A stretch of DNA of 64,000 nucleotides from Streptomyces sp. NBC_01142 (lineage in GTDB: Bacteria; Actinomycetota; Actinomycetes; Streptomycetales; Streptomycetaceae), in NCBI RefSeq assembly GCF_026341125.1, contig NZ_JAPEOR010000007.1, forward strand, positions 11,741 through 75,740, written 5' to 3'. Each line of letters begins with the position of its first letter. Positions within the stretch are counted from its first letter, which is position 1. Below the pieces are notes generated by a model. That model ran no database searches. It was not told the DNA's origin and was given only the letters and a program-made list of their open reading frames with translations. Shown one piece after another: positions 1-64,000 of the stretch. The translations under genes were made by a program, and so were the position numbers.

Positions 1-881
1 GCTGCGATCCAGGTATCCCCGGGGGCGGCGTGTCCGGCAGACAGCACGCGCCGGCTGCCCGGCACCTGGCTGGACAGCCACGCAAACGAGACGGCGAACC
101 GGGTGACCGCCTCGATCACCAGCGACAGCCGCCGGACGAAGGTGTCCTCGTCATCGGCCGGGACGAACCCCTCCGTGAAACACAGGTCGACATACGTGCC
201 TGCCCGCGCGGTCACAGCACACCCGCTCTGGTAGGAGCTCAGCCGGTAGCGGGCCAGGACATGTTCCTGTTCGCCGAGCGCGCCGGGCTCCACCGCGCTA
301 ACGCTCTCGACCACCGCGGGCGCTGCGGCACGGACCTGCGGTTCGACCGGGGTCGCCCACGCGCCCATCACCGCCCCGGCATCCAGCGCCGCCTCCCATT
401 CCAGCAGATGGCCCAGCCCCCGGCGGATCCGGTCGATGACCTCGTCGCCATCGCTGTCCTGAAAGGGCTGGCAGTCCTCCACCATCGCCACGTGCGACCG
501 CAGGGCGCCGTCCATGCACGACTCGGCCAGCGACTCCCGGAACCCCTCGAGAGAATCAGCGACCGGAAAGAACCGGGGACACTCCGGCCTGCGCAGCCGC
601 CGCAGCGCACTGAATGCCTCAACCGACTCCGTCACCAGCGCATCCAGGCACGCCCACAGCTCCTGCACACACCCGCCAAACAGCTCGGTCAGCTCCGCCT
701 GCCCGCCCGGCGGCCAAGCCAGCCAGGCCGTGATGACCCCCGACCCGTCCGGATGCGTGACCACGCCCTCCTCGACGAGCTCGCCCTCGAGCAGCGTGTT
801 CCACAACCGCGCCATCGCCACCTTGGCCCGCCGCGCATTGTCCAGATGCTGCCACGCCCGCGGGTAGTACTCCCTGATCAC
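1..881 (-). CDS. Hypothetical protein, 3' end cut by window edge
   Basis: A leftward reading frame opens with GTG at 881 (V-I-R-E-Y-Y-P-R-A-W) and stays open without a stop to base 1, giving at least 293 residues. The translation has ordinary protein composition, with segments such as LLEGELVEEGVV and HVAMVEDCQPFQDSDGDEV. The forward-strand frame over the same bases is a proline/arginine-rich shadow. An AGGG stretch lies about 8 bases before the GTG, a weak ribosome site. I do not recognise the family: no enzyme motif, signal peptide or membrane segment is visible. The predicted acidic, helical character suggests a soluble protein. The stop codon lies outside the window, so length and product stay open. 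Confidence 0.6.
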   Translation of the reverse strand, partial: MIREYYPRAWQHLDNARRAKVAMARLWNTLLEGELVEEGVVTHPDGSGVITAWLAWPPGGQAELTELFGGCVQELWACLDALVTESVEAFSALRRLRRPECPRFFPVADSLEGFRESLAESCMDGALRSHVAMVEDCQPFQDSDGDEVIDRIRRGLGHLLEWEAALDAGAVMGAWATPVEPQVRAAAPAVVESVSAVEPGALGEQEHVLARYRLSSYQSGCAVTARAGTYVDLCFTEGFVPADDEDTFVRRLSLVIEAVTRFAVSFAWLSSQVPGSRRVLSAGHAAPGDTWIA

Positions 882-1120
882 AGATCGACCCTAACGGCGG
901 CCACTGACAATCGAACCGGCCCCAGGCGCAGCTGTCACCACCCAGACGACCTGCCCGCAGCCCCTACGGCGGCCGTGAGCATGCACGGCAGCCTTGGCTG
1001 AGGCCACCGGCAGGAAAGCGCGGGCCCATGTCAGTGGGGGATGGCACCATCACCCCGTACAGAGGCAACGCAGCCTCACCGACGCGTACACCAGCAACGA
1101 TCCAGACAGGCAGGACCGCG

Positions 1121-2090
1121 ATGGCACAGGCCGCACAACCAGCCAGCCTGAAGACGGCCGTTCCCTAGGTCTACCTGGACAATGGGTGTGGGTGCGTCTG
1201 GCGGCCGCGGCGATCGGTCAACCGCGCGAGCCGTCCGACCTGCAGGTGCTCGCCGCGGTGCGCCAGGCCAGCGAAGCTGGCGTCGCCTTCCCCCTGTCCG
1301 TCACCCACTACCACGAGACGGCCCGGATCACTCACCCCCGCCAGAGGGCAGACCTCGCCCGCACGATGGCGTCGATCTCGCGCTGCCGAACCCTTTGCTC
1401 CGGCAGGATCCTGCTGCGTCATCAGTTCTTGGAGGCCATGCATCTGAGCTTCGGCTGGCCAGCGTTCCGGCCCACACCTCCCCAACCGCTGGGCATCGGG
1501 TGGGGCTGGGCGCACGCCGGCACGCGCCTGAAGCCGCAACTGCGCGGGCCATCCGGTCCCGTCGATCCGGCCTCAATGCCAGGAATGACCTACTTCCTGC
1601 GCTGGGCCGCCCAGTTCACCGAGTACCAACTGCTGGCGGGGCCGCAAGACGCCGACATCCCGGCTTCGGCAACTCGGCTACCGGCCCGAGGAAGTCGAGA
1701 AGGTCAGCCAGAGCAGAGTCGACTGGGAACCTTCTTCGCCGATCTGCTGGCCGGTGACCCCATCAGCAGATCGGAGCTGCGTGTGCGCGTCCAGGCCCGC
1801 GAAATCATCCACGAACACCACGAACTCCTTCGCGACCTGTGCGCCGAGTACCGGCTGGATCTGCTGCGGGCCACAGGAGCCGATCCAGCCCACCCCAAGG
1901 CATCCCGACACCGCATGGTCGCTTTCGCCGACCGCATCCCGTCGGTGCGCATTGCCGTCGACGTGAAGGTGGAGCTGTTCCGCAACGCGGCCAGGAAATG
2001 GAACCGCAACACGGTGCACGACATCGACGGGCGGTGAGCCGCGCTGTGCCCTACTGCCACGTCGTTGTCGCCGACCGGGAGATGTCCTGG
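1121..2090 (+). pseudogene. Decayed PIN-like hypothetical gene
   Basis: The natural start appears to be ATG at 1121 (M-A-Q-A-A-Q-P-A-S). This frame meets a TAG at 1166-1168 just before V-Y-L-D, a pattern that in PIN-like proteins precedes a conserved W-V-R-L-A stretch. The WVRLAAAAIG continuation is in the next frame from about 1183, so a frameshift falls between 1180 and 1190. That second frame runs to TGA at 2035-2037 after V-H-D-I-D. The expected continuation, A-V-P-Y-C-H-V-V-V-A-D-R-E, lies in the third frame, so another shift falls near 2030. Three lesions make a working protein unlikely. The PIN-like label rests on the VYLD and HDIDxxxxAVPYCxVVVxDRE pattern only and is tentative. The remaining sequence up to 2380 shows no callable gene. 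Confidence 0.5.
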
Positions 2091-2380
2091 CCGACCTGTC
2101 TGCCCAGGCTGCGCACAGCAGGTGGGACGGCGAGGACTGGGTCAGGGACGGCGAGGAGTTCTGTATGGACCTGGCAGGCCTGGGGCCGCATGCCGCCACC
2201 CCTGCCAGTGGCTGACGAGTTCCGGCGCCCGGACAGAAATCTTCGCCAAGGGAAGCGGGCTCGACACGAGCACAACGGATCTGCTGGTCGGAGACGTCGA
2301 GGACGGTGCCGGCATGGCCCGTCACTGTGCCGAGCAGTAGTACGGGGGAACAGCGGGCGAACCCTCCTGCATGCCCGTGG

Positions 2381-3496
2381 TCAGCCGCCGACGTCGATGT
2401 CTTTCAGCAGCTCCAGGGTGATGTCTTCGATGCCGTCTTCGATGGCCGTGATGGCTGCTTGGCAGATGAGCTGGGACAGCAATCTGAGATAGCCGCCGGT
2501 GCGGAGGTGTAGGTACTTGGCTTCACCAACTAGTGCATGGGGAGAGAGCTGATGCAGACAGAGGGCCTCTTCGAAGCCGCGCAGGACGCTGGGCCAGGTC
2601 TCCTGGTCGCCGTCGCACAGCGGGATGGGGTCGAGCCAGGTCACCGGTAGCCGGCTGGGATCCGCCTGAGGGAGCACCTTGTGCTTCTTGCCGTCTTCGC
2701 CGGTAATGACCGGCGCCCGCAGGCTCAGGCCCTGGTGCGCCTCGCTGAGTCCGTCCGCCTTCACGCGGGCCGCCCGCACGATCTCGCGGGCACCGGTGCC
2801 GCAGAAGACGGTCGTGATGCCGAGCTCCTCGCGCAGGTGGTCGAAGTAGTGCAGTACCGGGACGAGTTGATCCGGGTGCACCCGCTGCATACCGTCTACG
2901 AGCAGCAGTTGGGTCCAGCGCCGCTCCAGGATGTGCCACACGGACTGGGAGAGATCGGGCGGGCGCCTGGGCTGACGCACCTCGTCCTCGGTCAGCGGCG
3001 CCGGAGCCAGTCCCAGGAACTCGGCGATCGCCCATACCCAGTTCACGATGTTGTCCGCATCCTGCGGGGCCATGATGTGCACGACGGGGATCCGGTCGTC
3101 GTGCACTTCCTCGATACTGGTCTGGAACTCCCGGCCGATGGCCCGCAGTAGGAAGGTCTTGCCGGTGCCGGGGGGCCCGTCGATCACCCGGTCCATCAGC
3201 CCCTCGCGCCGGTTGCGGTTGACCAGCAGCAGCCGGTGCGCCTTCAACAGAGCTGCATCGAAGGCGGGATTGGGGACCAGTAGCAGATGTCCGTGGTAGC
3301 GCAGGCGGGGGTCGTCGGAGGTGACCGGGGTGCCGAGCGGGGCGGAGTCCGCAAGGTCGGGACGCTCGACCATCTCGTGGACGTAGGCGTTCCAGCCCTG
3401 CAGGGCGAAGATCCAGCGTGGCGCCATCGGTGCGGCCCGTGCATGGTCCAGGATCTGTCGTTCCCGCTCGGCGCGTGCGGCGGTGGAGGTTGCCAC
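2381..3496 (-). CDS. TnsC/TniB-like transposition AAA+ ATPase
   Basis: This is the ATPase regulator of a Tn7/Tn5053-type transposase. It would bind target DNA and switch on the TnsB-like transposase encoded immediately upstream. The protein has a Walker A motif GPPGTGKT (residues about 107-114) and a Walker B LLLVDG (about 197-202) in which the usual acidic residue after the Asp is Gly. A sensor-like TTVFCGTGA follows. I chose the GTG at 3496 because AAGGAGG sits 5 bases before it; the longer frame from 3538 adds 14 residues with no ribosome site. It is third of three leftward genes (TnsA-, TnsB-, TnsC-like), with a 69-base gap after the transposase gene. At 371 aa it is in the usual TniB/TnsC size range. 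Confidence 0.8.
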   Translation of the reverse strand: MATSTAARAERERQILDHARAAPMAPRWIFALQGWNAYVHEMVERPDLADSAPLGTPVTSDDPRLRYHGHLLLVPNPAFDAALLKAHRLLLVNRNRREGLMDRVIDGPPGTGKTFLLRAIGREFQTSIEEVHDDRIPVVHIMAPQDADNIVNWVWAIAEFLGLAPAPLTEDEVRQPRRPPDLSQSVWHILERRWTQLLLVDGMQRVHPDQLVPVLHYFDHLREELGITTVFCGTGAREIVRAARVKADGLSEAHQGLSLRAPVITGEDGKKHKVLPQADPSRLPVTWLDPIPLCDGDQETWPSVLRGFEEALCLHQLSPHALVGEAKYLHLRTGGYLRLLSQLICQAAITAIEDGIEDITLELLKDIDVGG

Positions 3497-3565
3497 AGTG
3501 TCCTCCTTGGGGACGGAGTGGGGCCACCGTGCCCTCATCGGGCACGGTCGGTGGGCGGTTGAATC

Positions 3566-5710
3566 TCACGAAGCGTCTGTGTCGTTTGGTACCGGTGGCC
3601 GGTGGGTCTCCCGGCCGGCGATGGGCAGGGTCGGGTAGGCGGTGACCGCCTCAATGTCGATGGACACTCCCGCGTACGGGTCCACCACCGGCTCGGGCTC
3701 TGCGTCCACCTTCAGTCCCTGGAACGGGATCTTGGGGGCGTTCCTCTGCGCCTTGCTGGGGCCCTGGCGTAGTGAACGGCGCAGCGCCTGCATCGCCTTG
3801 ACGATGGCCAACTGGTCGTCCTTGCGGCCTTCGTTGTCCACGACCGCCGCGGTGGCCCGCTCCCATAGGTCCTGCGTCCACCCGTCCTCGAGCAGCCCTC
3901 GGTAGATGAACTCCAAGTCAATCCACTCCTGCGAGTACAGATGGTCGAAGAGGTAGGCCACTTCGGGGTGGTAGGGGTTGTAGCGGGCTTTGAACCGGTC
4001 ACGGTGCTCGTTGATCCCGGACCGCTGGTCGATCAGCAGCCGCATTCGCCGGTCCGAACTCTGATAGGTGCGGTTCTCGATCTCGATGCCCTTGTCGCTG
4101 ATCTTCACCCAGGCCGGGATCAGCAGTTCGCGTGCCTCGGCTGCGGTGATCGGCCGCGGCCGGTAGCCCGTCATGGGCATCAACTGCGCGTACATCTCGT
4201 TCGGCGACAAGACCAGGCCCGGGGTGAACGGACTGCGCAACCCTTTGTGCGGTCGCTGCTGGTAGTCGAGGGCGACCCACTGCTCGGCCAGGTCCTGCAG
4301 CGTGTTGATCGGATACAGGGGCCCCTTGTCGATCCCCAGCCCTCGGTGAGCGAAACCCTTGCCGGTCCAGCCCACCACGTGCTGGCTGAACCGGCTGCCC
4401 AGGGTGCGGAAGAACCGCTCCTTGAGCGGCTTGTCGGTCGGGGTGTCCTTGCGCGCGTACTCGATGGTGATGTCGAGCATGTCGCACACGTACTTGAAAT
4501 GCTCACTCAGGTAGGGGCTGCCCTGGTCGATGATCACCGTACGGGGATGGATGACCGGACGCGCCGCCACCGCGCGCGCGAACCGCTCATCCGCGTCCCG
4601 CAGATCCTCAAACGGCAGCGCCGAGTTGGCGGCCAGCGCCAGCGGATCCCAGTGCGGACGCCAGGCAAGCGGGGCGAAGCACTGGGCCAGCAGCAGCACC
4701 AGGTCGTACGCCCTGGTCGCCCGGCCCCCGATCCGCTTGCCCGGCGAACCCTCCCCGGTGACCACCGGGACGACCATCACCGCGCAGTTGGACCGGGACG
4801 CCACATCGATCGCCGAGGTCAGCTCGGCCGAGATCACCTGGGCGTCGTCCCCGATCGCCTTCACCTTCAGCGGCGACGTGTCGATCTGCACCACCTCGCC
4901 CGGCCGCCGCGCGTGGGAAGGCCGATACGGGGGAGGCGGCTTGCTCGCCTGCTGCGCGCGCCGCCGCGTGGGGGCGGACAGATACTCGGCGAGCCCGGTG
5001 TCCTCCATCCGCCGGTAGAACGTGGCCCGCTTCAGCAGCAGCCGCTGCGCCTCCCGCGGATCCTCCAGTTCCGTCTTGAAGCGGTCCTGGACGACATCCA
5101 GCACCTCCTCCCAGATGGTCTGGATGTCCACCCCTGAGCCGCGGCCGTGGCCCATCACCACTTCCCGCATGATCTCGATGACCCGGGGGTCCGTGCGATG
5201 CCCGACCTCGCGGGGGCGCCGCTCGATCAGAACCAGCGGATTCTCGCCCGCCCGTTTCCACTTCAGCCGCATCGACTCCAGCGTCTTGGCGCTGATCTCA
5301 ATGCCCGCGGCCGCCAACTCCCGTGACTTGCAGGCATAACGCTCAGCCAGCGTCGTCTCTCCAGGCTCGTATCCGGGCCGGGCCTGGCTGCTGCCCGGCA
5401 GCAGGCCGGTGTCGAGCTCCTTCATGTGCCGATGCCACCGCTTGGCCTGCTTGCGCTGGGCCTTGGACGGCGGATCATCCAAGGCGGGCATCGGGGCCGA
5501 CGCAACGGGGGAGTTGTCACCATCCACGACGGCGAAGCCCGGCGCGGAGACCATGGCCGTGTACAGCACCTCCACCGGCGTGGACGTGTCCTCGGCCAGG
5601 AGCACCACGTTCGACCCCTGAAACGCCACCACCTGGTGGGTCCTGCCCAGCCATGGCACCCGGTCGCCCAGGCGCACCTGCCCTGGTGAGAATGCGCCCG
5701 GCCCGCTCAT
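3566..5710 (-). CDS. TnsB/TniA-like DDE transposase
   Basis: This retroviral-integrase-fold transposase would cut and join the 3' ends of the element. With the start used here (714 aa) the catalytic triad reads as D at about 277 (VVQIDTSP), D at about 395 (VIIDQGSP) and E at about 431 (PLKERFFRTL). A helix-turn-helix-rich N-terminal part precedes it and a beta-barrel Mu-type C-terminal region follows (RPHKGLRSPFTPG, DRRMRLLIDQRSG). The longest frame begins at 5788, but ATG at 5710 overlaps the TGA of the upstream TnsA-like gene as ATGA, which is strong evidence for translational coupling and the real start. Part of the TniQ, TnsA, TnsB, TnsC set here. The motifs are intact, so it may be active. 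Confidence 0.85.
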   Translation of the reverse strand: MSGPGAFSPGQVRLGDRVPWLGRTHQVVAFQGSNVVLLAEDTSTPVEVLYTAMVSAPGFAVVDGDNSPVASAPMPALDDPPSKAQRKQAKRWHRHMKELDTGLLPGSSQARPGYEPGETTLAERYACKSRELAAAGIEISAKTLESMRLKWKRAGENPLVLIERRPREVGHRTDPRVIEIMREVVMGHGRGSGVDIQTIWEEVLDVVQDRFKTELEDPREAQRLLLKRATFYRRMEDTGLAEYLSAPTRRRAQQASKPPPPYRPSHARRPGEVVQIDTSPLKVKAIGDDAQVISAELTSAIDVASRSNCAVMVVPVVTGEGSPGKRIGGRATRAYDLVLLLAQCFAPLAWRPHWDPLALAANSALPFEDLRDADERFARAVAARPVIHPRTVIIDQGSPYLSEHFKYVCDMLDITIEYARKDTPTDKPLKERFFRTLGSRFSQHVVGWTGKGFAHRGLGIDKGPLYPINTLQDLAEQWVALDYQQRPHKGLRSPFTPGLVLSPNEMYAQLMPMTGYRPRPITAAEARELLIPAWVKISDKGIEIENRTYQSSDRRMRLLIDQRSGINEHRDRFKARYNPYHPEVAYLFDHLYSQEWIDLEFIYRGLLEDGWTQDLWERATAAVVDNEGRKDDQLAIVKAMQALRRSLRQGPSKAQRNAPKIPFQGLKVDAEPEPVVDPYAGVSIDIEAVTAYPTLPIAGRETHRPPVPNDTDAS

Positions 5711-6420
5711 GCCGCCCCACCGGCACGCCAGGCCGTGGCACTGGGCATCAGGGGTTGGTCCCAGCGGATCTCCAGACGGCGCTGCCACACCAGCCGGTAC
5801 ACCAGATCAAGCGCCGCGGCGTACGGCATGCCACTGTCCCGCGCCCCCTCACCGATGGGGCGTTCGCGGCGAAAGGCCTCCTCGACCGCCTCCCGCTCCG
5901 CGGCCGCCACCGGCACCGCCTGGCGGTAGTCGGCCGCCCACTCCAGATTGGCCAGGCGCACCCCCTCCGGCACCCGCCGCACCGACACCTGCCAACCGGC
6001 CGCCACCGCGACCTGACGTGCGACCTCCAGATCCTCCCGCCACTGCGGACCGCCCTTCTCGGGCTCCACCAGCACGAGTTGGCGTGCCCCGGTGACCGTG
6101 CGCACCACGAAATCCGGACGCCAGCGCCGTCTGCCCTGCGCGCCCTGCCAGTGCAGCTCCACCGGCTCCCCGCCGATCCAGGCGATCTCCGGATCGAAGT
6201 CCAGCTCCAGCGCCACCCGACGGCGCCGCAGCGAACCGCACACCACATGCCCGCCGGTCGTGGCGCACCAGCAGTCGGACAGCTTCCCGGGACGACCGTG
6301 AAAGGCCACCGGCTCGCTCGGCGGACGCCGCTCCTCCAGCGCCACCCCCACCAGAGCAGCGGGTGCCGCCGACACCAACTGCTCACGCTTATCCAGGTAG
6401 CACACCCGTACGTCATGCAT
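5707..6420 (-). CDS. TnsA-like transposition endonuclease subunit
   Basis: This is the probable heteromeric partner of the TnsB-like transposase, cleaving the 5' ends so that the element is cut out rather than copied. The 237-aa protein has the restriction-endonuclease-fold signature DFDPEIAWI, then RWRPDFVV, then QLVLVEPEK, which corresponds to the E-D-(E/Q)xK active site of TnsA. The ATG at 6420 is preceded by GGGGAGGG four bases upstream. The longer open frame to 6714 adds a low-complexity leader without a ribosome site and was not used. The stop codon overlaps the transposase start as ATGA. I am confident of the family because of its place beside TnsB, TnsC and TniQ genes; the motif alone would be weaker. 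Confidence 0.75.
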   Translation of the reverse strand: MHDVRVCYLDKREQLVSAAPAALVGVALEERRPPSEPVAFHGRPGKLSDCWCATTGGHVVCGSLRRRRVALELDFDPEIAWIGGEPVELHWQGAQGRRRWRPDFVVRTVTGARQLVLVEPEKGGPQWREDLEVARQVAVAAGWQVSVRRVPEGVRLANLEWAADYRQAVPVAAAEREAVEEAFRRERPIGEGARDSGMPYAAALDLVYRLVWQRRLEIRWDQPLMPSATAWRAGGAA

Positions 6421-6834
6421 GGCACCCTCCCCGCTCAGCCCAGGGTGACTGCTGGCCGACAGCGCACAGCGGATAAGCAGCGAGCGTCCTCCGTTCGAGG
6501 GCATGCTCTTGACAGATCCGCGACGAAGTTGCGGTATTCCCTGAGCGGATTTCTGCCGAGAGGTGTGCCCCGGCGGACGGGGAGAAGAGCCGTCCACCCC
6601 GCAACGCGGCGCAGCGCGCATGTCTCCAGCAGCCGGCCAGCCAACTGGGCGGGAAGTTTCAGCGGGCAGCGGGCAGCGGGCAGGGTCGAGCAGGAGACGA
6701 CTGAACTCGGCCATCAGGACTGCTCCGATCGAATGCTGCCTGCGCGATCGTCTGCACGTACGGTGGCGGGGAAGAGTCCTATGCCGGCCACGCCCTCGAT
6801 CGAACGATTCTTCGTGGGCGGCCCCCTTGAAGGC
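6421..6834. other. Gene-free gap between tnsA-like and tniQ genes
   Basis: A 414-base stretch within the transposition module. On the minus strand an open frame continues upstream of the TnsA-like start, but it is rich in R, P, S and G and has no ribosome site. Short TTCGATCG repeats occur near 6727-6733 and 6797-6803. I looked for TGT...ACA transposon ends and repeated TnsB-type sites here, downstream of the TnsC-like gene, and around 7.9 kb, and could not define any. Confidence 0.4.
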
Positions 6835-7851
6835 TCATGCGCCAGGCATGCACGAGCGCTGCTGAAGTGAGCCCGCACGGGCCGCGATCCGGTTGTGCCG
6901 CTCTGCCAGCGCGAGCCGGCGCCGCCCTGCCGTGGCGGCTTCCGCACCCGTCGCGGCAGGACGGCTGTGGCGCTCCAGCCACTGCAACAGCGCGTTCTTG
7001 CCCGCGGCGAAGTCGACATCCCACACGTCCGCTTGACGCTGCACCCGAACCAGCCACCTGCCCCTGTCCCGGGGCGTGCGCAGCCCCGCCTGCTCGAATC
7101 GCAGCATCAGCCAGGCCAACTTGACCGCCTCGGGGAAGACGACCAGCGGGACAGCACGCGCCGAACGGGCCTCCAGCCCTGCCGTCCAGGCACGCTGCAC
7201 CCACACCAGCGTGTCGGGCGCATACGTCCACCACTGGTACATGACCTGACAGGCATCGGCGAACAACTCCTCGCCGGCCGACTTGAACTTGCCCTGCAGA
7301 CGCAGCCTGTCCCGGTGCACTGCCACGCACGCTGGTAGTGAGGACAGCGACACGGCCTCCGGATCGGTGCTGCGCGAGTCATCCGTCCACCGCAGATGCC
7401 GGCCGCACACCTGCCAGCTGTCCGCCGACATCAACCACACCCGCTCACTGACCTGCCGCCGGTACCCGCACAACGCGCACCACGGGACCAGATGCCCGCC
7501 CTCTGCTTCCCACGGCCACTGCCACACCGCCAGCCCCGTACCGGGCAGCAGCAGGTCATCCGCCAGTGACGGCAACGCCCACTGCAGCAGCCCCACATCC
7601 AGGCCCGACAGCACCGACAGATAGGTCCGGCCCTCCGCGTTCACCTTCATCTCGGTGTACTGCGGATACTTCTCCACCTGCTCCGGATCCTGGGACGCCT
7701 CACCCTGCCCGACACGGTCGAGGAACGAGGCCAGGTTCAGGCCGTTGGCCCGCCCCAGCCGCCGCACGAACGAACCGGTCGACTCCCCGCCCACCGGCCG
7801 CACCTGCACCGGCAGCGGACGGCTCGGCCCAAGCAACCCCGTCAAGTCCAT
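6835..7851 (-). CDS. TniQ-family target-selection protein
   Basis: TniQ/TnsD-type proteins choose the insertion site and recruit the TnsC ATPase. The 338-aa product begins with a TniQ signature (PLPVQVRPVGGESTGSFVRR, then LGRANGL). It carries a zinc-binding pattern of the expected spacing, CALCGYRR followed by QVCGRHL. ATG at 7851 is preceded by GGGGAGGAAG four bases upstream; the frame to 7929 is a longer, unsupported option. It is encoded upstream of the TnsA-like gene on the same strand, separated by 414 bases, so it may have its own promoter. No CRISPR array or Cas gene is near, so guide-RNA targeting is not suggested. It is divergent from the helicase gene at 8001; the 149 bases between hold TTCGAG and CTCGAA half-sites. 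Confidence 0.75.
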   Translation of the reverse strand: MDLTGLLGPSRPLPVQVRPVGGESTGSFVRRLGRANGLNLASFLDRVGQGEASQDPEQVEKYPQYTEMKVNAEGRTYLSVLSGLDVGLLQWALPSLADDLLLPGTGLAVWQWPWEAEGGHLVPWCALCGYRRQVSERVWLMSADSWQVCGRHLRWTDDSRSTDPEAVSLSSLPACVAVHRDRLRLQGKFKSAGEELFADACQVMYQWWTYAPDTLVWVQRAWTAGLEARSARAVPLVVFPEAVKLAWLMLRFEQAGLRTPRDRGRWLVRVQRQADVWDVDFAAGKNALLQWLERHSRPAATGAEAATAGRRRLALAERHNRIAARAGSLQQRSCMPGA

Positions 7852-8000
7852 GGGACTTCCTCCCCGCCACAGCACGCCCCACCAGGACACTCGTGCCGCT
7901 TCATACAGGCCGTCAAGACCCGACAACACCTTCGAGTGAACCTGCCCCGCCCCGGCCCCGGCACCTCGAAAACCTCCTCACCCTCGGAGCGAGGACTGCC

Positions 8001-10331
8001 ATGACACCCGGGGGAGGACAACGCGTGGCAACCCTGACACTCAACGGACTCAAGACACCGCTGCGCGGTCACCAGGACATGGCCGTGGACGCCATCGTCA
8101 CCAGCTTCGCCGAAGGCACCACCCGCGTCACCAGCACCATGGCCACCGGAACCGGCAAGACCCACGTAGGTCTCCACGCCGTACAAGAGACCGCGCCCCA
8201 TGGCCGGGCTCTCGTCCTGGTCCCATCGCAGGCGCTGCTGGAACAGACCGCGGCCCTCTGGCACAGGGAAGGACGCCCCGGCCGCTACCTGGGCATCTGC
8301 TCGCCTGATGAGGCCCTCAGCCGTTCCCTGGCCAAGACGATGACGGTGCTCAACACGCCCGAGAGTCTCGCTGAGGTCGCCGCAGACATCGACGGCCCTC
8401 TCAACGTGTTCTGCACCTACCAGTCGCTGTACAAAGTCGTCCAGGCACACGCCAATTACCACCTGCCGGACTGGGACGTCGTCGTCGCCGACGAGGCTCA
8501 CCACACCGCAGGCCGCCTCGACAAAGCCTGGGGAGTCGTCCACGACAACGATGCGCTGCCCGCCCGCCACCGCCTCTACATGACCGCCACGTTCCGCAAG
8601 TTCGACCGCGGAAGTGTTGCGAACGGGGGGCTCGACGTCGAAGTCGCCTCCATGGATGACCAGAGCTTGTACGGGCCTGTCGTCTACCGCCTCTCCATGG
8701 CCGAGGCCATCCAGCAAGGCCTGCTTGCCGACTACCGCATTGCCGTCATCACGATCACTGACAAAGAGCTACGCCGCAGCCTGTGCGGCGGCGTCAACAG
8801 CTACAGCGCCGAAGCACTGCGGGCCGCCGCCGCCCAGATCGCTCTCCTGGTGGCCCAGCAGCGCTATGACCTCAGGCGCACCCTCACCTTCCACCCCTGC
8901 ATCGCTGCCGCCGAAGCCTGTGCCGAAACACTGCCGCAGACCGCCGCCCGCATGCCCGGCCATAACCCGTCGCGGCTCCAAATCAACACCGTCAACTCCA
9001 GACAGAACTCCTTCGTCCGCTACCAGAACTACGCCGCCTTTCGCACCGCCCCGCTCTCCACCCACCCCGCCGACACCCAGCCGCGCCGGGCAGTCCTGAC
9101 CAACTGCCGCTGCTGCGCCGAAGGTATCGACATCCCCGCCATCGACTCCCTGCTGTTTGCCCACCCCAAGACCAGCACCATCGACATCGTCCAGTCCGTC
9201 GGCCGCACCCTCCGCCAGACCCCCGGCGACGGCAAGATCTCCACCATCATCATCCCCGTCTACACCGCACCGGGAGAGGACATCGGGCACGCCACCCGGC
9301 GCACCCGATTTCACCTGATCTATCAGGTCCTCATCGAACTCAGCGTCTATGACGAGCACGTCTTCCAGCGCGTTGAATACCTCAACGGGGACGGCGATCC
9401 CACCGAGCCCGAACTCGCAGCGCACCCCATCCGCGTCGATGAGATCCTCGCCGTCCTGGGCCTCAACCACGTCGATGCCCCCAACCAGGTCTGGGAGATG
9501 GGCTTCGGACAGGCCCAGCACTACCACACCGAACACGGCAACCTCGACGTCGCCAGCCGACACATGACCTCCGACCGCTTTTACCTGGGCTGGTGGATCG
9601 GCCAGCAGCGCTCCCTACGCGCCAACCGCATGCTCCTGCCCGACCGCATCAAACGCCTGACCGCCCTCGGCATGAGCTGGCAGCACCCGCCCCGCAGCAT
9701 CGAATACAAACTCGACATCGCCCGCGACTACACCGCCCAGCACGGCCACCTCGCGCCCCGCACCAACGAACACCACGCAGGCATTCCCCTGGGCCGGTGG
9801 GTCGCCGACCGGCGCCGAGAAGCCCACCAACGCGCTCTCCCGTACTGCTACCACCGGGCCCTCAACGACATTTACCCCTGGTGGGCCGCCAGATGGAAAG
9901 AAGAGTGGAAACGCACCTACGCGAAGGCGCTCAAGGCCGCCCGACGCGGCGACCTCACCTTTCCCGACCTCAGCCCCGACAGCGACGATAGCCCCCTCAC
10001 TCGCTGGCTCGACGACCAGATCGACCGTCTGGGCACCCTCACCGAAACCCAGCACAACCTGCTCGGCGCCCTCCCCTTCGACCACCCCCTCGCCCTCCTA
10101 CTGCGCCGGCCTCGAGGCGCATCCGCCTGGGCCTTCGCCCGCGGCCTCCGCGCCGCCCGCACCTTCTGGCGCTATCACCAGCACCTCAACGTCCCCCGCA
10201 ACTACTCGTGCACCGTCGACGGCTACCCCCTCGACCTGGGCCGCTGGATCAGAGAACGGCGCCACGCCCCTGCCCAGCTCACCCGCGAACAACTGGACGC
10301 TCTGCAAACCCTCGACATGCGATGGACCTGA
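8001..10331 (+). CDS. TtrA-like superfamily 2 helicase (internal copy)
   Basis: A 776-aa DEAD/DEAH-type helicase. It shows ATGTGKT (Walker A), VVVADEAHHTAGRLDKAWG (DEAH box), YMTATFRKF (motif III) and QSVGRTLRQ (motif VI). The C-terminal half holds three helicase-associated repeats of the kind W...GxxxAxxYxxxHGxLxVP...LGxWIxxxR...LxxLGMxW. The same architecture is found in the helicase beside the telomere at 61-63.5 kb, and such proteins are characteristic of Streptomyces DNA ends. ATG at 8001 was chosen because the DEAH-helicase homology starts there and AGGA lies 6 bases before it. The open frame back to 7566 is antisense to tniQ. Its place 54 kb from the end suggests a captured or displaced old terminus. 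Confidence 0.8.
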   Translation: MTPGGGQRVATLTLNGLKTPLRGHQDMAVDAIVTSFAEGTTRVTSTMATGTGKTHVGLHAVQETAPHGRALVLVPSQALLEQTAALWHREGRPGRYLGICSPDEALSRSLAKTMTVLNTPESLAEVAADIDGPLNVFCTYQSLYKVVQAHANYHLPDWDVVVADEAHHTAGRLDKAWGVVHDNDALPARHRLYMTATFRKFDRGSVANGGLDVEVASMDDQSLYGPVVYRLSMAEAIQQGLLADYRIAVITITDKELRRSLCGGVNSYSAEALRAAAAQIALLVAQQRYDLRRTLTFHPCIAAAEACAETLPQTAARMPGHNPSRLQINTVNSRQNSFVRYQNYAAFRTAPLSTHPADTQPRRAVLTNCRCCAEGIDIPAIDSLLFAHPKTSTIDIVQSVGRTLRQTPGDGKISTIIIPVYTAPGEDIGHATRRTRFHLIYQVLIELSVYDEHVFQRVEYLNGDGDPTEPELAAHPIRVDEILAVLGLNHVDAPNQVWEMGFGQAQHYHTEHGNLDVASRHMTSDRFYLGWWIGQQRSLRANRMLLPDRIKRLTALGMSWQHPPRSIEYKLDIARDYTAQHGHLAPRTNEHHAGIPLGRWVADRRREAHQRALPYCYHRALNDIYPWWAARWKEEWKRTYAKALKAARRGDLTFPDLSPDSDDSPLTRWLDDQIDRLGTLTETQHNLLGALPFDHPLALLLRRPRGASAWAFARGLRAARTFWRYHQHLNVPRNYSCTVDGYPLDLGRWIRERRHAPAQLTREQLDALQTLDMRWT

Positions 10332-10753
10332 CCGATCCACCGTCCGCCAACCCGCCCCCGAGCCCCCGGCCCCCTGATCAATGACGTGCGTGAATCTACG
10401 GAGATCGGCCCCGCTGCGAGGAGGGGTCGGCGCCAACGGGCCGATCGGGGGCCGAACCACCCCTGGGCAGCCTGAGCGGGAAGGTCACGGGCTCGGCGGC
10501 GCCTTCACCTGGGCGACCGGCTTGCGTGTTCGCAGCACAAGGGGCAACCGCCAGGCCGCGGTCTTTGCTGGCGTGTATCGCCGCACTGACCTGCTGCTAA
10601 ATGCCCCCGGCGTGGTCCGTTCCAGCACCACCGTCGTCCGGCACCGAGGCGCAGCTCCTCAACGGTCTGCTCTCTGCCGGAGCGACATGTCGGCCACTTC
10701 CCCCCGGCGTGCGTCCCCCCAACCACGGGCGGCGGACGCGACCGCTGCCAACT

Positions 10754-10882
10754 ATGTCACCGGAATCATGTGAATGCCCCGGCTGCACGGGGGAGTTGCA
10801 CACCAAAGGGGAGCCGAGCGCCAGCCGATGGGTGCACTGCGCGGCGTGCCGGAAACGCGGAGAGGAACACGAAGGTGAATAG
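10754..10882 (+). CDS. Possible 42-aa zinc-ribbon protein
   Basis: ATG at 10754 opens a 42-codon frame with two cysteine knuckles (CECPGC and CAACRKR) about 20 residues apart, the spacing of a small zinc ribbon. The frame continues upstream without homology, so it could be the tail of a longer decayed gene. No ribosome site stands out. The 420 bases before it (10332-10753) hold nothing I can call. Confidence 0.3.
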   Translation: MSPESCECPGCTGELHTKGEPSASRWVHCAACRKRGEEHEGE

Positions 10883-10897
10883 CGTACGGGCCCGGGT

Positions 10898-11131
10898 GTG
10901 GCAGTTCCGGGTGCAGGGCCCGTCGGCGGCAAGGTCGGCTCCCACGTCATGTATCAGGTCAAAGGAACGGCAGGCCCCGTCCATCGTGCCGACATTGCAT
11001 TCGGGGTGACGAACGGGACCTTCACCCGCGACGCGAAGATCTGGGGCGAGCGGCACGGGATCCACTGGGTCGACCGGGACCGGCTACGTATCTGGGCCGA
11101 GCACGGCACCCGCTCCACCAACTCCTGCGCC
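10898..11131 (+). pseudogene. Remnant of an Mrr-like restriction endonuclease
   Basis: About 75 codons in one frame read like the C-terminal half of an Mrr-type nuclease: V-M-Y-Q-V-K (a QxK-like catalytic strand), G-P-V-H-R-A-D-I-A-F-G-V-T-N-G-T-F-T (the usual VVTxGxFT strand), then I-H-W-V-D-R-D-R-L. The N-terminal half with the catalytic Asp is missing, and the frame runs on into antisense of the next gene. I read it as a truncated, non-functional fragment. The label depends on pattern memory, not on a search. Confidence 0.4.
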
Positions 11132-11320
11132 TGTCTGATAAACCCCCGCGGCGGGCATCAGGTCGCCGCGCCGCGGCAGCTTAAGCACGTGTCGATGGTG
11201 CACCCCCTGAAGCACGGGCCTGTCCGCGAGCTGCCTGCTGCGGCACCGACCGGAGCCGCAGCCGCCTTCGACGGAGAATCTGCCCGTCGGCGGCTGCTCT
11301 TCTCCCGTGCTGAGCCTTCC

Positions 11321-11956
11321 CTATGCATCCCTCTGTGGCGGGGCCGTCTGCCTTGTCAGACCCCGGAGGGCGGGGTTCGCGGCGAGGCGTTGCCGTGCCT
11401 GGTGGAGGTGGACGCGGACAGTGCTTGGCGTGATGGACAGCCGACGGGCGATGACGGCTGTGGGCGTGCCGAGCGCCCACAGCCAGGCCGTTTGACGCAT
11501 GCGGTCAGGCAGCCGGTTGAGCGCTTCGAGCATTGCGCTGTTGCCGAAGCTTTCGATGACGATTTCCTCAGGGCTGCGTTCGACCTCGTTGGCGTCGAGC
11601 ATTTCGCCAGTGGTCACCTCGAGATGGAAGCGGCCCGACTTGAAATGGTCGGTGACCAGGTTGCGGGCAATGGTCACCAGCCACGCTGCGAAGTCCCGGC
11701 CCTGCCAGGTGAACGAGTCAAGGCGTGCCAATGCTCGAACGAAGGTGTCGCTGGTGAGGTCTTCGGCCGTGGCTTTCCCGCCGACGCGGTAGTAGACGTA
11801 GCGGTAGACCGTGTCGCAGTAGATGCCGTAGAGCAGGCCGAAGGCGTCGCTGTCCCCGGCTTGTGCACGCTCCACCCACTGGCGGACATCTGCGAGTTGT
11901 CCGTAGTCCGGCACCCCGCCCGAGGGGCGGGGCACCGGCGGGTGCGACTGCGACAT
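11321..11956 (-). CDS. ECF sigma factor, BldN-like N-terminal half
   Basis: An extracytoplasmic-function RNA polymerase sigma factor of 211 aa. Region 2 is clear: AFGLLYGIYCDTVYRYVYYR, AEDLTSDTF and FTWQGRDFAAWLVTIARNLV, followed by LEVTTGEMLDANEVERSPE, a block I associate with BldN of Streptomyces development. The C-terminal part (region 4) is LNRLPDRMRQTAWLWAL, then TAVIARRLSITPSTVRVHLHQ. It still looks like a helix-turn-helix but does not resemble BldN in that half. Its ATG overlaps the TGA of the upstream membrane-protein gene (ATGA), so the two are co-translated. The neighbour may be a membrane-bound partner, as RsbN is for BldN, but that is inference. Confidence 0.75.
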   Translation of the reverse strand: MSQSHPPVPRPSGGVPDYGQLADVRQWVERAQAGDSDAFGLLYGIYCDTVYRYVYYRVGGKATAEDLTSDTFVRALARLDSFTWQGRDFAAWLVTIARNLVTDHFKSGRFHLEVTTGEMLDANEVERSPEEIVIESFGNSAMLEALNRLPDRMRQTAWLWALGTPTAVIARRLSITPSTVRVHLHQARQRLAANPALRGLTRQTAPPQRDA

Positions 11957-12204
11957 CAGGAGCGCGTGGGCACGGGGACGGCTGGTGACTGCAGCGCCAT
12001 CCAGAGGGCTGCGCCCGCCTGGGCCAGGGCGGCCAGGACGCCCGCGAGCGCCGGGGCGGCGGCAACCGTGCCCGCGGCGGTCAGCGTCAGGACGACGACG
12101 ATCACCACACGGACCGGGGCGGGCGACATCGAAGGGCGGTCGGGGCGCAACCTGCCGTGGGAAGGCGGGCGGCAGGGGAGTAGGGAACGCAGGGCATGAC
12201 GCAT
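11956..12204 (-). CDS. Small membrane protein, sigma-factor partner
   Basis: An 82-aa protein encoded directly upstream of the sigma factor gene, with an ATGA overlap. Residues about 31-58 form one long hydrophobic stretch (VRVVIVVVLTLTAAGTVAAA and beyond), enough for one or two membrane passes, after a basic N-terminus (MRHALRSLLPC). AGGAG lies 9 bases before the ATG at 12204. The longer open frame to 12528 has no ribosome site. Function is unknown; position suggests a role in holding or regulating the sigma factor at the membrane, although no anti-sigma motif is visible. Confidence 0.55.
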   Translation of the reverse strand: MRHALRSLLPCRPPSHGRLRPDRPSMSPAPVRVVIVVVLTLTAAGTVAAAPALAGVLAALAQAGAALWMALQSPAVPVPTRS

Positions 12205-12565
12205 GGCGGTGAACTCCTGGGTCTGAGAGGGCCTTTCACCGTGCTCCGGCCAAGGACTGCGGCAAAAAGCCCCGCTGATGCTGTCTCTTTGGAGTGTGCG
12301 GCCGGTCACACCCGGCGTCCAGATCCCCGGATACGTGGAGAAGCTCACATACATCCGGCTAAACGCTTCCCGTGGCGGGATCGTTGAACAGTTCGACGGG
12401 GCAGGCGGAAAGCCGGTCCCGGGCGCAGACGGGTGCAGAGTCCTTCCGCGTCTGAGGGAGGCCCATCGTCCTGCTCCGGCCAAGAGACTGGGGCGATAGG
12501 CCTCCGCCATGCAGACCCGACCGGACATGTGGTCCTGGGATCAGGGCGCTGACGGACGGCAGGGG

Positions 12566-12889
12566 TCAGGCCTGCCTTGCCGCCTGGGCTGTCAGGTAGC
12601 GCGGACCAGGGCGCGCGCCCAGGAGATCTCCCGGGTGCATCCCCTCCTCATAACGCCGCGGACTGAGGCGGCGGTGTTCCTCAGGACTGAGGAACACCAG
12701 CGTGACGCCTCCATCCGGGTGGCGGTAGCCGCAGCAGATGCGCCTGGTGCACACGTCCTGCGGATGCTCGTCCACTGCCGGGCTCTCCCCCGGAGGGTGC
12801 AGGTATCGCCGCAACTCCCGCTGGCAGGAGTCGACCCACGCCAACAAGGCGGCCCTGTTGCGCGGCCTCACCTCGTTGTCGGCGTACAC
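12566..12889 (-). CDS. Hypothetical protein, 107 aa
   Basis: A leftward frame from GTG at 12889 encodes a well-composed small protein (LLAWVDSCQRELRRYL, CCGYRHPDGGVTLVFLSPEE). It has four cysteines but no recognised motif. The overlapping long minus-strand frame is a shadow. Ribosome site is weak (AGG just before the start). The 360 bases on its left, before the membrane-protein gene, hold no other gene that I can see. Confidence 0.4.
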   Translation of the reverse strand: MYADNEVRPRNRAALLAWVDSCQRELRRYLHPPGESPAVDEHPQDVCTRRICCGYRHPDGGVTLVFLSPEEHRRLSPRRYEEGMHPGDLLGARPGPRYLTAQAARQA

Positions 12890-13016
12890 CTAAAAGTGCT
12901 CGGCCCCGTGCAGGTGAACGTGCCCGGCCTGGTTGTCGCCGCATCGCGCGGAGCAGATGGCCCGGCAGCGTCACACTGTGCGCCAAGAGCGTAGATCGGT
13001 GGCGCCGGAAAATTGT

Positions 13017-13775
13017 GTGACAAAGCTGCGAGCCTTTGGCACGATCGCTCAGTTGTCCTGCCCTGCCCGATTCTGGAGGAACGTCACGACCGTCAATTAC
13101 GAGCTCGCTCCGGCCTGGTTGCCGTGGTCCGTCGTCGATCCCGACCTCATTGCCTTCGACTGGGACGATGAGGAGGGCCGTCAGGTTGCCACAGTGATCG
13201 CCTCGATGGTTCCTCCTTCCGGCGCCGGGTGGGAAGAGAGACATAGCTTCACCACCGAGGTCACGGCGCTTCTGGCAGCCCGATACGGCCGATGGGCCTG
13301 CGGATGGCATTGGGCGGTCGGCGAGGGCGGTGGTGGTGGCGTCGTCACCAGCTGGTGCTGCACCTCCCATTCCGTGGGCGAGTCCGCAGCGACGGCCGCC
13401 AAGGTGGTCGCGTCGCTGCTGGAGTGGCGCGACTGGCTGGAGGAACTGGCCGAGCGGTTCGCGCAGTTGGCGCCGCCCGCCGGGGCGGATGCCGAGGACC
13501 ACAGCTGGCACCTGGAACGGGCGGCTACCCGACTGGTGACGGTGGTCGTGGACCGCACGGGTGCCGAATGCGGCTGGTACGGGCTCTGCCGCACGGTGCT
13601 GACGTGGTTTCTCTCTTCCACGGGCATGGGGCCGGAGACCGCGAAGGACGCGGTCGACGCCGCGATTGGTGGACGGTTCAAGAGCTGGACGGCACCGTCG
13701 CGGACCTTGGTCGACGCCGTGGGAGAGGATCTTGCCGTCGGCCTGACCGGTGAGCAGCCTTACCGTGACCGCTGA
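13017..13775 (+). CDS. Hypothetical companion of Fic protein
   Basis: A soluble protein of about 250 aa whose last 26 bases overlap the start of the Fic gene, so the two are an operon. The body (VNYELAPAWLPWSVVDPDL through FKSWTAPSRTLVDAVGEDL) is continuous and well composed. It has a glycine run (GEGGGGGVV) and several tryptophans, but no motif I recognise. The start is uncertain: GTG 13017 is the nearest in-frame codon upstream of the conserved-looking part. A good GGAGG at about 13076 is followed by no ATG or GTG in frame, and TTG at 13050 is another possibility. By analogy with other Fic operons it may be the partner or inhibitor of the AMP-transferase, but I do not see the S/TxxxE(G/N) inhibitory motif. 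Confidence 0.55.
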   Translation: MTKLRAFGTIAQLSCPARFWRNVTTVNYELAPAWLPWSVVDPDLIAFDWDDEEGRQVATVIASMVPPSGAGWEERHSFTTEVTALLAARYGRWACGWHWAVGEGGGGGVVTSWCCTSHSVGESAATAAKVVASLLEWRDWLEELAERFAQLAPPAGADAEDHSWHLERAATRLVTVVVDRTGAECGWYGLCRTVLTWFLSSTGMGPETAKDAVDAAIGGRFKSWTAPSRTLVDAVGEDLAVGLTGEQPYRDR

Positions 13776-14400
13776 CGCCTTGGCTGCCTGGTGCCATGTC
13801 AGGAACCAGATCGACTGGGCTTCCGCGGTCGGTGAGACGCCGGCCCCGGTCGAGGCGGCCGTGGACGGCCTCGGCATCTGGTGCGATGCGGGGGGCCGCT
13901 ACTCGAATCCGGCTCGAGGGGACCAATTGCTCGCGGCGCTGGCTCAGTCGCGCGCAGACGCTTCTCGTAAGCGCCCCCTCACCTGCGTGCTTCTGGCTGA
14001 ATGGCAGCGGCTTGTCCTTGGCATGCCTGAGGTGTCGTTCCGGCAAGGCGATGCTTTCGCCAAGGGTGGCCGGGAACGCTACGCACTTACGCCGCACACC
14101 CAGCAGGACTTTGAGCACTGTCTGCGCGAGAGCGCTGACCCAAGAGTCCCCCTGGCCTCCCGTGCGGCCAGGGCCTACCTGGACGTGGCCTTCTTTCACC
14201 CCTTCCCGGATGGCAACGCCCGCCTTGCCATGCTCACCCTCGCCTATGTCCTAGAGCTGGAGGGAGTTCGGCTAGATCAGGCCGGCCCCTTGCAGAGCAC
14301 CCGTTACGCGGACGACGCCGCTGGCGCGGCAGACCTGGCTGCCCTGGTCTCCATCCTCATCCACTCGACCCTTCACCGGGCGACCAGAGACCGTCACTGA
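13750..14400 (+). CDS. Fic/Doc-family protein
   Basis: Fic proteins transfer AMP or another phosphate-containing group from a nucleotide to hydroxyl groups on target proteins, and often act as toxins. The 216-aa product carries the catalytic loop HPFPDGNAR at residues about 150-158, with the essential His, Asp, Asn and first Arg present. The second Arg of the longest consensus is replaced (RLAML). The GTG at 13750 lies 26 bases inside the upstream companion gene. No membrane segment or extra domain is seen. Likely a toxin-type or host-modifying enzyme; the target cannot be read from sequence. Confidence 0.75.
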   Translation: MSSLTVTADALAAWCHVRNQIDWASAVGETPAPVEAAVDGLGIWCDAGGRYSNPARGDQLLAALAQSRADASRKRPLTCVLLAEWQRLVLGMPEVSFRQGDAFAKGGRERYALTPHTQQDFEHCLRESADPRVPLASRAARAYLDVAFFHPFPDGNARLAMLTLAYVLELEGVRLDQAGPLQSTRYADDAAGAADLAALVSILIHSTLHRATRDRH

Positions 14401-14483
14401 GAGCGCAACCTCCCATCAGATTCTCCTGATCAGCCTGGCCAGGAGTTGAGCACGTACATCCGTACGCGGCTGAGCACGTTGAT

Positions 14484-14876
14484 GTGTACGCCGACACTCG
14501 TTCTCGTAGTGATGGGCGAAACCACTCTCGCCGGGCAAAGCCGCGTATCTCCCGCTGCGTCTGCCCCACACGGCTCTCGATGCCCAGGTACACCTCCGCG
14601 GGCATGGCGCGCCCGGAGAAGACTTCAGGCCGCTGGTGCACCAGCTTCATGTCCCGCACCCAGATCTTCGCTGTGCGTCCGTTCTTCCAGAGGTTGCAGT
14701 CCCGGCGGGTAGGGACGAGGTTCCACCAGGCATCGGGCCCGTCTGCGCATACCGCCTGCTCGTGGTCGAGCGCGTAGGCGGGTGCTGTCCCGCAGAAGAC
14801 GCACCGCCCCTGGTTCGCTCAGCACCATCAACTGCAGCCACAGCGGATGTTGTCGCCGCTCGGTCTCCGCTCGCAT
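14484..14876 (-). pseudogene. Frameshifted HNH endonuclease remnant
   Basis: The frame from ATG 14876 (R-H/Q-P-L-W-L-Q-L-M-V-L-S-E-P-G-A) breaks near 14810. The HNH core continues in another frame: R-C-V-F-C-G, then Y-A-L-D-H-E, then W-W-N-L-V-P and C-N-L-W-K-N-G. This is the CxxC...DHxxP...NLxxxCxxCNxxK layout of an HNH nuclease. The C-terminal segment (VYLGIESRVGQTQREI, FARREWFRPS) is present, after which the frame wanders into unrelated sequence. One frameshift splits the nuclease before its zinc-binding core. Confidence 0.5.
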
Positions 14877-14980
14877 CCCAGCCCGCCCCGTCCGCAGCCC
14901 TGGAGTCCACGACGGCGGACGGTAACAGCACCCACTGACAGTCCCTGTGTGATGCGGATGAACGGCGAGCGGCAGGTCTG

Positions 14981-15425
14981 TCAAGAATGAACGGAGAGGC
15001 TGCGGATCGTGCGGCCGCTCTCCTCGGTGAAGGCGTGCATGGCTGCGCGGTACCGGTCGCGGCGGGCCTGGTATTCGGCCTCCTCGGTGTTTCCGCGCCG
15101 CCAATAGGCCCCCAGGGCCTTGCCCGCCTCATTGACCTCACGCAACGCCGCAACGAGCCCGGCGTCGACGGAGAGAATCTCCACGCGTGCGGATGCCAGG
15201 CGGTGCCCTGCCAGGTCCCGTTCGACGACCCGGCCCTCAAGATGCAGCGCGTGCTCCTCCCAGATCCGGTTGCAGGTCACTGCTTGAGGCGACCACGTGA
15301 GCACATGCGTTCAGCAACATTTCGGTCGTCCTCGTGCGCGCTTCACTGCGTTTGGTTAAGTGCTGCCCCAGAAGGGCGATGGCAGCACCGAGCACCGTTG
15401 CGAGCAGAGTCCCCCATGCGTTCAT
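14981..15425 (-). pseudogene. Frameshifted small membrane protein gene
   Basis: From ATG 15425 the frame encodes M-N-A-W-G-T-L-L-A-T-V-L-G-A-A-I-A-L-L-G-Q, a single membrane segment, followed by HLTKRSEARTRTTEMLLNAC. Near 15285 it shifts. The other half reads on in the adjacent frame (CNRIWEEHALHLEGRVV, then ILSVDAGLVAALREVNEAGK) to a stop at 14981. Together they look like a 145-residue one-pass membrane protein broken by one indel. Function unknown. Confidence 0.5.
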
Positions 15426-15541
15426 GCCAGCGGTCTTCCACCGGCTCTTGGGCCCCAACCCCCGTGCACTCAGGCACGGCTGAGGGGAATGCCCGTTGCT
15501 GCTCGGCTCCCCGCACAGGCACAACTCAGACCCTTAGCGGC

Positions 15542-15560
15542 GTGTGTTTGAAGTGTGTTT
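15542..15560 (+). promoter_or_regulatory. 8-bp direct repeats upstream of tap
   Basis: GTGTGTTT occurs at 15542-15549 and again at 15553-15560, an 11-base period that places both copies on one face of the helix, 45-60 bases before the tap start. Because Tap carries an XRE-type DNA-binding domain, this could be an autoregulatory site. That is inference from layout only. Confidence 0.3.
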
Positions 15561-15603
15561 CGATGTGCGCTTGGGGTAGGGTTGGGTATCGGAGGTGGTT
15601 CCT

Positions 15604-17760
15604 GTGCCCAACGAGCAGGATGAGTTGTTTGCTTCGGTTGATGCCCTGCTCGAGCAGGCGGCGCAGGACCCGTTGCCGGAGCCGGGGGAGCGTAAGCGGC
15701 TGCGGGAAGCGGCGGGTTTGAGTCAGGATCAGGTGGCCCGGGCGCTCGTGGTGCGGCGGGAGACGGTGACTGCTTGGGAGTCGGGGCGGACCGAGCCGCG
15801 GCCGCCGAAGCGAGCTGCCTACATCCGCCTCCTTGAGGGCTTGTCCGCCTGTCATCCTGTGCCTCCGCCCACCGTGCCAGCGCCAGCGCCAGCCCCGGCC
15901 AATCCAGCGGCTCGTCCCCCGCAGGCCGAGCCTGTGGCCGTGGCTTCCGAGCCTGCGACCGGACCACGGCCGGCCGTGCCAGTGGCCCCGACGCCCGCGC
16001 GGCGCCCGGAAGAGCCGCCGATCCCCGCGGCCTCGCGCTCATCACGTCGTCCGGCTGCGAAGAAGAACGCCGCGAACCCAGCTGTTGCCGCTGTTGATCC
16101 GCGGTTTGCGCACGGTCCGCTCGCGGTGCTGGACGGTGACGGGAGCGCCTACTGCGCAGGGGGCCTGGTGCTGGAATGCCCGGCGACGGACATCCCGGCA
16201 CTCGTGGAATGGGTCCTGCGCGAAGCCAAGTTGGGTGCGCCGCGGCTGCACCGCAACGGCAAGGACGCCGACCCGCTGATCGTCCTTAGCGCCTCGGCTG
16301 CCGAACGGCTGGGGCTTCCGGTGGTGTTGGAGGATCGGCGGAGCCTGCGGCTGCCCGAGGACCATACGGTGGTGCAGCGGATTGCGAAGGCGGGGTGGAA
16401 GCTGACGAAGCGCGGTTTCGGCCCGTGGGCGCGGGTCTACCGGCCGGCGCAGTCGGGGCAGCGTCAGTGTGTGCAGCTCGCCGTTCTGCCGTGGGACGCG
16501 CTCGACGAACGGGCCTGGGGGAGCGCGACACGACTGCCGTCTGCCGAACTCGCCTCGGTTCTGGTCGACTACGCGACCCGGGTCATCACCCCGCTCGGCT
16601 CGAGTGCCGTCACCGGCCTGGAGCTGATGACAGCGCTCCGGCCGCCGACTCGCGCGGTTAAGGAGGAGGAGTCCGGCACGTGGGTGTCCGCTCCGAACCC
16701 CGGTGCTCTCACCGTCCCCGTGGATCCGGCACCGCCGGAGGCCCCGGACGGCCACCCGGTCCTCGCTGGCCTCTACCCGGTTCATCATCAGCGCACCCCG
16801 GACCAGGTTTTGGATGAAGAGGCCTGCGACTGGTTCCGGCCGCTCACCGACGAGGAGTGCGCGAAGCGGTTCGTGGTCGGTATCGACGTCAACATGGCCT
16901 TCGCCGCCGCGGCGAACCGGCTGACCGTCGGCCTCGGACCCGCCGAACACGTCAAGCAGCCGGTGTTCGACAAGGCGCTGCCCGGCTCCTGGCTCGTCGA
17001 CCTCTCCCACATCGACTTCGATCCCAGGCTGCCGAACCCCTTCACCCCGACTGGCATCCGGCCCGAAGGCCCGGCCTGGTATGCGACACCGACCGTCGCC
17101 TACGCCGCCGAACTCGGCTACCACATCACGCCTATCGAGGCCTACGTGCGGCGCGAAACCGGCCCCTACCTGGACGCCTGGTACACCCGGCTCCGCGACG
17201 CCTACCTGGCCACCATGGAACAGTGCGGCGTCACCCCCGGCATGGACGAAGCCGACTTCCTCACCGCGATGACCGGCCACAAGAACACCGACCCCGGCCA
17301 GGCCGCCGTACTGTCCGCGATCAAAGCCACGGTCAAGGGCGGCATCGGCAAACTCCGCGAACGCCCCCGCGGCAGCGGCTGGCGACCCGGTGAGCCGTGG
17401 CCCGCCCTCAACCGGCCGACCTGGCGCCCCGACATCCGCGCCGCCGTCATCGCCGCCGCCCGCATCAACATGCACCGCAAAATGCTCAAACTCGCCGCCG
17501 TGGGCCTGTATCCGGTCGCGGTCCTATCCGACTGCGCCGTCTACGTCTCGAACGGCCCCAGCCCGCTGGACTTCCTCCCGCGCACCGAGGACGGCAAGGC
17601 GCTGCCCGGCGGCTTCCGCCTCGGCGTGAGCCCCGGCATGGTCAAGCACGAAGGAACCCAGGACCTGCTCTGGGCCGAATCCCTCCTCGAATCCCCGGAC
17701 ACCGCCGTCAACATCGCCCGCCACATCAAGGGCACCGACGCCGCCGTCGACGGAGAATAG
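15604..17760 (+). CDS. tap: Telomere-associated protein Tap
   Basis: Tap binds the 3' overhang of Streptomyces telomeres and brings the terminal protein Tpg to the DNA end for end-patching. The 718-aa product begins with an XRE-type helix-turn-helix (residues about 31-78: LREAAGLSQDQVARAL, VTAWESGRTEPRPPKR). A proline/alanine linker and a large domain follow (GPLAVLDGDG, RFVVGIDVNMAFAAAANRL). This is the length and layout of known Tap proteins, and the gene is followed 10 bases later by tpg. GTG 15604 is preferred because GGAGG lies 8 bases before it; GTG 15595 is three codons upstream. Frame and motifs are intact, so the locus should serve the replicon's own telomeres. Confidence 0.85.
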   Translation: MPNEQDELFASVDALLEQAAQDPLPEPGERKRLREAAGLSQDQVARALVVRRETVTAWESGRTEPRPPKRAAYIRLLEGLSACHPVPPPTVPAPAPAPANPAARPPQAEPVAVASEPATGPRPAVPVAPTPARRPEEPPIPAASRSSRRPAAKKNAANPAVAAVDPRFAHGPLAVLDGDGSAYCAGGLVLECPATDIPALVEWVLREAKLGAPRLHRNGKDADPLIVLSASAAERLGLPVVLEDRRSLRLPEDHTVVQRIAKAGWKLTKRGFGPWARVYRPAQSGQRQCVQLAVLPWDALDERAWGSATRLPSAELASVLVDYATRVITPLGSSAVTGLELMTALRPPTRAVKEEESGTWVSAPNPGALTVPVDPAPPEAPDGHPVLAGLYPVHHQRTPDQVLDEEACDWFRPLTDEECAKRFVVGIDVNMAFAAAANRLTVGLGPAEHVKQPVFDKALPGSWLVDLSHIDFDPRLPNPFTPTGIRPEGPAWYATPTVAYAAELGYHITPIEAYVRRETGPYLDAWYTRLRDAYLATMEQCGVTPGMDEADFLTAMTGHKNTDPGQAAVLSAIKATVKGGIGKLRERPRGSGWRPGEPWPALNRPTWRPDIRAAVIAAARINMHRKMLKLAAVGLYPVAVLSDCAVYVSNGPSPLDFLPRTEDGKALPGGFRLGVSPGMVKHEGTQDLLWAESLLESPDTAVNIARHIKGTDAAVDGE

Positions 17761-17770
17761 GAGAACACCG

Positions 17771-18325
17771 ATGGGCGTCCTCGGCGACAGCCTCGACAAA
17801 GCCGCGACCAGCCACTTCACCCGGCCCATCCCCAAGACCGCACCGGCCCAGATGCGCTACCTCGTCAAAAGCGAAAAGGGCACCCGCGCGGTCGCCGACC
17901 TCCTCGGCATCTCCCAGCGCACCGTCGAGCGCTACCTCAAAGGCCAGATCAAACACCCCCGCCCCGAGCTCGCCGCCCGCCTGGCCGCCGAGGTGCGTAG
18001 CCGCTGGCAGCCCCGCGTACGGGACAAGGCAAAAAAACAGGCCGCCACCACCGGCGGCATCATCATCGAGACCCGCGCACGCTTCGGCTACACCGCCGCC
18101 CCCGGCACCACCGACGACGCCCGCATCCGCCTGATCACCCAGGCCCTGCCCCCGGCTTACGCCGCCCGACTGTTCGACGCCCAGGCCACCGGCGCCACCG
18201 AACAGCAGCTTCGGGACATCGCCGCTGAAGGCCTGCAGGAGATCTACTTCAAAGACCGCGGCCGCCGCGCCCACGACCTCCAAGTCGCCTTCACCGACAT
18301 CGACTACATCGAACTTGACTACTGA
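17771..18325 (+). CDS. tpg: Telomere terminal protein Tpg
   Basis: Tpg becomes covalently attached to the 5' ends of linear Streptomyces DNA and primes synthesis of the last Okazaki gap. The 184-aa sequence matches the family along its whole length as I remember it: the opening MGVLGDSLDKA, FTRPIPKTAPAQMRYL, the helix-turn-helix VADLLGISQRTVERYLKGQI, then RWQPRVRDKA, TGGIIIETRARFGYTAAPGT, LPPAYAARLFDAQATGATEQ and the C-terminal FTDIDYIELDY. AGGAG lies 8 bases before the ATG. It forms an operon with tap. The pair is strong evidence that the window belongs to a linear replicon. Confidence 0.93.
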   Translation: MGVLGDSLDKAATSHFTRPIPKTAPAQMRYLVKSEKGTRAVADLLGISQRTVERYLKGQIKHPRPELAARLAAEVRSRWQPRVRDKAKKQAATTGGIIIETRARFGYTAAPGTTDDARIRLITQALPPAYAARLFDAQATGATEQQLRDIAAEGLQEIYFKDRGRRAHDLQVAFTDIDYIELDY

Positions 18326-18348
18326 TTCCCATGTCCCGAGTTTCGTAG

Positions 18349-18470
18349 CGGCCCCACCCCTTCCACAACGGCGGTACCGAAGGCGTCAACACAAAGCGAA
18401 ACTGATCAAGCGACAGATGTCCGGCCGGGCAAGCTGCGAACTCCTCCGCCACCGCATCCTGCTCGCCTAG
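18349..18470 (+). pseudogene. 3' scrap of an ISL3-family transposase
   Basis: About 37 codons downstream of tpg read F-H-N-G-G-T-E-G-V-N-T-K in one frame and, after a one-base shift near 18395, K-L-I-K-R-Q-M-S-G-R-A-S-C-E-L-L-R-H-R-I-L-L-A-stop. This is the C-terminal signature of ISL3 (IS204/IS1001/IS1096/IS1165) transposases. Only the tail remains, so the element is long dead. Confidence 0.5.
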
Positions 18471-18661
18471 ATGCACGCTTCGTCACCACCGAAAATGCGA
18501 CAGAGCCGTTCGTTTACAGTCCCGACCCTGGGTCACTGAGCGGGGTGGGGTTGACCGGGTAGGCGTCGCGGTCGAAGCCCCGTGGTCTGGCGGATTTCTG
18601 CTGTACTGGCGTCCAGGCAGGTTCCTGCCAGGTCTGGTTCTGTCGGGCTCGTGTATAAGCG

Positions 18662-18705
18662 AAGGCCCCACCGGGGCCCGTGCAGGGGTGTCCAGGTGGG
18701 GCCTT
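18662..18705 (-). terminator. Inverted repeat, likely terminator
   Basis: AAGGCCCCACC at 18662-18672 pairs with GGTGGGGCCTT at 18695-18705: an 11-bp perfect stem with a 22-base loop. It lies about 35 bases beyond the stop of the leftward small membrane protein gene, a normal place for a terminator. The sequence could also stop rightward readthrough from tap-tpg. Confidence 0.5.
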
Positions 18706-18739
18706 GCTTGGAGTGTCGTGGTGAGTTGTCCGGTGTGGG

Positions 18740-18898
18740 TTAGCCGGGCGGTTGGCCGTGCCAGGCTTGGTAGATCGCGGCTGCTGTGGTGATGACGGTG
18801 CTGATCACGGGTGTCCATAGTCGTGTTGTCCTGCCCCAGTGCCGGGGCCTGCGCGGTGTGCCGGTCCTGATACGGGACTGCGGCTGCTCCTGGTGCAT
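18740..18898 (-). CDS. Small membrane protein, 52 aa
   Basis: ATG at 18898 is preceded by GGGGAGGGACAG, a strong ribosome site, and opens a 52-codon frame ending in TAA at 18740-18742. The product is basic at the N-terminus (QSRIRTGTPRRPRHWGRTTR), has one membrane-spanning stretch (LWTPVISTVITTAAAIYQAW) and ends in GQPPG. A terminator-like hairpin follows. Function unknown. The longer minus-strand frame over the same bases (18483-18818) is a shadow. Confidence 0.55.
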   Translation of the reverse strand: MHQEQPQSRIRTGTPRRPRHWGRTTRLWTPVISTVITTAAAIYQAWHGQPPG

Positions 18899-19014
18899 CT
18901 GTCCCTCCCCTTCCGCCGCGGACCCCTCAGTTGCGGGATCCGTTGAAACCAGCGTGCAGTCGGAGGATTCCCGCAGTCACGGGAGCGCCTTACCGAACCA
19001 GCGGGAGTGCCGGC

Positions 19015-19680
19015 TCAAGGCTGTGTGCCGAGGCCTGCCGCGCGTGCCAGAGCGATGAGGTCCGCGCGGTCGGCTGCTCCGAGCTTCGACTTGATCTCGG
19101 TCAGGGCGTTCTCGACCCGCTTGTGGCTGATGCCGAGGCGGGTGGCTGCGGTGCGGGTGGTCTGCTTGGGGATGGCGATGGTGTTGAGGATTTCCCTTTC
19201 CCGTGTGGTGAGTTGGGGGAAGGCGCCGTCCCGCCGGGCGGTGCGCAGTTGGTCGAACCAGGGGCGCATGCGGGTGGTGTCGGAGAGGTGGAAGATCCAT
19301 GCGCCGGCCGCTACGTCGCGGACGGCGCGGGTGAGCTGTGTGACGTCTTCTCCTCCTTTGAGGAGGAAGCCGGAGGCGCCGGCGCGCATGGCAGCCATCA
19401 CGTTGGGGTCTGCTTCGTGTTCCGAGTGCACCAGGACTTTCGTTCCCGGTCGGGTGCGCTGGATCTCCTGGGTGGCCCACAGACCATCGCCGTTGGGCAT
19501 CCGCACGTCCATTACGACGACATCGGGGTGGAACTCAAGGACGCGGCTCACTGCTTCACGGCCGTCGCATGCCTCGGCGACGACGGTGATGTCGGGATCT
19601 GAGTCCAGTAACACCCGCAGGCCGTAGCGGGCGAAGGGGTGGTCGTCGGCGATCACGACTCGGATGACCTGTTCCATCAC
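19015..19680 (-). CDS. NarL/LuxR-type response regulator
   Basis: A two-component DNA-binding regulator of 221 aa. The receiver domain has the acidic pair ADDH (residues 10-13), the phospho-acceptor D in VVVMDVRMPNGDG and the lysine in GFLLKGG. The output domain is a LuxR-type helix-turn-helix (LTTREREILNTIA, TRTAATRLGISHKRVENALT). Its ATG overlaps the TGA of the kinase gene on its right, so the two are one operon and the kinase is its cognate partner. Target genes are not evident. Confidence 0.85.
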   Translation of the reverse strand: MMEQVIRVVIADDHPFARYGLRVLLDSDPDITVVAEACDGREAVSRVLEFHPDVVVMDVRMPNGDGLWATQEIQRTRPGTKVLVHSEHEADPNVMAAMRAGASGFLLKGGEDVTQLTRAVRDVAAGAWIFHLSDTTRMRPWFDQLRTARRDGAFPQLTTREREILNTIAIPKQTTRTAATRLGISHKRVENALTEIKSKLGAADRADLIALARAAGLGTQP

Positions 19681-21791
19681 ACGGACCTGCCCTTCGTTGC
19701 GAGCTCGGCGTCCTGCGCGCCAGGCAGGTCGCGTGGCAGGCGTGCGACGACTTCGGTGCCGCCATTCCTCCTCGCCCGGATCTCGCAGCTGCCACCGATT
19801 TCCGCGGCGCGCTCCCGCATGGATCCCACCCCCACACCAGGACGCATTCGTGAGGGGAGGCCGTGCCCATCGTCCGCGATTGTCATCAGGAGCGCGTCAG
19901 CACTCAGATGAAGGCATACCCAGCAGTTGGCGGCTTCTGCATGTCGCAGCACATTCGCCACCGCCTCTACGAGAATCCAGTACGCGGCCTCTTCAACTGC
20001 CGCGGCGAGCCGGGGAATCTCCTGTGGCAGCTCTGTATGGAGGGTCAGGGATACGCGGTCGGTGTAGGCCAGGACAGCCTCGCGCAGTCCGAGTTGGTCC
20101 ACCGGCGAGCGCAGGCCCATAGAGATACGTCGTAAATCCTGGGCGCCTTGGCGAATGTGGACGAGTGCGGTGGCCAGCAGGTCGTGTGTGGCGTCGGGGT
20201 TGGTCCGCAGCATCGTGGAGGCTGCCTGAAGGGTCCAGGTGGCGCCGGTGAGGACCGGGCCGACGCCGTCGTGTAGATCCCGGGCAAGGCGGCGGCGCTC
20301 TTCGGCCCGCACGGCGACAGCGCGCTCCTGCGAGCGCAACAAGGCCAGAGATAGCTGCACCCCCGCCGCGGCTTGTGCGATATGCCGGGCCACATCCCGC
20401 AGCAGCCGCAGGTCCGCGGCCGAGAAACGTTCCTCGACCGACCGCGCCGCCACCAGCAACGTGCCGATTTCCTCGCCCTGGTGTACCAGTGCGAGCCGCA
20501 GCGCGACGGGAGCTTCGATGCCGTACGCGGCTACTGGTGCCTTGGCGGCGTCCGGCCCCGTCGCCTCATTCAGTTCAATCTGCACATAGGGCAGGCGCAG
20601 CGCCTTGGCCACTGTCGCTGCCGCTTGCGGCAGTACCTGCTTCGGATCGATGGTCGCCTCCAATCGGCGGCCGAGCCCGGCCAGCGCCGCATAGGGATCG
20701 TCCCGCAATCCGTACACGAGCCGGCTGACCAGACGATGCAGCACGGTGCGCAGCGGCTGCAATGCGACGGCTACAACACCGGTCGCCAACAGCGGGACCA
20801 CACCGGAAGCGGAACGCTGCAGAAGAAACCCGAACAGACTCACGAGTCCGATGTAGAGACCGACGACGCAGCCTGTCAGCCCCGCATACAGCAGGGAGTT
20901 GCTCAGGATGCGATCGATGTCGAACAGGTTGTGGCGCACGATCGCAACCGCGATGGCCGCACTCAGCACCACGGGGACTAGGACGATCGCGATCGTTTCA
21001 GCTGCGGCATCCAGCAGCGCAACGTGCACCATGACCAGGAGGACAGCCATCATCACGGCCCAGGCGACCCACTTCAGCTGCTGCCGCGTGACCTGAGGGG
21101 AGCTACGGAAGCGGAATAGCAGCGAGGCAGCCGAGAGCAAGAACGGGCACAGGATGAGCAGTACCGACACGGCACCCACGTACGTCACGGTGAAGGTCAG
21201 CGCCGGGATACCTACCGGGTTGGTCATCGAAGGGAAATAGCCCGCGCCCATCGGACCAGGCATGAAGGCGCCGACCGGCAGGACCAGGATCCCGCACCCG
21301 CCGACGCATCTGGCAGGGATCCGCCAGCGCGCGGAAGGAAGCCGGCCGTCCGGAAACAACAGGAACAGAAAGCAGATTGAGAAATCGAAGGCGACGAAGG
21401 ACCAGTTGGTCGCCCACAACGCCAGGGCACCCCCTAGCAGATCTCGGGGGATCGCATAGAGCGCGTACGCATGGGTCAGATACTCGGTGGCCGATCCCAA
21501 TCCCGCGACCAGCAGCAGCCAGCCAGCGGGGTTGCGTGGCCGACGCGTCGCCACCACGAGTCCTGGCACGGCGAGCAGCACACTGGTCACCGGCTCGATT
21601 ACCATCAGCCACCAGGGATTCCAATCGGGGCGTGGCGTAGCTCGAGACAGGACCGCGAAGACCGCTGCCGGAGCCGCCACGCCCACCGTGGCGCCCCACA
21701 GGATCCAGGCGGTTCGTGCTTGCGCCAGCCGTATCAGTCGCGTCGTGTGCGGGGCCGTGAGTGCCGTTTGTCTTCCTGTGAACTCGTTCAT
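19677..21791 (-). CDS. Membrane sensor histidine kinase (copy 1)
   Basis: A NarX/DesK-type sensor kinase of 704 aa. The N-terminal half has several hydrophobic segments (for example AAVFAVLSRA, LLAVPGLVVA, FDFSICFLFLLFPDG, SAAIAVAIVRHNLF), giving a multi-pass membrane sensor. A GAF-like region follows (LGRRLEATIDPKQVLPQAAA onward). The HisKA_3 phosphorylation box RRRLARDLHDGVGPV is near residue 505, and the ATPase end (ADDGHGLPSRMRPGVGVGSM) is intact. ATG 21791 has GGAGGTGAGTC in front. It is coupled to the response regulator by an ATGA overlap. It is a close paralogue of the kinase at 22019-24136, and the two share matching upstream DNA. Confidence 0.85.
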   Translation of the reverse strand: MNEFTGRQTALTAPHTTRLIRLAQARTAWILWGATVGVAAPAAVFAVLSRATPRPDWNPWWLMVIEPVTSVLLAVPGLVVATRRPRNPAGWLLLVAGLGSATEYLTHAYALYAIPRDLLGGALALWATNWSFVAFDFSICFLFLLFPDGRLPSARWRIPARCVGGCGILVLPVGAFMPGPMGAGYFPSMTNPVGIPALTFTVTYVGAVSVLLILCPFLLSAASLLFRFRSSPQVTRQQLKWVAWAVMMAVLLVMVHVALLDAAAETIAIVLVPVVLSAAIAVAIVRHNLFDIDRILSNSLLYAGLTGCVVGLYIGLVSLFGFLLQRSASGVVPLLATGVVAVALQPLRTVLHRLVSRLVYGLRDDPYAALAGLGRRLEATIDPKQVLPQAAATVAKALRLPYVQIELNEATGPDAAKAPVAAYGIEAPVALRLALVHQGEEIGTLLVAARSVEERFSAADLRLLRDVARHIAQAAAGVQLSLALLRSQERAVAVRAEERRRLARDLHDGVGPVLTGATWTLQAASTMLRTNPDATHDLLATALVHIRQGAQDLRRISMGLRSPVDQLGLREAVLAYTDRVSLTLHTELPQEIPRLAAAVEEAAYWILVEAVANVLRHAEAANCWVCLHLSADALLMTIADDGHGLPSRMRPGVGVGSMRERAAEIGGSCEIRARRNGGTEVVARLPRDLPGAQDAELATKGRSV

Positions 21792-21824
21792 GACTCACCT
21801 CCAGTACGGTCAACTTCGATGTGC

Positions 21825-21867
21825 GGTGATCCCGGCAACAAGGGAGCCGGATCCCGGGTATCCGGGA
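21825..21867 (-). promoter_or_regulatory. Conserved upstream element of kinase copy 1
   Basis: A 22-base block at 21825-21846 and an inverted repeat TCCCGG-GTAT-CCGGGA at 21852-21867 lie 35-75 bases before the kinase start. The same block and inverted repeat recur at 24170-24212 before kinase copy 2. Shared position and sequence suggest a common regulator binding site or promoter element. Confidence 0.45.
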
Positions 21868-21903
21868 TTTGGGTGAGTCAGCATCACCGTGCCCGTCACC
21901 GGC

Positions 21904-22022
21904 TCAGGGGCAGTTCAGCTTGCCGACGGGTGGGAGCTCCTGAACCGAATCCATCCACCTGCTGTCCGTGCCGCGCGAAGTCGTCGCCGGCAAGCACGAT
22001 CCGGTTGAATCTGTTCCATCAG
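21904..22022 (-). pseudogene. 5' stub of a second response regulator gene
   Basis: The second kinase ends at 22019, overlapping an ATG (M-E-Q-I) exactly as in the intact operon, where the regulator begins M-E-Q-V. After a one-base shift the next codons read F-N-R-I-V-L-A-G-D-D-F-A-R-H-G, recalling the receiver start V-V-I-A-D-D-H-P-F-A-R-Y-G of the intact copy. About 30 codons later the similarity ends near the upstream region of kinase copy 1. This is the decayed remnant of the duplicated regulator. Confidence 0.45.
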
Positions 22023-24136
22023 TCGGTCCTGCCTTTCTCCTCGTAGTTGGGGTTTTCTGCGCCGGGCAGGCTGACCGGCAGGCGCGCCGCAACCTCAGTG
22101 CCGCCGCGGTCTCCGGCGCTGATCTCGCACTCGCCTCCGATTTCAGCGGCGCGCTCGCGCATGGACCCCATCCCGACGCCGGGGCGCACCTGCGTGGGCA
22201 GGCCTTGCCCGTCATCAGTGACGGTCATCGTCACCGTGTCGTCGTCCAACTCAAGGCGTACCCAGCAGTTGGCGGCGTCCGCGTGCCGCAGTACGTTCGC
22301 CACCGCCTCCACGAGGATCCAGTACGCAGCTTCCTCAACTGCCGCGGGAAGCCGGGGAATCTCCTCCGGCAGCTCTACATGGACAGCCAGAGACATCCGG
22401 TCGGTGTAGGCGAGGACGGCTTCCCGCAACCCCAGCTGGTCAACGGGTGAGCGCAGCCCCATAGAGAGCCGGCGCAGATCTTCAGCCCCTTGCCGGATGT
22501 GGACCAGCGCGGTGTTCAGCAGGTCGTACGTGGCGTCGGGATTGGTCCGCACCTTGGCGGTGGCGGCCTGAAGGGTCCAGGTTGCGCCGGTGAGGACCGG
22601 CCCGACGCCGTCGTGGAGGTCGCGGGCCAGGCGTCGGCGCTCTTCCGCCCGTACTGCGACGGCGTGCTCCTGGGAGCGCAGCAGCGCCAGTGACAGCCGA
22701 ACCCCCGCCGCAGCTTGCGCGATGTGCCGGGCCACGTCCCGCAGCAGCCGTAGATCCGCAGCCGAGAAGCGTTCCTCGACCGATCGCGCCCCCACCATCA
22801 GCGTGCCGACCTCCTCGCCCTGATGCACCAGGGCGAGTTGCAGCGCGACGGGAGCTTCGACGCCGTACACGGCTGCCGGTGCCCTAACGTCGCCCGGCGC
22901 CGTCGCCTCATCCAGTTCAATCACCACATACGGCAGGCCCAGCGCCTGCGCCACCGTCGCCGCGGCCTGCGGCAGTACCTGCTTCGGATCGGTGGTTGCT
23001 TCCAGGCGGCGGCCGAGTCTGGCTAGTGCCGCATACGGGTCGTCCCGCAGTCCGTACACGAGCCGGCTGACCAGACGCTGCAGCACGTCACGCAGCGGCT
23101 GCAGCGCAACGGCGACCACACCGGTCGCCAGCAGCGCGGCAACCCCGGAGGCCGAGTGTTGCAGCACAAGCCCGAAGAGGCTCACGGACCCGATGTAGAG
23201 CCCCGCCACACAACCCGTCAGCCCTGCATAGAGCAGGGACCGGCTCAAGATCCGGTCGATATCGAACAGATTGTGGCGCACGATCGCGACCGCGATGGCC
23301 GCACTCAGCGCCACACTGGCCAAATCGACCGCGATCGATCCCACCACACCTTGGTTCCAGGTCACGACGAGGGCCACCATGACCACGTCCACCAGCACCG
23401 CGAACGCCATCCACTTGATCTGCTGGCGCGCCACCCCACCACTGGCGCCAAACCGCCGGAGTAGGGAGGCGCCCGCTAGTAGAAACGGACACGCGACAAG
23501 CAGGAACGAGAACACGCCTTCATTCCGGGCGGCGAACGACAGCACTGATGTGCCGACCGGATTGGGCACCGTCGGGAAGTAGTCACGGTCAATCGGGCCC
23601 GGCACGAAGGCCGCGAACAGCATTACCACCACCCCGCAGGCGGCGACGATGCCAGCAGGTGTCCGCCAGCGTGCAGACGGCAATCGCCCATCAGGGAAGA
23701 GCAGCAGCAGGAAATAGACCGGGAAGAGGTAGAACGCGAAGGCCCAGTTCGCCACCCACGCGCCCAAGACACCCCCCGGCATGCCTCGGGGAATCGCGTA
23801 GAGCCCGTAAGCCTCCCCCAGGGAGTCGAGGACTGCCCCGAACCCGGAGAACAACAGCAGCCATCCGATAGGGCTCTGTGGTCGGCGCCTGGCCACCACG
23901 AAACCTGGAAAGGCGTAGGCAATGAGCATGACGGGCTCCACCAGGGTGAGTGCCCATGGGTGCCACTCCGGGTGGGGCATCGACCGGCTGGGAATCGCGA
24001 AAGCCACAGCCATTGCCGCCATGACGGCCGTGGCGATCCACAGGCTCCAGGCGGTTCGTTTCTGCGCCAGCTTCGCCAGCAGGGGAGTCGTGTTCGGGAT
24101 CGGGCGTGCCTCTTGGTTTCCCGCGAGCTTGTTCAT
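22019..24136 (-). CDS. Membrane sensor histidine kinase (copy 2)
   Basis: A 705-aa tandem paralogue of the kinase to its left, with the same order of features. The multi-pass membrane N-terminus has changed most. The GAF-like part and the phosphorylation box RRRLARDLHDGVGPV (about residue 506) and the ATPase end (TDDGQGLPTQVRPGVGMGSM) are nearly identical to copy 1. ATG 24136 follows GGAGGTGAGCC. No complete response regulator follows; only a stub remains, so it probably either signals to the regulator at 19015 or is orphaned. Conserved kinase core with a diverged membrane sensor suggests the copies respond to different inputs. Confidence 0.85.
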   Translation of the reverse strand: MNKLAGNQEARPIPNTTPLLAKLAQKRTAWSLWIATAVMAAMAVAFAIPSRSMPHPEWHPWALTLVEPVMLIAYAFPGFVVARRRPQSPIGWLLLFSGFGAVLDSLGEAYGLYAIPRGMPGGVLGAWVANWAFAFYLFPVYFLLLLFPDGRLPSARWRTPAGIVAACGVVVMLFAAFVPGPIDRDYFPTVPNPVGTSVLSFAARNEGVFSFLLVACPFLLAGASLLRRFGASGGVARQQIKWMAFAVLVDVVMVALVVTWNQGVVGSIAVDLASVALSAAIAVAIVRHNLFDIDRILSRSLLYAGLTGCVAGLYIGSVSLFGLVLQHSASGVAALLATGVVAVALQPLRDVLQRLVSRLVYGLRDDPYAALARLGRRLEATTDPKQVLPQAAATVAQALGLPYVVIELDEATAPGDVRAPAAVYGVEAPVALQLALVHQGEEVGTLMVGARSVEERFSAADLRLLRDVARHIAQAAAGVRLSLALLRSQEHAVAVRAEERRRLARDLHDGVGPVLTGATWTLQAATAKVRTNPDATYDLLNTALVHIRQGAEDLRRLSMGLRSPVDQLGLREAVLAYTDRMSLAVHVELPEEIPRLPAAVEEAAYWILVEAVANVLRHADAANCWVRLELDDDTVTMTVTDDGQGLPTQVRPGVGMGSMRERAAEIGGECEISAGDRGGTEVAARLPVSLPGAENPNYEEKGRTD

Positions 24137-24169
24137 GGCTCACCTCCAGTACGGGCACTTTCGGCGGGC

Positions 24170-24212
24170 GGTGATCCCGGCAACAAGGGAGCTGTTTCCC
24201 GGGCATCCGGGA
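24170..24212 (-). promoter_or_regulatory. Conserved upstream element of kinase copy 2
   Basis: This carries the same 22-base block (24170-24191) and inverted repeat TCCCGG-GCAT-CCGGGA (24197-24212) as before kinase copy 1. The stem bases are conserved while two of the four loop bases differ, as expected for a selected protein-binding site or hairpin. Confidence 0.45.
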
Positions 24213-24243
24213 GTGGCCACGCCAGCATTGCGGTGAGCCGGCC

Positions 24244-25299
24244 TCATTCGGCAGGGCGTACCGCGGGGCGCGAGGGGGTCCAGTGGAGCTCTTCGGTGTG
24301 CGGGTCACAGGCCCACGCTTTGATCGTCCCGGCCGTGACGAGCTGATCGAGCAGTGGGCTGAGGTCTGCGGGTGTGGTGCCGCATGCGCGGCTGAGTCGG
24401 TCGGTTTCAACGCCGGTGCGTGCGTGGGCGGGGGAGCGGTGTGCCCCGAGGGCCAGTGCGGTCAGCCGTGCACTGGCGGGCAGCATTCTCAGCGGTGCTG
24501 CGGAGGTGACGCGTAGTGCCCAGTCGGCGGCCCGGAGACGGTCAGGTCGGCCGGGCGCCCGGCTGAGGGCGTCGACCAGCTGGGCGGTGAAGGTTTGGTC
24601 GTGCGCGCAGCCGGTGCTCTGCTGCGACCCAAGGTGGAACCAGCGGTGGCGTTCCAACTCATGCCAGGGCGTGGGGTCGTGGGCCAGGCGCATGCTGCGC
24701 AGGAGTCCGGCGGGGAGACGTACCTGCCCGCGGTGGTCGGCGCGCAACGCACACTGCACGGCCAGCAGCCGGGCTTCGGGGCTGGTGCCGGTGGGGAGTG
24801 CGGATGCGAGGTAGCTGAGCATGTCCTGGACGCGGACCTGCTCGGACGGGCCACGTTGCCGCCTGGCGCGCCTCCGGCCCTGGCCTGGTTCGTCTTCTGG
24901 CAGATGCTGCGTCGACTGGGCAGCGAGAGCGGTGTCAGGGACGACGGCTGCGTGGGGGGTGGCGGCGGCGCATGAGGCGCAGATGTCGGCCAGGCGCCAG
25001 ATGCGACCGCCCTGTTCGCGGGTGAGGACGAGCAGGATGGGTCCGGTGCAGCCGCGGTGGCGGGGGTGCCAGCGGCAGCCGCGTTCGTGGCACTGGCAGG
25101 TGCGCAGATGGGGAGGAAGGGCGTCGCTGCGGGCGTGCCGGGCCAGGTGCGCCAGGGCTGTGGGCCGTGCCGCGGTTGCCTGCAGGGCTTGGCCGCCGGG
25201 TGAGCAGCGGGGGCAGTAGAGCACTGGTCCGCCGCGTTGGGGGCGCAGTTCCACCGTCCAGGTGCGGGGCACCGGGGGGTGCATGGTGCACAGCCTCAT
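24244..25299 (-). CDS. Zinc-cluster hypothetical protein
   Basis: A 351-aa protein, family not recognised. The N-terminal third is rich in Cys and His: YCPRCSPGG, then CQCHERGCRWHPRHRGC, then ADICASCAAA, which is likely one or two structural zinc sites. The middle is basic (GQGRRRARRQRGPSEQVRV). The C-terminal third is helical and ends in a segment resembling a winged helix (GVETDRLSRACGTTPADLSPLLDQL). ATG 25299 was chosen because AGGAGGAA stands about 11 bases before it; the open frame to 25515 crosses the operator repeats. It is divergent from the XRE gene, and the pair probably shares the 17-bp repeats between them. Confidence 0.5.
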   Translation of the reverse strand: MRLCTMHPPVPRTWTVELRPQRGGPVLYCPRCSPGGQALQATAARPTALAHLARHARSDALPPHLRTCQCHERGCRWHPRHRGCTGPILLVLTREQGGRIWRLADICASCAAATPHAAVVPDTALAAQSTQHLPEDEPGQGRRRARRQRGPSEQVRVQDMLSYLASALPTGTSPEARLLAVQCALRADHRGQVRLPAGLLRSMRLAHDPTPWHELERHRWFHLGSQQSTGCAHDQTFTAQLVDALSRAPGRPDRLRAADWALRVTSAAPLRMLPASARLTALALGAHRSPAHARTGVETDRLSRACGTTPADLSPLLDQLVTAGTIKAWACDPHTEELHWTPSRPAVRPAE

Positions 25300-25386
25300 G
25301 GGGCGCGCGTTCCTCCTGACTTCGGCGCGGGGCCAGAGCCCGCTTCCCGCCGACCCGACGAGGGGAGCGGTGTTGGCCGCACCGTA

Positions 25387-25469
25387 GTGCAGACCTCTGC
25401 CCTGCCGCTGGGCGTGGCCACCTGCGGAAATAGGGCAGAGGTCTGCACTGACAGGGCAGGTGTCTGCAC
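25387..25469. promoter_or_regulatory. Three 17-bp operator-like repeats
   Basis: AGGGCAGAGGTCTGCAC at 25432-25448 is the exact reverse complement of 25387-25403. A third copy with two mismatches stands at 25453-25469 in the same direction as the second. The array sits in the divergent promoter region between the zinc-cluster gene and the XRE regulator gene, 15 bases before the preferred XRE start. This is the normal layout of an autoregulated operator. Confidence 0.6.
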
Positions 25470-25483
25470 CGTCGGATGGTGGG

Positions 25484-25747
25484 GTGACGATCTTCCCGCC
25501 CGACCCGAACCTCACCGCGCTGCGTCTGGAGCTGGCGCGGCTGAGGAGCGAGCGCGGCTGGACCTATGACGAACTGGCTAGCCGCAGCGGCCTGGCCAGG
25601 CGCACTCTCATCGAAATCGAGCAGGGCCGCACCATCGGATCTCTCAAGACCTGGCACGCCCTCGCCCACGCCCTCAGCGTGCCCGTCGACCACCTCTTCA
25701 GCACCCTCTGCGACGGTCACACACCCCCAGCCGAAGCAGCCGATTAG
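25484..25747 (+). CDS. XRE-family transcriptional regulator
   Basis: A small one-domain DNA-binding protein (87 aa from GTG 25484). The helix-turn-helix is canonical: LRSERGWTYDELASRSGLAR, then RTLIEIEQG, followed by TWHALAHALSVPVDHLFSTL. The open frame extends to 25460, inside the third operator-like repeat; the GTG at 25484 leaves the repeats outside the gene and has GGATGGTGG before it. It most likely binds the 17-bp repeats and represses itself and the divergent gene. Confidence 0.75.
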   Translation: MTIFPPDPNLTALRLELARLRSERGWTYDELASRSGLARRTLIEIEQGRTIGSLKTWHALAHALSVPVDHLFSTLCDGHTPPAEAAD

Positions 25748-25906
25748 CCCCGGTTGTACTGCTCTCGACGGATCACCCGATCCGGTCACCGGCATCGCGC
25801 GCACGTGCGATGGATCGCGCACCAGTTCCCGCAGATTGGGTCGTTCGTGGGACGTTGACGGCGCGGGCGCCGTGCCTGCGGCGCGTCGCCTGTCACCTTC
25901 GCGGCC

Positions 25907-26770
25907 ATGTGTTCCCTCACCACCCCGTCCGGCCATCGCTGGGACGGCACCCCCACGACGCCCCGACGCCTGCGTTCCCTGCGGGTTGCCGCGGACAGCC
26001 CCAGCCGGCTCCTGCGCACCGCCCAGGCTCAACGCTGCCGTGACTGCGGCAACCGCATCGACTGGTACACCCGCTCCCATGGGCGACCCGTCGGCCTGCA
26101 TCCGCAGGAGCTCGATGCAGCCGCGGTCCCGGTCTCCTGCCGCTGGCACGTCGACTCCGGCATCGCGCACGCCGCGGGCGACGGCACCCGGTGGTGCCGT
26201 ATCCCGCACTCCGTCCTGTGCCCCGCACGTGAGCCCACCGAGCTGCTGACGCCGCAACTGGCCGAACTGCGCCGCCGCCTCGCGGTGGGCACCCGCCGCC
26301 TGCTCGACTCCGGCGCCCTCACTCCGCCCTCGCCCAGTGACCCGCCAGCAGCGGAAGTGCCGGTGTGCCGGCCGGCCCGGCCCGTGCTGCAGATCCTGTA
26401 TGGCCGCTATCTCGCTGCCCGCCCGGTCGATGACATCCAGTGCGTCGCCCAGACCCGCCTGCGCCACCGCTGCCCCCACCGAATCCTTGCTCCGGACGCA
26501 CCCGCAGGGGTCTGGAGGCTCATGCCCGCCACCGCCGCCCGCGGACAACTGGCCCTGTCCGCAGCCGACATGGCCGTCTACGACCTCACCCACGTGCCCT
26601 ATGCGGAGCAGCTGCGCTGGCGCACCCAGCGCTGCCCCTCCCACGCTGGCACCTCTGCCGCGCCCGACCTGACGCTCGCAGACTGGGAGGTCTTCGACCC
26701 GCTGTTCCACCACCAGCACATCCACGCCCGCCTCCCCGCCACCGCCCAAGGCCGCCGGGAACGGCCGTGA
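25907..26770 (+). CDS. DUF6083-like protein
   Basis: A 287-aa protein. The N-terminal half fits my memory of DUF6083 of actinomycetes: RCRDCGNRIDWYTR, GLHPQELDAAAVPVSCRWHV, GTRWCRIPHSVLCPARE. This gives a small Cys-rich fold. The C-terminal half holds LRHRCPHRI, VYDLTHVPYAEQLRWRTQRC and PDLTLADWEVFDPLFHHQH. Biochemical role unknown. It is encoded 160 bases after the XRE gene and 127 bases before a two-gene helicase operon, all in the same direction. Confidence 0.55.
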   Translation: MCSLTTPSGHRWDGTPTTPRRLRSLRVAADSPSRLLRTAQAQRCRDCGNRIDWYTRSHGRPVGLHPQELDAAAVPVSCRWHVDSGIAHAAGDGTRWCRIPHSVLCPAREPTELLTPQLAELRRRLAVGTRRLLDSGALTPPSPSDPPAAEVPVCRPARPVLQILYGRYLAARPVDDIQCVAQTRLRHRCPHRILAPDAPAGVWRLMPATAARGQLALSAADMAVYDLTHVPYAEQLRWRTQRCPSHAGTSAAPDLTLADWEVFDPLFHHQHIHARLPATAQGRRERP

Positions 26771-26897
26771 ACGCAGCCTCCAGCCAGGGCACCTGGCCGG
26801 GTGAGGCGCTCTCCACCGGCGGGACAGCGCCCGTCCGACGCCGCTGTCCGCCACCGGCAGAGGGAGCAGTCCTTGCATACGCCACGGAGGCGTGACC

Positions 26898-27371
26898 ATG
26901 CCGCACCACGCTCTTGAGATCACCCTGACCCGGCCCGCCACGCAAGCTGAACTCGCCCGTGCTGTACGCATCATGCCGCTCGCCGCCAACTGTGACCGCA
27001 CCCGTCTGATGACCGTGGCGAAGGCGAAGAACCCCGACCGGGCCCTGAGCCGCGCCCACCACCGCCTCAAATCACTGCTGCCCCTCGACGTTCTCACCAC
27101 CCACTACCCGGACACCGAGGGCAGCGTCCTTCTCGCCATCAATTTCAGCTCCACCGCCGACGCCTTCATCCGCCGTGCCGCCGAGCAGGCGGCCCAAAGC
27201 CCCCGCGTCTTCCTCCAGCAGACCATCCACCACGCCCTGGCACACCACGCCCGTCAGGAAGCCGCGCGCCTCGACCACGCCCTGAGGGCCCTGCTGGCCC
27301 ACACCAGCCCAGACCAGCTCCTGGCGGCCGTCGGCCGCACCCTCACCCACTCTGGAACGCGACAGTGCTGA
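26898..27371 (+). CDS. Hypothetical protein upstream of UvrD-like helicase
   Basis: A 157-aa soluble protein with the ATG at 26898 seven bases after GGAGG; the open frame starts two codons earlier at 26892. It is mostly helical (LSRAHHRLKSLLPLDVL, FIRRAAEQAAQSPRVFLQQT) and has no known motif. Its last seven bases overlap the start of the helicase gene, so the two proteins are co-translated and may act together. Confidence 0.55.
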   Translation: MPHHALEITLTRPATQAELARAVRIMPLAANCDRTRLMTVAKAKNPDRALSRAHHRLKSLLPLDVLTTHYPDTEGSVLLAINFSSTADAFIRRAAEQAAQSPRVFLQQTIHHALAHHARQEAARLDHALRALLAHTSPDQLLAAVGRTLTHSGTRQC

Positions 27372-28852
27372 ATCCGACCGATGAACAGACCGCGGCCGCG
27401 GACGCCTTCCGCGCCGGCGACCACCTGGCCCTCCAGGCTGGCGCCGGAACGGGCAAGACCAGCACCCTCGTCCTGCTCGCTTCTGCCACCCGGCGCCGCG
27501 GGCGCTACATCGCCTTCAACAAAGCCATCGCCAACGATGCCGCCGCCCGCTTCCCCGCCACCGTGACGTGCAAGACCGCCCACGCTCTCGCATTCGCCGC
27601 GATCGGCCACCGCTACGCCCGCCGCCTGAACGGGCCCCGTCAGGCTGGCTGGAAGACCGGTATGGCCCTCGGCATCACCAAAGCTGTCCGTATCGGCGAA
27701 CGCGACGTGACGCCCAAGGCCCTGTCCAACGCCGTGCTGCGCACAGTGGCCCGCTTCTGCCACTCCGCCGACCGCACGCTCACCCGACATCACGTCCCGC
27801 GCCTGCGCGGACTCGACGACAAAGACCTGCACACCCAATTAGCCCAGGTGGTGCTGCCGTTCGCCCAGAAGGCCTGGGCCGACCTCCAGCACCCCGACGA
27901 CGGCGTCGTGCGCTTCGACCACGACCACTACCTGAAGATCTGGGCCCTGTCGGACCCGAAGATCGACGCCGACTTCCTCCTCCTCGACGAAGCACAGGAC
28001 ACCAACCCAGTCCTCGAACAGGTCTTCACGGCCCAACGCGCCCACGCCCAGCTGGTGATGGTCGGCGACTCGGCCCAGGCCATCTACGGCTGGCGCGGCG
28101 CCCGCGACGTCATGGCCGGCTTCGACGGCCACGCCCTGTCCCTGTCGCAGTCCTTCCGCTTCGGCCCCCGCCTCGCCGACGAGGCCAACCGATGGCTCAC
28201 GATCGCCGACGCCCCGATCCGCCTCGCGGGCACCGACGCGATCTCCACCTCACTCGCCCCCGTTGAGGACCCCGACGCGGTGCTGTGCCGGACCAACATC
28301 GGCGCCATGACCGAAGTCATGACCTATCTCGCCGCCGGCCAACGCGTGGCACTGGCCGGGGGAGGGGAGAGCCTGCGCGCCCTGGCCACCGCTGCCCGAG
28401 ACCTAAAAGAAGGACGCCGTACCTGGCACCCCGAACTCCTCCTCTTCGCCTCCTGGGGCGAACTGCAGGACTACGCCGAACACGACCCCGCGGGCGGCGA
28501 TCTGAAGCCGTTCGTCGACCTCATCGACCAGCACGGCCCGGACGTAGTCCTCGCCGCCGTCGACCAACTCACCCCCGAGACACACGCCGACGTCACCGTC
28601 TCCACCGCCCACCGCGCCAAAGGCCGTGAATGGGGGACCGTCAAAATCGCCGACGACTTCACCCCGCCCAAGGACACCGATCAGCAGGACGCCAACGGCC
28701 GCCCGATTCCCGGCCCGGTCGACGACAGCGAAGCGCGTCTCGCCTACGTCGCCGTCACCCGTACCCGCGGATGCCTGGACCTCGGAGGCCTGTCCTGGAT
28801 CCACAACCACCCCGACGGAAACCCGTCACTCTTCCCGAACCCTGCATCGTGA
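27365..28852 (+). CDS. UvrD/PcrA-like SF1 DNA helicase
   Basis: A 495-aa superfamily 1 helicase, shorter than full UvrD (about 720 aa). All core motifs are seen: motif I GAGTGKT (residues 26-32), motif II LLLDEAQD, motif III/IV GDSAQAIYGWRGA, motif IV-like SQSFRFG, motif V STAHRAKGREW and motif VI YVAVTRTRGCLDLG. The accessory 1B/2B domains look reduced. ATP-driven 3' to 5' unwinding is expected. The gene starts with GTG inside the end of the 157-aa protein gene. The role may be in repair or replication of the replicon. Confidence 0.8.
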   Translation: MLNPTDEQTAAADAFRAGDHLALQAGAGTGKTSTLVLLASATRRRGRYIAFNKAIANDAAARFPATVTCKTAHALAFAAIGHRYARRLNGPRQAGWKTGMALGITKAVRIGERDVTPKALSNAVLRTVARFCHSADRTLTRHHVPRLRGLDDKDLHTQLAQVVLPFAQKAWADLQHPDDGVVRFDHDHYLKIWALSDPKIDADFLLLDEAQDTNPVLEQVFTAQRAHAQLVMVGDSAQAIYGWRGARDVMAGFDGHALSLSQSFRFGPRLADEANRWLTIADAPIRLAGTDAISTSLAPVEDPDAVLCRTNIGAMTEVMTYLAAGQRVALAGGGESLRALATAARDLKEGRRTWHPELLLFASWGELQDYAEHDPAGGDLKPFVDLIDQHGPDVVLAAVDQLTPETHADVTVSTAHRAKGREWGTVKIADDFTPPKDTDQQDANGRPIPGPVDDSEARLAYVAVTRTRGCLDLGGLSWIHNHPDGNPSLFPNPAS

Positions 28853-28939
28853 CTTTCCATCGCAAGGCGAACGAAGAGCTGACCGTCGACGAGTTGGACG
28901 GTGCGCCCGACGCATCCGGCCGACCTCTTGCCAGAGTAT

Positions 28940-28952
28940 TGCGATCATCGCA
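28940..28952. promoter_or_regulatory. Small palindrome before a regulator-like gene
   Basis: TGCGATCATCGCA is a 6-bp inverted repeat with a one-base centre, ending two bases before ATG 28955. No Shine-Dalgarno sequence is present, so a leaderless transcript with an operator at its start is possible. Confidence 0.25.
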
Positions 28953-28954
28953 TC

Positions 28955-29347
28955 ATGCATCTCATCGACGAACTCGCCGCCCTGCGCAGTCCCATGCCCA
29001 AGCCGGGCAGTGTCACGCCGGCCGACTGCTACGACGACGCGTGTGAACAGACCGAGCAGCAGCGCAAGGACGACGCCCTCCACCTCGAGGCGGCAAGCGA
29101 CGGCCTGGAGATGGACCCTCTGCTGCTGGCGCTGAACGATGCCCGGGCGCAGAGGGAGTCGGCGGACGCCCGTATCCGCCGACTGCTCGCCTACGGACGG
29201 GAGTTCCACGGCGCCCGCCCCTACCGACTCGAGGATCTCGCCCGGGCCGCCGGGTACACGGTCTCCGGCGTGCGCACCGCGTACGCCGAGGACGAGATCA
29301 GCGATGTGGCCGCGGAGATCAACCGCAATCCGAACCGCTCGGTCTAG
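28955..29347 (+). CDS. Hypothetical regulator-like protein, 130 aa
   Basis: From ATG 28955 the protein reads MHLIDELAALRSPMP..., with an acidic, coiled middle (LLLALNDARAQRESADARIR). The C-terminal segment looks like a helix-turn-helix (YRLEDLARAAGYTVSGVRTA, then YAEDEISDVAAEI). An alternative GTG start at 28901 would add 18 residues. It follows the helicase gene by about 100 bases. Likely DNA-binding, but the family is not recognised. Confidence 0.5.
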   Translation: MHLIDELAALRSPMPKPGSVTPADCYDDACEQTEQQRKDDALHLEAASDGLEMDPLLLALNDARAQRESADARIRRLLAYGREFHGARPYRLEDLARAAGYTVSGVRTAYAEDEISDVAAEINRNPNRSV

Positions 29348-29618
29348 TCAGACGACACCGCCGACCACCTGGCCCGGCTCATCACACGTAGCGACGGCAC
29401 GGCTGGGGAACCGGCACGGGTCTGGGCCGACTTCGACCGGCAGCGGGCACCATTCCATCAGCCCTGCGCGGTGAGCTGCCGCTCCCAGCCCTCCTCCAAC
29501 ATCCAGGCGACGGAACCGACCCTCGCCAGCGCCTCGTCCGCCATCTCGTCGTCGAAAGTCCATGCGCACGGTTGCTCGTGCTCGACACTGTCAATAACGT
29601 CCGTCAGTTTTAGAGCTA

Positions 29619-30495
29619 AGGCTTGTCCCGTAAATGATCTTGGGTGGGTGCGGGCGTGGCTGGTGGCCGGTCCGGCCGCCCGCCTATCCGGCGAGGTTGA
29701 GGTTGTGGAGGCGGGCGATTCCGAGCATGGCGTGGTGGACGCCATCGCCCTTGAGGCGGCAGTCGCGGAGGATCTTCCAGGTCTTCATGCGGGCAAAAAC
29801 GTGCTCCACGCGGGCGCGAACCTGTTTGTGGGACTTGTTGTGGGCCTGCTTCCAGTCAGGCAGTTCTTCACCTTTGCGCCGACGGTGTGGCATGACGAGT
29901 CCGGTGCCCGGATAGCCGCCGTCGGCGATCGTCATGGCCTTGCCGACGGCGGCCTTCGCGCCGGACTCCTCCCACGCCCTGCAGTCGTTGCGGTTGCCGG
30001 GCAAGGGCCGGCCGACCACGACGACCAGGCGGGTATCGGCGTCGATGACGACCTGGTGGTTCGTGGAGTACCGGTAGTTCTTGGACTGCTCGGCGATGCT
30101 GTGGTCGCGGGTGGGCACCAGGGTGCCGTCCACGATGAGCACGGTGTCCTTGCGGAACCGTTTGCGGGGCTGGAGCGCCAGCGACGGGCCGAGGTGGTCG
30201 ATGATGCGGTCCGCCGCGGACTTCGATACACCGAAGAGCGGAGCGAGTTGGCGCATTGTCAGGTTCGTGCGCCAGTAGGCCGCGACGAGCAGAACCCGGT
30301 CCTCCAGCGGAAGTCCCCACGGGCGGCCCTTACGGACCGGATCTGCACCTTCGCGGCGCAGTGCGGTCACCAACCTGCCGAAGGAACGCGGGCTCAGCCC
30401 GGTGAACGGGGCTATCCAGGACGGCTCCGACGCCGTGATCACACCAGACACCCGAAGATCATCTCACCCGTGACCAGCAGTTACGGGACAAGTCT
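29619..30495 (-). mobile_element. IS5-family insertion sequence, 877 bp
   Basis: Ends are near-perfect inverted repeats: AGGCTTGTCCCGTAA at the left and, reversed, AGACTTGTCCCGTAA at the right. They are flanked by a TA target duplication (29617-29618 and 30496-30497). It contains one intact transposase gene. Removing the element and one TA restores an open frame across the site, which confirms the boundaries to the base. Confidence 0.85.
29684..30451 (-). CDS. IS5-family DDE transposase
   Basis: The 255-aa transposase of the surrounding element. An N-terminal helix-turn-helix region (LPLEDRVLLVAAYWRTNLTM, RQLAPLFGVSKSAADRII) is followed by the DDE_Tnp_4-type catalytic core: D in LIVDGTLVPTRD, D in TIADGGYPGTG and E in RARVEHVFARMKTWKILRD. 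Frame, length and catalytic residues are intact, so the element may still move. Confidence 0.88.
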   Translation of the reverse strand: MSGVITASEPSWIAPFTGLSPRSFGRLVTALRREGADPVRKGRPWGLPLEDRVLLVAAYWRTNLTMRQLAPLFGVSKSAADRIIDHLGPSLALQPRKRFRKDTVLIVDGTLVPTRDHSIAEQSKNYRYSTNHQVVIDADTRLVVVVGRPLPGNRNDCRAWEESGAKAAVGKAMTIADGGYPGTGLVMPHRRRKGEELPDWKQAHNKSHKQVRARVEHVFARMKTWKILRDCRLKGDGVHHAMLGIARLHNLNLAG

Positions 30496-30549
30496 TAGGG
30501 GGAGATCGAGAGCGCGGTAGTCCCCGACCGGGGAGATCGCCGATGTCAC

Positions 30550-31244
30550 GGTTCAAGGCACGCAGCGCAACGGCACACATGTGTAAGTGCGAAGTCTGTT
30601 CCAACTGCCCGACGTCCTGCCGGATGGACACTCCGCGAGAACGCCGCCGAGCGGGGATGCGGTCTGAGGAGTGAGGGTGTGAAAATGGAAGGGTCTGCTG
30701 AAGGTAGCCGCCGCTTTAGGGCCAGCTCGTGTACGCATCGACGTGCCGCGGCCGCGGGCGGGGCCGCTCAGTGCCCTGTACGGGTTGCGGTTGCAGGGCA
30801 GCAGGGCGTCTGGCCCTTGTAGACCTGCAGGGCCGCGGGTCGGTCGCCAGGGCGCGGAGGTGGGTTCGGGTGGCGCAGCCGCTGGTGTGGCGGATGTTCG
30901 TAGCCGCGGGCGGCGGTGAATGCAGCGATCCGTACGGGGCCGCTGATGCCTACTCTTACCACGCGGTGGTGCTCGCCGACTTCGGCGAACGTGTCGGCCA
31001 GTGCCAATTGCCGGTCAAAGTCGAGGACGTGAGCCTGTCCTGCTTGGTGCGCCCGTAGTAGGAGGCGGCGAGGGTGCGGCGGAGCCTGGTGCCCGCCGAG
31101 CGAGCAGCCACCCCGTTCGTGCTGCACGATTTCCACCGGTATGCATAGCCTGGGAGAGAAGGCGTTGCGACGGGTTCCGGCGGGAACTTATCCGGCTGCG
31201 ATTCAGCCGATGATCCAGTACAGCCGCTTTCGGAGATGATCGAG
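30550..31244. other. Gene-free stretch before the defence island
   Basis: About 700 bases with overlapping GC-rich frames on both strands (for example 30729-31058 forward and 30768-31136 reverse). Neither has a ribosome site, a clear start or a recognised motif. The sequence just before 31245 carries GGAG, the ribosome site of the TPR gene. I see no RNA gene here. Confidence 0.4.
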
Positions 31245-31988
31245 ATGAGCGGCAGCAGTGCGCATACCGATCAATTGCTTTCCACTCTTGAGGCTGCTGC
31301 CGAGAAATTTACGCAAGCAGGCGACCGAGGCAAGGAAGCTGCGGTCCGGTTCGACCTCGGCAGATATCTGTTTCAACTGGACCGTGGCGGCGCGGCCTTC
31401 GAGCAACTCCGCCGCGCGGCGGAAATCTTGGAGCAGGAGGGGCTCACGGCCCCGGCGGCCCAAGCGCTTCTAGGCTGCGGGCATGCTCTGACGACCGAGG
31501 GGCGACACGAGGACAGTCTCCCGTGGTTCGACCGGGCCATCGGCCAATTCGCTCGTTGCCAGGACAAAGCCGGGGAGCTGGAGGCCTCGGCGGCCAAGCT
31601 CGAAGCGTTGGCCGACCTGAACCGGTGGTCCCACACCAATCTGAGCAACGAGATCATCGCTGCAACCGATCACAAGGACAGCTTGCGGCTGCTCACGTTC
31701 CGGTTGGTGGCCTTCCGGTATCAGACGCAGGCACGGCTGGCGGCAGGGGACCCAGTGGGATCCGTTGGCCCGGCACGGCAAGCAGCGGACGCCGCCAGCC
31801 GACTGGGAGACCCTCACACTGAGGCGACCTTCCGGCTAGCCCTCGCCCACAATCTTCGGATTCTGAAGGAAATGGCACTAGCGGCCGAGGAGTACGAGCA
31901 GGTGCTGGCCGTGGTGCGTGATCTGCCTGGTGCTGACGACCTCGAAAGAGAGGCACTGAAGGGCTTGGAGGCGACGCTGGATGACTAG
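31245..31988 (+). CDS. TPR-repeat protein of the CHAT module
   Basis: A 247-aa all-helical protein built of TPR-like repeats (AAEKFTQAGDRGKEAAVRFD, ALLGCGHALTTEGRHEDSLP, ATFRLALAHNLRILKEMALA). Such solenoids bind peptides or partner proteins and often sense a trigger or hold a protease inactive. ATG 31245 has GGAG nine bases upstream; the in-frame ATG at 31236 overlaps that site. The last eight bases overlap the start of the CHAT protease gene (ATGACTAG), so the two are made together. Likely a regulatory or sensor subunit for the CHAT protein. Confidence 0.65.
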   Translation: MSGSSAHTDQLLSTLEAAAEKFTQAGDRGKEAAVRFDLGRYLFQLDRGGAAFEQLRRAAEILEQEGLTAPAAQALLGCGHALTTEGRHEDSLPWFDRAIGQFARCQDKAGELEASAAKLEALADLNRWSHTNLSNEIIAATDHKDSLRLLTFRLVAFRYQTQARLAAGDPVGSVGPARQAADAASRLGDPHTEATFRLALAHNLRILKEMALAAEEYEQVLAVVRDLPGADDLEREALKGLEATLDD

Positions 31989-34179
31989 CGTCCGAACGGG
32001 TGCAGACCGGTTCCTTCAGCTGGCGGACCAGTACGCGCGTTCCGGAAATACCCGCATGGAGGCGGAGTGTCGCTACCAGCGGGCACAGAGTCTGGGCCGC
32101 GGCCAGAAAACCGTCGAGGGTCTCGTACAGTCCGGCGACACATCGGCCCTGATTGACCTGCGGAAGGAGCGCGCGGCGGAGTACGAGCGCGCGGCTGAAC
32201 TGTTCGCCACGAACGGCCTTGTCGGGGAGGCGGGACGGTGCTGGTATCAGGCTGCGTACGAGTACAACTGGCTTGGACTGGTCCGCCCGGAGTATCGCGA
32301 GAAGTGCTACTCCACCTGCAGCACAGCCGCCGAGCACCTCGGCGCCGCCGGCGACTGGTGGGGGAAGGGGCTGGCTGAATTCGCGGCCGGACAGACCTTG
32401 CGGACAGGCGTGATCGGCGGCCCGCCGGACCCGCGGAACATACCTGCCCTCCGCCGTGCGGCAGAGGCCTTCACGCGCGCGAACCGCCCGGTGGAGGCGG
32501 CTGCAGTCGAGTTGACGGCTGCCGTCGCGCTGACGCAGACCGGCGGCGAGGCATGGATGCCCACCGCCGTCGAGGCCTTGCACACCTATGAACAGGCCCG
32601 GCCGAGCCTGCGAATACCCAAGGACCGGGAGATCAACGACCGGATCATCGTCGCCAACGGAGCCCGAGTCCTGACCAGCAAGGTGAGCAGGTCGGCCGCC
32701 ACCATGCGCGAGCACCCGGTGTGGAGCGAGCTCGTCTGGCTGCTCAGTGAGGCACCCAAGGCACGCTCGTTCCAGGACCAGCACCTGCAGGACGACACCT
32801 GGAGTCGCCTGGCTGCCGACGACAGCACCCTGTCGGAGCTGATGACGCGCAGGAAAGATCTGGCACAGGAACACACCGATCTCGAACGAATGATCAAAGC
32901 GGCAGTGGTCACCAGACGCTCCGACGCCAAGGTCCAAGTGATGGAGCAGGAACTCAGGCTGAAGGAACGCGGGCTGGAGGATATTGACCGACAGGTGGCC
33001 ACACGGTTCCAGCGTCTTGCCCACGACACCCCAGAGCGGATCGAACTGCTCAGCACCTCCCCGGTAACCCCGCAGCAGCTGCAGGCCTGCCTGGAACCGG
33101 GCGAGGCGTACATCGGCTACCGGTGGAACGACGGAGCTCCCCTGCGCTCCATCGTGACCCGGGCCACGGTGACTACCGGGCTTGCCACGGGCGTCACATC
33201 GGAATTCGCTACACAGGCCGTCGCCGCCGGCCGCGACGGCGAGGACTTGCCCCGTGACGAGTTCACCGATGCGGATCGGTTGATCGGGTCGGTCCCAGAG
33301 GAGACTGACACGCTGATCATCTCTCCCGATTCGCTTCTCCTTGGCCTTCCATGGCACCAGCTGCCGAGCCCAGGTCAGACCGATTCCAACCTCACGCTCG
33401 GCGAGCGCTACACGATCTCGATCGTTCCTGCAGCGGGCGTCCTGCGCCATCTGCGAACCAACCGTCCGAGCGCCGCACGGCCCGGGCAAGACACCGCCTA
33501 CCTGGGAGTGGCCTGTGACGGAGGGGGCGAGGACGCCCTCAGCTTCGTGGACCAAGAGGTGAAGGCGACCAGGCGGAACCACTTCGCCGATGAAGCCGGG
33601 TCCGGCTGTCTCGTGACCGCGGACTGCGGCAGGTTCTTGGAGCGTGGATGCAGTGCCGGTCTGCTGCACCTTGCGTGCCACGCTGAGCCACATGGGCTGC
33701 TGCTCTCCTGCGACGGCACCTGGACCCGTCCCACCGACCTGCTCAATGTGCCCGGACGCACTTTCGGTGCCGACATCCTGCTGCTGACCGGATGCAGCGC
33801 GGGCGACTTCTCGGGGGAGGAGAACAACGAGTTTCTCGGAGTCGTCCGCCAGCTCATCGTAGTGACCGGCGCCCGGGCCGCCGTCGCCAGCGTGGCGCCC
33901 GTTCCGGACGCGGCCGGCGTGCTTTTCGCGGACCTGTTCGTATCGGCTCTGAATGGCAAGAGCCCGGACCGCCCGTGGCGAACCCCCGGCCACCCGCTCG
34001 CGGTCGGTCCGGCGCTCGCCTGGGCGCGACAGACGATGCGCACCAGACTGCGCGTCGAAGACGTCAAGGCCGTCGTCGCCGGCTGTGAACACCCGCGACC
34101 GGCACGCTCCACCTGGTGGTCCCCCTGGTTCGTCGTGGGCGACCCCAGGGCAACCACGAGCGGCGGCCGGACCACCTGA
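31981..34179 (+). CDS. CHAT-domain caspase-like protease with TPR N-terminus
   Basis: A 732-aa protein. Residues 1-210 are TPR-like helices (RFLQLADQYARSGNTRMEAE, AAEYERAAELFATNGLVGEA). A charged coiled-coil segment covers about 285-345. The C-terminal CHAT protease domain (about 370-725) has the His of LLHLACHAEPHG at 567 and the Cys of LLLTGCSAGDF at 605, the catalytic dyad of separase/caspase-like peptidases. CHAT-TPR proteins act in bacterial conflict systems by cutting host or partner proteins after a trigger. It is co-translated with the TPR gene upstream and followed after 24 bases by a small gene at 34204. A large frame on the opposite strand is a shadow. Confidence 0.8.
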   Translation: MTSVRTGADRFLQLADQYARSGNTRMEAECRYQRAQSLGRGQKTVEGLVQSGDTSALIDLRKERAAEYERAAELFATNGLVGEAGRCWYQAAYEYNWLGLVRPEYREKCYSTCSTAAEHLGAAGDWWGKGLAEFAAGQTLRTGVIGGPPDPRNIPALRRAAEAFTRANRPVEAAAVELTAAVALTQTGGEAWMPTAVEALHTYEQARPSLRIPKDREINDRIIVANGARVLTSKVSRSAATMREHPVWSELVWLLSEAPKARSFQDQHLQDDTWSRLAADDSTLSELMTRRKDLAQEHTDLERMIKAAVVTRRSDAKVQVMEQELRLKERGLEDIDRQVATRFQRLAHDTPERIELLSTSPVTPQQLQACLEPGEAYIGYRWNDGAPLRSIVTRATVTTGLATGVTSEFATQAVAAGRDGEDLPRDEFTDADRLIGSVPEETDTLIISPDSLLLGLPWHQLPSPGQTDSNLTLGERYTISIVPAAGVLRHLRTNRPSAARPGQDTAYLGVACDGGGEDALSFVDQEVKATRRNHFADEAGSGCLVTADCGRFLERGCSAGLLHLACHAEPHGLLLSCDGTWTRPTDLLNVPGRTFGADILLLTGCSAGDFSGEENNEFLGVVRQLIVVTGARAAVASVAPVPDAAGVLFADLFVSALNGKSPDRPWRTPGHPLAVGPALAWARQTMRTRLRVEDVKAVVAGCEHPRPARSTWWSPWFVVGDPRATTSGGRTT

Positions 34180-34203
34180 CCGGACAAAGCTGGGAGAGCA
34201 CTG

Positions 34204-34563
34204 ATGGACTACTGGCTGGATGTAAAGACCGCTGAGCCCGCCGACCTCAACTCTGCCATCAAGGCGGACGCTGAGGCGGCCCATGCACGAGACGCACCGG
34301 TCTCAGACGACGGAGTAGGCCTGCGCAATGAGCCGTCGGACAAGCCGCGAGGAGCAGTCGACCTGTTGTCGCTCCTGCTGACGGTACCGGTCGGGGTCGC
34401 CGTTGAGGTGGCCGCCGACCAGATCAAGGGGTACCTCCGCCGAAAGGACGGGGACCATCGGATCAGGGAAGCAACCATCCGCTGGACGGAGGAGACCCTT
34501 GACGCCGACGGAAATGTGACGACGGACGAAAGAGAGCAGCGGGTCGAACTCGACGAATCTTGA
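34204..34563 (+). CDS. Small membrane-associated protein of the CHAT module
   Basis: A 119-aa protein with GGGAG seven bases before its ATG. It has an acidic N-terminus, a hydrophobic helix (AVDLLSLLLTVPVGVAVEVA), then a short basic loop (GYLRRKDG), and a C-terminal strand-rich part (ATIRWTEETLDADGNVTTDE). The layout recalls the effector-associated constant component (EACC1) proteins that accompany caspase and CHAT conflict systems, but I place it there only by resemblance. Third gene of the operon beginning at 31245. Confidence 0.55.
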   Translation: MDYWLDVKTAEPADLNSAIKADAEAAHARDAPVSDDGVGLRNEPSDKPRGAVDLLSLLLTVPVGVAVEVAADQIKGYLRRKDGDHRIREATIRWTEETLDADGNVTTDEREQRVELDES

Positions 34564-34819
34564 CGCGGGGGTCCCTCTCCTCAAGGAGAAGGAAGTACGA
34601 GCGAACGTGCCCAGTCGCGCAGGAATATCACGCAGAGGTTCATTCGCGCTGGTTCAATGCCCGTGGTCAGCTCGCGGTTGGCGGCCCGGGACGCCTCCAA
34701 TTCGGCATCGCGGTCCTGCACGGCGAACTCGACCTGATTGGGTACCTGGTTCAAACCCATCCGCACGGGCCTGGACGCTGTCGGCACCGTCGCCACGGAC
34801 CGGACCGTAGTTCGTCAGC

Positions 34820-35050
34820 GGTGAATCGACCGCGCCGTACCGCAATACACCGGCACCTCCCCCCGGATCACCGAATGGGCCTGCGCACACGGCGACTTCC
34901 ACGCCAGCAACATCACCACCAAGGGCGTTCATCCTCGACGGGGAAAACTCCGGTCTCGTCCCCTGCGGCTGGGGTCAAGCGCCAAGTTGGCTACTGCAGC
35001 ACCTCGTGCGGCAAGTGCTCAATGCGCGCCGGCGTCGAGTTGGCGCCTGC
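34820..35050 (+). pseudogene. Possible aminoglycoside-phosphotransferase-like remnant
   Basis: A short frame holds I-T-E-W-A-C-A-H-G-D-F-H-A-S-N-I-T-T, which recalls the catalytic loop HGDxxxxN of APH/choline-kinase proteins. After a frame change the text continues F-I-L-D-G-E-N, where such kinases have a (L/I)xDWE metal-binding motif. The essential Asp-Trp is altered and the flanks do not continue. The rest of 34564-35076 shows no gene. Confidence 0.3.
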
Positions 35051-35076
35051 TGCCTTGCCACCTCAGTCCCGCACCG

Positions 35077-35952
35077 TCAAGCGCCCAGGTAGGGGCCCAG
35101 GGTTGCTGCGGTGGCTGCGCAGGAGAGGTAGTTCTTGGCGTGGTGGAATCCATAGCTTGTGTGGATGGAGTCGGTGAGGTCCAAGGTGATGCCGGTGAAC
35201 GCGCGGGCGAGGCGTGGGGGGATGGCTACGGGATCCCCGGGGTCAGCGATGTTGACCCAGCGGGTGACACCGGCAGGGCGGGCGCCGAGCGGTGCGGACG
35301 GACCGGTGGGACGGGGGAGGAGCCGGTGAAAAACGGCGTGGGGCAGGGCAAGCGGAGAGCCGAGGGTGAGCAGCAGTTCAACGTCGAGTTCGGGATGCGC
35401 GTGGAGGGCCTCGTAGGTGACAACGGTGCCCAGGGAGTGGGCAATGACCACACGGGGGCGATGCTCAGCTATCCGAGCAGCCACCTCTTCGCGGGCAGCC
35501 ACGCGGACCTGATCGTCATCAGCGCGGAGGTAGGTTGCGACTTCGCGGAAGAACAACCGGACGAACAGCTGGGTGAGCCGGCCATCCAGGCTGAACTTCT
35601 CCGCCACCCATGAGGCGGCATACCGCAGGGGTAGCGTCAAAGCGCCTTGAGAAACGGGTTGGGGAGCGCCCAGTTCGTCTAGCCACGCTGCCATCAATTC
35701 CTTGGCCAGTGGGTCGCTCAGTTCCTCGGCGTCGGCCGCTCCCTGCACGGTGGGGCCGGCGTTGAGGAGCGGAGCGTAGTAGGCGAATTCGAGGTTGAAG
35801 CGATTCGCAGGCAATTGCAGCCCGTTGGCGAGATGCTGCGCCCACAGGGCGCTTTGATTCGTGCGGACTTGATCGGCTGTGGCCTGAGGGACGTGGTTCC
35901 CCACACCGTGGACGGCGACAATGCGGAGGGGCTGGGACGCGGGGCTGTTCAT
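35077..35952 (-). CDS. Alpha/beta hydrolase of the caspase-STAND operon
   Basis: A 291-aa serine hydrolase. The strand-nucleophile motif is AHSLGT (Ser at about 173, a variant of GxSxG), following VVI and preceded by the oxyanion-type opening IVAVHGVGNHVP. The likely acid is in NIADPGDPVA and the catalytic His in YGFHHAKNYL near the C-terminus. This resembles lipase/esterase-like enzymes without a signal peptide, so it is cytoplasmic. Its ATG overlaps the stop of the WD40 gene (ATGA), making it third in the caspase-ATPase, WD40, hydrolase operon. It may be a second effector (lipid or ester cleavage) or a modifier; the substrate cannot be told. Confidence 0.7.
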   Translation of the reverse strand: MNSPASQPLRIVAVHGVGNHVPQATADQVRTNQSALWAQHLANGLQLPANRFNLEFAYYAPLLNAGPTVQGAADAEELSDPLAKELMAAWLDELGAPQPVSQGALTLPLRYAASWVAEKFSLDGRLTQLFVRLFFREVATYLRADDDQVRVAAREEVAARIAEHRPRVVIAHSLGTVVTYEALHAHPELDVELLLTLGSPLALPHAVFHRLLPRPTGPSAPLGARPAGVTRWVNIADPGDPVAIPPRLARAFTGITLDLTDSIHTSYGFHHAKNYLSCAATAATLGPYLGA

Positions 35953-38240
35953 GACTCTCTCCCAAGGACGGGTGCCAAAGTGAGGGCGATGACCTCGTGG
36001 CCCATGCCCACCACGGCAATCCCGTCCGGCGTCATCGTTGCGCAGACTGGCTTGTGGGGAAGGTGCAGAGCCATAAGGCAGGAAGCCGCAGCCAGGTCCC
36101 AGACGCGGAGGGTGTGGTCGTGGCTGCCGGTGATGGCGATGGGTCGGTCGTCGATTTGTGCGGTGGCCACGGCGACTACCGCACCCTTGTGGCCGGTGAG
36201 GGGCTGACTGATTGGCTGGCCGGTGGCCAGGTCCCAGACGCGGAGAGTGTGGTCGTCGCTGCCGGTGATGGCGATGGGCCGGTCGTCGATCTGTGCGGCT
36301 GCTACGGCGCGTACTCCTTCAGCGTGGCCGGTGAGGATGGCGGTGGTGCGGCTGGTGACCAGGTCCCAGACGCGGGCGGTGTGGTCGTGGCTGCCGGTGA
36401 TGGCGATGGGTCGGTCGTCGATTTGTGCGGTGGCCACGGCGACTACCGCACCCTTGTGGCCGGTGAGGGGCTGACTGATTGGCTGGCCGGTGGCCAGGTC
36501 CCAGACGCGGAGAGTGTGGTCGTCGCTGCCGGTGATGGCGATGGGCTGGCCGTCCACCTGTGTGGTTGTCACCGCGCGCACCCAGTCGGTTAGGCCTGTG
36601 CGAAGTTCTCCGATCGGCTCACCGGTGGCAAGCTCCCAGATACGCCCGGAATGATCATCTCCAGCGGTGATGGCGATGGGCTGGCCGTCGATCTGTGCAG
36701 TGGCCACGGCGAGTACCGCCTTGGTGTGGCCGGTGAGGGTGCCGATGGTCTGGCCGCTCGCAAGGTCCCACACGCGCACGGTGTGGTCGTCGCTGCCGGT
36801 GATGGCGATGGGCTGGCCGTCCACGTGCGCGGTCGCCACGGCGCGTACCCGGCTGGTGTGGCTGGGGAGGACGGCGGTGGTTTGCCCAGAGGCCAGATCC
36901 CAGGTTCGAACTGTGCGATCGCTGCTGGCGGTGACAGCGACTGGGTGGCCGTTCACCTGTGTGGTTGCCACCGCATTCACATCGTCGGTATGGCCCGTGA
37001 GGGGATCGCCGATCGGCTGATCTGTCGTGAGGTCCCACAGCACCAAGGTGCGATCGTTGCCGGTGGTGACAGCGACCGGTTCGTCGTCTATCGAAGTGAC
37101 CGCCACCGCCCGGACCCAGTCGGTGTGGCCGGTGAGGGGATCGCCGATCGGCTGACCGGTGGTCAGGTCCCACACGCGGATGGCATGGTCGTTGCTGGTG
37201 GTGATGGCGACCAGACTGCCGTTTACCTGTGCGGTTGCTACTGCGTTCACCCAGCCGTTGTGGCCGGTGAGGGTGACGGTGGGTTGGCCGGTGGTGAGGT
37301 CCCACACGCGCACCGTGTGGTCGTCGCTGCCGGTGACGACGATGGGACGGTCATCCATCTCCGCGGTTGCTACTGCGTTCACCCAGCCGTTGTGGCCGGT
37401 GAGGGTGACGGTGGGTTGGCCGGTGGTGAGGTCCCACACGCGCACCGTGTGGTCGTCGCTGCTGCTGATAGCAACGGGTGTGCCAGCTACTTGTGTGGCT
37501 GCCACGGCACGTACCCAGTCGGTGTGGCCGGTGAGGATGGCGGTGGTGCGACTGGTGGTGAGGTCCCAGACGCGGACGGTGGTGTCGTCGCTGCCGGTGA
37601 TGGCGATGGGGCTGCCGTTCATCTGGGTGGTGGCTACCGCGTTCACCGTATCGGTGTGGCCGGTGAGGATGGCGGTGGTGCGACTGGTGGTGAGGTCCCA
37701 GACGCGGACGGTGGTGTCGTCGCTGCCGGTGATGGCGATGGGGCTGCCGTTCATCTGGGTGGTGGCTACCGCATTCACCGTATCGGTGTGGCCGATGAGG
37801 ACGGCGGTGTTTGATGCCGATACCTGCGAGCCGGTTGCCCACAACGGGCGCCAGCCGGCGCCACGGGCAAGGTCCGCAGCGAGCTCTCGGGCCTGGAAAC
37901 GGGCGGCGTTCAGGATGAGGATGTGCTGGCGCTCCTGGGGAGCAAGCGTACGGAGGAGCGAGTAGGACGTGCGATAGACCGCGGCGCTGAGCCGCTCGCT
38001 TCGGGTAGTTGCCTTGCGAAGAATGGCACTGACGGTGTCGGGCTCCGCATTGATAAGAAAGGCAGGATCTTGGAGCAGTTCTCCAGCCCTGCCGGCATGG
38101 ATGGCGTGTTGGGCCGCATGGCGCAGCACGTATGGGTCGGCTACCTGCCAGGCGCGACTGCCGTCTTCAGCTTTCGGAATGGACTCAAGGAGCCGTTCGT
38201 AAACGGTTGCGGCGAAGGGCTGCGGTGCGGCAGTGCTCAT
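35949..38240 (-). CDS. WD40 sensor subunit, two seven-bladed propellers
   Basis: A 763-aa protein. The first about 150 residues are helical (DPYVLRHAAQHAIHAGRAGE, LLQDPAFLINAEPDTV) and resemble the linker that joins a NACHT/STAND ATPase to its WD40 tail in single-chain proteins. Thirteen clear WD blades of the form LTGHxxxVxAVAxxxxxxxPIAITGSDDxTxRVWDL, plus one degenerate last blade, give fourteen: two propellers. Several blades are nearly identical. The start overlaps the stop of the caspase-ATPase gene (ATGA). It is probably the trigger-sensing half of a split STAND protein, acting in complex with the caspase-like ATPase. Confidence 0.85.
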   Translation of the reverse strand: MSTAAPQPFAATVYERLLESIPKAEDGSRAWQVADPYVLRHAAQHAIHAGRAGELLQDPAFLINAEPDTVSAILRKATTRSERLSAAVYRTSYSLLRTLAPQERQHILILNAARFQARELAADLARGAGWRPLWATGSQVSASNTAVLIGHTDTVNAVATTQMNGSPIAITGSDDTTVRVWDLTTSRTTAILTGHTDTVNAVATTQMNGSPIAITGSDDTTVRVWDLTTSRTTAILTGHTDWVRAVAATQVAGTPVAISSSDDHTVRVWDLTTGQPTVTLTGHNGWVNAVATAEMDDRPIVVTGSDDHTVRVWDLTTGQPTVTLTGHNGWVNAVATAQVNGSLVAITTSNDHAIRVWDLTTGQPIGDPLTGHTDWVRAVAVTSIDDEPVAVTTGNDRTLVLWDLTTDQPIGDPLTGHTDDVNAVATTQVNGHPVAVTASSDRTVRTWDLASGQTTAVLPSHTSRVRAVATAHVDGQPIAITGSDDHTVRVWDLASGQTIGTLTGHTKAVLAVATAQIDGQPIAITAGDDHSGRIWELATGEPIGELRTGLTDWVRAVTTTQVDGQPIAITGSDDHTLRVWDLATGQPISQPLTGHKGAVVAVATAQIDDRPIAITGSHDHTARVWDLVTSRTTAILTGHAEGVRAVAAAQIDDRPIAITGSDDHTLRVWDLATGQPISQPLTGHKGAVVAVATAQIDDRPIAITGSHDHTLRVWDLAAASCLMALHLPHKPVCATMTPDGIAVVGMGHEVIALTLAPVLGRES

Positions 38241-40306
38241 CCGGTTTGCTCCTGCCCTTGGCGGCTGTAGGGTCCGGCCCGAAGCCGTTCTGCGAGTCCT
38301 TCGTGGAAGAGCCGGTACAAAGTGGTGCCGTCGACGTCGATGTCGCGGCGCAGGTAGAAGCGGGCTTGCTCAAGGGCTTCGCGGAGGCTGTCGGTCGGTA
38401 GGGGGCCGCCACTGGATTCACGTTGCATGAAGGCGGGGGCAACGTGGGCGAGGGCTCGTTCCGGTATACCGCGGCCTTCCGCGTAGGCGAGGGCCGCCAG
38501 GACAGGGCGTAGGTGTGGTTGGTCACCGCGGCCGACGAGATCAAGTTCGAGGAGCTCCGCCAGGTCCACAGGGGCTGCAAGCCCGAGTTCTCGGGCGAGT
38601 GCCGGGTTGCACTCGGTGGGCAGGGAGAGAACGTGACGCACGTAGAGGCCTGCAGCCAGGAACTCTCCCCACGCCAGCGGCTCGGCCTCACCGGCAGCAT
38701 CCTGGGATGGAGCGTTGACACCTGTCAGACGTGTTGCGATGCCTTCAGCAAGAGCCCTTGCGGCCTCTCCAGCCTCCGCTGCTGCGTAGGAGGTGTCGAT
38801 CGCAAGCAGGGCCCCCACGTACTCCTGCAGCGACTCGTAGAGGTCGTGTGGCTGGACATGGTTGAGGTCGAGCCAGCCTCCGGAGGCGTCAGCAAACTGT
38901 GTCAGGGTGGCGAAGCGCCGATCCGAGCGGGTTCCCACAAGCAGCCGTATCCGGGGAGAGTCCTTGAGGGCCTCACGGACCAGCGGTAGCAACAGGGCTT
39001 GAGTAACGTCCTCGGGTCTTTCAGCCTCATCGAGGGCATCAATCACCACGGTGTAGGGGGCGTCAGAAGCCGATTGCGCGAGCTCGAGCAGACTTTGCGC
39101 GTCCCAGCCGTCAGCGGGGCGGTCCTTCTCGGCTGCTCCCATCTGGCGGGCGAGGGAGTCGCTGACCTGCGTAAGGTCACGGCGTCGGGCATGGACCACA
39201 GCAAGCCGCTCGTTACGGCCCGGCTTGGCCGGCAGGGAGTGCCACAGATTTTGCGTGGCGCCGCGCAAGGTTGGATGGGCCGCGCAGACAAGAACACCCA
39301 AAAGCGCCGATTTGCCCACTCCGGGTTTGCCGGTCAGGAGACGAAAACCGGACCCTTGGCCGTTGAACCACGCGGTCAACGCCCGGACTTCCGCGTCTCT
39401 TCCGCGGAAATACCCCTGACCTGAGTCGCCGCGGTCCAAAGGTTCCGCACTGGCGCCACGAAGCATGAAGTGCCGCGCGTCGAAGGCCTCGTCGAGCATG
39501 GAGGCGATGCCAGCATCGACTTCCGGCAACAGGCTCTCCTGCCTGGTATAGCCGGGATTGGGGAAAAACGGCAGGTGATCGATGCGAGCCGTGAACGGCA
39601 CGCGACTGACGTCCACCTGCTGAGCGAAGCCCTCCGTTTCGCTGAGCTTCGCCACTTCTCGGGCGATCTCGTGCGCGACAGTCGGCAGCGGAATGTGCTG
39701 GTATGACGAGTCCACTGCCAAAGTGCCGTCGAGGTAGTGCCCTAGAACCATGGCCGTGGCGCGGCTCAGCCGGTAGCCGAATGCTTTGTCTTCGCGCCCG
39801 GAGGCGGCGATCACCCAGGCACGGCGCTCACCGACCTGCATCTGCTGCTGCCAAGACAGTGTCGCAGCGGCACCGGAGTTGCACAGATCGAGAATGAACA
39901 GCGTCCGGGGCCGCGGCTTGTCGGGGTGTGATTCGATCAGGCTGATCCACGAGGAGACCGGGTCGTCGAGGTTTGTTCCATCGCTCGCTACGACGTGTAG
40001 TTCCCGTTCGCCGGTCTCGGCCAGCCTGCCGTGCGCAACAATGTGAACCACGAGCGCCTGCGTGCTGGTGGACCGGACAGCATTGCGGACTTTCTCACTA
40101 AGGTCTGTGGTCTCATCGGGCCGCCACGTCTCGGTGTAGCCGAACCTGACGAGCGCCTCGGACACCGACGCGGCGCGTGCGGGCGCCTGGTCCAGCGGAT
40201 CCAGTGCACCCAGCGCAGGTACGCCATCCTCGCGCTGTGCAGTCACGGACAAGCCCACAGACAGCGCTACCCGTTCCGCGCTGTCGCGGCCAACACCGTT
40301 GTCCAT
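38237..40306 (-). CDS. Caspase-like peptidase fused to STAND ATPase
   Basis: A 689-aa protein. The N-terminal caspase/metacaspase-type domain has the catalytic His in HIVAHGRL (92) and Cys in FILDLCNSG (142). A STAND/NACHT-type ATPase follows, with P-loop GKPGVGKS (326-333) and Walker B VVIDALDEAE (about 420-429). A helical region without WD repeats ends the chain. ATG 40306 is supported by AAGGA six bases upstream; the open frame to 40705 has no such site. In related proteins, sensing by a WD40 tail leads to oligomerisation and caspase activation. Here the WD40 part is the next gene, overlapping by ATGA. Probable role: abortive infection or programmed death. Confidence 0.82.
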   Translation of the reverse strand: MDNGVGRDSAERVALSVGLSVTAQREDGVPALGALDPLDQAPARAASVSEALVRFGYTETWRPDETTDLSEKVRNAVRSTSTQALVVHIVAHGRLAETGERELHVVASDGTNLDDPVSSWISLIESHPDKPRPRTLFILDLCNSGAAATLSWQQQMQVGERRAWVIAASGREDKAFGYRLSRATAMVLGHYLDGTLAVDSSYQHIPLPTVAHEIAREVAKLSETEGFAQQVDVSRVPFTARIDHLPFFPNPGYTRQESLLPEVDAGIASMLDEAFDARHFMLRGASAEPLDRGDSGQGYFRGRDAEVRALTAWFNGQGSGFRLLTGKPGVGKSALLGVLVCAAHPTLRGATQNLWHSLPAKPGRNERLAVVHARRRDLTQVSDSLARQMGAAEKDRPADGWDAQSLLELAQSASDAPYTVVIDALDEAERPEDVTQALLLPLVREALKDSPRIRLLVGTRSDRRFATLTQFADASGGWLDLNHVQPHDLYESLQEYVGALLAIDTSYAAAEAGEAARALAEGIATRLTGVNAPSQDAAGEAEPLAWGEFLAAGLYVRHVLSLPTECNPALARELGLAAPVDLAELLELDLVGRGDQPHLRPVLAALAYAEGRGIPERALAHVAPAFMQRESSGGPLPTDSLREALEQARFYLRRDIDVDGTTLYRLFHEGLAERLRAGPYSRQGQEQTG

Positions 40307-40590
40307 GCACCGTCCTTCTAGCTCTCCGACTTCGAGGGTATTCATCGGCCGTCTCATCGGCAGGCCTAACCAGAAATGCCCTCGGCACTGCATGATCACA
40401 GATAAGGCGAGGCCCTGGGCCAGTTCCCATCTGGTGAGGCACCCTGGGTGTCTGTCATTCGCTGATCCGGGACCGGTCATGGCCAAGTCACGGTCTTTGC
40501 GGCCTGCTTCGCCTGGCTGGTCCTGCTCTCCTGCGGGCAGGTAGAAGGAGCCATGAGATGCAAAGACAGGGATAAGGCCCGGGATCTCCC

Positions 40591-41274
40591 TCAAGCAGAG
40601 GTCTGTTGCCCCCCTGATGCTGTGAGGATCCCGGTCTCGCGGAGAGAGTCGAGATGTCGGGCGATGGCACTGGCGTGTGCGGGGTCGCGCAGGAGGATGC
40701 CGCACTCAAGGTTCTTCTCGAAGGCGTAGCTGGTGAGGTTGGCGCTGCCGATGAGGGCTGTTTGACGGTCCACCACGATGATCTTGGCGTGTAGTGAGGC
40801 GCCGCTTTCGCGGTACTGGACCGGCCAGCTCAGCCGAGTGGCGGGCAGGTCGAAGAAGCCGGTGCGCCCTTGGAACTTGGGGTTGTCCGCCTGCTGCTCC
40901 AGCAGGAGCGTCACCTCGACACCGCGGGCGGCAGCTGCGGTGAGAGCGGTACTGAGCGATTTTGGAGGGTAGCTGGCGTAGCTGACCAGCAGGATCTCCC
41001 TCTTCGCGGAGTCGACTAGTTCGCCGACGACGGCGGAGGTCAGACGGGAGGTCTGGATGCTGGAGGCCGGCCCTGTCCACACGACATCCACGCGGTGCCC
41101 AACTAGCTGTCTACGTCTGGCCTGCGCGGCGCCGAGCAGCAGGCCTGCGGCGTAGGGGCCTTCGGTGTCGCCGGGCAGGTAGGAGCGGAGCCTGCGGCAG
41201 GCAGCGCGGACGGCTATACCGGCGACCTGAGCCTCCAGCGCCCGCAGACCCCTTCGACCCCGTCCGGCAGGCAT
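40591..41274 (-). CDS. drmC: DISARM DrmC, phospholipase-D-like protein (frameshifted start)
   Basis: DrmC is the PLD-family member of the DISARM core. One HKD-type motif is clear, HAKIIVVDRQTALIGSANLT (near residue 160), with the downstream FEKNLECGILLRD typical of the family. The frame from 41274 gives 227 aa, but it probably lacks its natural N-terminus. An ATG at 41356 overlaps the drmB stop (ATGA) and encodes M-T-P-P-G-S-L-E-D-L-A-A-E-L-A-E-R-L, then runs out of frame. Deleting one base from the CCCC run at 41249-41252 joins it to R-A-L-E-A-Q-V-A-G in this frame. So either drmC carries a real one-base insertion, or it is a base-calling error, or it starts internally. The intergenic 285 bases to its left carry the promoter side of the caspase operon. 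Confidence 0.75.
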   Translation of the reverse strand: MPAGRGRRGLRALEAQVAGIAVRAACRRLRSYLPGDTEGPYAAGLLLGAAQARRRQLVGHRVDVVWTGPASSIQTSRLTSAVVGELVDSAKREILLVSYASYPPKSLSTALTAAAARGVEVTLLLEQQADNPKFQGRTGFFDLPATRLSWPVQYRESGASLHAKIIVVDRQTALIGSANLTSYAFEKNLECGILLRDPAHASAIARHLDSLRETGILTASGGQQTSA

Positions 41275-41352
41275 GCGCGAGCTGCCTGGCGTCGTCGTAC
41301 GGGAGCCGCTCGGCGAGTTCGGCAGCGAGGTCCTCGAGTGATCCGGGTGGTG

Positions 41353-43212
41353 TCATAGCTGGAAGGCCAGGCCATCACGGGTGATGTCGACGAGGAACGC
41401 CCGATCCAGCCACCTGTTGTTGGTCTCGCAGCTGGTTTCCGACGCGAACAGGCAGGCATGGCAGGCTGCAGAGTGCAGCGTGTCGGATGGGAACTCGGGG
41501 ACGTGTTCGGCGCAGAGCGGGTCGCTGGAGCAGCGGCTGGCGTCCTCGAATGCCTGGTCCAGCAGTCGCTTGAGGTAGCGGGCGCTGCCGAGGGCGACCA
41601 AGCCGCCGAGGGTGCCTTCGCTGTCGCTGGCGGCGGTGGAGAGCAGGACGCCGGCGGCCGGCTTGGTTGGGCGCCCGATGTACAGCCGTTCGCGGATGCT
41701 GGATGAGGAGTAGCCGCATTCCAGAGCGACCTGGCGCATCAGCAGGTGGCTGAAGGTGTGCAGGAGGACGAACCGGGCGATGGGGAATCCGGGCACGTAC
41801 GGCTGGTCCCGGTTCTGGCACCACCGCTGGTGGGCGGCTTGCAAGGCGATGAGCCGGGGGTGGTTGGCGACCTTGCCTACCCAGCGGGACACAGCGTCCT
41901 CACGCAGCTGCAGGAAGATCCCTTCGCCGCGCTGCTCGACTGCTGGGACCCACTGGGTGGCTCCGCGCGAGAGGGAGACGCGGTTGTGGGGGATGAGGTC
42001 GCGGCGGTCAGGGGCGGCGATGCGGGTGAACGCGACGAGGGCCTGTACCTCGCGGAGCCGGGTGACCTGGACGACCTGCTCAAGCAAGTCGTCGTAGCCG
42101 ACGGGGGTGGCGGTCGGGGTGGCTCGGAAGTCGGCGTCCTGCCGCGTGGTGGTGGGCTTGGCGAGCAGTCGCCACTCGTCCTCCAGCAGGTCGCCGGAGG
42201 TTTCTTCGGGCTGCGGGCCACCGGCCGCGCGGATCTTCTCGATAAGGGCCCACAGTTCGTCGGACGGCACGGAACGCAGGTTCCTCAGGTCGTTCATGCC
42301 ATCGACCATCATCTGCATGAACTCCTGGGAAGGCGCCGGGCCGAAGACCTTCCAGTGGGCCCTGACCAGGTCCTCCACGGACTCCGCTTGCGGCAGATGC
42401 AGGGCGCTCGCCGTAACGCTGAACCACAGGTTGGACGCGCCGAGGACCATCAGGCGCAAGGGGGAGCCGCACGCCTCAAACCGCTGCTGGTGGGGGTGGC
42501 GTCCGCGGCAGAGAGGGAGCTTTTCGTGCCCGGTCTTGCCGGCGGCCTCTTGGAGGCTGCGCGAGGCACCGCACTCGGCGCACCTCACGGTCACCTGCGG
42601 CCCGAGCGTGCTGGCACTGTCGAGCATGACGAGTTTGGCGCCACCGCACGGCTGGGTGGCATTGACGTGGACAAACTCGACGTATGGGAAGTCGTCAAGG
42701 TGCCCGTTGTCGCAGGCGACGATGAAGCGGGCCGGCACGCAGGCGCGCTTGTTGACCTCGCGAGTGGTCGTCTGCCTCTGGCACTGGCTGTGCACCCACT
42801 TGGCGAGGTCGGGCCGACGCCCGTAGCGGTGCACGAGATCGAACTGGCCGGGCGGGTCGAGCGGACCGAGGCGGTGGCAGCGAGGGCAGCGCACCCACCC
42901 GGGGAACGGGGTCACAGGTACCCCGACCCGGGTGTAGGGGTCGTCGGTTTCGGACGGGTCCCAGGGGGCCTTGCGCAGTGCCCGGACCTGCTGACCGAGG
43001 ACCCGCTGGACCTCGGCCAGCAGCCGTGGCTCCTGGATAGTCTCCTGCCGCTCCGGGCTCCAGGCGTCCAGACTGCGCACGATGACGCTCATGGTGGGCA
43101 GGTCGACAATCGAGCCGACACCGGCGGTGGTGACCAGGTGACTGGGGCGAACCTGGCCGATCCGGCTGGGATTACGCCGTCCGGTCGGGACGGCGCCAGC
43201 ATTCAGTTTCAC
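41353..43212 (-). CDS. drmB: DISARM DrmB, DUF1998-domain protein
   Basis: A 619-aa protein that pairs with the DrmA helicase in DISARM. The DUF1998 signature is present at the C-terminal part: HTFSHLLMRQVALECGYSSS (near residue 487), LSTAASDSEGTLGGLV, then the cysteine set CSSDPLC...ACHACLFASETSC. Earlier Cys pairs (VRCPRCHRLG, VRCAECGASR) suggest more zinc sites. GTG 43212 is chosen because it overlaps the drmA stop as GTGA and has GGGAGG six bases before it; the frame to 43248 lacks a ribosome site. Its stop overlaps the natural ATG of drmC. Order and overlaps are those of a tight operon. Confidence 0.85.
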   Translation of the reverse strand: MKLNAGAVPTGRRNPSRIGQVRPSHLVTTAGVGSIVDLPTMSVIVRSLDAWSPERQETIQEPRLLAEVQRVLGQQVRALRKAPWDPSETDDPYTRVGVPVTPFPGWVRCPRCHRLGPLDPPGQFDLVHRYGRRPDLAKWVHSQCQRQTTTREVNKRACVPARFIVACDNGHLDDFPYVEFVHVNATQPCGGAKLVMLDSASTLGPQVTVRCAECGASRSLQEAAGKTGHEKLPLCRGRHPHQQRFEACGSPLRLMVLGASNLWFSVTASALHLPQAESVEDLVRAHWKVFGPAPSQEFMQMMVDGMNDLRNLRSVPSDELWALIEKIRAAGGPQPEETSGDLLEDEWRLLAKPTTTRQDADFRATPTATPVGYDDLLEQVVQVTRLREVQALVAFTRIAAPDRRDLIPHNRVSLSRGATQWVPAVEQRGEGIFLQLREDAVSRWVGKVANHPRLIALQAAHQRWCQNRDQPYVPGFPIARFVLLHTFSHLLMRQVALECGYSSSSIRERLYIGRPTKPAAGVLLSTAASDSEGTLGGLVALGSARYLKRLLDQAFEDASRCSSDPLCAEHVPEFPSDTLHSAACHACLFASETSCETNNRWLDRAFLVDITRDGLAFQL

Positions 43213-46200
43213 GTGGAGCCTCCCTTGGGCGGGCGGTCGTAGTGCCAAGCAGGCGCGGAATCGAGACTGCCGTCCCGCCGGTCAAGCTGCAGGACGATTT
43301 CCGGTTCGACCTCGCGCAGGCTCATCGGCGCGGACCACAGGTCCCAGCCCTCCTCGTCGGGGCTGCGCAGCAGCCCGGAGACGTCGGCGGCTTCCTCGTA
43401 GCCGAGGCGCCCGGCCTTGAGGGCGGTGCGCTTCTTGGCCCAGGAGTCGAGCCGGTACTGTGCGGCCTGGCGGACAGTGGCGGCCTGCGGGGCGTCGTGC
43501 AGCACCTTGGCGGCGCGCTGTTCCAGGGCGTTGAGAAGTTCGGTTACCGCAGTCCCGGAGAGCGGAACGTTGTTTGCTGCGATGTTCGGCAGGGATGCGT
43601 ACGAGGAGTGGCGGACGGCGGCGGCCAGTATGCCGCTGAGCCCGCGGTCCAGGGCTCGGTCGCTGAACGGCGTGGTCGTCAGGCCTTCGACGCGCATGCC
43701 GAAGGTGGCGTGGTCGTAGCCGAAGGACTCGTAGTGGGCGAGGTCCCGGGGGCGGCTCCACTGGTAGAGGGTGACGACCAGGCCGGGCCGCCGGGGATCG
43801 CGTCCCACCCGGGAGGTCGCCTGGATGTACTCGGCGCTGTTCTTGGGCTGTCCGGTGACGACCATCAGGCCGAGGCGGGGTACGTCGACGCCGACCTGCA
43901 GCATGCTGGTGGCGAGCAGCACGTCGAGCGGCTGGGCGCGGCCGGCGAGTTTGGCGCGGGCCTCGGCGGCGTTGCGGCGGAACTCCTCCAGTGCGTCGGA
44001 GGAGTCGAAGCGCGGGTCGAAGGTCCGCTCCAGCTCGGCGAGGGTGCTGCCGATGCGGCTGCTGGGCATGCGGCTGGTCAGTTCGGCGACGTTGGGGCGT
44101 CGGCGGCGGGTGCGGACCTGTCGGCTCGCGAGGCGGTCGGCGACGTCGTCGTCCACCAGCCTCTTCATGCCGGCGAGTTCGCGGGTGGAGGTGAAGTAGT
44201 CGACCACCGTGAGGTAGGGGTCGGCGGCGGCGCCGTAGCGGTCGAACAGTGTCTGACCGTGCTCCAGCAGGGCGGTGACGAGGCGGATCTCGATCGACTT
44301 CAGCCGCTCGCCGGTCGCGCACACGCCCCGGTAGCGGCGGCTCGGCGTGTCCGGCCCTGGGGTCACCGAACGAGAGAAGAACGTGTCCCCCGCATCCAGC
44401 AGCTGAGGCGGGAAGATGGTCAGGCCGCGCGCGAAGACCTGCTCGACCTGGTCCCGGGCCCGGCGCACCGTCGCGGTGGAGGCAACCAGCACGGGCCGCA
44501 CCGGCACACCGCCGACCGGGCGACTGCACAACCGGTCCACCACCGTCTCGTACAGGCCGACCAGGCTGCCCAACGCGTCACTGATCAGGTGCAGCTCGTC
44601 CTGGATCACCAGGTCTGGAGGCCGTAGCCGCATCGCGGGCTGCGGCGAGGCTGCGGGCAGCCCGCCCGCAGCCGGGTGCCTACTCTTGCAGAACTCCCGG
44701 AACGTCGGCGTGCGCCATCCGTGCCGCTCGCACTTGCTGTCCACGAGGCCGAACAGCGGCGCCACCGCGTCCTTCCACGGCAGCTGGGCGAGCTTGTCAA
44801 CAGTACTGATCACCAGCGACGGGGTCAGCCGGTAGATCTCCTCATCGACCGTCAGCACCGGCAGGCCTTCGCCGTTCGAGCCCCGTTCGGTGTAAAGGCA
44901 GTCGCCCTCCGGGTCACTGCAGAACACCCGGACCCGGCGCTTAAGATCGTCGGTCTTCAGACTGGTGCCGGTCAGCTTCGACCCGCACCAGGGGCAGGCG
45001 ACGAGCTGCAGCGGGCCGCCCAGCGCATTCTCGCGGTCCTGGGCATCCTCGACTTGCCGCTTGGCCTCCCCATAGCTGTTCGGCGTGACAGCGCTGCCCA
45101 CCCACAGCCCGACACGGAACGGCGTCGTGCCCCAGCGACCATCCCCGGCCGCCAGACGTTCCTGCCGCAGCCACTCACACGCACACACCAGGGCCGCCGC
45201 CCGCTGAAACTGCTGAGCCGTCAGCAGCCTCAGGGTGTAGCGCATCAGGACGGCGACGCCGTTCGTGCCGTCACGCGCCTCATCACCTTGCCCCACGATG
45301 CCCTGGAGACGACGGATGGCGAAGGTGTACGCAGTCAGCCCCAGGTACGCCTCGGTCTTGCCACCGCCGGTGGGGAAGAACAGCAACTGCACCTCGCCGT
45401 CGTCCACCGAGCGGTACGCATCCCGGTGCCCCGGATCGGTCAGCCCCGGCAGGCACAACAGGACAAACGCCAACTGGAACGGGCGCCAGCTGCGGTTGGC
45501 CGGCACGTCCTTCTCGCGCAGCAACCCGCCCAGCGACAGCTCCGGCGCGTTCAGTCGGGCGCGCACCACTTCGCCGCGCACACGCTGCAACGCCATCGCC
45601 TGGTTGGCGAAACGGAATGCCTCCCGCGCGATGCCATCGTCCCGCAACAGATCGATCGCGCGATCCAACCGGTCCGCTATTTCCTCCGCTCGGGTAAACG
45701 CCGGCCGGGCCGCAGCGGCATACCCCCCAATCTCCGGATCGTCATCGATGCGGCGCTCCTGCTCCGCCAGCCACGACCGATACCCGGTGACCAGCGGCCG
45801 CAGCGCACGAACCAGATCATCACGGGCCAGCTCAGCACTCCCCAGCCGGGCCATGTCCAGCACCAGACCCGGCATACCGGAGGTGTCACCCGGCACAGTG
45901 AGGCGCACATCCGCAGCAGGGAAACACGTCGTACGCAGCCGCCAAGCCCTCACCTCGCCCGAATGCACCTCCGCGTCCACCGCACACTGCCGTCCGTGGG
46001 CATAGCTTCGCTGCGCACGGTGCAGCAGAGCGAGGTGTAGCCGCTCGGGGTCGCTGCTGGAGGGGCGATCGCCGAGCTGTGGATCGTTGTGGCCGAGGAA
46101 GACGGAGACGGTGCCGTCCACTGCGGTGACGGTCAGATGGACCTGGTAGAGACGCGCGGTGTCCCCCATCGAGGCGGGCAGCCTCTGGGAGTTGACCAGG

Positions 46201-46787
46201 GAGACGTCCACGATCCGGCGCGCGCCTCGGTGGCGCACCACCGTCCGGAGCATCACTTCGGGCTGGTCGGCATCCGGGGCGACGGGTTCGAGCTCGGCGT
46301 CGGCGTCGAGGGGGACGGTGACCGTCCCGCCCGCCGGGCGGCGCTTCCAGACCCTGCGGGGCTTGCCCTGCTCGGTCAGGTGCACCTCGGACGGCGCCCG
46401 TTCGTAGCGGCCCCACTCGGCGACCACCTTGACGGCGTCGACATCGGAGGGCACCGCGAAGGACAGCCCGAGAGCAGAGGCCGCCATCGAACCGGACCGG
46501 ACGGCGGCAGGCGCCTCGGGGGCGTCGTCATCGTCCACCGACTCCACGACCTCACGGTCTACCAGGCTTGGATCGTCCTGGCCCCGGGCGTCCTCCGAAT
46601 CTTCGGAGGACGCATCGCGGGTCACCAGCCGGCCCAGCACATACCGCTCGGCCGGGCTGCTGCCCGGCGGCAGCTCCTCCTCCGGGCCGTCCCATGGCCC
46701 GTGCAGGTCACGCTCGAGAAGGCTCTCCAGCTCTTCACGGATCTCGTACGAAGTCCGCTCTGCAGCCGGGCCCGTGCCTGAGGTCAC
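43209..46787 (-). CDS. drmA: DISARM DrmA, helicase-domain protein
   Basis: The large core helicase of DISARM, 1192 aa. The long N-terminal domain is acidic. The helicase core has Walker A LFFPTGGGKTEAYLG (about 473), a zinc knuckle-like CPWCG, the DEAH-type box VIQDELHLISD (about 730), VASTATVRRA (motif III) and SMLQVGVDVPRLGLMVVTGQ followed by ATSRVGRD (motifs V and VI). With DrmB it would sense incoming DNA. GTG 46787 has GGAGGAG seven bases upstream. The gene follows drmMI after 64 bases, so the operon is continuous. Motifs are intact. Confidence 0.88.
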   Translation of the reverse strand: MTSGTGPAAERTSYEIREELESLLERDLHGPWDGPEEELPPGSSPAERYVLGRLVTRDASSEDSEDARGQDDPSLVDREVVESVDDDDAPEAPAAVRSGSMAASALGLSFAVPSDVDAVKVVAEWGRYERAPSEVHLTEQGKPRRVWKRRPAGGTVTVPLDADAELEPVAPDADQPEVMLRTVVRHRGARRIVDVSLVNSQRLPASMGDTARLYQVHLTVTAVDGTVSVFLGHNDPQLGDRPSSSDPERLHLALLHRAQRSYAHGRQCAVDAEVHSGEVRAWRLRTTCFPAADVRLTVPGDTSGMPGLVLDMARLGSAELARDDLVRALRPLVTGYRSWLAEQERRIDDDPEIGGYAAAARPAFTRAEEIADRLDRAIDLLRDDGIAREAFRFANQAMALQRVRGEVVRARLNAPELSLGGLLREKDVPANRSWRPFQLAFVLLCLPGLTDPGHRDAYRSVDDGEVQLLFFPTGGGKTEAYLGLTAYTFAIRRLQGIVGQGDEARDGTNGVAVLMRYTLRLLTAQQFQRAAALVCACEWLRQERLAAGDGRWGTTPFRVGLWVGSAVTPNSYGEAKRQVEDAQDRENALGGPLQLVACPWCGSKLTGTSLKTDDLKRRVRVFCSDPEGDCLYTERGSNGEGLPVLTVDEEIYRLTPSLVISTVDKLAQLPWKDAVAPLFGLVDSKCERHGWRTPTFREFCKSRHPAAGGLPAASPQPAMRLRPPDLVIQDELHLISDALGSLVGLYETVVDRLCSRPVGGVPVRPVLVASTATVRRARDQVEQVFARGLTIFPPQLLDAGDTFFSRSVTPGPDTPSRRYRGVCATGERLKSIEIRLVTALLEHGQTLFDRYGAAADPYLTVVDYFTSTRELAGMKRLVDDDVADRLASRQVRTRRRRPNVAELTSRMPSSRIGSTLAELERTFDPRFDSSDALEEFRRNAAEARAKLAGRAQPLDVLLATSMLQVGVDVPRLGLMVVTGQPKNSAEYIQATSRVGRDPRRPGLVVTLYQWSRPRDLAHYESFGYDHATFGMRVEGLTTTPFSDRALDRGLSGILAAAVRHSSYASLPNIAANNVPLSGTAVTELLNALEQRAAKVLHDAPQAATVRQAAQYRLDSWAKKRTALKAGRLGYEEAADVSGLLRSPDEEGWDLWSAPMSLREVEPEIVLQLDRRDGSLDSAPAWHYDRPPKGGST

Positions 46788-46851
46788 CGCGACACTCCTC
46801 CACTGTCGATCAGCCCGACGTTAGCCTCTCGCACCGACAGCCCTGGGCAGC

Positions 46852-49800
46852 TCACGCCCCACCCTCCAGCGCCGCGCGCCGGTGGTTCTCCTCCAACAGC
46901 AGGTCCAGCAAATCGAATCGGGCCTCCTTGCTGACCGTCCAGCGCATGCCGATCTTCGTTGGGTGATGCCCGATCCCCAGGTCCAGATCCGACCAGCCAT
47001 ACGCCGCCAGCACCGCCGCATCGATCTCGGCATGCAGCTCCCGCAGAGCCTGCACCTGCGGGTCGCGGTCGTCGGGGTCATGGACGTGGTTGTACGTCGT
47101 CGTCAGACCCCAACCACGGCCCAGCATCAGCTCACGACGCTCCGCGTCGAGCCGCTGGCCAAGGCGCTCCATCTCCGGAGTGGAGTCGGGACGGGGGAGG
47201 GTCAGGAAGACGTCAGAGGGGGTATAGCGGACGTCGCGCCGAATTGTGGAGCCATAGCGGATGGCCCAGATGGTGTGGGCACTCGACGACAAGAAAGCCA
47301 GACTCGCGAAGTCCTCCAGCGCAAAGACTACGGTGGCATCGGAAAAGACCATGTCAGTCTCGACCCGCACGGGTAGCACTGCGTTGCTATGCCTCGACAG
47401 CGCCAACACGTGGTGGCGCTTCCGAATCTCCTCGTACAGTTCCGGTGCCCGTTCGGCAAAGATCCACCAGCGCTCCCGGCGTGCTGCCCGCTTGTTGCGA
47501 TCGCGTTCGGGTTTGACGAGGCGATGGACGATGTCGATCGCATCCGGGTACTGCTCGGCCCGTTCGAGGGGCCAGTCGCGGAAGTTGATGACCCATCTGC
47601 TGGCTGAGCAGTCAGGCCGCTGGTTGAGGTCCTTGCCGATGACGAAGGGAGCGAGTACCTCGGCATTGCGTGGATCTTGGCGGATCAGCTCGTCCGCCTG
47701 CCGGATTTCGAGCGTGAACCCCAAGCCGAGGACGTACGACCCGATAAACGCGCGCCTGTCGTTCTCTGCGAGCCGTCGGGGACGCCCGCTCACGCGGCCG
47801 ACGGGTTCCAAATCGCCGCCGATCGCTGGGACCTCCTCGCCGTCCAGCCACGGAAGGCTCGTGCCAGACAGCGGGGCTTGGCTGCCCCAGATGTTGACGA
47901 TCTCCAGGTTGGCGCTGCTGCTCGGCCAGGGGTGGCTTCTCTGCCCTCGCCGGAGCGTCATCCCCCTTTCTGTGGCCTGGGTGAGTCCGACCTCCAAGGT
48001 GTCACCTTGCACGAGGGTGTTGGTGGTGATGTAGCCGAGCTGGCCGCGCGCGGCGAGCAAGCGCTGCGCCCGTAGGACGAAGCGGGCTGCGAGGTCCGCG
48101 CTGCCCTTTGTGCCACCGCCGTCCCAGCGCTGGAGCCAGGCCAGGTACTCCTTGCCCATACTCCCGGTAATTTTCTGGCCGCCCAGAAACGGCGGGTTGC
48201 CGATCACCGCATCGAACCCCGGGGTCGGTGTGTCGGCGAAGACCTCCGGGAACGCGAGTGGCCAGTGCAACGGTTCGCGCGGGCTGGTGGCCTCGGGCCG
48301 TCCGGCCTGCAGATCTGCGGCCACGGTTTTCGCCAAAGCTTCCTGGTCCCTGTCCTGGCTCAGCGCCCAGGACAGTTGCAGGAACCGCTTGTCGACTTCC
48401 TTCGACCGGGCAGCTGCTGCGAGCAGGCCGGTGGCCGTGACCGCGTCGGCGACCAGCCGCAACTGGCTGCTGTTTTCTTCCGCCTCGGCAAGGAGCCGGA
48501 CCTTGTGCTCAACGTCGCGGATGGTGACGACGGGCGCGGCGGTGATCCGCCGCCGCAGGTCGGCGGCGCGCTGGAGCAGTGGCCGGACCCCTGCGGTCAG
48601 GTCCAGGACCATCCCCTGGTGCAGCTTTCGTCCCGCGACGGGGTCAACGTGCAGCGCCTCCAGCTGGTCGGTGCTTCCGAGCCCGAGGAGGCTGTCGCCC
48701 GCTTTGAGCCGGTCGTCGAGGAACCCGAAGGGCCGTTCCCGGTCCATGGTGACCAGCCACAGCGACAGTTTCGCCATTTCGACAGCAAGTGGGTTTATGT
48801 CGACGCCGTACAGGCAGTGCTCGGCGATCAGGCGGCGTGCCTCGACCTGTACCTGTTCGATTTCGGCGTCCGAGGACAGCTTGTGCCCGGCCCGTCGGCG
48901 TACGGCCTCCAGTGCGTCGCGGCGTCCTTCGGTTTCCCAAGCTTCGACGAGCCTGTCGGCGAGGTAGCGGCAGGCGGCGGTGAGGAAGGCCCCGGAACCC
49001 ATGGCGATGTCGGCGACCTTGAGTTCCAGGATCGCGGAGGAGGGCCGGAGCTGCCAGGTGCTGCGGTCGGCGGTCTCCAGCGGGCCGGGCCGGTAGACGA
49101 GGGGTTCGAGGGTGTTGCCGGCCACGTCCTCGGCCAGGGAGCGGGGGGTGTAGTGGGTTCCGCTGGCCGCGCGCCTGGTGCTCGGTGCGACGAAGCGTCC
49201 GCCGGGCAAGGTAACGGCCGGCAGGCCGCGCTCGTCGTAGCGCAGGACGGCGGCGAACGGGTTGATCGCTTCGGCGAGTTCGAGATCACCGCCCACAGCG
49301 CGCAGCACGGCTTGCCGTCGCTCCTGTTCCCCGGGGGCGGCGAGGGCGGTCACGAGGCGGGCTTTCGTCCAGCCGGTGCGGGCTGACGCCCACTCTGCGA
49401 GGCTCGGGCCGCGGTCGAGTCCGGCGAGGATGCGTGTTGCGTCGGTCAGTGCGACCTCGCTGTCGACCTTGGTGGCGCGGGGCCACTTCGGGGGGCGGAT
49501 CATGCCGAGCGTGACGTCCTCGGCGGTGCGGACCTCGAGTTCGAGTAGGCCCTCGTAGACGTAGCCGATCTGTTCGACATCGAGGGCGCGGAAGCTCAGC
49601 CGGCGGCGCTCTCCGCCAGCCTCGACGTACTGGACGGCGCGGAGCATCCGCAGCACGGTGCGGTCGTCGACGGCGGGTACCCGGCTGCCGGGGTCAGTCA
49701 CGGTGTCGCGGCGTCCCTCCAGCCAGGGGAAGCGGTCGGGGTGGAACATGCTGCCGCCGTAGGCGGGCATGCGCAGGTCCTCGTGGGCGACGCCTTGGTG

Positions 49801-50958
49801 GACGGCGCGAGCGACAGCGAGCAGGCGGTGCCAGGCGCCGGTGCGGTGTTCCAGGGCCTGCTCGCCCAGCAGGCTGGCCTGGGATTCGAGCTGGTCGACG
49901 AGGCGGCTGACGCTGTAGGCGGAGACGTAGAGGGCATCGTCGCTGGGCAGCAGGCGACGTTCCTCGGCGAAGAGCAGGAAAATTACCCGCATCATCACGG
50001 TGACGACGCCAGCGTAGAACTCGTCGTCATCCACGTCGGCGAGCAGGGTCCGTCCGCCGTCGGCATCAAGGCGGTCGATGGTGCCAACGAGCATCTCGAC
50101 GGCGTCGCGGACCTGTCGGCCGAGGGTTTCGGTCACCTCCTCCTGCCGCAGCAGGCTCTCTTGGAGCAGTGCGGGCAGGGTGTCGGCCTGAGCGACGGCG
50201 AGGAAGCGGGAGCGCTGCAGCAGGGCGACGAAGGCGCGCAGGGTGTCGGGTTCTGTGCTCCACAGGCTGGCGTCCCACACGGCACAGCCGGTGGTGCCGC
50301 CGCGGGGGGCCCATACAAGGGCCCACCAGCGGCCGTCGGTGGTCAGGCCGATGGGTACGTCCCGGGCCCGCAGAAGAACCGCGAGGCGTTCCACCGCGCT
50401 CGCGGTCCAGCCGCCCTGAGCGGTGCGGGTGAGCGGGTGGAGGCCCCACGGGGACAGCATGCCGAACAGCCGCCAGGGCCCCTGGGCCTCCGTCTCCTCT
50501 GCGCTGCTGTCCTCTTCGTCCTCGTCATCCGCCGAGTTGGGGTCACCGTCCGGGTCGGCGGCGGCACCGTCCTCGTCGTTCTCGACGAAGAATGCGAAGT
50601 CCGCGCGCACGGTGAGGCCGTGCTCCTGGATCGGTTCGGCGAGGGAGTCGGGGATGGCGTTGCCCTCGACAAGGCGGTGCTGCCAGTCCAGGACGTCGTG
50701 CAGGACGGTCGTCACCAGTCGGCGCCGGTCGGCGCCAGCGTTCTCCAGGACCTCCTCGATGGCCAGCCGCAGCTGTGCCCGGTCGCTCGCGGGGACGACC
50801 GGGAGCCCGTTGGGGAAGACCCGGTGCACTACGGGAAGGGTCAGGAACGGGCCCGAGGTCTGCAGGAGTTCGAGCCAGGAGTGGCGGCGGCGGATATCTT
50901 CGTTGATGCCGCCCGGGCGGCGGCCGGCGCCTCGGGTGTCAGGGCGTGCGGCGCTCAT
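46852..50958 (-). CDS. drmMI: DISARM DrmMI, N6-adenine DNA methyltransferase
   Basis: The class 1 DISARM methylase, 1368 aa, marking host DNA as self. The S-adenosylmethionine site is VADIAMGSGAFLTAACRYLA (near residue 650). The catalytic motif is VIGNPPFLGG (near residue 920), the NPPF form of adenine-N6 methylases. Long flanking regions (about 600 aa before, 440 after, with the target-recognition part) are as in other large PglX/Eco57I-like enzymes. ATG 50958 overlaps the drmD stop (ATGA). Acidic low-complexity sequence lies near residues 127-155. No truncation is seen. Confidence 0.88.
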   Translation of the reverse strand: MSAARPDTRGAGRRPGGINEDIRRRHSWLELLQTSGPFLTLPVVHRVFPNGLPVVPASDRAQLRLAIEEVLENAGADRRRLVTTVLHDVLDWQHRLVEGNAIPDSLAEPIQEHGLTVRADFAFFVENDEDGAAADPDGDPNSADDEDEEDSSAEETEAQGPWRLFGMLSPWGLHPLTRTAQGGWTASAVERLAVLLRARDVPIGLTTDGRWWALVWAPRGGTTGCAVWDASLWSTEPDTLRAFVALLQRSRFLAVAQADTLPALLQESLLRQEEVTETLGRQVRDAVEMLVGTIDRLDADGGRTLLADVDDDEFYAGVVTVMMRVIFLLFAEERRLLPSDDALYVSAYSVSRLVDQLESQASLLGEQALEHRTGAWHRLLAVARAVHQGVAHEDLRMPAYGGSMFHPDRFPWLEGRRDTVTDPGSRVPAVDDRTVLRMLRAVQYVEAGGERRRLSFRALDVEQIGYVYEGLLELEVRTAEDVTLGMIRPPKWPRATKVDSEVALTDATRILAGLDRGPSLAEWASARTGWTKARLVTALAAPGEQERRQAVLRAVGGDLELAEAINPFAAVLRYDERGLPAVTLPGGRFVAPSTRRAASGTHYTPRSLAEDVAGNTLEPLVYRPGPLETADRSTWQLRPSSAILELKVADIAMGSGAFLTAACRYLADRLVEAWETEGRRDALEAVRRRAGHKLSSDAEIEQVQVEARRLIAEHCLYGVDINPLAVEMAKLSLWLVTMDRERPFGFLDDRLKAGDSLLGLGSTDQLEALHVDPVAGRKLHQGMVLDLTAGVRPLLQRAADLRRRITAAPVVTIRDVEHKVRLLAEAEENSSQLRLVADAVTATGLLAAAARSKEVDKRFLQLSWALSQDRDQEALAKTVAADLQAGRPEATSPREPLHWPLAFPEVFADTPTPGFDAVIGNPPFLGGQKITGSMGKEYLAWLQRWDGGGTKGSADLAARFVLRAQRLLAARGQLGYITTNTLVQGDTLEVGLTQATERGMTLRRGQRSHPWPSSSANLEIVNIWGSQAPLSGTSLPWLDGEEVPAIGGDLEPVGRVSGRPRRLAENDRRAFIGSYVLGLGFTLEIRQADELIRQDPRNAEVLAPFVIGKDLNQRPDCSASRWVINFRDWPLERAEQYPDAIDIVHRLVKPERDRNKRAARRERWWIFAERAPELYEEIRKRHHVLALSRHSNAVLPVRVETDMVFSDATVVFALEDFASLAFLSSSAHTIWAIRYGSTIRRDVRYTPSDVFLTLPRPDSTPEMERLGQRLDAERRELMLGRGWGLTTTYNHVHDPDDRDPQVQALRELHAEIDAAVLAAYGWSDLDLGIGHHPTKIGMRWTVSKEARFDLLDLLLEENHRRAALEGGA

Positions 50959-53900
50959 CGGGCCTCCTCCACTTCGGGGACAATGAGGGCAACGGCGAAC
51001 GGGAAGACCAGCTCGCGCACGTCGCCGTACCGTGCCTCAGTGGCGGTGAGCTCCCGTTCCCGCTCCTCGTCGAGTGAGGCCAGACGGTCTTCCCACGCCC
51101 TGCGGTTGTGGTCGAGCTGCCTGCGCTCTTCTACCTCGAGATCGTCCAGGCTCAGCTGGGTCGGCTCTGGTCCCTCCAGGGCGTCTGTGAGCGTGATGCG
51201 GAGTTGATCGAAGATCGCGTGGATCCGCCGGGTCTCGTCCGCGGCACGGCTCTGCAGGTTCCTGCTCATGCTGGCCAGACGCTCAGCGGCGCGGACACGC
51301 ACGTCCTCTGCCAGACGCGGCATCAGCATTTCCCACTGACCGGCCAGGGTCGACCTGGCCTCAGGTGGTGCCGGGCGACACGCGTCAGGCTCCAGCGCCC
51401 GCTCCACCGCGTCTCTCAGGTCAGCGTACCGGGGCTGCTCCAGCTCCAGACGGCGTGAGCGCCCCGAGGCGGGGATCTCCCGGCCCGTCAGGACGACCTC
51501 CTCGTGCAGCCGGGTGCCGTCCCTGCCCACGACCACCAGGCGCGAGAAGACCGCCACCAACAGTCCGTCGATGCGAGCCTGCTCAGGCAGCACAGCGCTG
51601 ACCGCGGCCACCCGGTTGAGCGAGGTCCGCCCACCCCAGACCGCGCTGCGCAGCAGGCGCACGCTCTGGGCGACGAGGGGATGTTCGAGGTGGGCGAGGA
51701 CGACATCGTCGCGGTCACCCACAACGGCCTGGTCGAAGGAGAGCGGACGCATGACGCCGCTGAGCGGGTCGGCCAGGCCCAGCACGGTGCGCTCCCAGCC
51801 AGCGTGCAGCACAGGTGGGGCGACCTCGCCGTTGCCGCGATCGGCCAGCGGCGGCTGGTCGGCCAGATCCAGCGCAGTGTCCACGACCCGGCGGACGTTG
51901 TGCGGCCCGATGTGCAGCCGCTCCACGCTCTGTTCCAGCTGGAGCCGCAACCGGCGCGCCTGTTCGCGCAGGTCGTGCTCGCCTTTGAGGGCCACGGCAG
52001 ACGGGCTCGGGGCCACCGCCAGCGGGTCGACCAGGACAGGCCGACCCAGCATCCGGGACTCAATCGCGTGTGCTAGCACCGGGTTGACGCTGCCCAAGTC
52101 CTTGCGCTCGGTCGCGACCTTCACTGCGACGCGGCTGAGGAACTCCAGGTCGGCCTCGTAGGAGTTCACCTGTGCCTGCTGCCAGCCGGCGCCGACGAAG
52201 TGCACCACCTCGACCTCGTGGCGCTGACCGCGCCGGTCCACGCGGCCGATGCGCTGCTCGAGCCGGTTGGGGTTGAACGGGACGTCATAGTGGATGACCC
52301 GGTGGCAGTGCCGCTGCAGGTCGATACCCTCGCTGGCAGTGTCCGTGGCCAGCAGGATGCGGACTTTGTCGCGCCGCGGGTCCGCCTGGAAAGCCGCCTT
52401 GAGGTGCTCGCGCTTGGCCGTGTCCATACCTCCGTAGAGCAGACCCGTCCGCTCGCCGCCCAGCCCGCGGGAGTTCAGCAGCTCTGAGAGCCACCGCTGG
52501 GTGTCGCGGTACTCGGTGAAGACGATGACCCGCTTGTCATTCCACTCGCCACCGGGCCGGCAGATCGCCTCAAGCTCGGCCACCAGCGCGTTCGCCTTGC
52601 TGTCGGAGTGCTCCCCGTGGCGCTCCGCCCAGGCAAGCATCTCCTCCAACAGGTCCGCGTCCTGCGGGTCAGCGCCGGCACCGACCTCGGCAGCGCGGCT
52701 CACGAGGTCGTGCAGGTGCTCATCAAGTGAACCCTGCACACTGGCGGACCCGGCCGCAGACGCCTCCGGGCTTTCCTCGGGCACGTCCTCGATCTCGTCG
52801 TCCCAGCCCAGGGCCTCGTCCAGCCAGGCGGGCAGCTCTGCGTCCAGGCCGCTGCCGCCCGCCTTATTGGTGCTCGCCGCATGGGTGGCCAGCGTGCGCG
52901 CGAACGCGGCCGGGGAGGAGAACAGCCGCTTCTTCAGCAACAGCGTGACCAGGTCGTTCGCGCGCACCGCAGTCGCACCAGGGGTACGGCGACGCCGGTC
53001 GGCGTACGCCTCCAGCAAAGCGTGGATCCTCCGCTCATCCGCGGTGTATGTCACCTCGACGGCACGGTGCGTCCGGGCCGGGAACACCGGCTCTCCCTCG
53101 GCGTCCAGCACGTTGCTCTTCAGCCGCCGGACCATGACCTGCTCGAGCATCTGCTCGTCGGGCTCCGTACCCGGCGTAAATCGCTGCGGGTCCAACATCG
53201 CCAGTAGCGCCCACCAGGACTCGCTGTAGCCATTGTGCGGCGTCGCGCTCAGGAACAGGCGGTGCTGGCTGTGCTCGCCGAGTCGCCGCACGGCCCGGGT
53301 CTGCAGGCTGTCCACGGCGTAGCCGCGGCCGCGTGGGGGCGCAGGCGGGGCGCAGTGGTGCGCCTCGTCCACGATCAGCAAGTCGAAAAACCCAGGGTGG
53401 CGGGTCTCGGGCGTGAGGACCTCGTCCAGCAGCCGCTGCACGCGAGGTGTGCGCAGCCACGGCAGGCTGATGATCGCCCGAGGATGGACCGTGAACGGGT
53501 TGGCCTCCAGGCCATGCGTGCGGCGCAGCTCACGCAGCGCCGCCGCGTCGAGGATGACGAAGTCCAGGCCGAACTTCTCCGCCATCTCCTCGCGCCATTT
53601 CAAGGTCAGCGGCGCTGGGCACACCACCAGCACCCGGCGAGCGCGGTGGCGCAGCAGCAGCTCCTGGACGATCAGGCCAGCTTCGATGGTCTTGCCCAGA
53701 CCGACGTCGTCGGCGATCAGCAGATTCACCCGGGGCATCGTCAGGGCCCTGGCGACGGGCTCGAGTTGATACTCCTCGATGGTGATGCCGGACCGGAACG
53801 GGGACTGCAGAGTTCGGGTATCCGCGCTGGCGACGGTGCCCCAACGCACCGCGTCCAGGAACGCGCCGAGGCGCTGCGGGTCGTCCCAGCCAGCCTCCGT

Positions 53901-54149
53901 CACCGCGGGGAGCTGGGTTGCGGGAACGACCTCGCGGCCCGGTTCGACTTCCCACACCAGGGTGAGCTCTTCCCCCAGGTTGTCATCGCTGACGCTGTTC
54001 AGCGTCACAAGCGTGCGTCCAGGCGGCGTCGTGGCCGCCAACTGGTCCTCGGGCTGACGGCTGCGGTCCAGCTGTGACACCACCCACTGCTGCCCACGCA
54101 CCCGGACCAACTGACCGACCTCGAGCGCGTCCGGCGATGACATCACCAC
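50955..54149 (-). CDS. drmD: DISARM DrmD, SNF2-family helicase
   Basis: The SNF2-like ATPase that defines class 1 DISARM, about 1064 aa. Motif I is DDVGLGKTIEAG (near residue 150), motif II IVDEAHHCAPP (near 261), SATPHNGYSESW (motif III), LLATDTASEGIDLQ (V) and LEQRIGRVDRRGQ (VI). The C-terminal part has a coiled coil. First gene of the operon. The open frame to 54446 is not credible at its start. GTG 54149 lies seven bases after GGGGA; ATG 54143 two codons later is the other choice. The 320 bases upstream hold the probable operon promoter but no motif I can name. Confidence 0.88.
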   Translation of the reverse strand: MVMSSPDALEVGQLVRVRGQQWVVSQLDRSRQPEDQLAATTPPGRTLVTLNSVSDDNLGEELTLVWEVEPGREVVPATQLPAVTEAGWDDPQRLGAFLDAVRWGTVASADTRTLQSPFRSGITIEEYQLEPVARALTMPRVNLLIADDVGLGKTIEAGLIVQELLLRHRARRVLVVCPAPLTLKWREEMAEKFGLDFVILDAAALRELRRTHGLEANPFTVHPRAIISLPWLRTPRVQRLLDEVLTPETRHPGFFDLLIVDEAHHCAPPAPPRGRGYAVDSLQTRAVRRLGEHSQHRLFLSATPHNGYSESWWALLAMLDPQRFTPGTEPDEQMLEQVMVRRLKSNVLDAEGEPVFPARTHRAVEVTYTADERRIHALLEAYADRRRRTPGATAVRANDLVTLLLKKRLFSSPAAFARTLATHAASTNKAGGSGLDAELPAWLDEALGWDDEIEDVPEESPEASAAGSASVQGSLDEHLHDLVSRAAEVGAGADPQDADLLEEMLAWAERHGEHSDSKANALVAELEAICRPGGEWNDKRVIVFTEYRDTQRWLSELLNSRGLGGERTGLLYGGMDTAKREHLKAAFQADPRRDKVRILLATDTASEGIDLQRHCHRVIHYDVPFNPNRLEQRIGRVDRRGQRHEVEVVHFVGAGWQQAQVNSYEADLEFLSRVAVKVATERKDLGSVNPVLAHAIESRMLGRPVLVDPLAVAPSPSAVALKGEHDLREQARRLRLQLEQSVERLHIGPHNVRRVVDTALDLADQPPLADRGNGEVAPPVLHAGWERTVLGLADPLSGVMRPLSFDQAVVGDRDDVVLAHLEHPLVAQSVRLLRSAVWGGRTSLNRVAAVSAVLPEQARIDGLLVAVFSRLVVVGRDGTRLHEEVVLTGREIPASGRSRRLELEQPRYADLRDAVERALEPDACRPAPPEARSTLAGQWEMLMPRLAEDVRVRAAERLASMSRNLQSRAADETRRIHAIFDQLRITLTDALEGPEPTQLSLDDLEVEERRQLDHNRRAWEDRLASLDEERERELTATEARYGDVRELVFPFAVALIVPEVEEAR

Positions 54150-54473
54150 AGATTTGTCCCCTTCTTGGCAGAGCCCGATCCTATGGTCTGGGCTTGCTCG
54201 GCTGCCCCTTGCCTGCCGGATCAGTACGGCTGCACCACGACGTCCTGCCCCCCGCGGAGCGGGACGGCGGGGCATCCGCCGGTGTGCGTGTGGTGGACGA
54301 TGCGCGGTGGTATACCGCACAGGAGCAGCACGTTCCAAAGCGGCTGCAGACAGGGGAAACGCTGACGCTCGGTAGCCCGGGACGGCTACCCTCCGTTGTA
54401 CCCCAGGCGGCCCACGATGCTTCCTTGCAGCCGCGCTCCGCCGCACGGCCGCCGAGAGGGGACCGGGTTCCGG

Positions 54474-54704
54474 TCAGTCGTCGTTGCTTCTGCTGATCCG
54501 CTCGCGGAGGAGCAGCCCATGGCGTTCCGTCTTGTACCCGACAGCTTTGAGAGCTGAGGCGCCCTTCTTTTCCAGGCTCGGCGATGCCTTGCCAGCATCC
54601 TCGACAGCCTTGCGCAAGGCAGTACGGACACCGGGAGAAACAGACTTAATGAGGCGTGGAACCGTGATCAAGCCAGAGATACGCGCTGCTCGCCCGAGTG
54701 ACAC
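54474..54704 (-). CDS. Hypothetical small basic protein, 76 aa
   Basis: A leftward frame from GTG 54704 encodes a lysine/arginine-rich protein (SPGVRTALRKAVEDAGKASP, SLEKKGASALKAVGYKTERH). The codon use and composition look real, but its first 40 bases overlap the decayed GNAT gene on the other strand and no ribosome site is clear. It ends 325 bases before drmD. Unknown function; could be a leftover. Confidence 0.35.
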   Translation of the reverse strand: MSLGRAARISGLITVPRLIKSVSPGVRTALRKAVEDAGKASPSLEKKGASALKAVGYKTERHGLLLRERISRSNDD

Positions 54705-55186
54705 CGAGGCGATCGTGAAATCCTCGCCCGCAAATGGGACATCCCCAACTGCACAGTCGAGGACTGGCTCAGCGAAAGCGGCAGAGGGAAAGATTGCCGG
54801 GTACTGCTCGCGTGTCTGGACGGCCTTCCCTGTGCAGTGGCCGTAGCTGTGGACTTCAGACCGCGGCCGAATGCATCAGCGCAGCAAGATCGGAGAACGG
54901 TACGCCGACGCGGAAATCGCGTACCAGGTGGTCCACTCCGCGATGGAGGGCAAAGGAATCGGTCGGGCCCTTCAGGACCGGCCTACTCAGGGAACTGGAG
55001 AGCCAGGAGCACACCCTGGCGATCCTGCACGTCGAAAAGAAGGAGATCGACGCCGGTCGCGGATCCGAGGGCTTCTGGACGAAATGCGGATGGACTAACC
55101 AAGGAGATGACCCGGACTCCGATGAAACGATCTTGATGTCTATTGTCCTGCCTCGGGCCCGAACGCTGACCAAGCCGCATAGCTGA
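54664..55186 (+). pseudogene. Frameshifted GNAT acetyltransferase
   Basis: Pieces of one acetyltransferase lie in successive frames: V-I-K-P-E-I-R-A-A-R-P-S-D-T-E-A-I-V (start, GTG 54664), W-D-I-P-N-C-T-V-E-D-W-L-S-E-S, C-R-V-L-L-A-C-L-D-G-L-P-C-A-V-A-V-A-V-D-F, then A-E-I-A-Y-Q-V-V-H-S-A-M-E-G-K-G-I-G-R-A-L, the acetyl-CoA loop. The last piece is L-A-I-L-H-V-E-K-K-E-I-D-A-G-R-G, then F-W-T-K-C-G-W. At least three indels separate them, so no enzyme is made. The leftover sits between the DISARM and CBASS operons. Confidence 0.55.
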
Positions 55187-55222
55187 CGTTGCGAAGGGCA
55201 GTTGCGGCGCCGACCGGGTCGG

Positions 55223-55831
55223 CTAGCGACCCCACCAGGGGGTGAGGGCGTCCAGATGAGTCCGGACAGCGTCGAGGTAGGCCTGCTCGTACGGTTTCAG
55301 CGGGCTCAGGTCGATCACGGTGGGCGGGATGTTCATGGCATCGTCGGAAGTGATGGCGGGCGCCTTCCACGCATCGTGCATGGCGCGGCCCGATGTCTGG
55401 CGCATGTGCTGAAGCAGCTCTGCGTACGCCTTCCCGACGGCCGGGGCTTCGACTTCCGTCCAGGCCTGGTGGTAGGCGAGTTTGGTCTGGATCTCCCGCA
55501 GGGTCTCGGACAGCCGTATGCGTTCTTCAGCGGTCTGGTCTTGGCGGCGTCGGCGTATGGCGTAGGGAAGTTGGTTGTAGGCGCTGTAGGTGGCGAAGGC
55601 CTCGGCGAAGGCCGTGGACAACCGGTTCCGTTCCTCCTCCCTGGACTTGCGCCGGGCCTGCCAGATGTTGATGGCGGCCGCAATCAGCGCGGCCAGGAAG
55701 ACTCCGGACAGGACGGTGGCAGTCAGGACTCCTGCCCCGCTGCCTTGCTCGGGGACGGGCGCCGCAGGCGGGCTGGTCGTCGCGGCGGTACTGGGGGCAG
55801 GGGAGGGAACCGCGGTCGGGGTGAGGAGCAT
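55223..55831 (-). CDS. CBASS transmembrane effector candidate
   Basis: A 202-aa protein with a proline/threonine/alanine-rich N-terminus outside the membrane, one hydrophobic helix (residues about 35-58, GVLTATVLSGVFLAALIAAA), a basic stop-transfer stretch (QARRKSREEERNR) and a long helical cytoplasmic part. ATG 55831 has GGAGG four to five bases before it. It is the last gene of the CD-NTase/E2 operon, 40 bases after the E2 stop. In short CBASS operons this is where the effector is encoded, and membrane proteins that damage the envelope when they bind cyclic nucleotide are common. No known ligand-binding domain is recognised, so its role is inferred from position. Confidence 0.65.
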   Translation of the reverse strand: MLLTPTAVPSPAPSTAATTSPPAAPVPEQGSGAGVLTATVLSGVFLAALIAAAINIWQARRKSREEERNRLSTAFAEAFATYSAYNQLPYAIRRRRQDQTAEERIRLSETLREIQTKLAYHQAWTEVEAPAVGKAYAELLQHMRQTSGRAMHDAWKAPAITSDDAMNIPPTVIDLSPLKPYEQAYLDAVRTHLDALTPWWGR

Positions 55832-55871
55832 GCGGCCTCCGAGTTCGTTCGGCGGGTCTGCTCACCGTGGT

Positions 55872-56300
55872 TCAGTGGGGTGCCTCCGGTCCCGGCCACT
55901 CGTCCGTGCACCGCCACCATTCTTCGCGTAGCAGGTGCGCTACGACCAGCCCCAGCAGTGCGGCGGGACCGTTCATGAATGTCCAACGCTGCTCGGCGGG
56001 GTCGTAGGGATACCACATGCACAGCGAGCCGTCCCGGTAGCGGTGCGGGGAATCCGACGGTCCGTCGGTGAACACCTGCGGTACCTCAGGGGCCCCGCGC
56101 CCGAACACGATGGTGATCGTCTGCGGAGGGAGGTCTTCAAGCTTTAGATCCACCCGGAGCGCGAAGCCGCCACGGTGACGCCGGGGCGGCCGCACGGCCT
56201 GAACTTGCTGTCCGTAGGCGGCGAGCTGCCGCTGGAAGAGGATGCGCGGGGCCGGCCTGGTGTACCAGGCAGGCTGCCGCCAGGCCGGCCTGCGCTTCAC
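55872..56300 (-). CDS. CBASS E2-like conjugating protein
   Basis: A 142-aa ubiquitin-E2-like protein. The key block is HRYRDGSLCMWYPYDP, with the candidate active-site Cys at 94 and His at 86, then MNGPAALLGLVVAHLLREEW and RCTDEWPGPEAPH at the C-terminus. This is the signature of the E2-only proteins that stand beside a CD-NTase in short type II CBASS and are thought to conjugate or prime the cyclase. No E1 or JAB-protease gene is present here. GTG 56300 overlaps the CD-NTase stop as GTGA, so the two are co-translated. Confidence 0.75.
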   Translation of the reverse strand: MKRRPAWRQPAWYTRPAPRILFQRQLAAYGQQVQAVRPPRRHRGGFALRVDLKLEDLPPQTITIVFGRGAPEVPQVFTDGPSDSPHRYRDGSLCMWYPYDPAEQRWTFMNGPAALLGLVVAHLLREEWWRCTDEWPGPEAPH

Positions 56301-57316
56301 TGTGTGCTGTCCTCGTCTCCGTAGGCACGCGTGCCTGGGATGGCGGCAGCCGGGCCCGCGAGGCCCACCATGCCGATCGAGAGGGGGACGGCGTCCCGCA
56401 TCGGGGCGATCTTGCCCGCAAGCCCCGGAGGTGACGCAAGGTAGCTGCGGTAGACCTTGGACAGCGCCTTCAGGACGGTGTCCAGGTCGTCGTCGTGCTC
56501 GAGAGCCTCGGCCAGCCCGTCAGCGGCGCCGCGCAGTCGCCTTTCTGCCCTGGAGCGAGAGACGAGCAGGCGTACGTTCGGCGACACACCGGCGGGATCG
56601 TAGGTGGCTGCTCCGGAGCTCACGCGGGCCGCAGCACAGCTGAACACTGTGCTCAGCGCGGTGGCCATTCCCACGCCAGGGTTGATGAACTCCCAGGCCC
56701 ACACAGTGAGGTTGTGGGACGAGAAGCCTGGCTCGGCCCACTGCTTGTTCCACGCCTTCAGTAGTCGCACCACGCGCCGCCGGGTCCGCTTGACTGACTC
56801 GCTGCCCGATGTGAACAGGTCGACGTGCTTTTCGGGATCGGACGCCTCCCATGTGTTGGTCTCCAGGTTCGGGATCCACAGCCCCGAGGCCTCTCTTCTG
56901 GTCAGCGCCACGACCAGGTCCACCGTCGGGTCCTGTTCGTTCACCGGCTGGGCGAAGGAGAGCTTGGGGCCCCGCTTGGAGGTGCCACAACGGGCCCCCG
57001 GGTACAGCTTGCGGACTTCCGGACCGAGCAGAGCGCACAGCTCGGTGGTGATCCGAGACGGTGTCTCGCCATCACCGTCCGGGCCGAGTTCGGGATAGAA
57101 GCGACGGTTGAGGACGACGCCGCCGTCGCCGTCGCTGACCGGGTGGATGAAGGTGTGCTGGGCCAGCGACCCGCTGGCGTAGGTCCGCCGTGCACCAGGG
57201 AACCTGTCGGCGATGGAACGGACGAGGCCTAGCCTGCGGCGTGCTTCTTCGAGCGGTTCAGGCTGGGCGTCGATCTGGCCGCGGATGTCGTTGAGGATGT
57301 CGTCGGTGTGCCCCAT
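56297..57316 (-). CDS. CBASS CD-NTase (cyclic oligonucleotide synthase)
   Basis: A 339-aa nucleotidyltransferase of the cGAS/DncV type. The active site reads GS (49-50) in YASGSLAQHT, D62 and D64 in HPVSDGDGGVV, and a third Asp at 133 in TVDLVVALTR. The helical C-terminal lobe contains LVSRSRAERRLRGAADGLAE. Upon infection such enzymes make a cyclic di- or trinucleotide that opens an effector. ATG 57316 has GGGAG eight bases before it; the longer frame to 57685 is a low-complexity leader. The E2-like gene overlaps its stop, and a transmembrane gene follows. The nucleotide product cannot be deduced from sequence. Confidence 0.82.
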   Translation of the reverse strand: MGHTDDILNDIRGQIDAQPEPLEEARRRLGLVRSIADRFPGARRTYASGSLAQHTFIHPVSDGDGGVVLNRRFYPELGPDGDGETPSRITTELCALLGPEVRKLYPGARCGTSKRGPKLSFAQPVNEQDPTVDLVVALTRREASGLWIPNLETNTWEASDPEKHVDLFTSGSESVKRTRRRVVRLLKAWNKQWAEPGFSSHNLTVWAWEFINPGVGMATALSTVFSCAAARVSSGAATYDPAGVSPNVRLLVSRSRAERRLRGAADGLAEALEHDDDLDTVLKALSKVYRSYLASPPGLAGKIAPMRDAVPLSIGMVGLAGPAAAIPGTRAYGDEDSTQ

Positions 57317-57491
57317 GAGAGGTGCTCCCGTTCGCTGTTGCGGGCGCCTGGCGCCCGGATCGCTGCCTGGCTCACCAGGCGAAGCCGCCTCTTGGCGGCT
57401 CACCCTTCTCTGACGTCCCATCGCCGAAATCGTCCGGTCCTGTCGTACGCGGCGTGCTGTCCCCGAACAGAGGAAGCGGTCCGATGCCCGA

Positions 57492-58532
57492 TTACGAGCA
57501 GTCGCGGCAGCTGGTGCTGGCCCCCGCGAACCGGGCCGGGGCCAGCACAAGCCGGCACTCGTCGCAGGTGCGGTCCTGCTGAGCGTGCGCCGCTCTGCAG
57601 CCGCAGTGGCCTTCTTCGCAGCGGGGCTGGCCGCACTCCGGGCAGCCCGCCTCGATGACTCGGAACTCCTCCTGGCAGGTCTCACACGTCCACCACGACC
57701 TGTAGCGGGACGTCCCCGACTCGGGGCGTGGAGCGGTCAACTTACGCCAGGGCACGTTGTCCTCGGCGAGCACCGCGACCAGGTACTCCTCGTCGAACCA
57801 GGCGGCTTGCCCGTACAGCAGATCGCTGCGGTCGCCGGAGCGCCACAGTACGTAGGTTCTGTCTCGCTGGCTGGTACCGGCTGTTTGAAGAGCCGCGGCA
57901 ATCAGAGGGGTTGTCGACTGATCGGTACCTCGCGCCGGCGGGATCAGGCCGGACGCCGCGGCGAACAGGACGGTGCCTGCAGCGTCCAGCAGGACGACGG
58001 CGCCTCCGCCGGGCAAGTACTGCGAGGCTCGCACGCAGCATGCTTCCCGGGACGCCCGGGACGCCTGGAACATCTCCACGGCGTCCGGGGCGGTGGGGCC
58101 GCTTCTGCGTACCGACTCAGCTATGTGTAGGTCGGGCAGGAGGATGCGGGCGGCGAAGGCATCGCAGGCTGCTTCCTCGAAGGCCTCGGAGTCCTGCCGG
58201 GCGAAGAGATTATTGCCCAGCCCGGTGTCGGTCTTCTGCAGGTGATGCCCTAGTTCGTGCAGAGCAGTGAAGCCGCGGCGTCGACGGGAACGTGCCGTGC
58301 CGACGACGAGTGTCGGTGGTCGGGTCTGGTGTTGATAGCTGCCAGCGACGGAACACCGGCCGCTCTCGCCGCTTTCCGGTTCCAGCGATACCTGAACCTC
58401 ACTCCAGCGGTCCAGCTCGTCCAGCGGGTCTTGCTGCAGCCCGGGCAGAGTGCCGGGGTGCCGCTGCAATAGAACTCCCAACATGGCCTCGGCCTGCTTC
58501 GGCGCTTCCGCTGCGAACCTGCCTCGGATCAC
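57492..58532 (-). CDS. ImmA/IrrE-type metalloprotease with zinc ribbons
   Basis: A 346-aa protein. The zinc-protease motif is LHELGHHLQ (HExxH at residues 92-96), with EEAACDAFAARILLP supplying the third ligand region, as in ImmA/IrrE peptidases that cut a repressor. The C-terminal 60 residues hold several Cys pairs (WWTCETCQEEF, GCPECGQPRCEEG, CDECRLVLAP), a zinc ribbon not usual in short ImmA proteins. GTG 58532 overlaps the stop of the HTH gene as GTGA. The pair fits the protease-repressor logic seen with CapP/CapH at other CBASS loci, where the protease relieves repression after damage. That function is inference here. Confidence 0.75.
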   Translation of the reverse strand: MIRGRFAAEAPKQAEAMLGVLLQRHPGTLPGLQQDPLDELDRWSEVQVSLEPESGESGRCSVAGSYQHQTRPPTLVVGTARSRRRRGFTALHELGHHLQKTDTGLGNNLFARQDSEAFEEAACDAFAARILLPDLHIAESVRRSGPTAPDAVEMFQASRASREACCVRASQYLPGGGAVVLLDAAGTVLFAAASGLIPPARGTDQSTTPLIAAALQTAGTSQRDRTYVLWRSGDRSDLLYGQAAWFDEEYLVAVLAEDNVPWRKLTAPRPESGTSRYRSWWTCETCQEEFRVIEAGCPECGQPRCEEGHCGCRAAHAQQDRTCDECRLVLAPARFAGASTSCRDCS

Positions 58533-59491
58533 GAGTCGTCTCCTGCGCGCTCCTGGTCGCGTACATAGTGGCGTAGCCGGGTACCCCAGTTGGTCTGCCC
58601 ACCGGTCTCCCGGGCGGCGAGAGCGAAGGCGCCATACGCGTCCGTCATGCGCGCCTGCGCTTCGCTGACCTTCAGTTGCTGCGCACGGCGGATCCATACA
58701 GGGCGTAGCCGAGGATGCTCCGCCTCCGAGACAAGATCGAGCGGCAGGGGACGGACCGCGCCGGCAATCTTCGTCGCCTCGATCCCTGTGGCCTCGGCCA
58801 AAGCATCGACCTGATCGGGGCGCAGTGGCACCTTGCCCCGCAGCAGGTCCATCACCTCCGCCTGCGACATGCCCAGCACCTGCATAAGGAGTGCCAGGTC
58901 CGGCGGCTGACCCTTGAGCAGCGCAGCCAGACCCTGGCCCTGAACAGCCCGTCCGGTCTCCTGCACCGGCAGACGCGGGGCCTGCTGCAGACGAGCGAGA
59001 TCGTCGGCGAGAGCCGCTCGCACGTCGGCGCTCGGGTCGAAAGCCGACGAGACCGCTCGGCCCGCGCGCGTGCCGGCAGGGGCAGGACCGGGCTTCCCCC
59101 GTACCGCCTGCTGGACCCACTGCACCATGCCATCTCCCCACGCATCCAGGGGGCGATCCAGGACGCCAAGCCCAACGCGGTCGGCAAGGCTCACCCACGC
59201 CGTCACCTCGACCCCGAAGGCGGTCTGCGCCGCGTCCACCACCAGCGCACGCTCGTCCTCACCGGACGGGTCGATGGTCACCGGGACAGCGTGGACCTCA
59301 CGTGCATCGACTGCCAGAAGCAGCAACAGAACGCTGACGTCCTCCCAGCGTGCCCGCCACACCTGGCCGACGGCCACCTCTACCTTGTCGGGGTCGCCGA
59401 ACCGGCTGCGCAACGCCCCCTCGGACAGAGTACGAGGCCCTCGCGCCGCTCGAGCCATATCGAGCAAACGCTGCGACACTTGATGATCACC
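58529..59491 (-). CDS. Helix-turn-helix protein paired with the metalloprotease
   Basis: A 320-aa protein. ATG 59491 has GGGAGGAGATC in front, an excellent ribosome site. The N-terminal half (VAVGQVWRARWEDVSVLLLL, VHAVPVTIDPSGEDERALVV) looks like a small beta domain. The region from about residue 205 (DLALLMQVLGMSQAEVMDLL, then RGKVPLRPDQVDALAEATGI) is an XRE-type helix-turn-helix. It is co-translated with the ImmA-like protease and is its likely substrate and the repressor of the cluster. Alternative: an antitoxin-like partner of the protease. Confidence 0.65.
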   Translation of the reverse strand, partial: GDHQVSQRLLDMARAARGPRTLSEGALRSRFGDPDKVEVAVGQVWRARWEDVSVLLLLLAVDAREVHAVPVTIDPSGEDERALVVDAAQTAFGVEVTAWVSLADRVGLGVLDRPLDAWGDGMVQWVQQAVRGKPGPAPAGTRAGRAVSSAFDPSADVRAALADDLARLQQAPRLPVQETGRAVQGQGLAALLKGQPPDLALLMQVLGMSQAEVMDLLRGKVPLRPDQVDALAEATGIEATKIAGAVRPLPLDLVSEAEHPRLRPVWIRRAQQLKVSEAQARMTDAYGAFALAARETGGQTNWGTRLRHYVRDQERAGDDS

Positions 59492-59578
59492 CATGATCTC
59501 CTCCCGCACCCCGTGATCGAGAAGGTCTACACCACAGACTGACGCCACAACTCATCGAGTGTCCGGTGTCGGCACATG

Positions 59579-60637
59579 TCACGTCTCCGAAGGAGCACCG
59601 CACAGCCGAATCACCTCCCGAGCTGCGACGTGGGCGTCGTCGAGCCCTCCGGTGAACTGTGCCAGCTTCTCCCTCAGGCGTTTGGCCTGGTGATACGCCT
59701 GGCTGCGGCCGCAGGCGAGCAGTTCCTGAATACGCTGAGGTTCAGCCAGGAGCGGCACCATCCGCTGCTCCTGCGGGCTCAGCATCCCAACGACCTCCGC
59801 AGCCGTCACTGCTGCGTCGAACTCCGCGTCTTCCGCCAGTACGGCCTCTTCCGGGGAGGGAGCGAGGGCCGCAGGCTCGTGTGCTGCCCCTGCCTCCAAC
59901 GGGACGACCACGGGATCAAGCACGGCAGGGAAGCGTTCGGCGAATATCTCGCACAGCTGTGATACCTCCAACGAGCCATCGGCAGCGGTGAGCACCGCGC
60001 GCAAGAGCGCAACGATGGACGCACGGTCCGCCACAGGAGCCCGTCGCGTGTCGCTCGACCACCGCGGGACCCGCACATTCGGCACAGCACGCGCAGCCTC
60101 CACCAGCCTTGAGGTCGCGCCCGACCAAGGGGATGCGCCGCTGCCGGCCAGACGCCATCTGCCGCCGCCAGGCTGCTGATCCGGCACTTGCTCGAAGGCC
60201 GCCTCAGACTCCAGCACTTTGCTCAGGCTGCGTCCCAGGGCGACGATTCCGCTCTTTCGGCTCTTGTCGATCAGCCAGTGCCGAATCGAGGTGCGGAGCA
60301 GCCGACCCACCGACGCGTCATCACTGGCCAGCGCCAGCAGGTTTGTCGTCACCGCCAGGCCTTTCTCAACGAGGAAATCTCCAACGAGATCCTCCAGATC
60401 CGCCGGCTGCGATCCTCCTGGCGGGGCGAGCGCAGGCAACTTGCGCGCTTCCTCCCTCACCAGCTTGCTGACCAGCTGCAGACACTCAGGACCTATCTCC
60501 CCGAGCCCGAGCAACTCCTGGAATGCAGAAATGGCCAGCCTCCTCTCACCTTGCCGCGCTGCACGGCTCAGAAGAACCTGCTCACAAAGATGCACACCTT
60601 GAGGCGCATTGGGTCCCTGTTCTGCAAAAGGCAACAA
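59579..60637 (-). CDS. Sigma-70-like protein at head of the CBASS cluster
   Basis: A protein of up to 352 aa. One segment resembles sigma region 2 (LEDLVGDFLVEKGLAVTTNL, then SVGRLLRTSIRHWLIDKSRK). A C-terminal segment resembles region 4 (MLSPQEQRMVPLLAEPQRIQ, ELLACGRSQAYHQAKRLREK). The middle is long and alanine-rich, unlike a normal ECF factor, so it may be a sigma-derived regulator. The start is uncertain: TTG 60637 opens the frame and GTG 60595 is another option, neither with a good ribosome site. First gene of the leftward set sigma-like, HTH, protease, CD-NTase, E2, effector; gaps of 87 and 175 bases suggest internal control. Confidence 0.5.
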   Translation of the reverse strand: MLPFAEQGPNAPQGVHLCEQVLLSRAARQGERRLAISAFQELLGLGEIGPECLQLVSKLVREEARKLPALAPPGGSQPADLEDLVGDFLVEKGLAVTTNLLALASDDASVGRLLRTSIRHWLIDKSRKSGIVALGRSLSKVLESEAAFEQVPDQQPGGGRWRLAGSGASPWSGATSRLVEAARAVPNVRVPRWSSDTRRAPVADRASIVALLRAVLTAADGSLEVSQLCEIFAERFPAVLDPVVVPLEAGAAHEPAALAPSPEEAVLAEDAEFDAAVTAAEVVGMLSPQEQRMVPLLAEPQRIQELLACGRSQAYHQAKRLREKLAQFTGGLDDAHVAAREVIRLCGAPSET

Positions 60638-61027
60638 TATTTGCCCGGCACCTCTGAAATCGAGGGAACTGACGTTCGGTATTCGACTGTCTTTTGGACC
60701 AGTGCAGTCAGCGGCTCCTTGCCTTTGCCGGGGCTGCCACCGGAGTTGAAGCGCCGGGGCAGAAAGCCACGATGCTTATGACAGCTGCAACTCCCCCTGC
60801 GCGCCAGGGAACACGCAAGAACGAGTAGCCCTCATCCACAGGCCACTGACGCCAGCGCCCAGGACCGGCGGAGACAGACGCACCGCTATGACCAGCAGAC
60901 CTGGGGTACAGGCGAGCGAGCGCAAGTCGCCCCCCCCGCACGAGCTCCGCCCTTCAGGAACGGGACTCCCGACGCGTCCTCCACCCACCGGACGAACACC
61001 CGGCCCTCCGTGTATCTGGTGGAGGGT
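60638..61027. other. Gap between CBASS cluster and terminal helicase
   Basis: A 390-base region between two leftward transcription units. It must hold the promoter of the sigma-like gene and the end of the helicase transcript. Small open frames on both strands are proline/arginine-rich and unconvincing. I see no repeat or RNA gene. Confidence 0.4.
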
Positions 61028-63466
61028 TCACGACCAGCGCATCCCGAGATCGGTCAGCTCCTCGATCCGTTCGGGGGCAAGCTTCGCGCGGCGGGAGCGG
61101 TTGTTGGCGATGAACACGCCGAGGGCGTACTGGATGCCGTCGACGGTCTCGGTGTGACCCCGCGGTACGTCGAGGTGTCCTTCGCGCTGCTGGTACTGGC
61201 GGGCGGCGGCCAGGCTGGCGGCCCACATCTCGGCACGGCTGCGCCGCAGGGCCGCGGCCGGCTGCTGGGGGAGCGGGGTGAGGCCGAGGACTTCACGGAG
61301 CAGCCACTGCTGCGCCGGGAGGAGGGTGTCCCATTCTTCTCTCTGCCCTCTGGCCCACCGGCCGAGGTCTTCGCCCTGAACGACGAGCTCCCCGGACTCC
61401 TCGGGCAGCGGACTGCCACCCGTGTGGTGGGTGCGGGCGAGGCGGAAGCAGCGCTGCCAGGCGACCGACCAGGCGGGGCACCAGGCCGGGTCGATGGCGT
61501 CCAGGGCCCGCCGCCGTTCCCGGCTCAACTGCCCGCCACCAGCAGAGGGTTCGCCTCCCGCCATCTGCCGGTGCCGCCGCTGTTCGTCTGCGCGGCGGGC
61601 GGCGGCGCGCTGGTTCTTCAGCCACACCCCGACCGGGTACGCCTGCCACACGGCGTCAGTGGGGGCGAGCAGGTGTCCGTGCTCGCGGGCCCAGGCGCGG
61701 GCGGCGGCGAGGCCTTCGTCGAACGCGACATCGCGGTGGCTCCAGATCATGCCGAGCTCGTCGAGTTGGCGAACCCGCTCGTCCTCCAGGCCGCCGCGGG
61801 CGTACGCGCGCCGCTGCTCGGCGATCCACACCCCGAGTGGGAACCCGTCGGGGGAGCGGTGCCCGTACGGCACCCGCAGGTCGCCGTGATCACCACGGTA
61901 GGCGAGCGCGGCCTGCAGCCCGCGCCGCCAGAACTGCGTCTCCGGCTTGAGCACCCGCAGGCTGATGAACGCCGCCAGGGCTGCTGGGTCCCGCGGCGTG
62001 GAGAACGTCAGCAGCCCCTGCGCTGGCCCGCTGACGGCCCCGCCCGGCCCCGCTGCACTCTCCGGCCCCCGCCGGCTGGCGGCCTGCGGAGCGGCCAGCT
62101 GCTCCACCGCCTCGGTGTCGTGCGCGCGCAGCGCGGTCAAAACCTTGACCAGCTCCCCGTATGCACGCGAGGCGAGCATCTCGTCCGGCTCCTCGCCCGG
62201 ACCGAGGAACACCGGCACCACCAGCGAGGCAGTCTTGCCCTCCCCGGGCTGCATCCGCAGCGCCCGCCCCACGGCCTGCACGATGTCGACCGTGGAGCCG
62301 CGCACGTCCGCGAACACCACCGCGTCGCAGTTCTTGGTGTCGACGCCCTCGCCCAGCACCCGCACCGACGCCAGTACCGCCCGCTCGATCACCGCCCCTT
62401 CTGCCGTTGTGCCGCTGGAGAATTCCTCCAGGACCCGCCGACGGTGCAGCGGCTTGTGCTCCCCGTACAGCCACTCCGCCCACACCGTCCCCGGCTCGGG
62501 GTACAGCTCCCGGTCGCTCGCCCACAACGCCTTCGCCACCGCCGGCAGACCGCTCGCGAAGGCCTCCGCCTCACTCGTGCGGTAGTGAAAGGTCAGCAGC
62601 CGCGCAAGCCGCTGCTCGGCCGCTGTTTTCAGCACGGCCGTCTGCAAGGCGGCCAGCCGCGCCCCGCGCACCGCATCCGTGCGCGCCTGCCCGCCCAGCA
62701 GCTGCACGGCCTGCAGCTGCGGGTCCTCGATGTCCACACACACGACCTGGTACGGCGCCACGATGCCCCGGTCGATCGCATCCGACAGCGACAACCGGTA
62801 CACCACCGGACCGAAGATCGCCTCGTCATCCATCGACGCGACCACCCGGGCCGACTCCCGCCCCACGCCCTGCTGCCCGTCCGCCTCCGGCACCTCCCAC
62901 AACCGCGGCGTGGCCGTCATGTACACCCGCCGAAGCGCCGGCACCTTCCCGTTGTCATGAACCGCCCCCCACGCCTTGCCCGCCGCACCCGACGTCCGAT
63001 GCGCCTCGTCCACCACCACCAGGTCCCACCCGCCCACACCCTGCGCATGCGCCCGCTCCAGCACCCCGAGCCCCAGCGCCGCATACGTGGCGAATACCGT
63101 CACCCGCTCCCGGCCCTCAAGCCACGCACTCAACTCACCCGCGTCCGTGGTGCACCGCAGCCCCACCGCCTCATCACCGCGCAACGAGCACACGCCGACC
63201 ATCGCCCCGCCACGCCCGCTCTCACGCCACACCGCAGCCATCTGCGCCAGCAGGTCGAGCGTGGGCACCAGCACCAACACCCGCCCGGCACGCAGCTCCT
63301 GAGCCACCGACACAGCGATCAGACTCTTGCCCGCTCCCGTAGCCGCGATCACCTGAACCCGCAGCCCCTCCTCCGCCACCTCGGCGTCGGACGAGATCTG
63401 CAGCGCGCGGACCGCCGCGTCCACCGCCTCGACCTGATGAGAATGAAGCCGCCGCCGACCCGTCAC
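61028..63466 (-). CDS. ttrA: Terminal TtrA-like superfamily 2 helicase
   Basis: A helicase of the type found just inside Streptomyces telomeres and needed for efficient transfer of linear DNA ends in conjugation. The 812-aa product shows IAATGAGKSLIAVS (motif I), LVVVDEAHRTSGAAGKAWG (II), YMTATPRLWEV (III), LGEGVDTKNCDAVVFADV and QAVGRALRMQPGEG (VI). Four or more helicase-associated repeats follow (for example GHLDVPRGHTETVDGIQYAL, then LGVFIANNR and LTDLGMRW). GTG 63466 begins right at the conserved part (TGRRRLHSHQVEAVDAAV); GTG 63520 is an alternative but overlaps its own GGAG. It reads away from the end, as in known replicons. The second copy is at 8001-10331. Confidence 0.82.
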   Translation of the reverse strand: MTGRRRLHSHQVEAVDAAVRALQISSDAEVAEEGLRVQVIAATGAGKSLIAVSVAQELRAGRVLVLVPTLDLLAQMAAVWRESGRGGAMVGVCSLRGDEAVGLRCTTDAGELSAWLEGRERVTVFATYAALGLGVLERAHAQGVGGWDLVVVDEAHRTSGAAGKAWGAVHDNGKVPALRRVYMTATPRLWEVPEADGQQGVGRESARVVASMDDEAIFGPVVYRLSLSDAIDRGIVAPYQVVCVDIEDPQLQAVQLLGGQARTDAVRGARLAALQTAVLKTAAEQRLARLLTFHYRTSEAEAFASGLPAVAKALWASDRELYPEPGTVWAEWLYGEHKPLHRRRVLEEFSSGTTAEGAVIERAVLASVRVLGEGVDTKNCDAVVFADVRGSTVDIVQAVGRALRMQPGEGKTASLVVPVFLGPGEEPDEMLASRAYGELVKVLTALRAHDTEAVEQLAAPQAASRRGPESAAGPGGAVSGPAQGLLTFSTPRDPAALAAFISLRVLKPETQFWRRGLQAALAYRGDHGDLRVPYGHRSPDGFPLGVWIAEQRRAYARGGLEDERVRQLDELGMIWSHRDVAFDEGLAAARAWAREHGHLLAPTDAVWQAYPVGVWLKNQRAAARRADEQRRHRQMAGGEPSAGGGQLSRERRRALDAIDPAWCPAWSVAWQRCFRLARTHHTGGSPLPEESGELVVQGEDLGRWARGQREEWDTLLPAQQWLLREVLGLTPLPQQPAAALRRSRAEMWAASLAAARQYQQREGHLDVPRGHTETVDGIQYALGVFIANNRSRRAKLAPERIEELTDLGMRWS

Positions 63467-63525
63467 GAGACCGCCCGCCTTTCCGCGCCCGCCTCCGGTG
63501 CAGAGGCAGTAGGCTCTCACTCCAG

Positions 63526-63553
63526 AATCTATCTCAGTTCACTATGATGCAAG
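63526..63553 (-). promoter_or_regulatory. Candidate promoter of the terminal helicase
   Basis: On the minus strand CTTGCA (63553-63548) and TAGATT (63531-63526) are 16 bases apart, a fair match to a vegetative promoter. It would start a transcript about 60 bases before GTG 63466. Weak evidence. The 215 bases between this and the palindromes show nothing else. Confidence 0.3.
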
Positions 63554-63735
63554 AGCACACGCACGACGCTCCACTAAGGATCGCTGCCGACTATCCGTCA
63601 ACCACCCTTCCCACCATGGCAGTCCATCCGCGGTCCACACCGGAGAAGTCGACAGATTCACCCCGCCGACACCTCCCGCCCTGGCACACTGCCCCAACCC
63701 GCCCCACAGGTCCAGCCTCTGACACCCAGCCAGCC

Positions 63736-64000
63736 GCCCGCGCCAGCGGGCTAATGGACTTGAAGGCGAAGCCGGAAAGTCCCAGCGGCGAGCGGAGCAC
63801 GCCGCCTAGGGCGCGGAGCGCCCGGTATCAAAGCCGAGCAACGCGAGGCCAAGTCCCGAGCAACGCGAGGGACTTCAGGCCGAAGGGCTGGCCCGGTGAA
63901 ACCGGGCAGTCCCGGCCGCGGAGCGGCCGGGACCAAGCGCGCACAGCGCGCCGTCAGGCCGAGCGCAGCGAGGCCGTTCACTCGGAGGGCGCGCAGCGCC
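63736..64000. repeat. Telomere palindrome array
   Basis: About ten palindromes with small loops fill the last 265 bases. From the inside: 63736-63751; 63756-63782 with inner GGC-GAA-GCC; 63785-63805; 63809-63823 (GGGCGC-GGA-GCGCCC); 63851-63875; 63891-63907 (GCCCGGT-GAA-ACCGGGC); 63909-63933, an 11-bp perfect stem around GGA; 63937-63951 (GCGCGC-ACA-GCGCGC); 63957-63975; and 63988-64000 (GGCGC-GCA-GCGCC) at the very edge. Several loops have the GCGNAGC form that makes very stable single-purine hairpins. This is the hallmark of the telomeric 3' strand of Streptomyces replicons. The canonical outermost palindrome CCCGCGGAGCGGG is not present. Confidence 0.85.

Follow-up and report, generated by a model that had tools for sequence, protein, structure and literature searches.

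A split caspase-NTPase and WD40 pair beside a lipase-like hydrolase: a candidate three-gene death module next to DISARM in Streptomyces sp. NBC_01142

Do a caspase-NTPase gene and the WD40 gene that follows it represent one receptor chain divided in two, and what is the role of the hydrolase gene behind them? This question was raised by a locus in a 64,000-nucleotide stretch of Streptomyces sp. NBC_01142 DNA (hereafter, the window). On the minus strand, three intact ORFs overlap in the order caspase-NTPase, WD40 and hydrolase: gene 1 (38237-40306, 689 aa) encodes a predicted caspase-fold domain and STAND-type NTPase, gene 2 (35949-38240, 763 aa) a linker and WD40 repeats, and gene 3 (35077-35952, 291 aa) a predicted alpha/beta hydrolase nearest lipases. 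Both junctions are 4-base ATGA stop/start overlaps (38237-38240 for genes 1 and 2, 35949-35952 for genes 2 and 3). The gene 1 start at 40306 has AAGGACGG a little 5' of it, and the start Met is common to several close homologues (e.g. P0002, P0003 and P0009). Between the drmC stop and this start lies a spacer of 284 bases (40307-40590, minus strand), the last ca. 100 bases of which, before the gene 1 start, aligned with similar bases in Streptomyces dysideae. A sigma-70-type promoter scan of 34500-41300, little informative here, gave no match.

The N-terminus of gene 1 is assigned to the caspase superfamily (C14-like) by its predicted fold and a His-Cys pair, and is a predicted peptidase. In the structure model, a disordered tail precedes the caspase fold, which begins near residue 9; the domain spans about residues 9-255 (39542-40282, minus strand; fold match over residues 9-249) and is followed by a low-confidence linker (residues 257-272). 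The original prediction had singled out H92 and C142 as catalytic, and an alignment of 120 homologues agreed: His92 (40031-40033, minus strand) was H in 114/114 ungapped rows and Cys142 (39881-39883, minus strand) was C in 118/118. Pfam Peptidase_C14 did not match this caspase at E 0.1, nor in the search of its own genome, while it does match related hydrolase-linked proteins (L105, L106, L114 and L115). The sequence search of solved structures returned unrelated proteins as its best matches (E 0.81 and 0.016). Because Peptidase_C14 fails to match, the caspase assignment is based on the fold, the His-Cys pair and a weak match to NF047832 (34.2 bits, cut-off 140). Since the Pfam model misses this caspase subfamily, Pfam-based surveys would undercount bacterial caspases.

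Residues ca. 277-683 of gene 1 (38258-39478, minus strand) form the NTPase region, with a Walker A motif, or P-loop, GKPGVGKS (first residue 326) and a Walker B motif VVIDALDE. G326, G329, K332, S333, D423, D426 and E427 were invariant in 66 rows, and AAA_16 matched the region with 37.4 bits (cut-off 32.6). Foldseek matches of the model included ZAR1-type plant resistosomes, CED-4, NLRP3 and Avs3. The P-loop, the Walker B motif and the predicted NLR-like fold thus identify the region as a STAND-type NTPase in a broad sense, given that Cdc6/ORC AAA+ proteins scored as high as the NLR-type matches and the NACHT match fell below its cut-off.

Gene 2 opens with a linker of about 140 residues (1-140). 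Repeat lists gave 13-14 WD40 repeats, and PF00400 matched 13 stretches (269.8 bits); a tandem array of a 132-base unit (12.8 copies) runs through the gene at 36091-37800. The repeats probably form two propellers.

The original prediction had read genes 1 and 2 as a single-chain STAND protein divided in two, with the N-terminal linker of the WD40 gene as part of that chain. Fused relatives do exist. In L073, one ORF of ca. 1484 aa aligns first with residues 12-687 of the caspase-NTPase and next with residues 13-755 of the WD40 protein; the border between NTPase and WD40 falls exactly there, and the gene 2 linker follows the NTPase without a break. The prediction also proposed a comparison with fused homologues, fusion in all relatives being the outcome that would have spoken against a genuine split. 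In a tree from which 10 fragmentary proteins of 120 were omitted, and in which 'split' denotes a length of up to 770 aa and ten rows are unlabelled, the split form made up 46 of the 49 rows of the branch holding the window protein, and fused relatives were common among more distant sequences. The tree was built by a quick method with SH-aLRT support only (90 for the window's branch, which was not starred). The exceptions to a clean split clade in this branch were P0081, which is fused (913 aa), and two unlabelled rows at odds with it, P0039 (916 aa) and P0054 (831 aa). Because the label rests on length, gene calling or contig ends may account for some of the 12 rows classed as split beyond the main branch. 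A sequencing or annotation error, or a pseudogene, in a normally fused gene would fit the frequent fusion of the distant relatives, but it is contradicted by the 46 distinct split rows, most of the full-length ones sharing one C-terminal motif, by the recurrence of the gene 1/gene 2 ATGA overlap in S. dysideae (L005), and by seven genomes in which genes 1 and 3 carry separate near-neighbour locus tags (e.g. EDD27_1500 and _1498 in Nonomuraea polychroma). We therefore rejected this explanation, the probability of which appears negligible. Judging from these comparisons, the split is real and inherited, and since many more distant relatives are fused, the reading of one chain cut in two holds.

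Gene 3 is, by its predicted fold, a lipase-like alpha/beta hydrolase with a Ser-Asp-His triad. All of its Pfam matches were below cut-off, and the assignment rests on the structure model, the nearest folds to which were lysosomal phospholipase A2 and bacterial lipases. The triad is complete and consists of Ser173, which lies in an AHSLG motif, Asp240 (Asp237) and His270, and the model contains a flexible insert at about residues 61-125. The coupling of the hydrolase to the caspase, also part of the original prediction, was confirmed in other genomes. A caspase/NTPase gene adjoined the hydrolase, in either gene order, in 34 of 37 distinct hydrolase places of same-genus genomes, which were chosen among the highest and intermediate matches listed, not at random, and include the near-identical copies G535 C1 and C2. 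In a plasmid collection, a caspase-NTPase lay near the hydrolase in at least 11 of 15 hydrolase records (20 of 26 caspase records listed). A 'caspase family protein' is annotated before the hydrolase in Sinorhizobium fredii; it has no Pfam family and was not counted as confirmed. Caspase and hydrolase distances correlated with r = 0.94 over 38 loci, the highest of 1000 permutations giving 0.19. The hydrolase is thus a steady, co-inherited partner of the caspase-NTPase gene.

How far these parts are new was examined against known systems. Proteins of metacaspase-NACHT-WD40 architecture, described as widely distributed, were in print in 2012 (Asplund-Samuelsson et al., PMC3501461) and have a caspase, a STAND-class NTPase and WD40 repeats in the same order; there, however, they form one chain, whereas the trio has two genes and a caspase that Pfam C14 misses. 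Passages of that paper on operon neighbours name hydrolases in general, not this partner. In VMAP ternary systems, a caspase-superfamily domain always occurs with a neighbouring alpha/beta-hydrolase gene (Kaur et al. 2020, PMC7159879), a pairing that resembles, in description, the one seen here. The core of those systems is VMAP, MoxR and vWA, as opposed to a caspase-fused NTPase with WD40; Pfam scans of the three trio genes and the five of DISARM gave neither MoxR nor vWA, and over this range the trio does not class as a VMAP ternary system. The same paper describes actinobacterial two-gene EACC1-caspase systems, in which an N-terminal caspase is joined to one of various C-terminal domains, STAND NTPases among them. 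That fusion resembles gene 1, but an EACC1 gene lies 5' of the caspase there, where the trio has drmC; with this neighbour and the NF047832 score of 34.2 against 140 bits, membership was rejected. Canu likewise sets a caspase beside a partner enzyme with a possibly gated active site, a pro-nuclease that the caspase switches on (PMC12799240). That partner has a metallo-beta-lactamase fold, and CanA carries an Ig-like domain; the trio was not assigned to Canu since its partner is an alpha/beta hydrolase, here with an NTPase/WD40 receptor. CARD-NLR/LypABC systems (PMC13236601) also combine a protease, an NLR-type NTPase and a death effector, and phospholipases are named there as alternative death effectors. 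They have a CARD, a trypsin-like protease and TPR in place of caspase and WD40; in the gene 1 model, a CARD would not fit ahead of the caspase, which excludes membership of the CARD-NLR gasdermin systems, and no trypsin family matched in a Pfam scan of the trio (25 of 43 families listed for the WD40 gene). No description of this three-gene form was found in the literature searched. The term 'undescribed immune system' used in the original prediction was nevertheless overstated, as both the metacaspase-NACHT-WD40 order (PMC3501461) and the caspase/alpha-beta-hydrolase pairing (PMC7159879) appear in these papers. The parts are of known kinds, and their split three-gene form is conserved.

A complete class 1 DISARM lies directly upstream of the trio on the same strand: drmC (40591-41274; NF038319, 174.5 bits, cut-off 133, and PADLOC), drmB (41353-43248; NF038324, 668.8 bits, cut-off 240, and PADLOC), the helicase drmA (43209-46787; PADLOC, 875.5 bits), the methyltransferase drmMI (46852-50958; PADLOC, 1631.6 bits) and the SNF2-type helicase drmD (50955-54446; PADLOC, 1263.1 bits from residue 105), whose coordinates are those of the longest ORF, the true start probably being internal. 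A CBASS-type locus lies upstream beyond DISARM. Both had been overlooked in the original prediction. A Pfam scan of 58529-59548 and 59579-60637 gave no match. This defence island makes an immune role of the trio likely.

The trio could be an accessory of DISARM here, serving under shared regulation as its abortive-infection arm, with DISARM sensing or marking DNA. The shared strand, the gap of 284 bases and the ca. 15 kb over which DISARM and trio are collinear with S. dysideae (82-84% DNA identity, drmD adjoining there too, the match stopping ca. 14 bases past the hydrolase stop) are in its favour. Against it, S. dysideae (L005) alone had DISARM core genes among 46 other neighbourhoods of relatives, which represent 44 distinct places (L066 and L076, with equal record lengths, are apparently one plasmid place, and L091 and L124 are one place), lack the caspase gene in L067, L087, L091/L124 and L092, and are in some cases so short (7 kb for L082) that a distant DISARM could be hidden. 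No such trio follows drmC in the nearest DISARM loci found on plasmids, those of Nocardia NBC_01377 (DrmB 67%) and Rhodococcus ruber Y14 (64%); close relatives possess the full class 1 core without it. Among the matches listed for 392 same-genus genomes, from which the DrmB place of G033 is absent, no DrmB was near a caspase except the window's, and 11 others carry both. Linkage to DISARM was seen in 1 of 46 neighbourhoods, a DISARM component is unsupported outside the window and S. dysideae, and this explanation is decidedly improbable. Since only S. dysideae shares DISARM in this way, the trio appears to be an independent module.

From the gene structure, the predicted folds, the conserved active sites and split, the pairing and the co-inheritance, we tentatively propose, with somewhat less than even confidence, that the trio is an NLR-like three-gene death module in which a caspase under WD40 gating activates a hydrolase that damages membranes. 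The WD40 double propeller, a separate chain translated with gene 1 via the ATGA overlap, would cap the NTPase and hold it closed. Once the propellers recognise a signal of an invader, the NTPase would be freed and could then bind nucleotide and assemble, thereby bringing the caspase domains together and activating them. The active caspase may turn on the hydrolase by cutting its flexible insert or by binding it; no conserved caspase cut site in the insert holds across distant relatives. The lipase-like hydrolase would then attack membrane lipids and stop or kill the infected cell, and the module, independent of DISARM, would stand behind it as a second line. The label 'serine peptidase' that database sources give to the hydrolase was counted against the lipid attack. 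A more specific, apoptosome-like version, in which the caspase of the two-chain WD40-gated receptor proteolytically unlocks a dedicated phospholipase that would dissolve the membrane of its own cell, the free-standing WD40 chain, its repeats copied inside the gene, is an exchangeable sensor and the module is a fallback on failure of DISARM, is rather unlikely.

The order of caspase and hydrolase could also be reversed, the hydrolase being a brake or sensor that keeps the caspase silent and by which an acyl or peptide signal is edited or removed; the caspase would then be the final killer, cutting host proteins. This alternative deserves consideration even if it is unlikely, given that the best hydrolase folds are lysosomal phospholipase A2 and lipases and that Hachiman, AVAST and Canu are reported to work through a protease-activated partner (PMC12799240). 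In mycelial bacteria, a role in development or housekeeping, such as programmed cell death in differentiation, would be in line with the occurrence of caspase-using VMAP and EACC1 systems mostly in multicellular organisms (Kaur et al. 2020, PMC7159879), but the same authors read those systems as conflict systems. It is also at odds with the patchy distribution (any match at E 1e-3 in 105 of 394 family genomes, the near split form being rare), the location of some relatives on plasmids and near transposases or integrases, and the place of the window trio among DISARM and CBASS, and appears improbable. A viral-contig scan found no relative, and the genome-contig scan gave a single locus.

The constant pairing of a caspase-superfamily protein with an alpha/beta hydrolase was noted for VMAP systems in 2020 (PMC7159879). 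Here, the sensor is on its own chain; sensor, receptor and effector are thus separable, and the caspase-hydrolase relation becomes directly testable. If the lipase step of the proposed death module is true, a bacterial caspase would kill by another route besides pores and nucleases.

The window is part of contig C7 (75.7 kb) in a genome of 10.1 Mb assembled in 15 contigs. The caspase-NTPase gene (gene 1, 38237-40306, 689 aa), the WD40 gene (gene 2, 35949-38240, 763 aa, matched by Pfam WD40) and the alpha/beta hydrolase gene (gene 3, 35077-35952, 291 aa) follow one another on the minus strand, with 4-base overlaps at both junctions. The closest named homologues of genes 1 and 3 were both from Streptomyces (82% and 88%, respectively). 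In Pfam, gene 1 matched AAA_16 and NPHP3_N above the cut-off and NACHT below it, its residues before 300 had no matches, and the hydrolase matches of gene 3 were all sub-threshold. The NCBIfam model of the EACC1-associated caspase matched gene 1 weakly (34 bits; cut-off 140). Since a Peptidase_C14 search of the strain's own genome found four other caspases and missed that of the window, this caspase subfamily evades the usual model. Its predicted active-site pair was invariant in an alignment of 120 homologues (H92 in 114/114 and C142 in 118/118 ungapped rows), as were the Walker residues across 66 aligned proteins. The predicted hydrolase triad (S173, D240 and H270) was unchanged in 52/52 rows, distant relatives included.

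It was originally predicted that genes 1 and 2 represent a single-chain STAND protein divided in two. This was borne out by a fused relative (L073), in which one ORF contains the same segments, the border between them being unchanged. The split is genuine rather than a frameshift error in a protein that is fused in all relatives: the ATGA overlap is identical in Streptomyces dysideae, and in a tree of 110 gene 1 homologues, built by a quick method and labelled split or fused by protein length, 46 of the 58 split rows fell into one branch of 49, together with one fused and two unlabelled rows. The labels changed 8 times on this tree as against a shuffled mean of 32.2. The remaining 12 split rows were dispersed over the tree, and the division thus seems to have occurred more than once. 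Among close, full-length homologues of gene 1, most share a motif just before the stop. In seven genomes, the locus tags of the gene 1 and gene 3 homologues are close neighbours (Nonomuraea polychroma, EDD27_1500 and EDD27_1498, and the tag series ACFQ7J, ACIBO9, QQY66, ACFWV1, ABZ402 and ACLPUO). The WD40 gene contains 13-14 repeats with a 132-base period (36091-37800). Repeats 1 and 2 are identical across 102 bases and 98% identical across 132, above their best matches among the S. dysideae repeats (89 and 91%). This points to a recent duplication within the gene, or to gene conversion, in the presumed sensor.

As had been proposed, the hydrolase is regularly coupled to the caspase/NTPase gene. 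It was matched in 183 of 392 same-genus genomes (E 1e-3), and in 37 distinct places chosen from the top and middle of the match list, a caspase/NTPase gene adjoined it in 34 (15/18 in a first set and 19/19 in a second), the exceptions being L087, L091 (the same place as L124) and L092. Three second-set places unmatched by the caspase profile were counted via the NTPase profile, and at least two of them (L106 and L115; the third is L117) contain Peptidase_C14. Both genes were on the same strand in 33 of the 34 pairs, the hydrolase being downstream in 20 and upstream in 13. On plasmids, at least 11 of 15 hydrolase records also contained the caspase-NTPase, no more than about 6 kb away by position, as counted from 20 listed of 26 caspase records. 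Streptomyces chartreusis has a full-length hydrolase, but no caspase was found within 16 kb of it. Caspase and hydrolase distances were correlated (r = 0.94 over 38 loci; maximum of 1000 permutations, 0.19), suggesting that the two travel as a pair, with shared ancestry of the whole locus explaining part of this value. Related pairs extend to Rhodococcus, Arthrobacter and the cyanobacterium Leptolyngbya. On a Leptolyngbya boryana plasmid (L070, 9467-17007), a hydrolase of the same type is followed by a 2216-aa C14-domain caspase protein in which TPR and PIN-associated domains replace WD40; caspase and hydrolase are therefore constant, and the sensor part varies.

A complete class 1 DISARM (drmD, drmMI, drmA, drmB and drmC) lies directly upstream of the trio across a 284-base gap. 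S. dysideae RV15 has DISARM and then the trio in the same order, its drmD lying immediately before the fetched stretch; the two loci are collinear over ~15 kb at 82-84% DNA identity, and the match stops about 14 bases beyond the hydrolase stop. Beyond the trio, a further stretch that is separate from this one and about 830 bases long (about 28001-28824, overlapping the ORF 27365-28852) is 79% identical to S. dysideae (17937-18760 of L005). Of 46 fetched neighbourhoods, representing 44 distinct places, only that of S. dysideae contained DISARM core genes, one more having a DrmD-like helicase (29% identical), and the trio was not found with the nearest DISARM systems seen on plasmids; a constant link of the trio to DISARM is thus not supported. 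Among the 392 same-genus genomes, DrmB was found in 135 (1e-20) and the caspase in 26 (1e-60), the window's own in both; in 11 others with both, no close pair was seen among the matches listed (the DrmB place of G033 being unlisted). Because DISARM and the trio are otherwise unlinked beyond S. dysideae in the neighbourhoods, plasmids and genomes examined, they are best read as two neighbouring systems that a small lineage has inherited together as an island. On a Rhodococcus ruber Y14 plasmid (L104, 1631-19247), a class 1 DISARM closely related to that of the window has TIR-domain and HIT-family genes before it and other genes after it; this DISARM type is therefore flanked by different modules.

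Beyond DISARM lies a CBASS-type locus (55223-60637, minus) with an oligonucleotide cyclase (56297-57685, minus; PADLOC, 533 bits), a capP-like M78 peptidase (57492-59198, minus; 46 bits) and a small protein (55223-55831, minus) that, as read from its sequence, probably has a membrane helix and could be the effector. Two genes of this locus had no Pfam matches. Facing the trio is a convergent caspase-clan system (31236-34563, plus). It consists of a TPR gene at 31236-31988, a gene for a CHAT peptidase (31981-34179; PF12770, 59 bits) and, at 34204-34563, an ORF of 119 aa that has no family match and a single likely membrane helix. Two helicases of similar type, at 61028-63520 (minus; ResIII and helicase-associated (HA) domains) and 7566-10331 (plus), gave PADLOC restriction-enzyme and PbeA matches. 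An IS-type DDE transposase (29684-30451, minus) is close to the low-coordinate edge of the island.

The trio had been put forward as a good candidate for an undescribed immune system. No description of it or of its DISARM link was found in the open-access papers searched; this is weak evidence of absence, since most subscription papers lie outside that set. The parts are in print: PMC3501461 describes a wide distribution of metacaspase-NACHT-WD40 proteins, and according to Kaur et al. (2020, PMC7159879) the caspase-superfamily domain of VMAP systems always has a neighbouring alpha/beta-hydrolase gene. The trio is therefore a variant of an already described kind. From the architecture, the working order is probably WD40, NTPase, caspase and hydrolase: the WD40 part would gate, the NTPase assemble, the caspase activate and the hydrolase execute. 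The main rival explanation is that the hydrolase is a brake. No conserved cleavage site was found in the hydrolase in the alignment of 52 rows with distant relatives, and activation could therefore be by binding just as well as by cleavage. The nearest tested precedents for a protease that unlocks its partner come from the nucleases of Hachiman, AVAST and Canu (PMC12799240). For a hydrolase that would execute, a lipase precedent is provided by some CARD-NLR variants, in which, according to PMC13236601, phospholipases stand in place of gasdermins.
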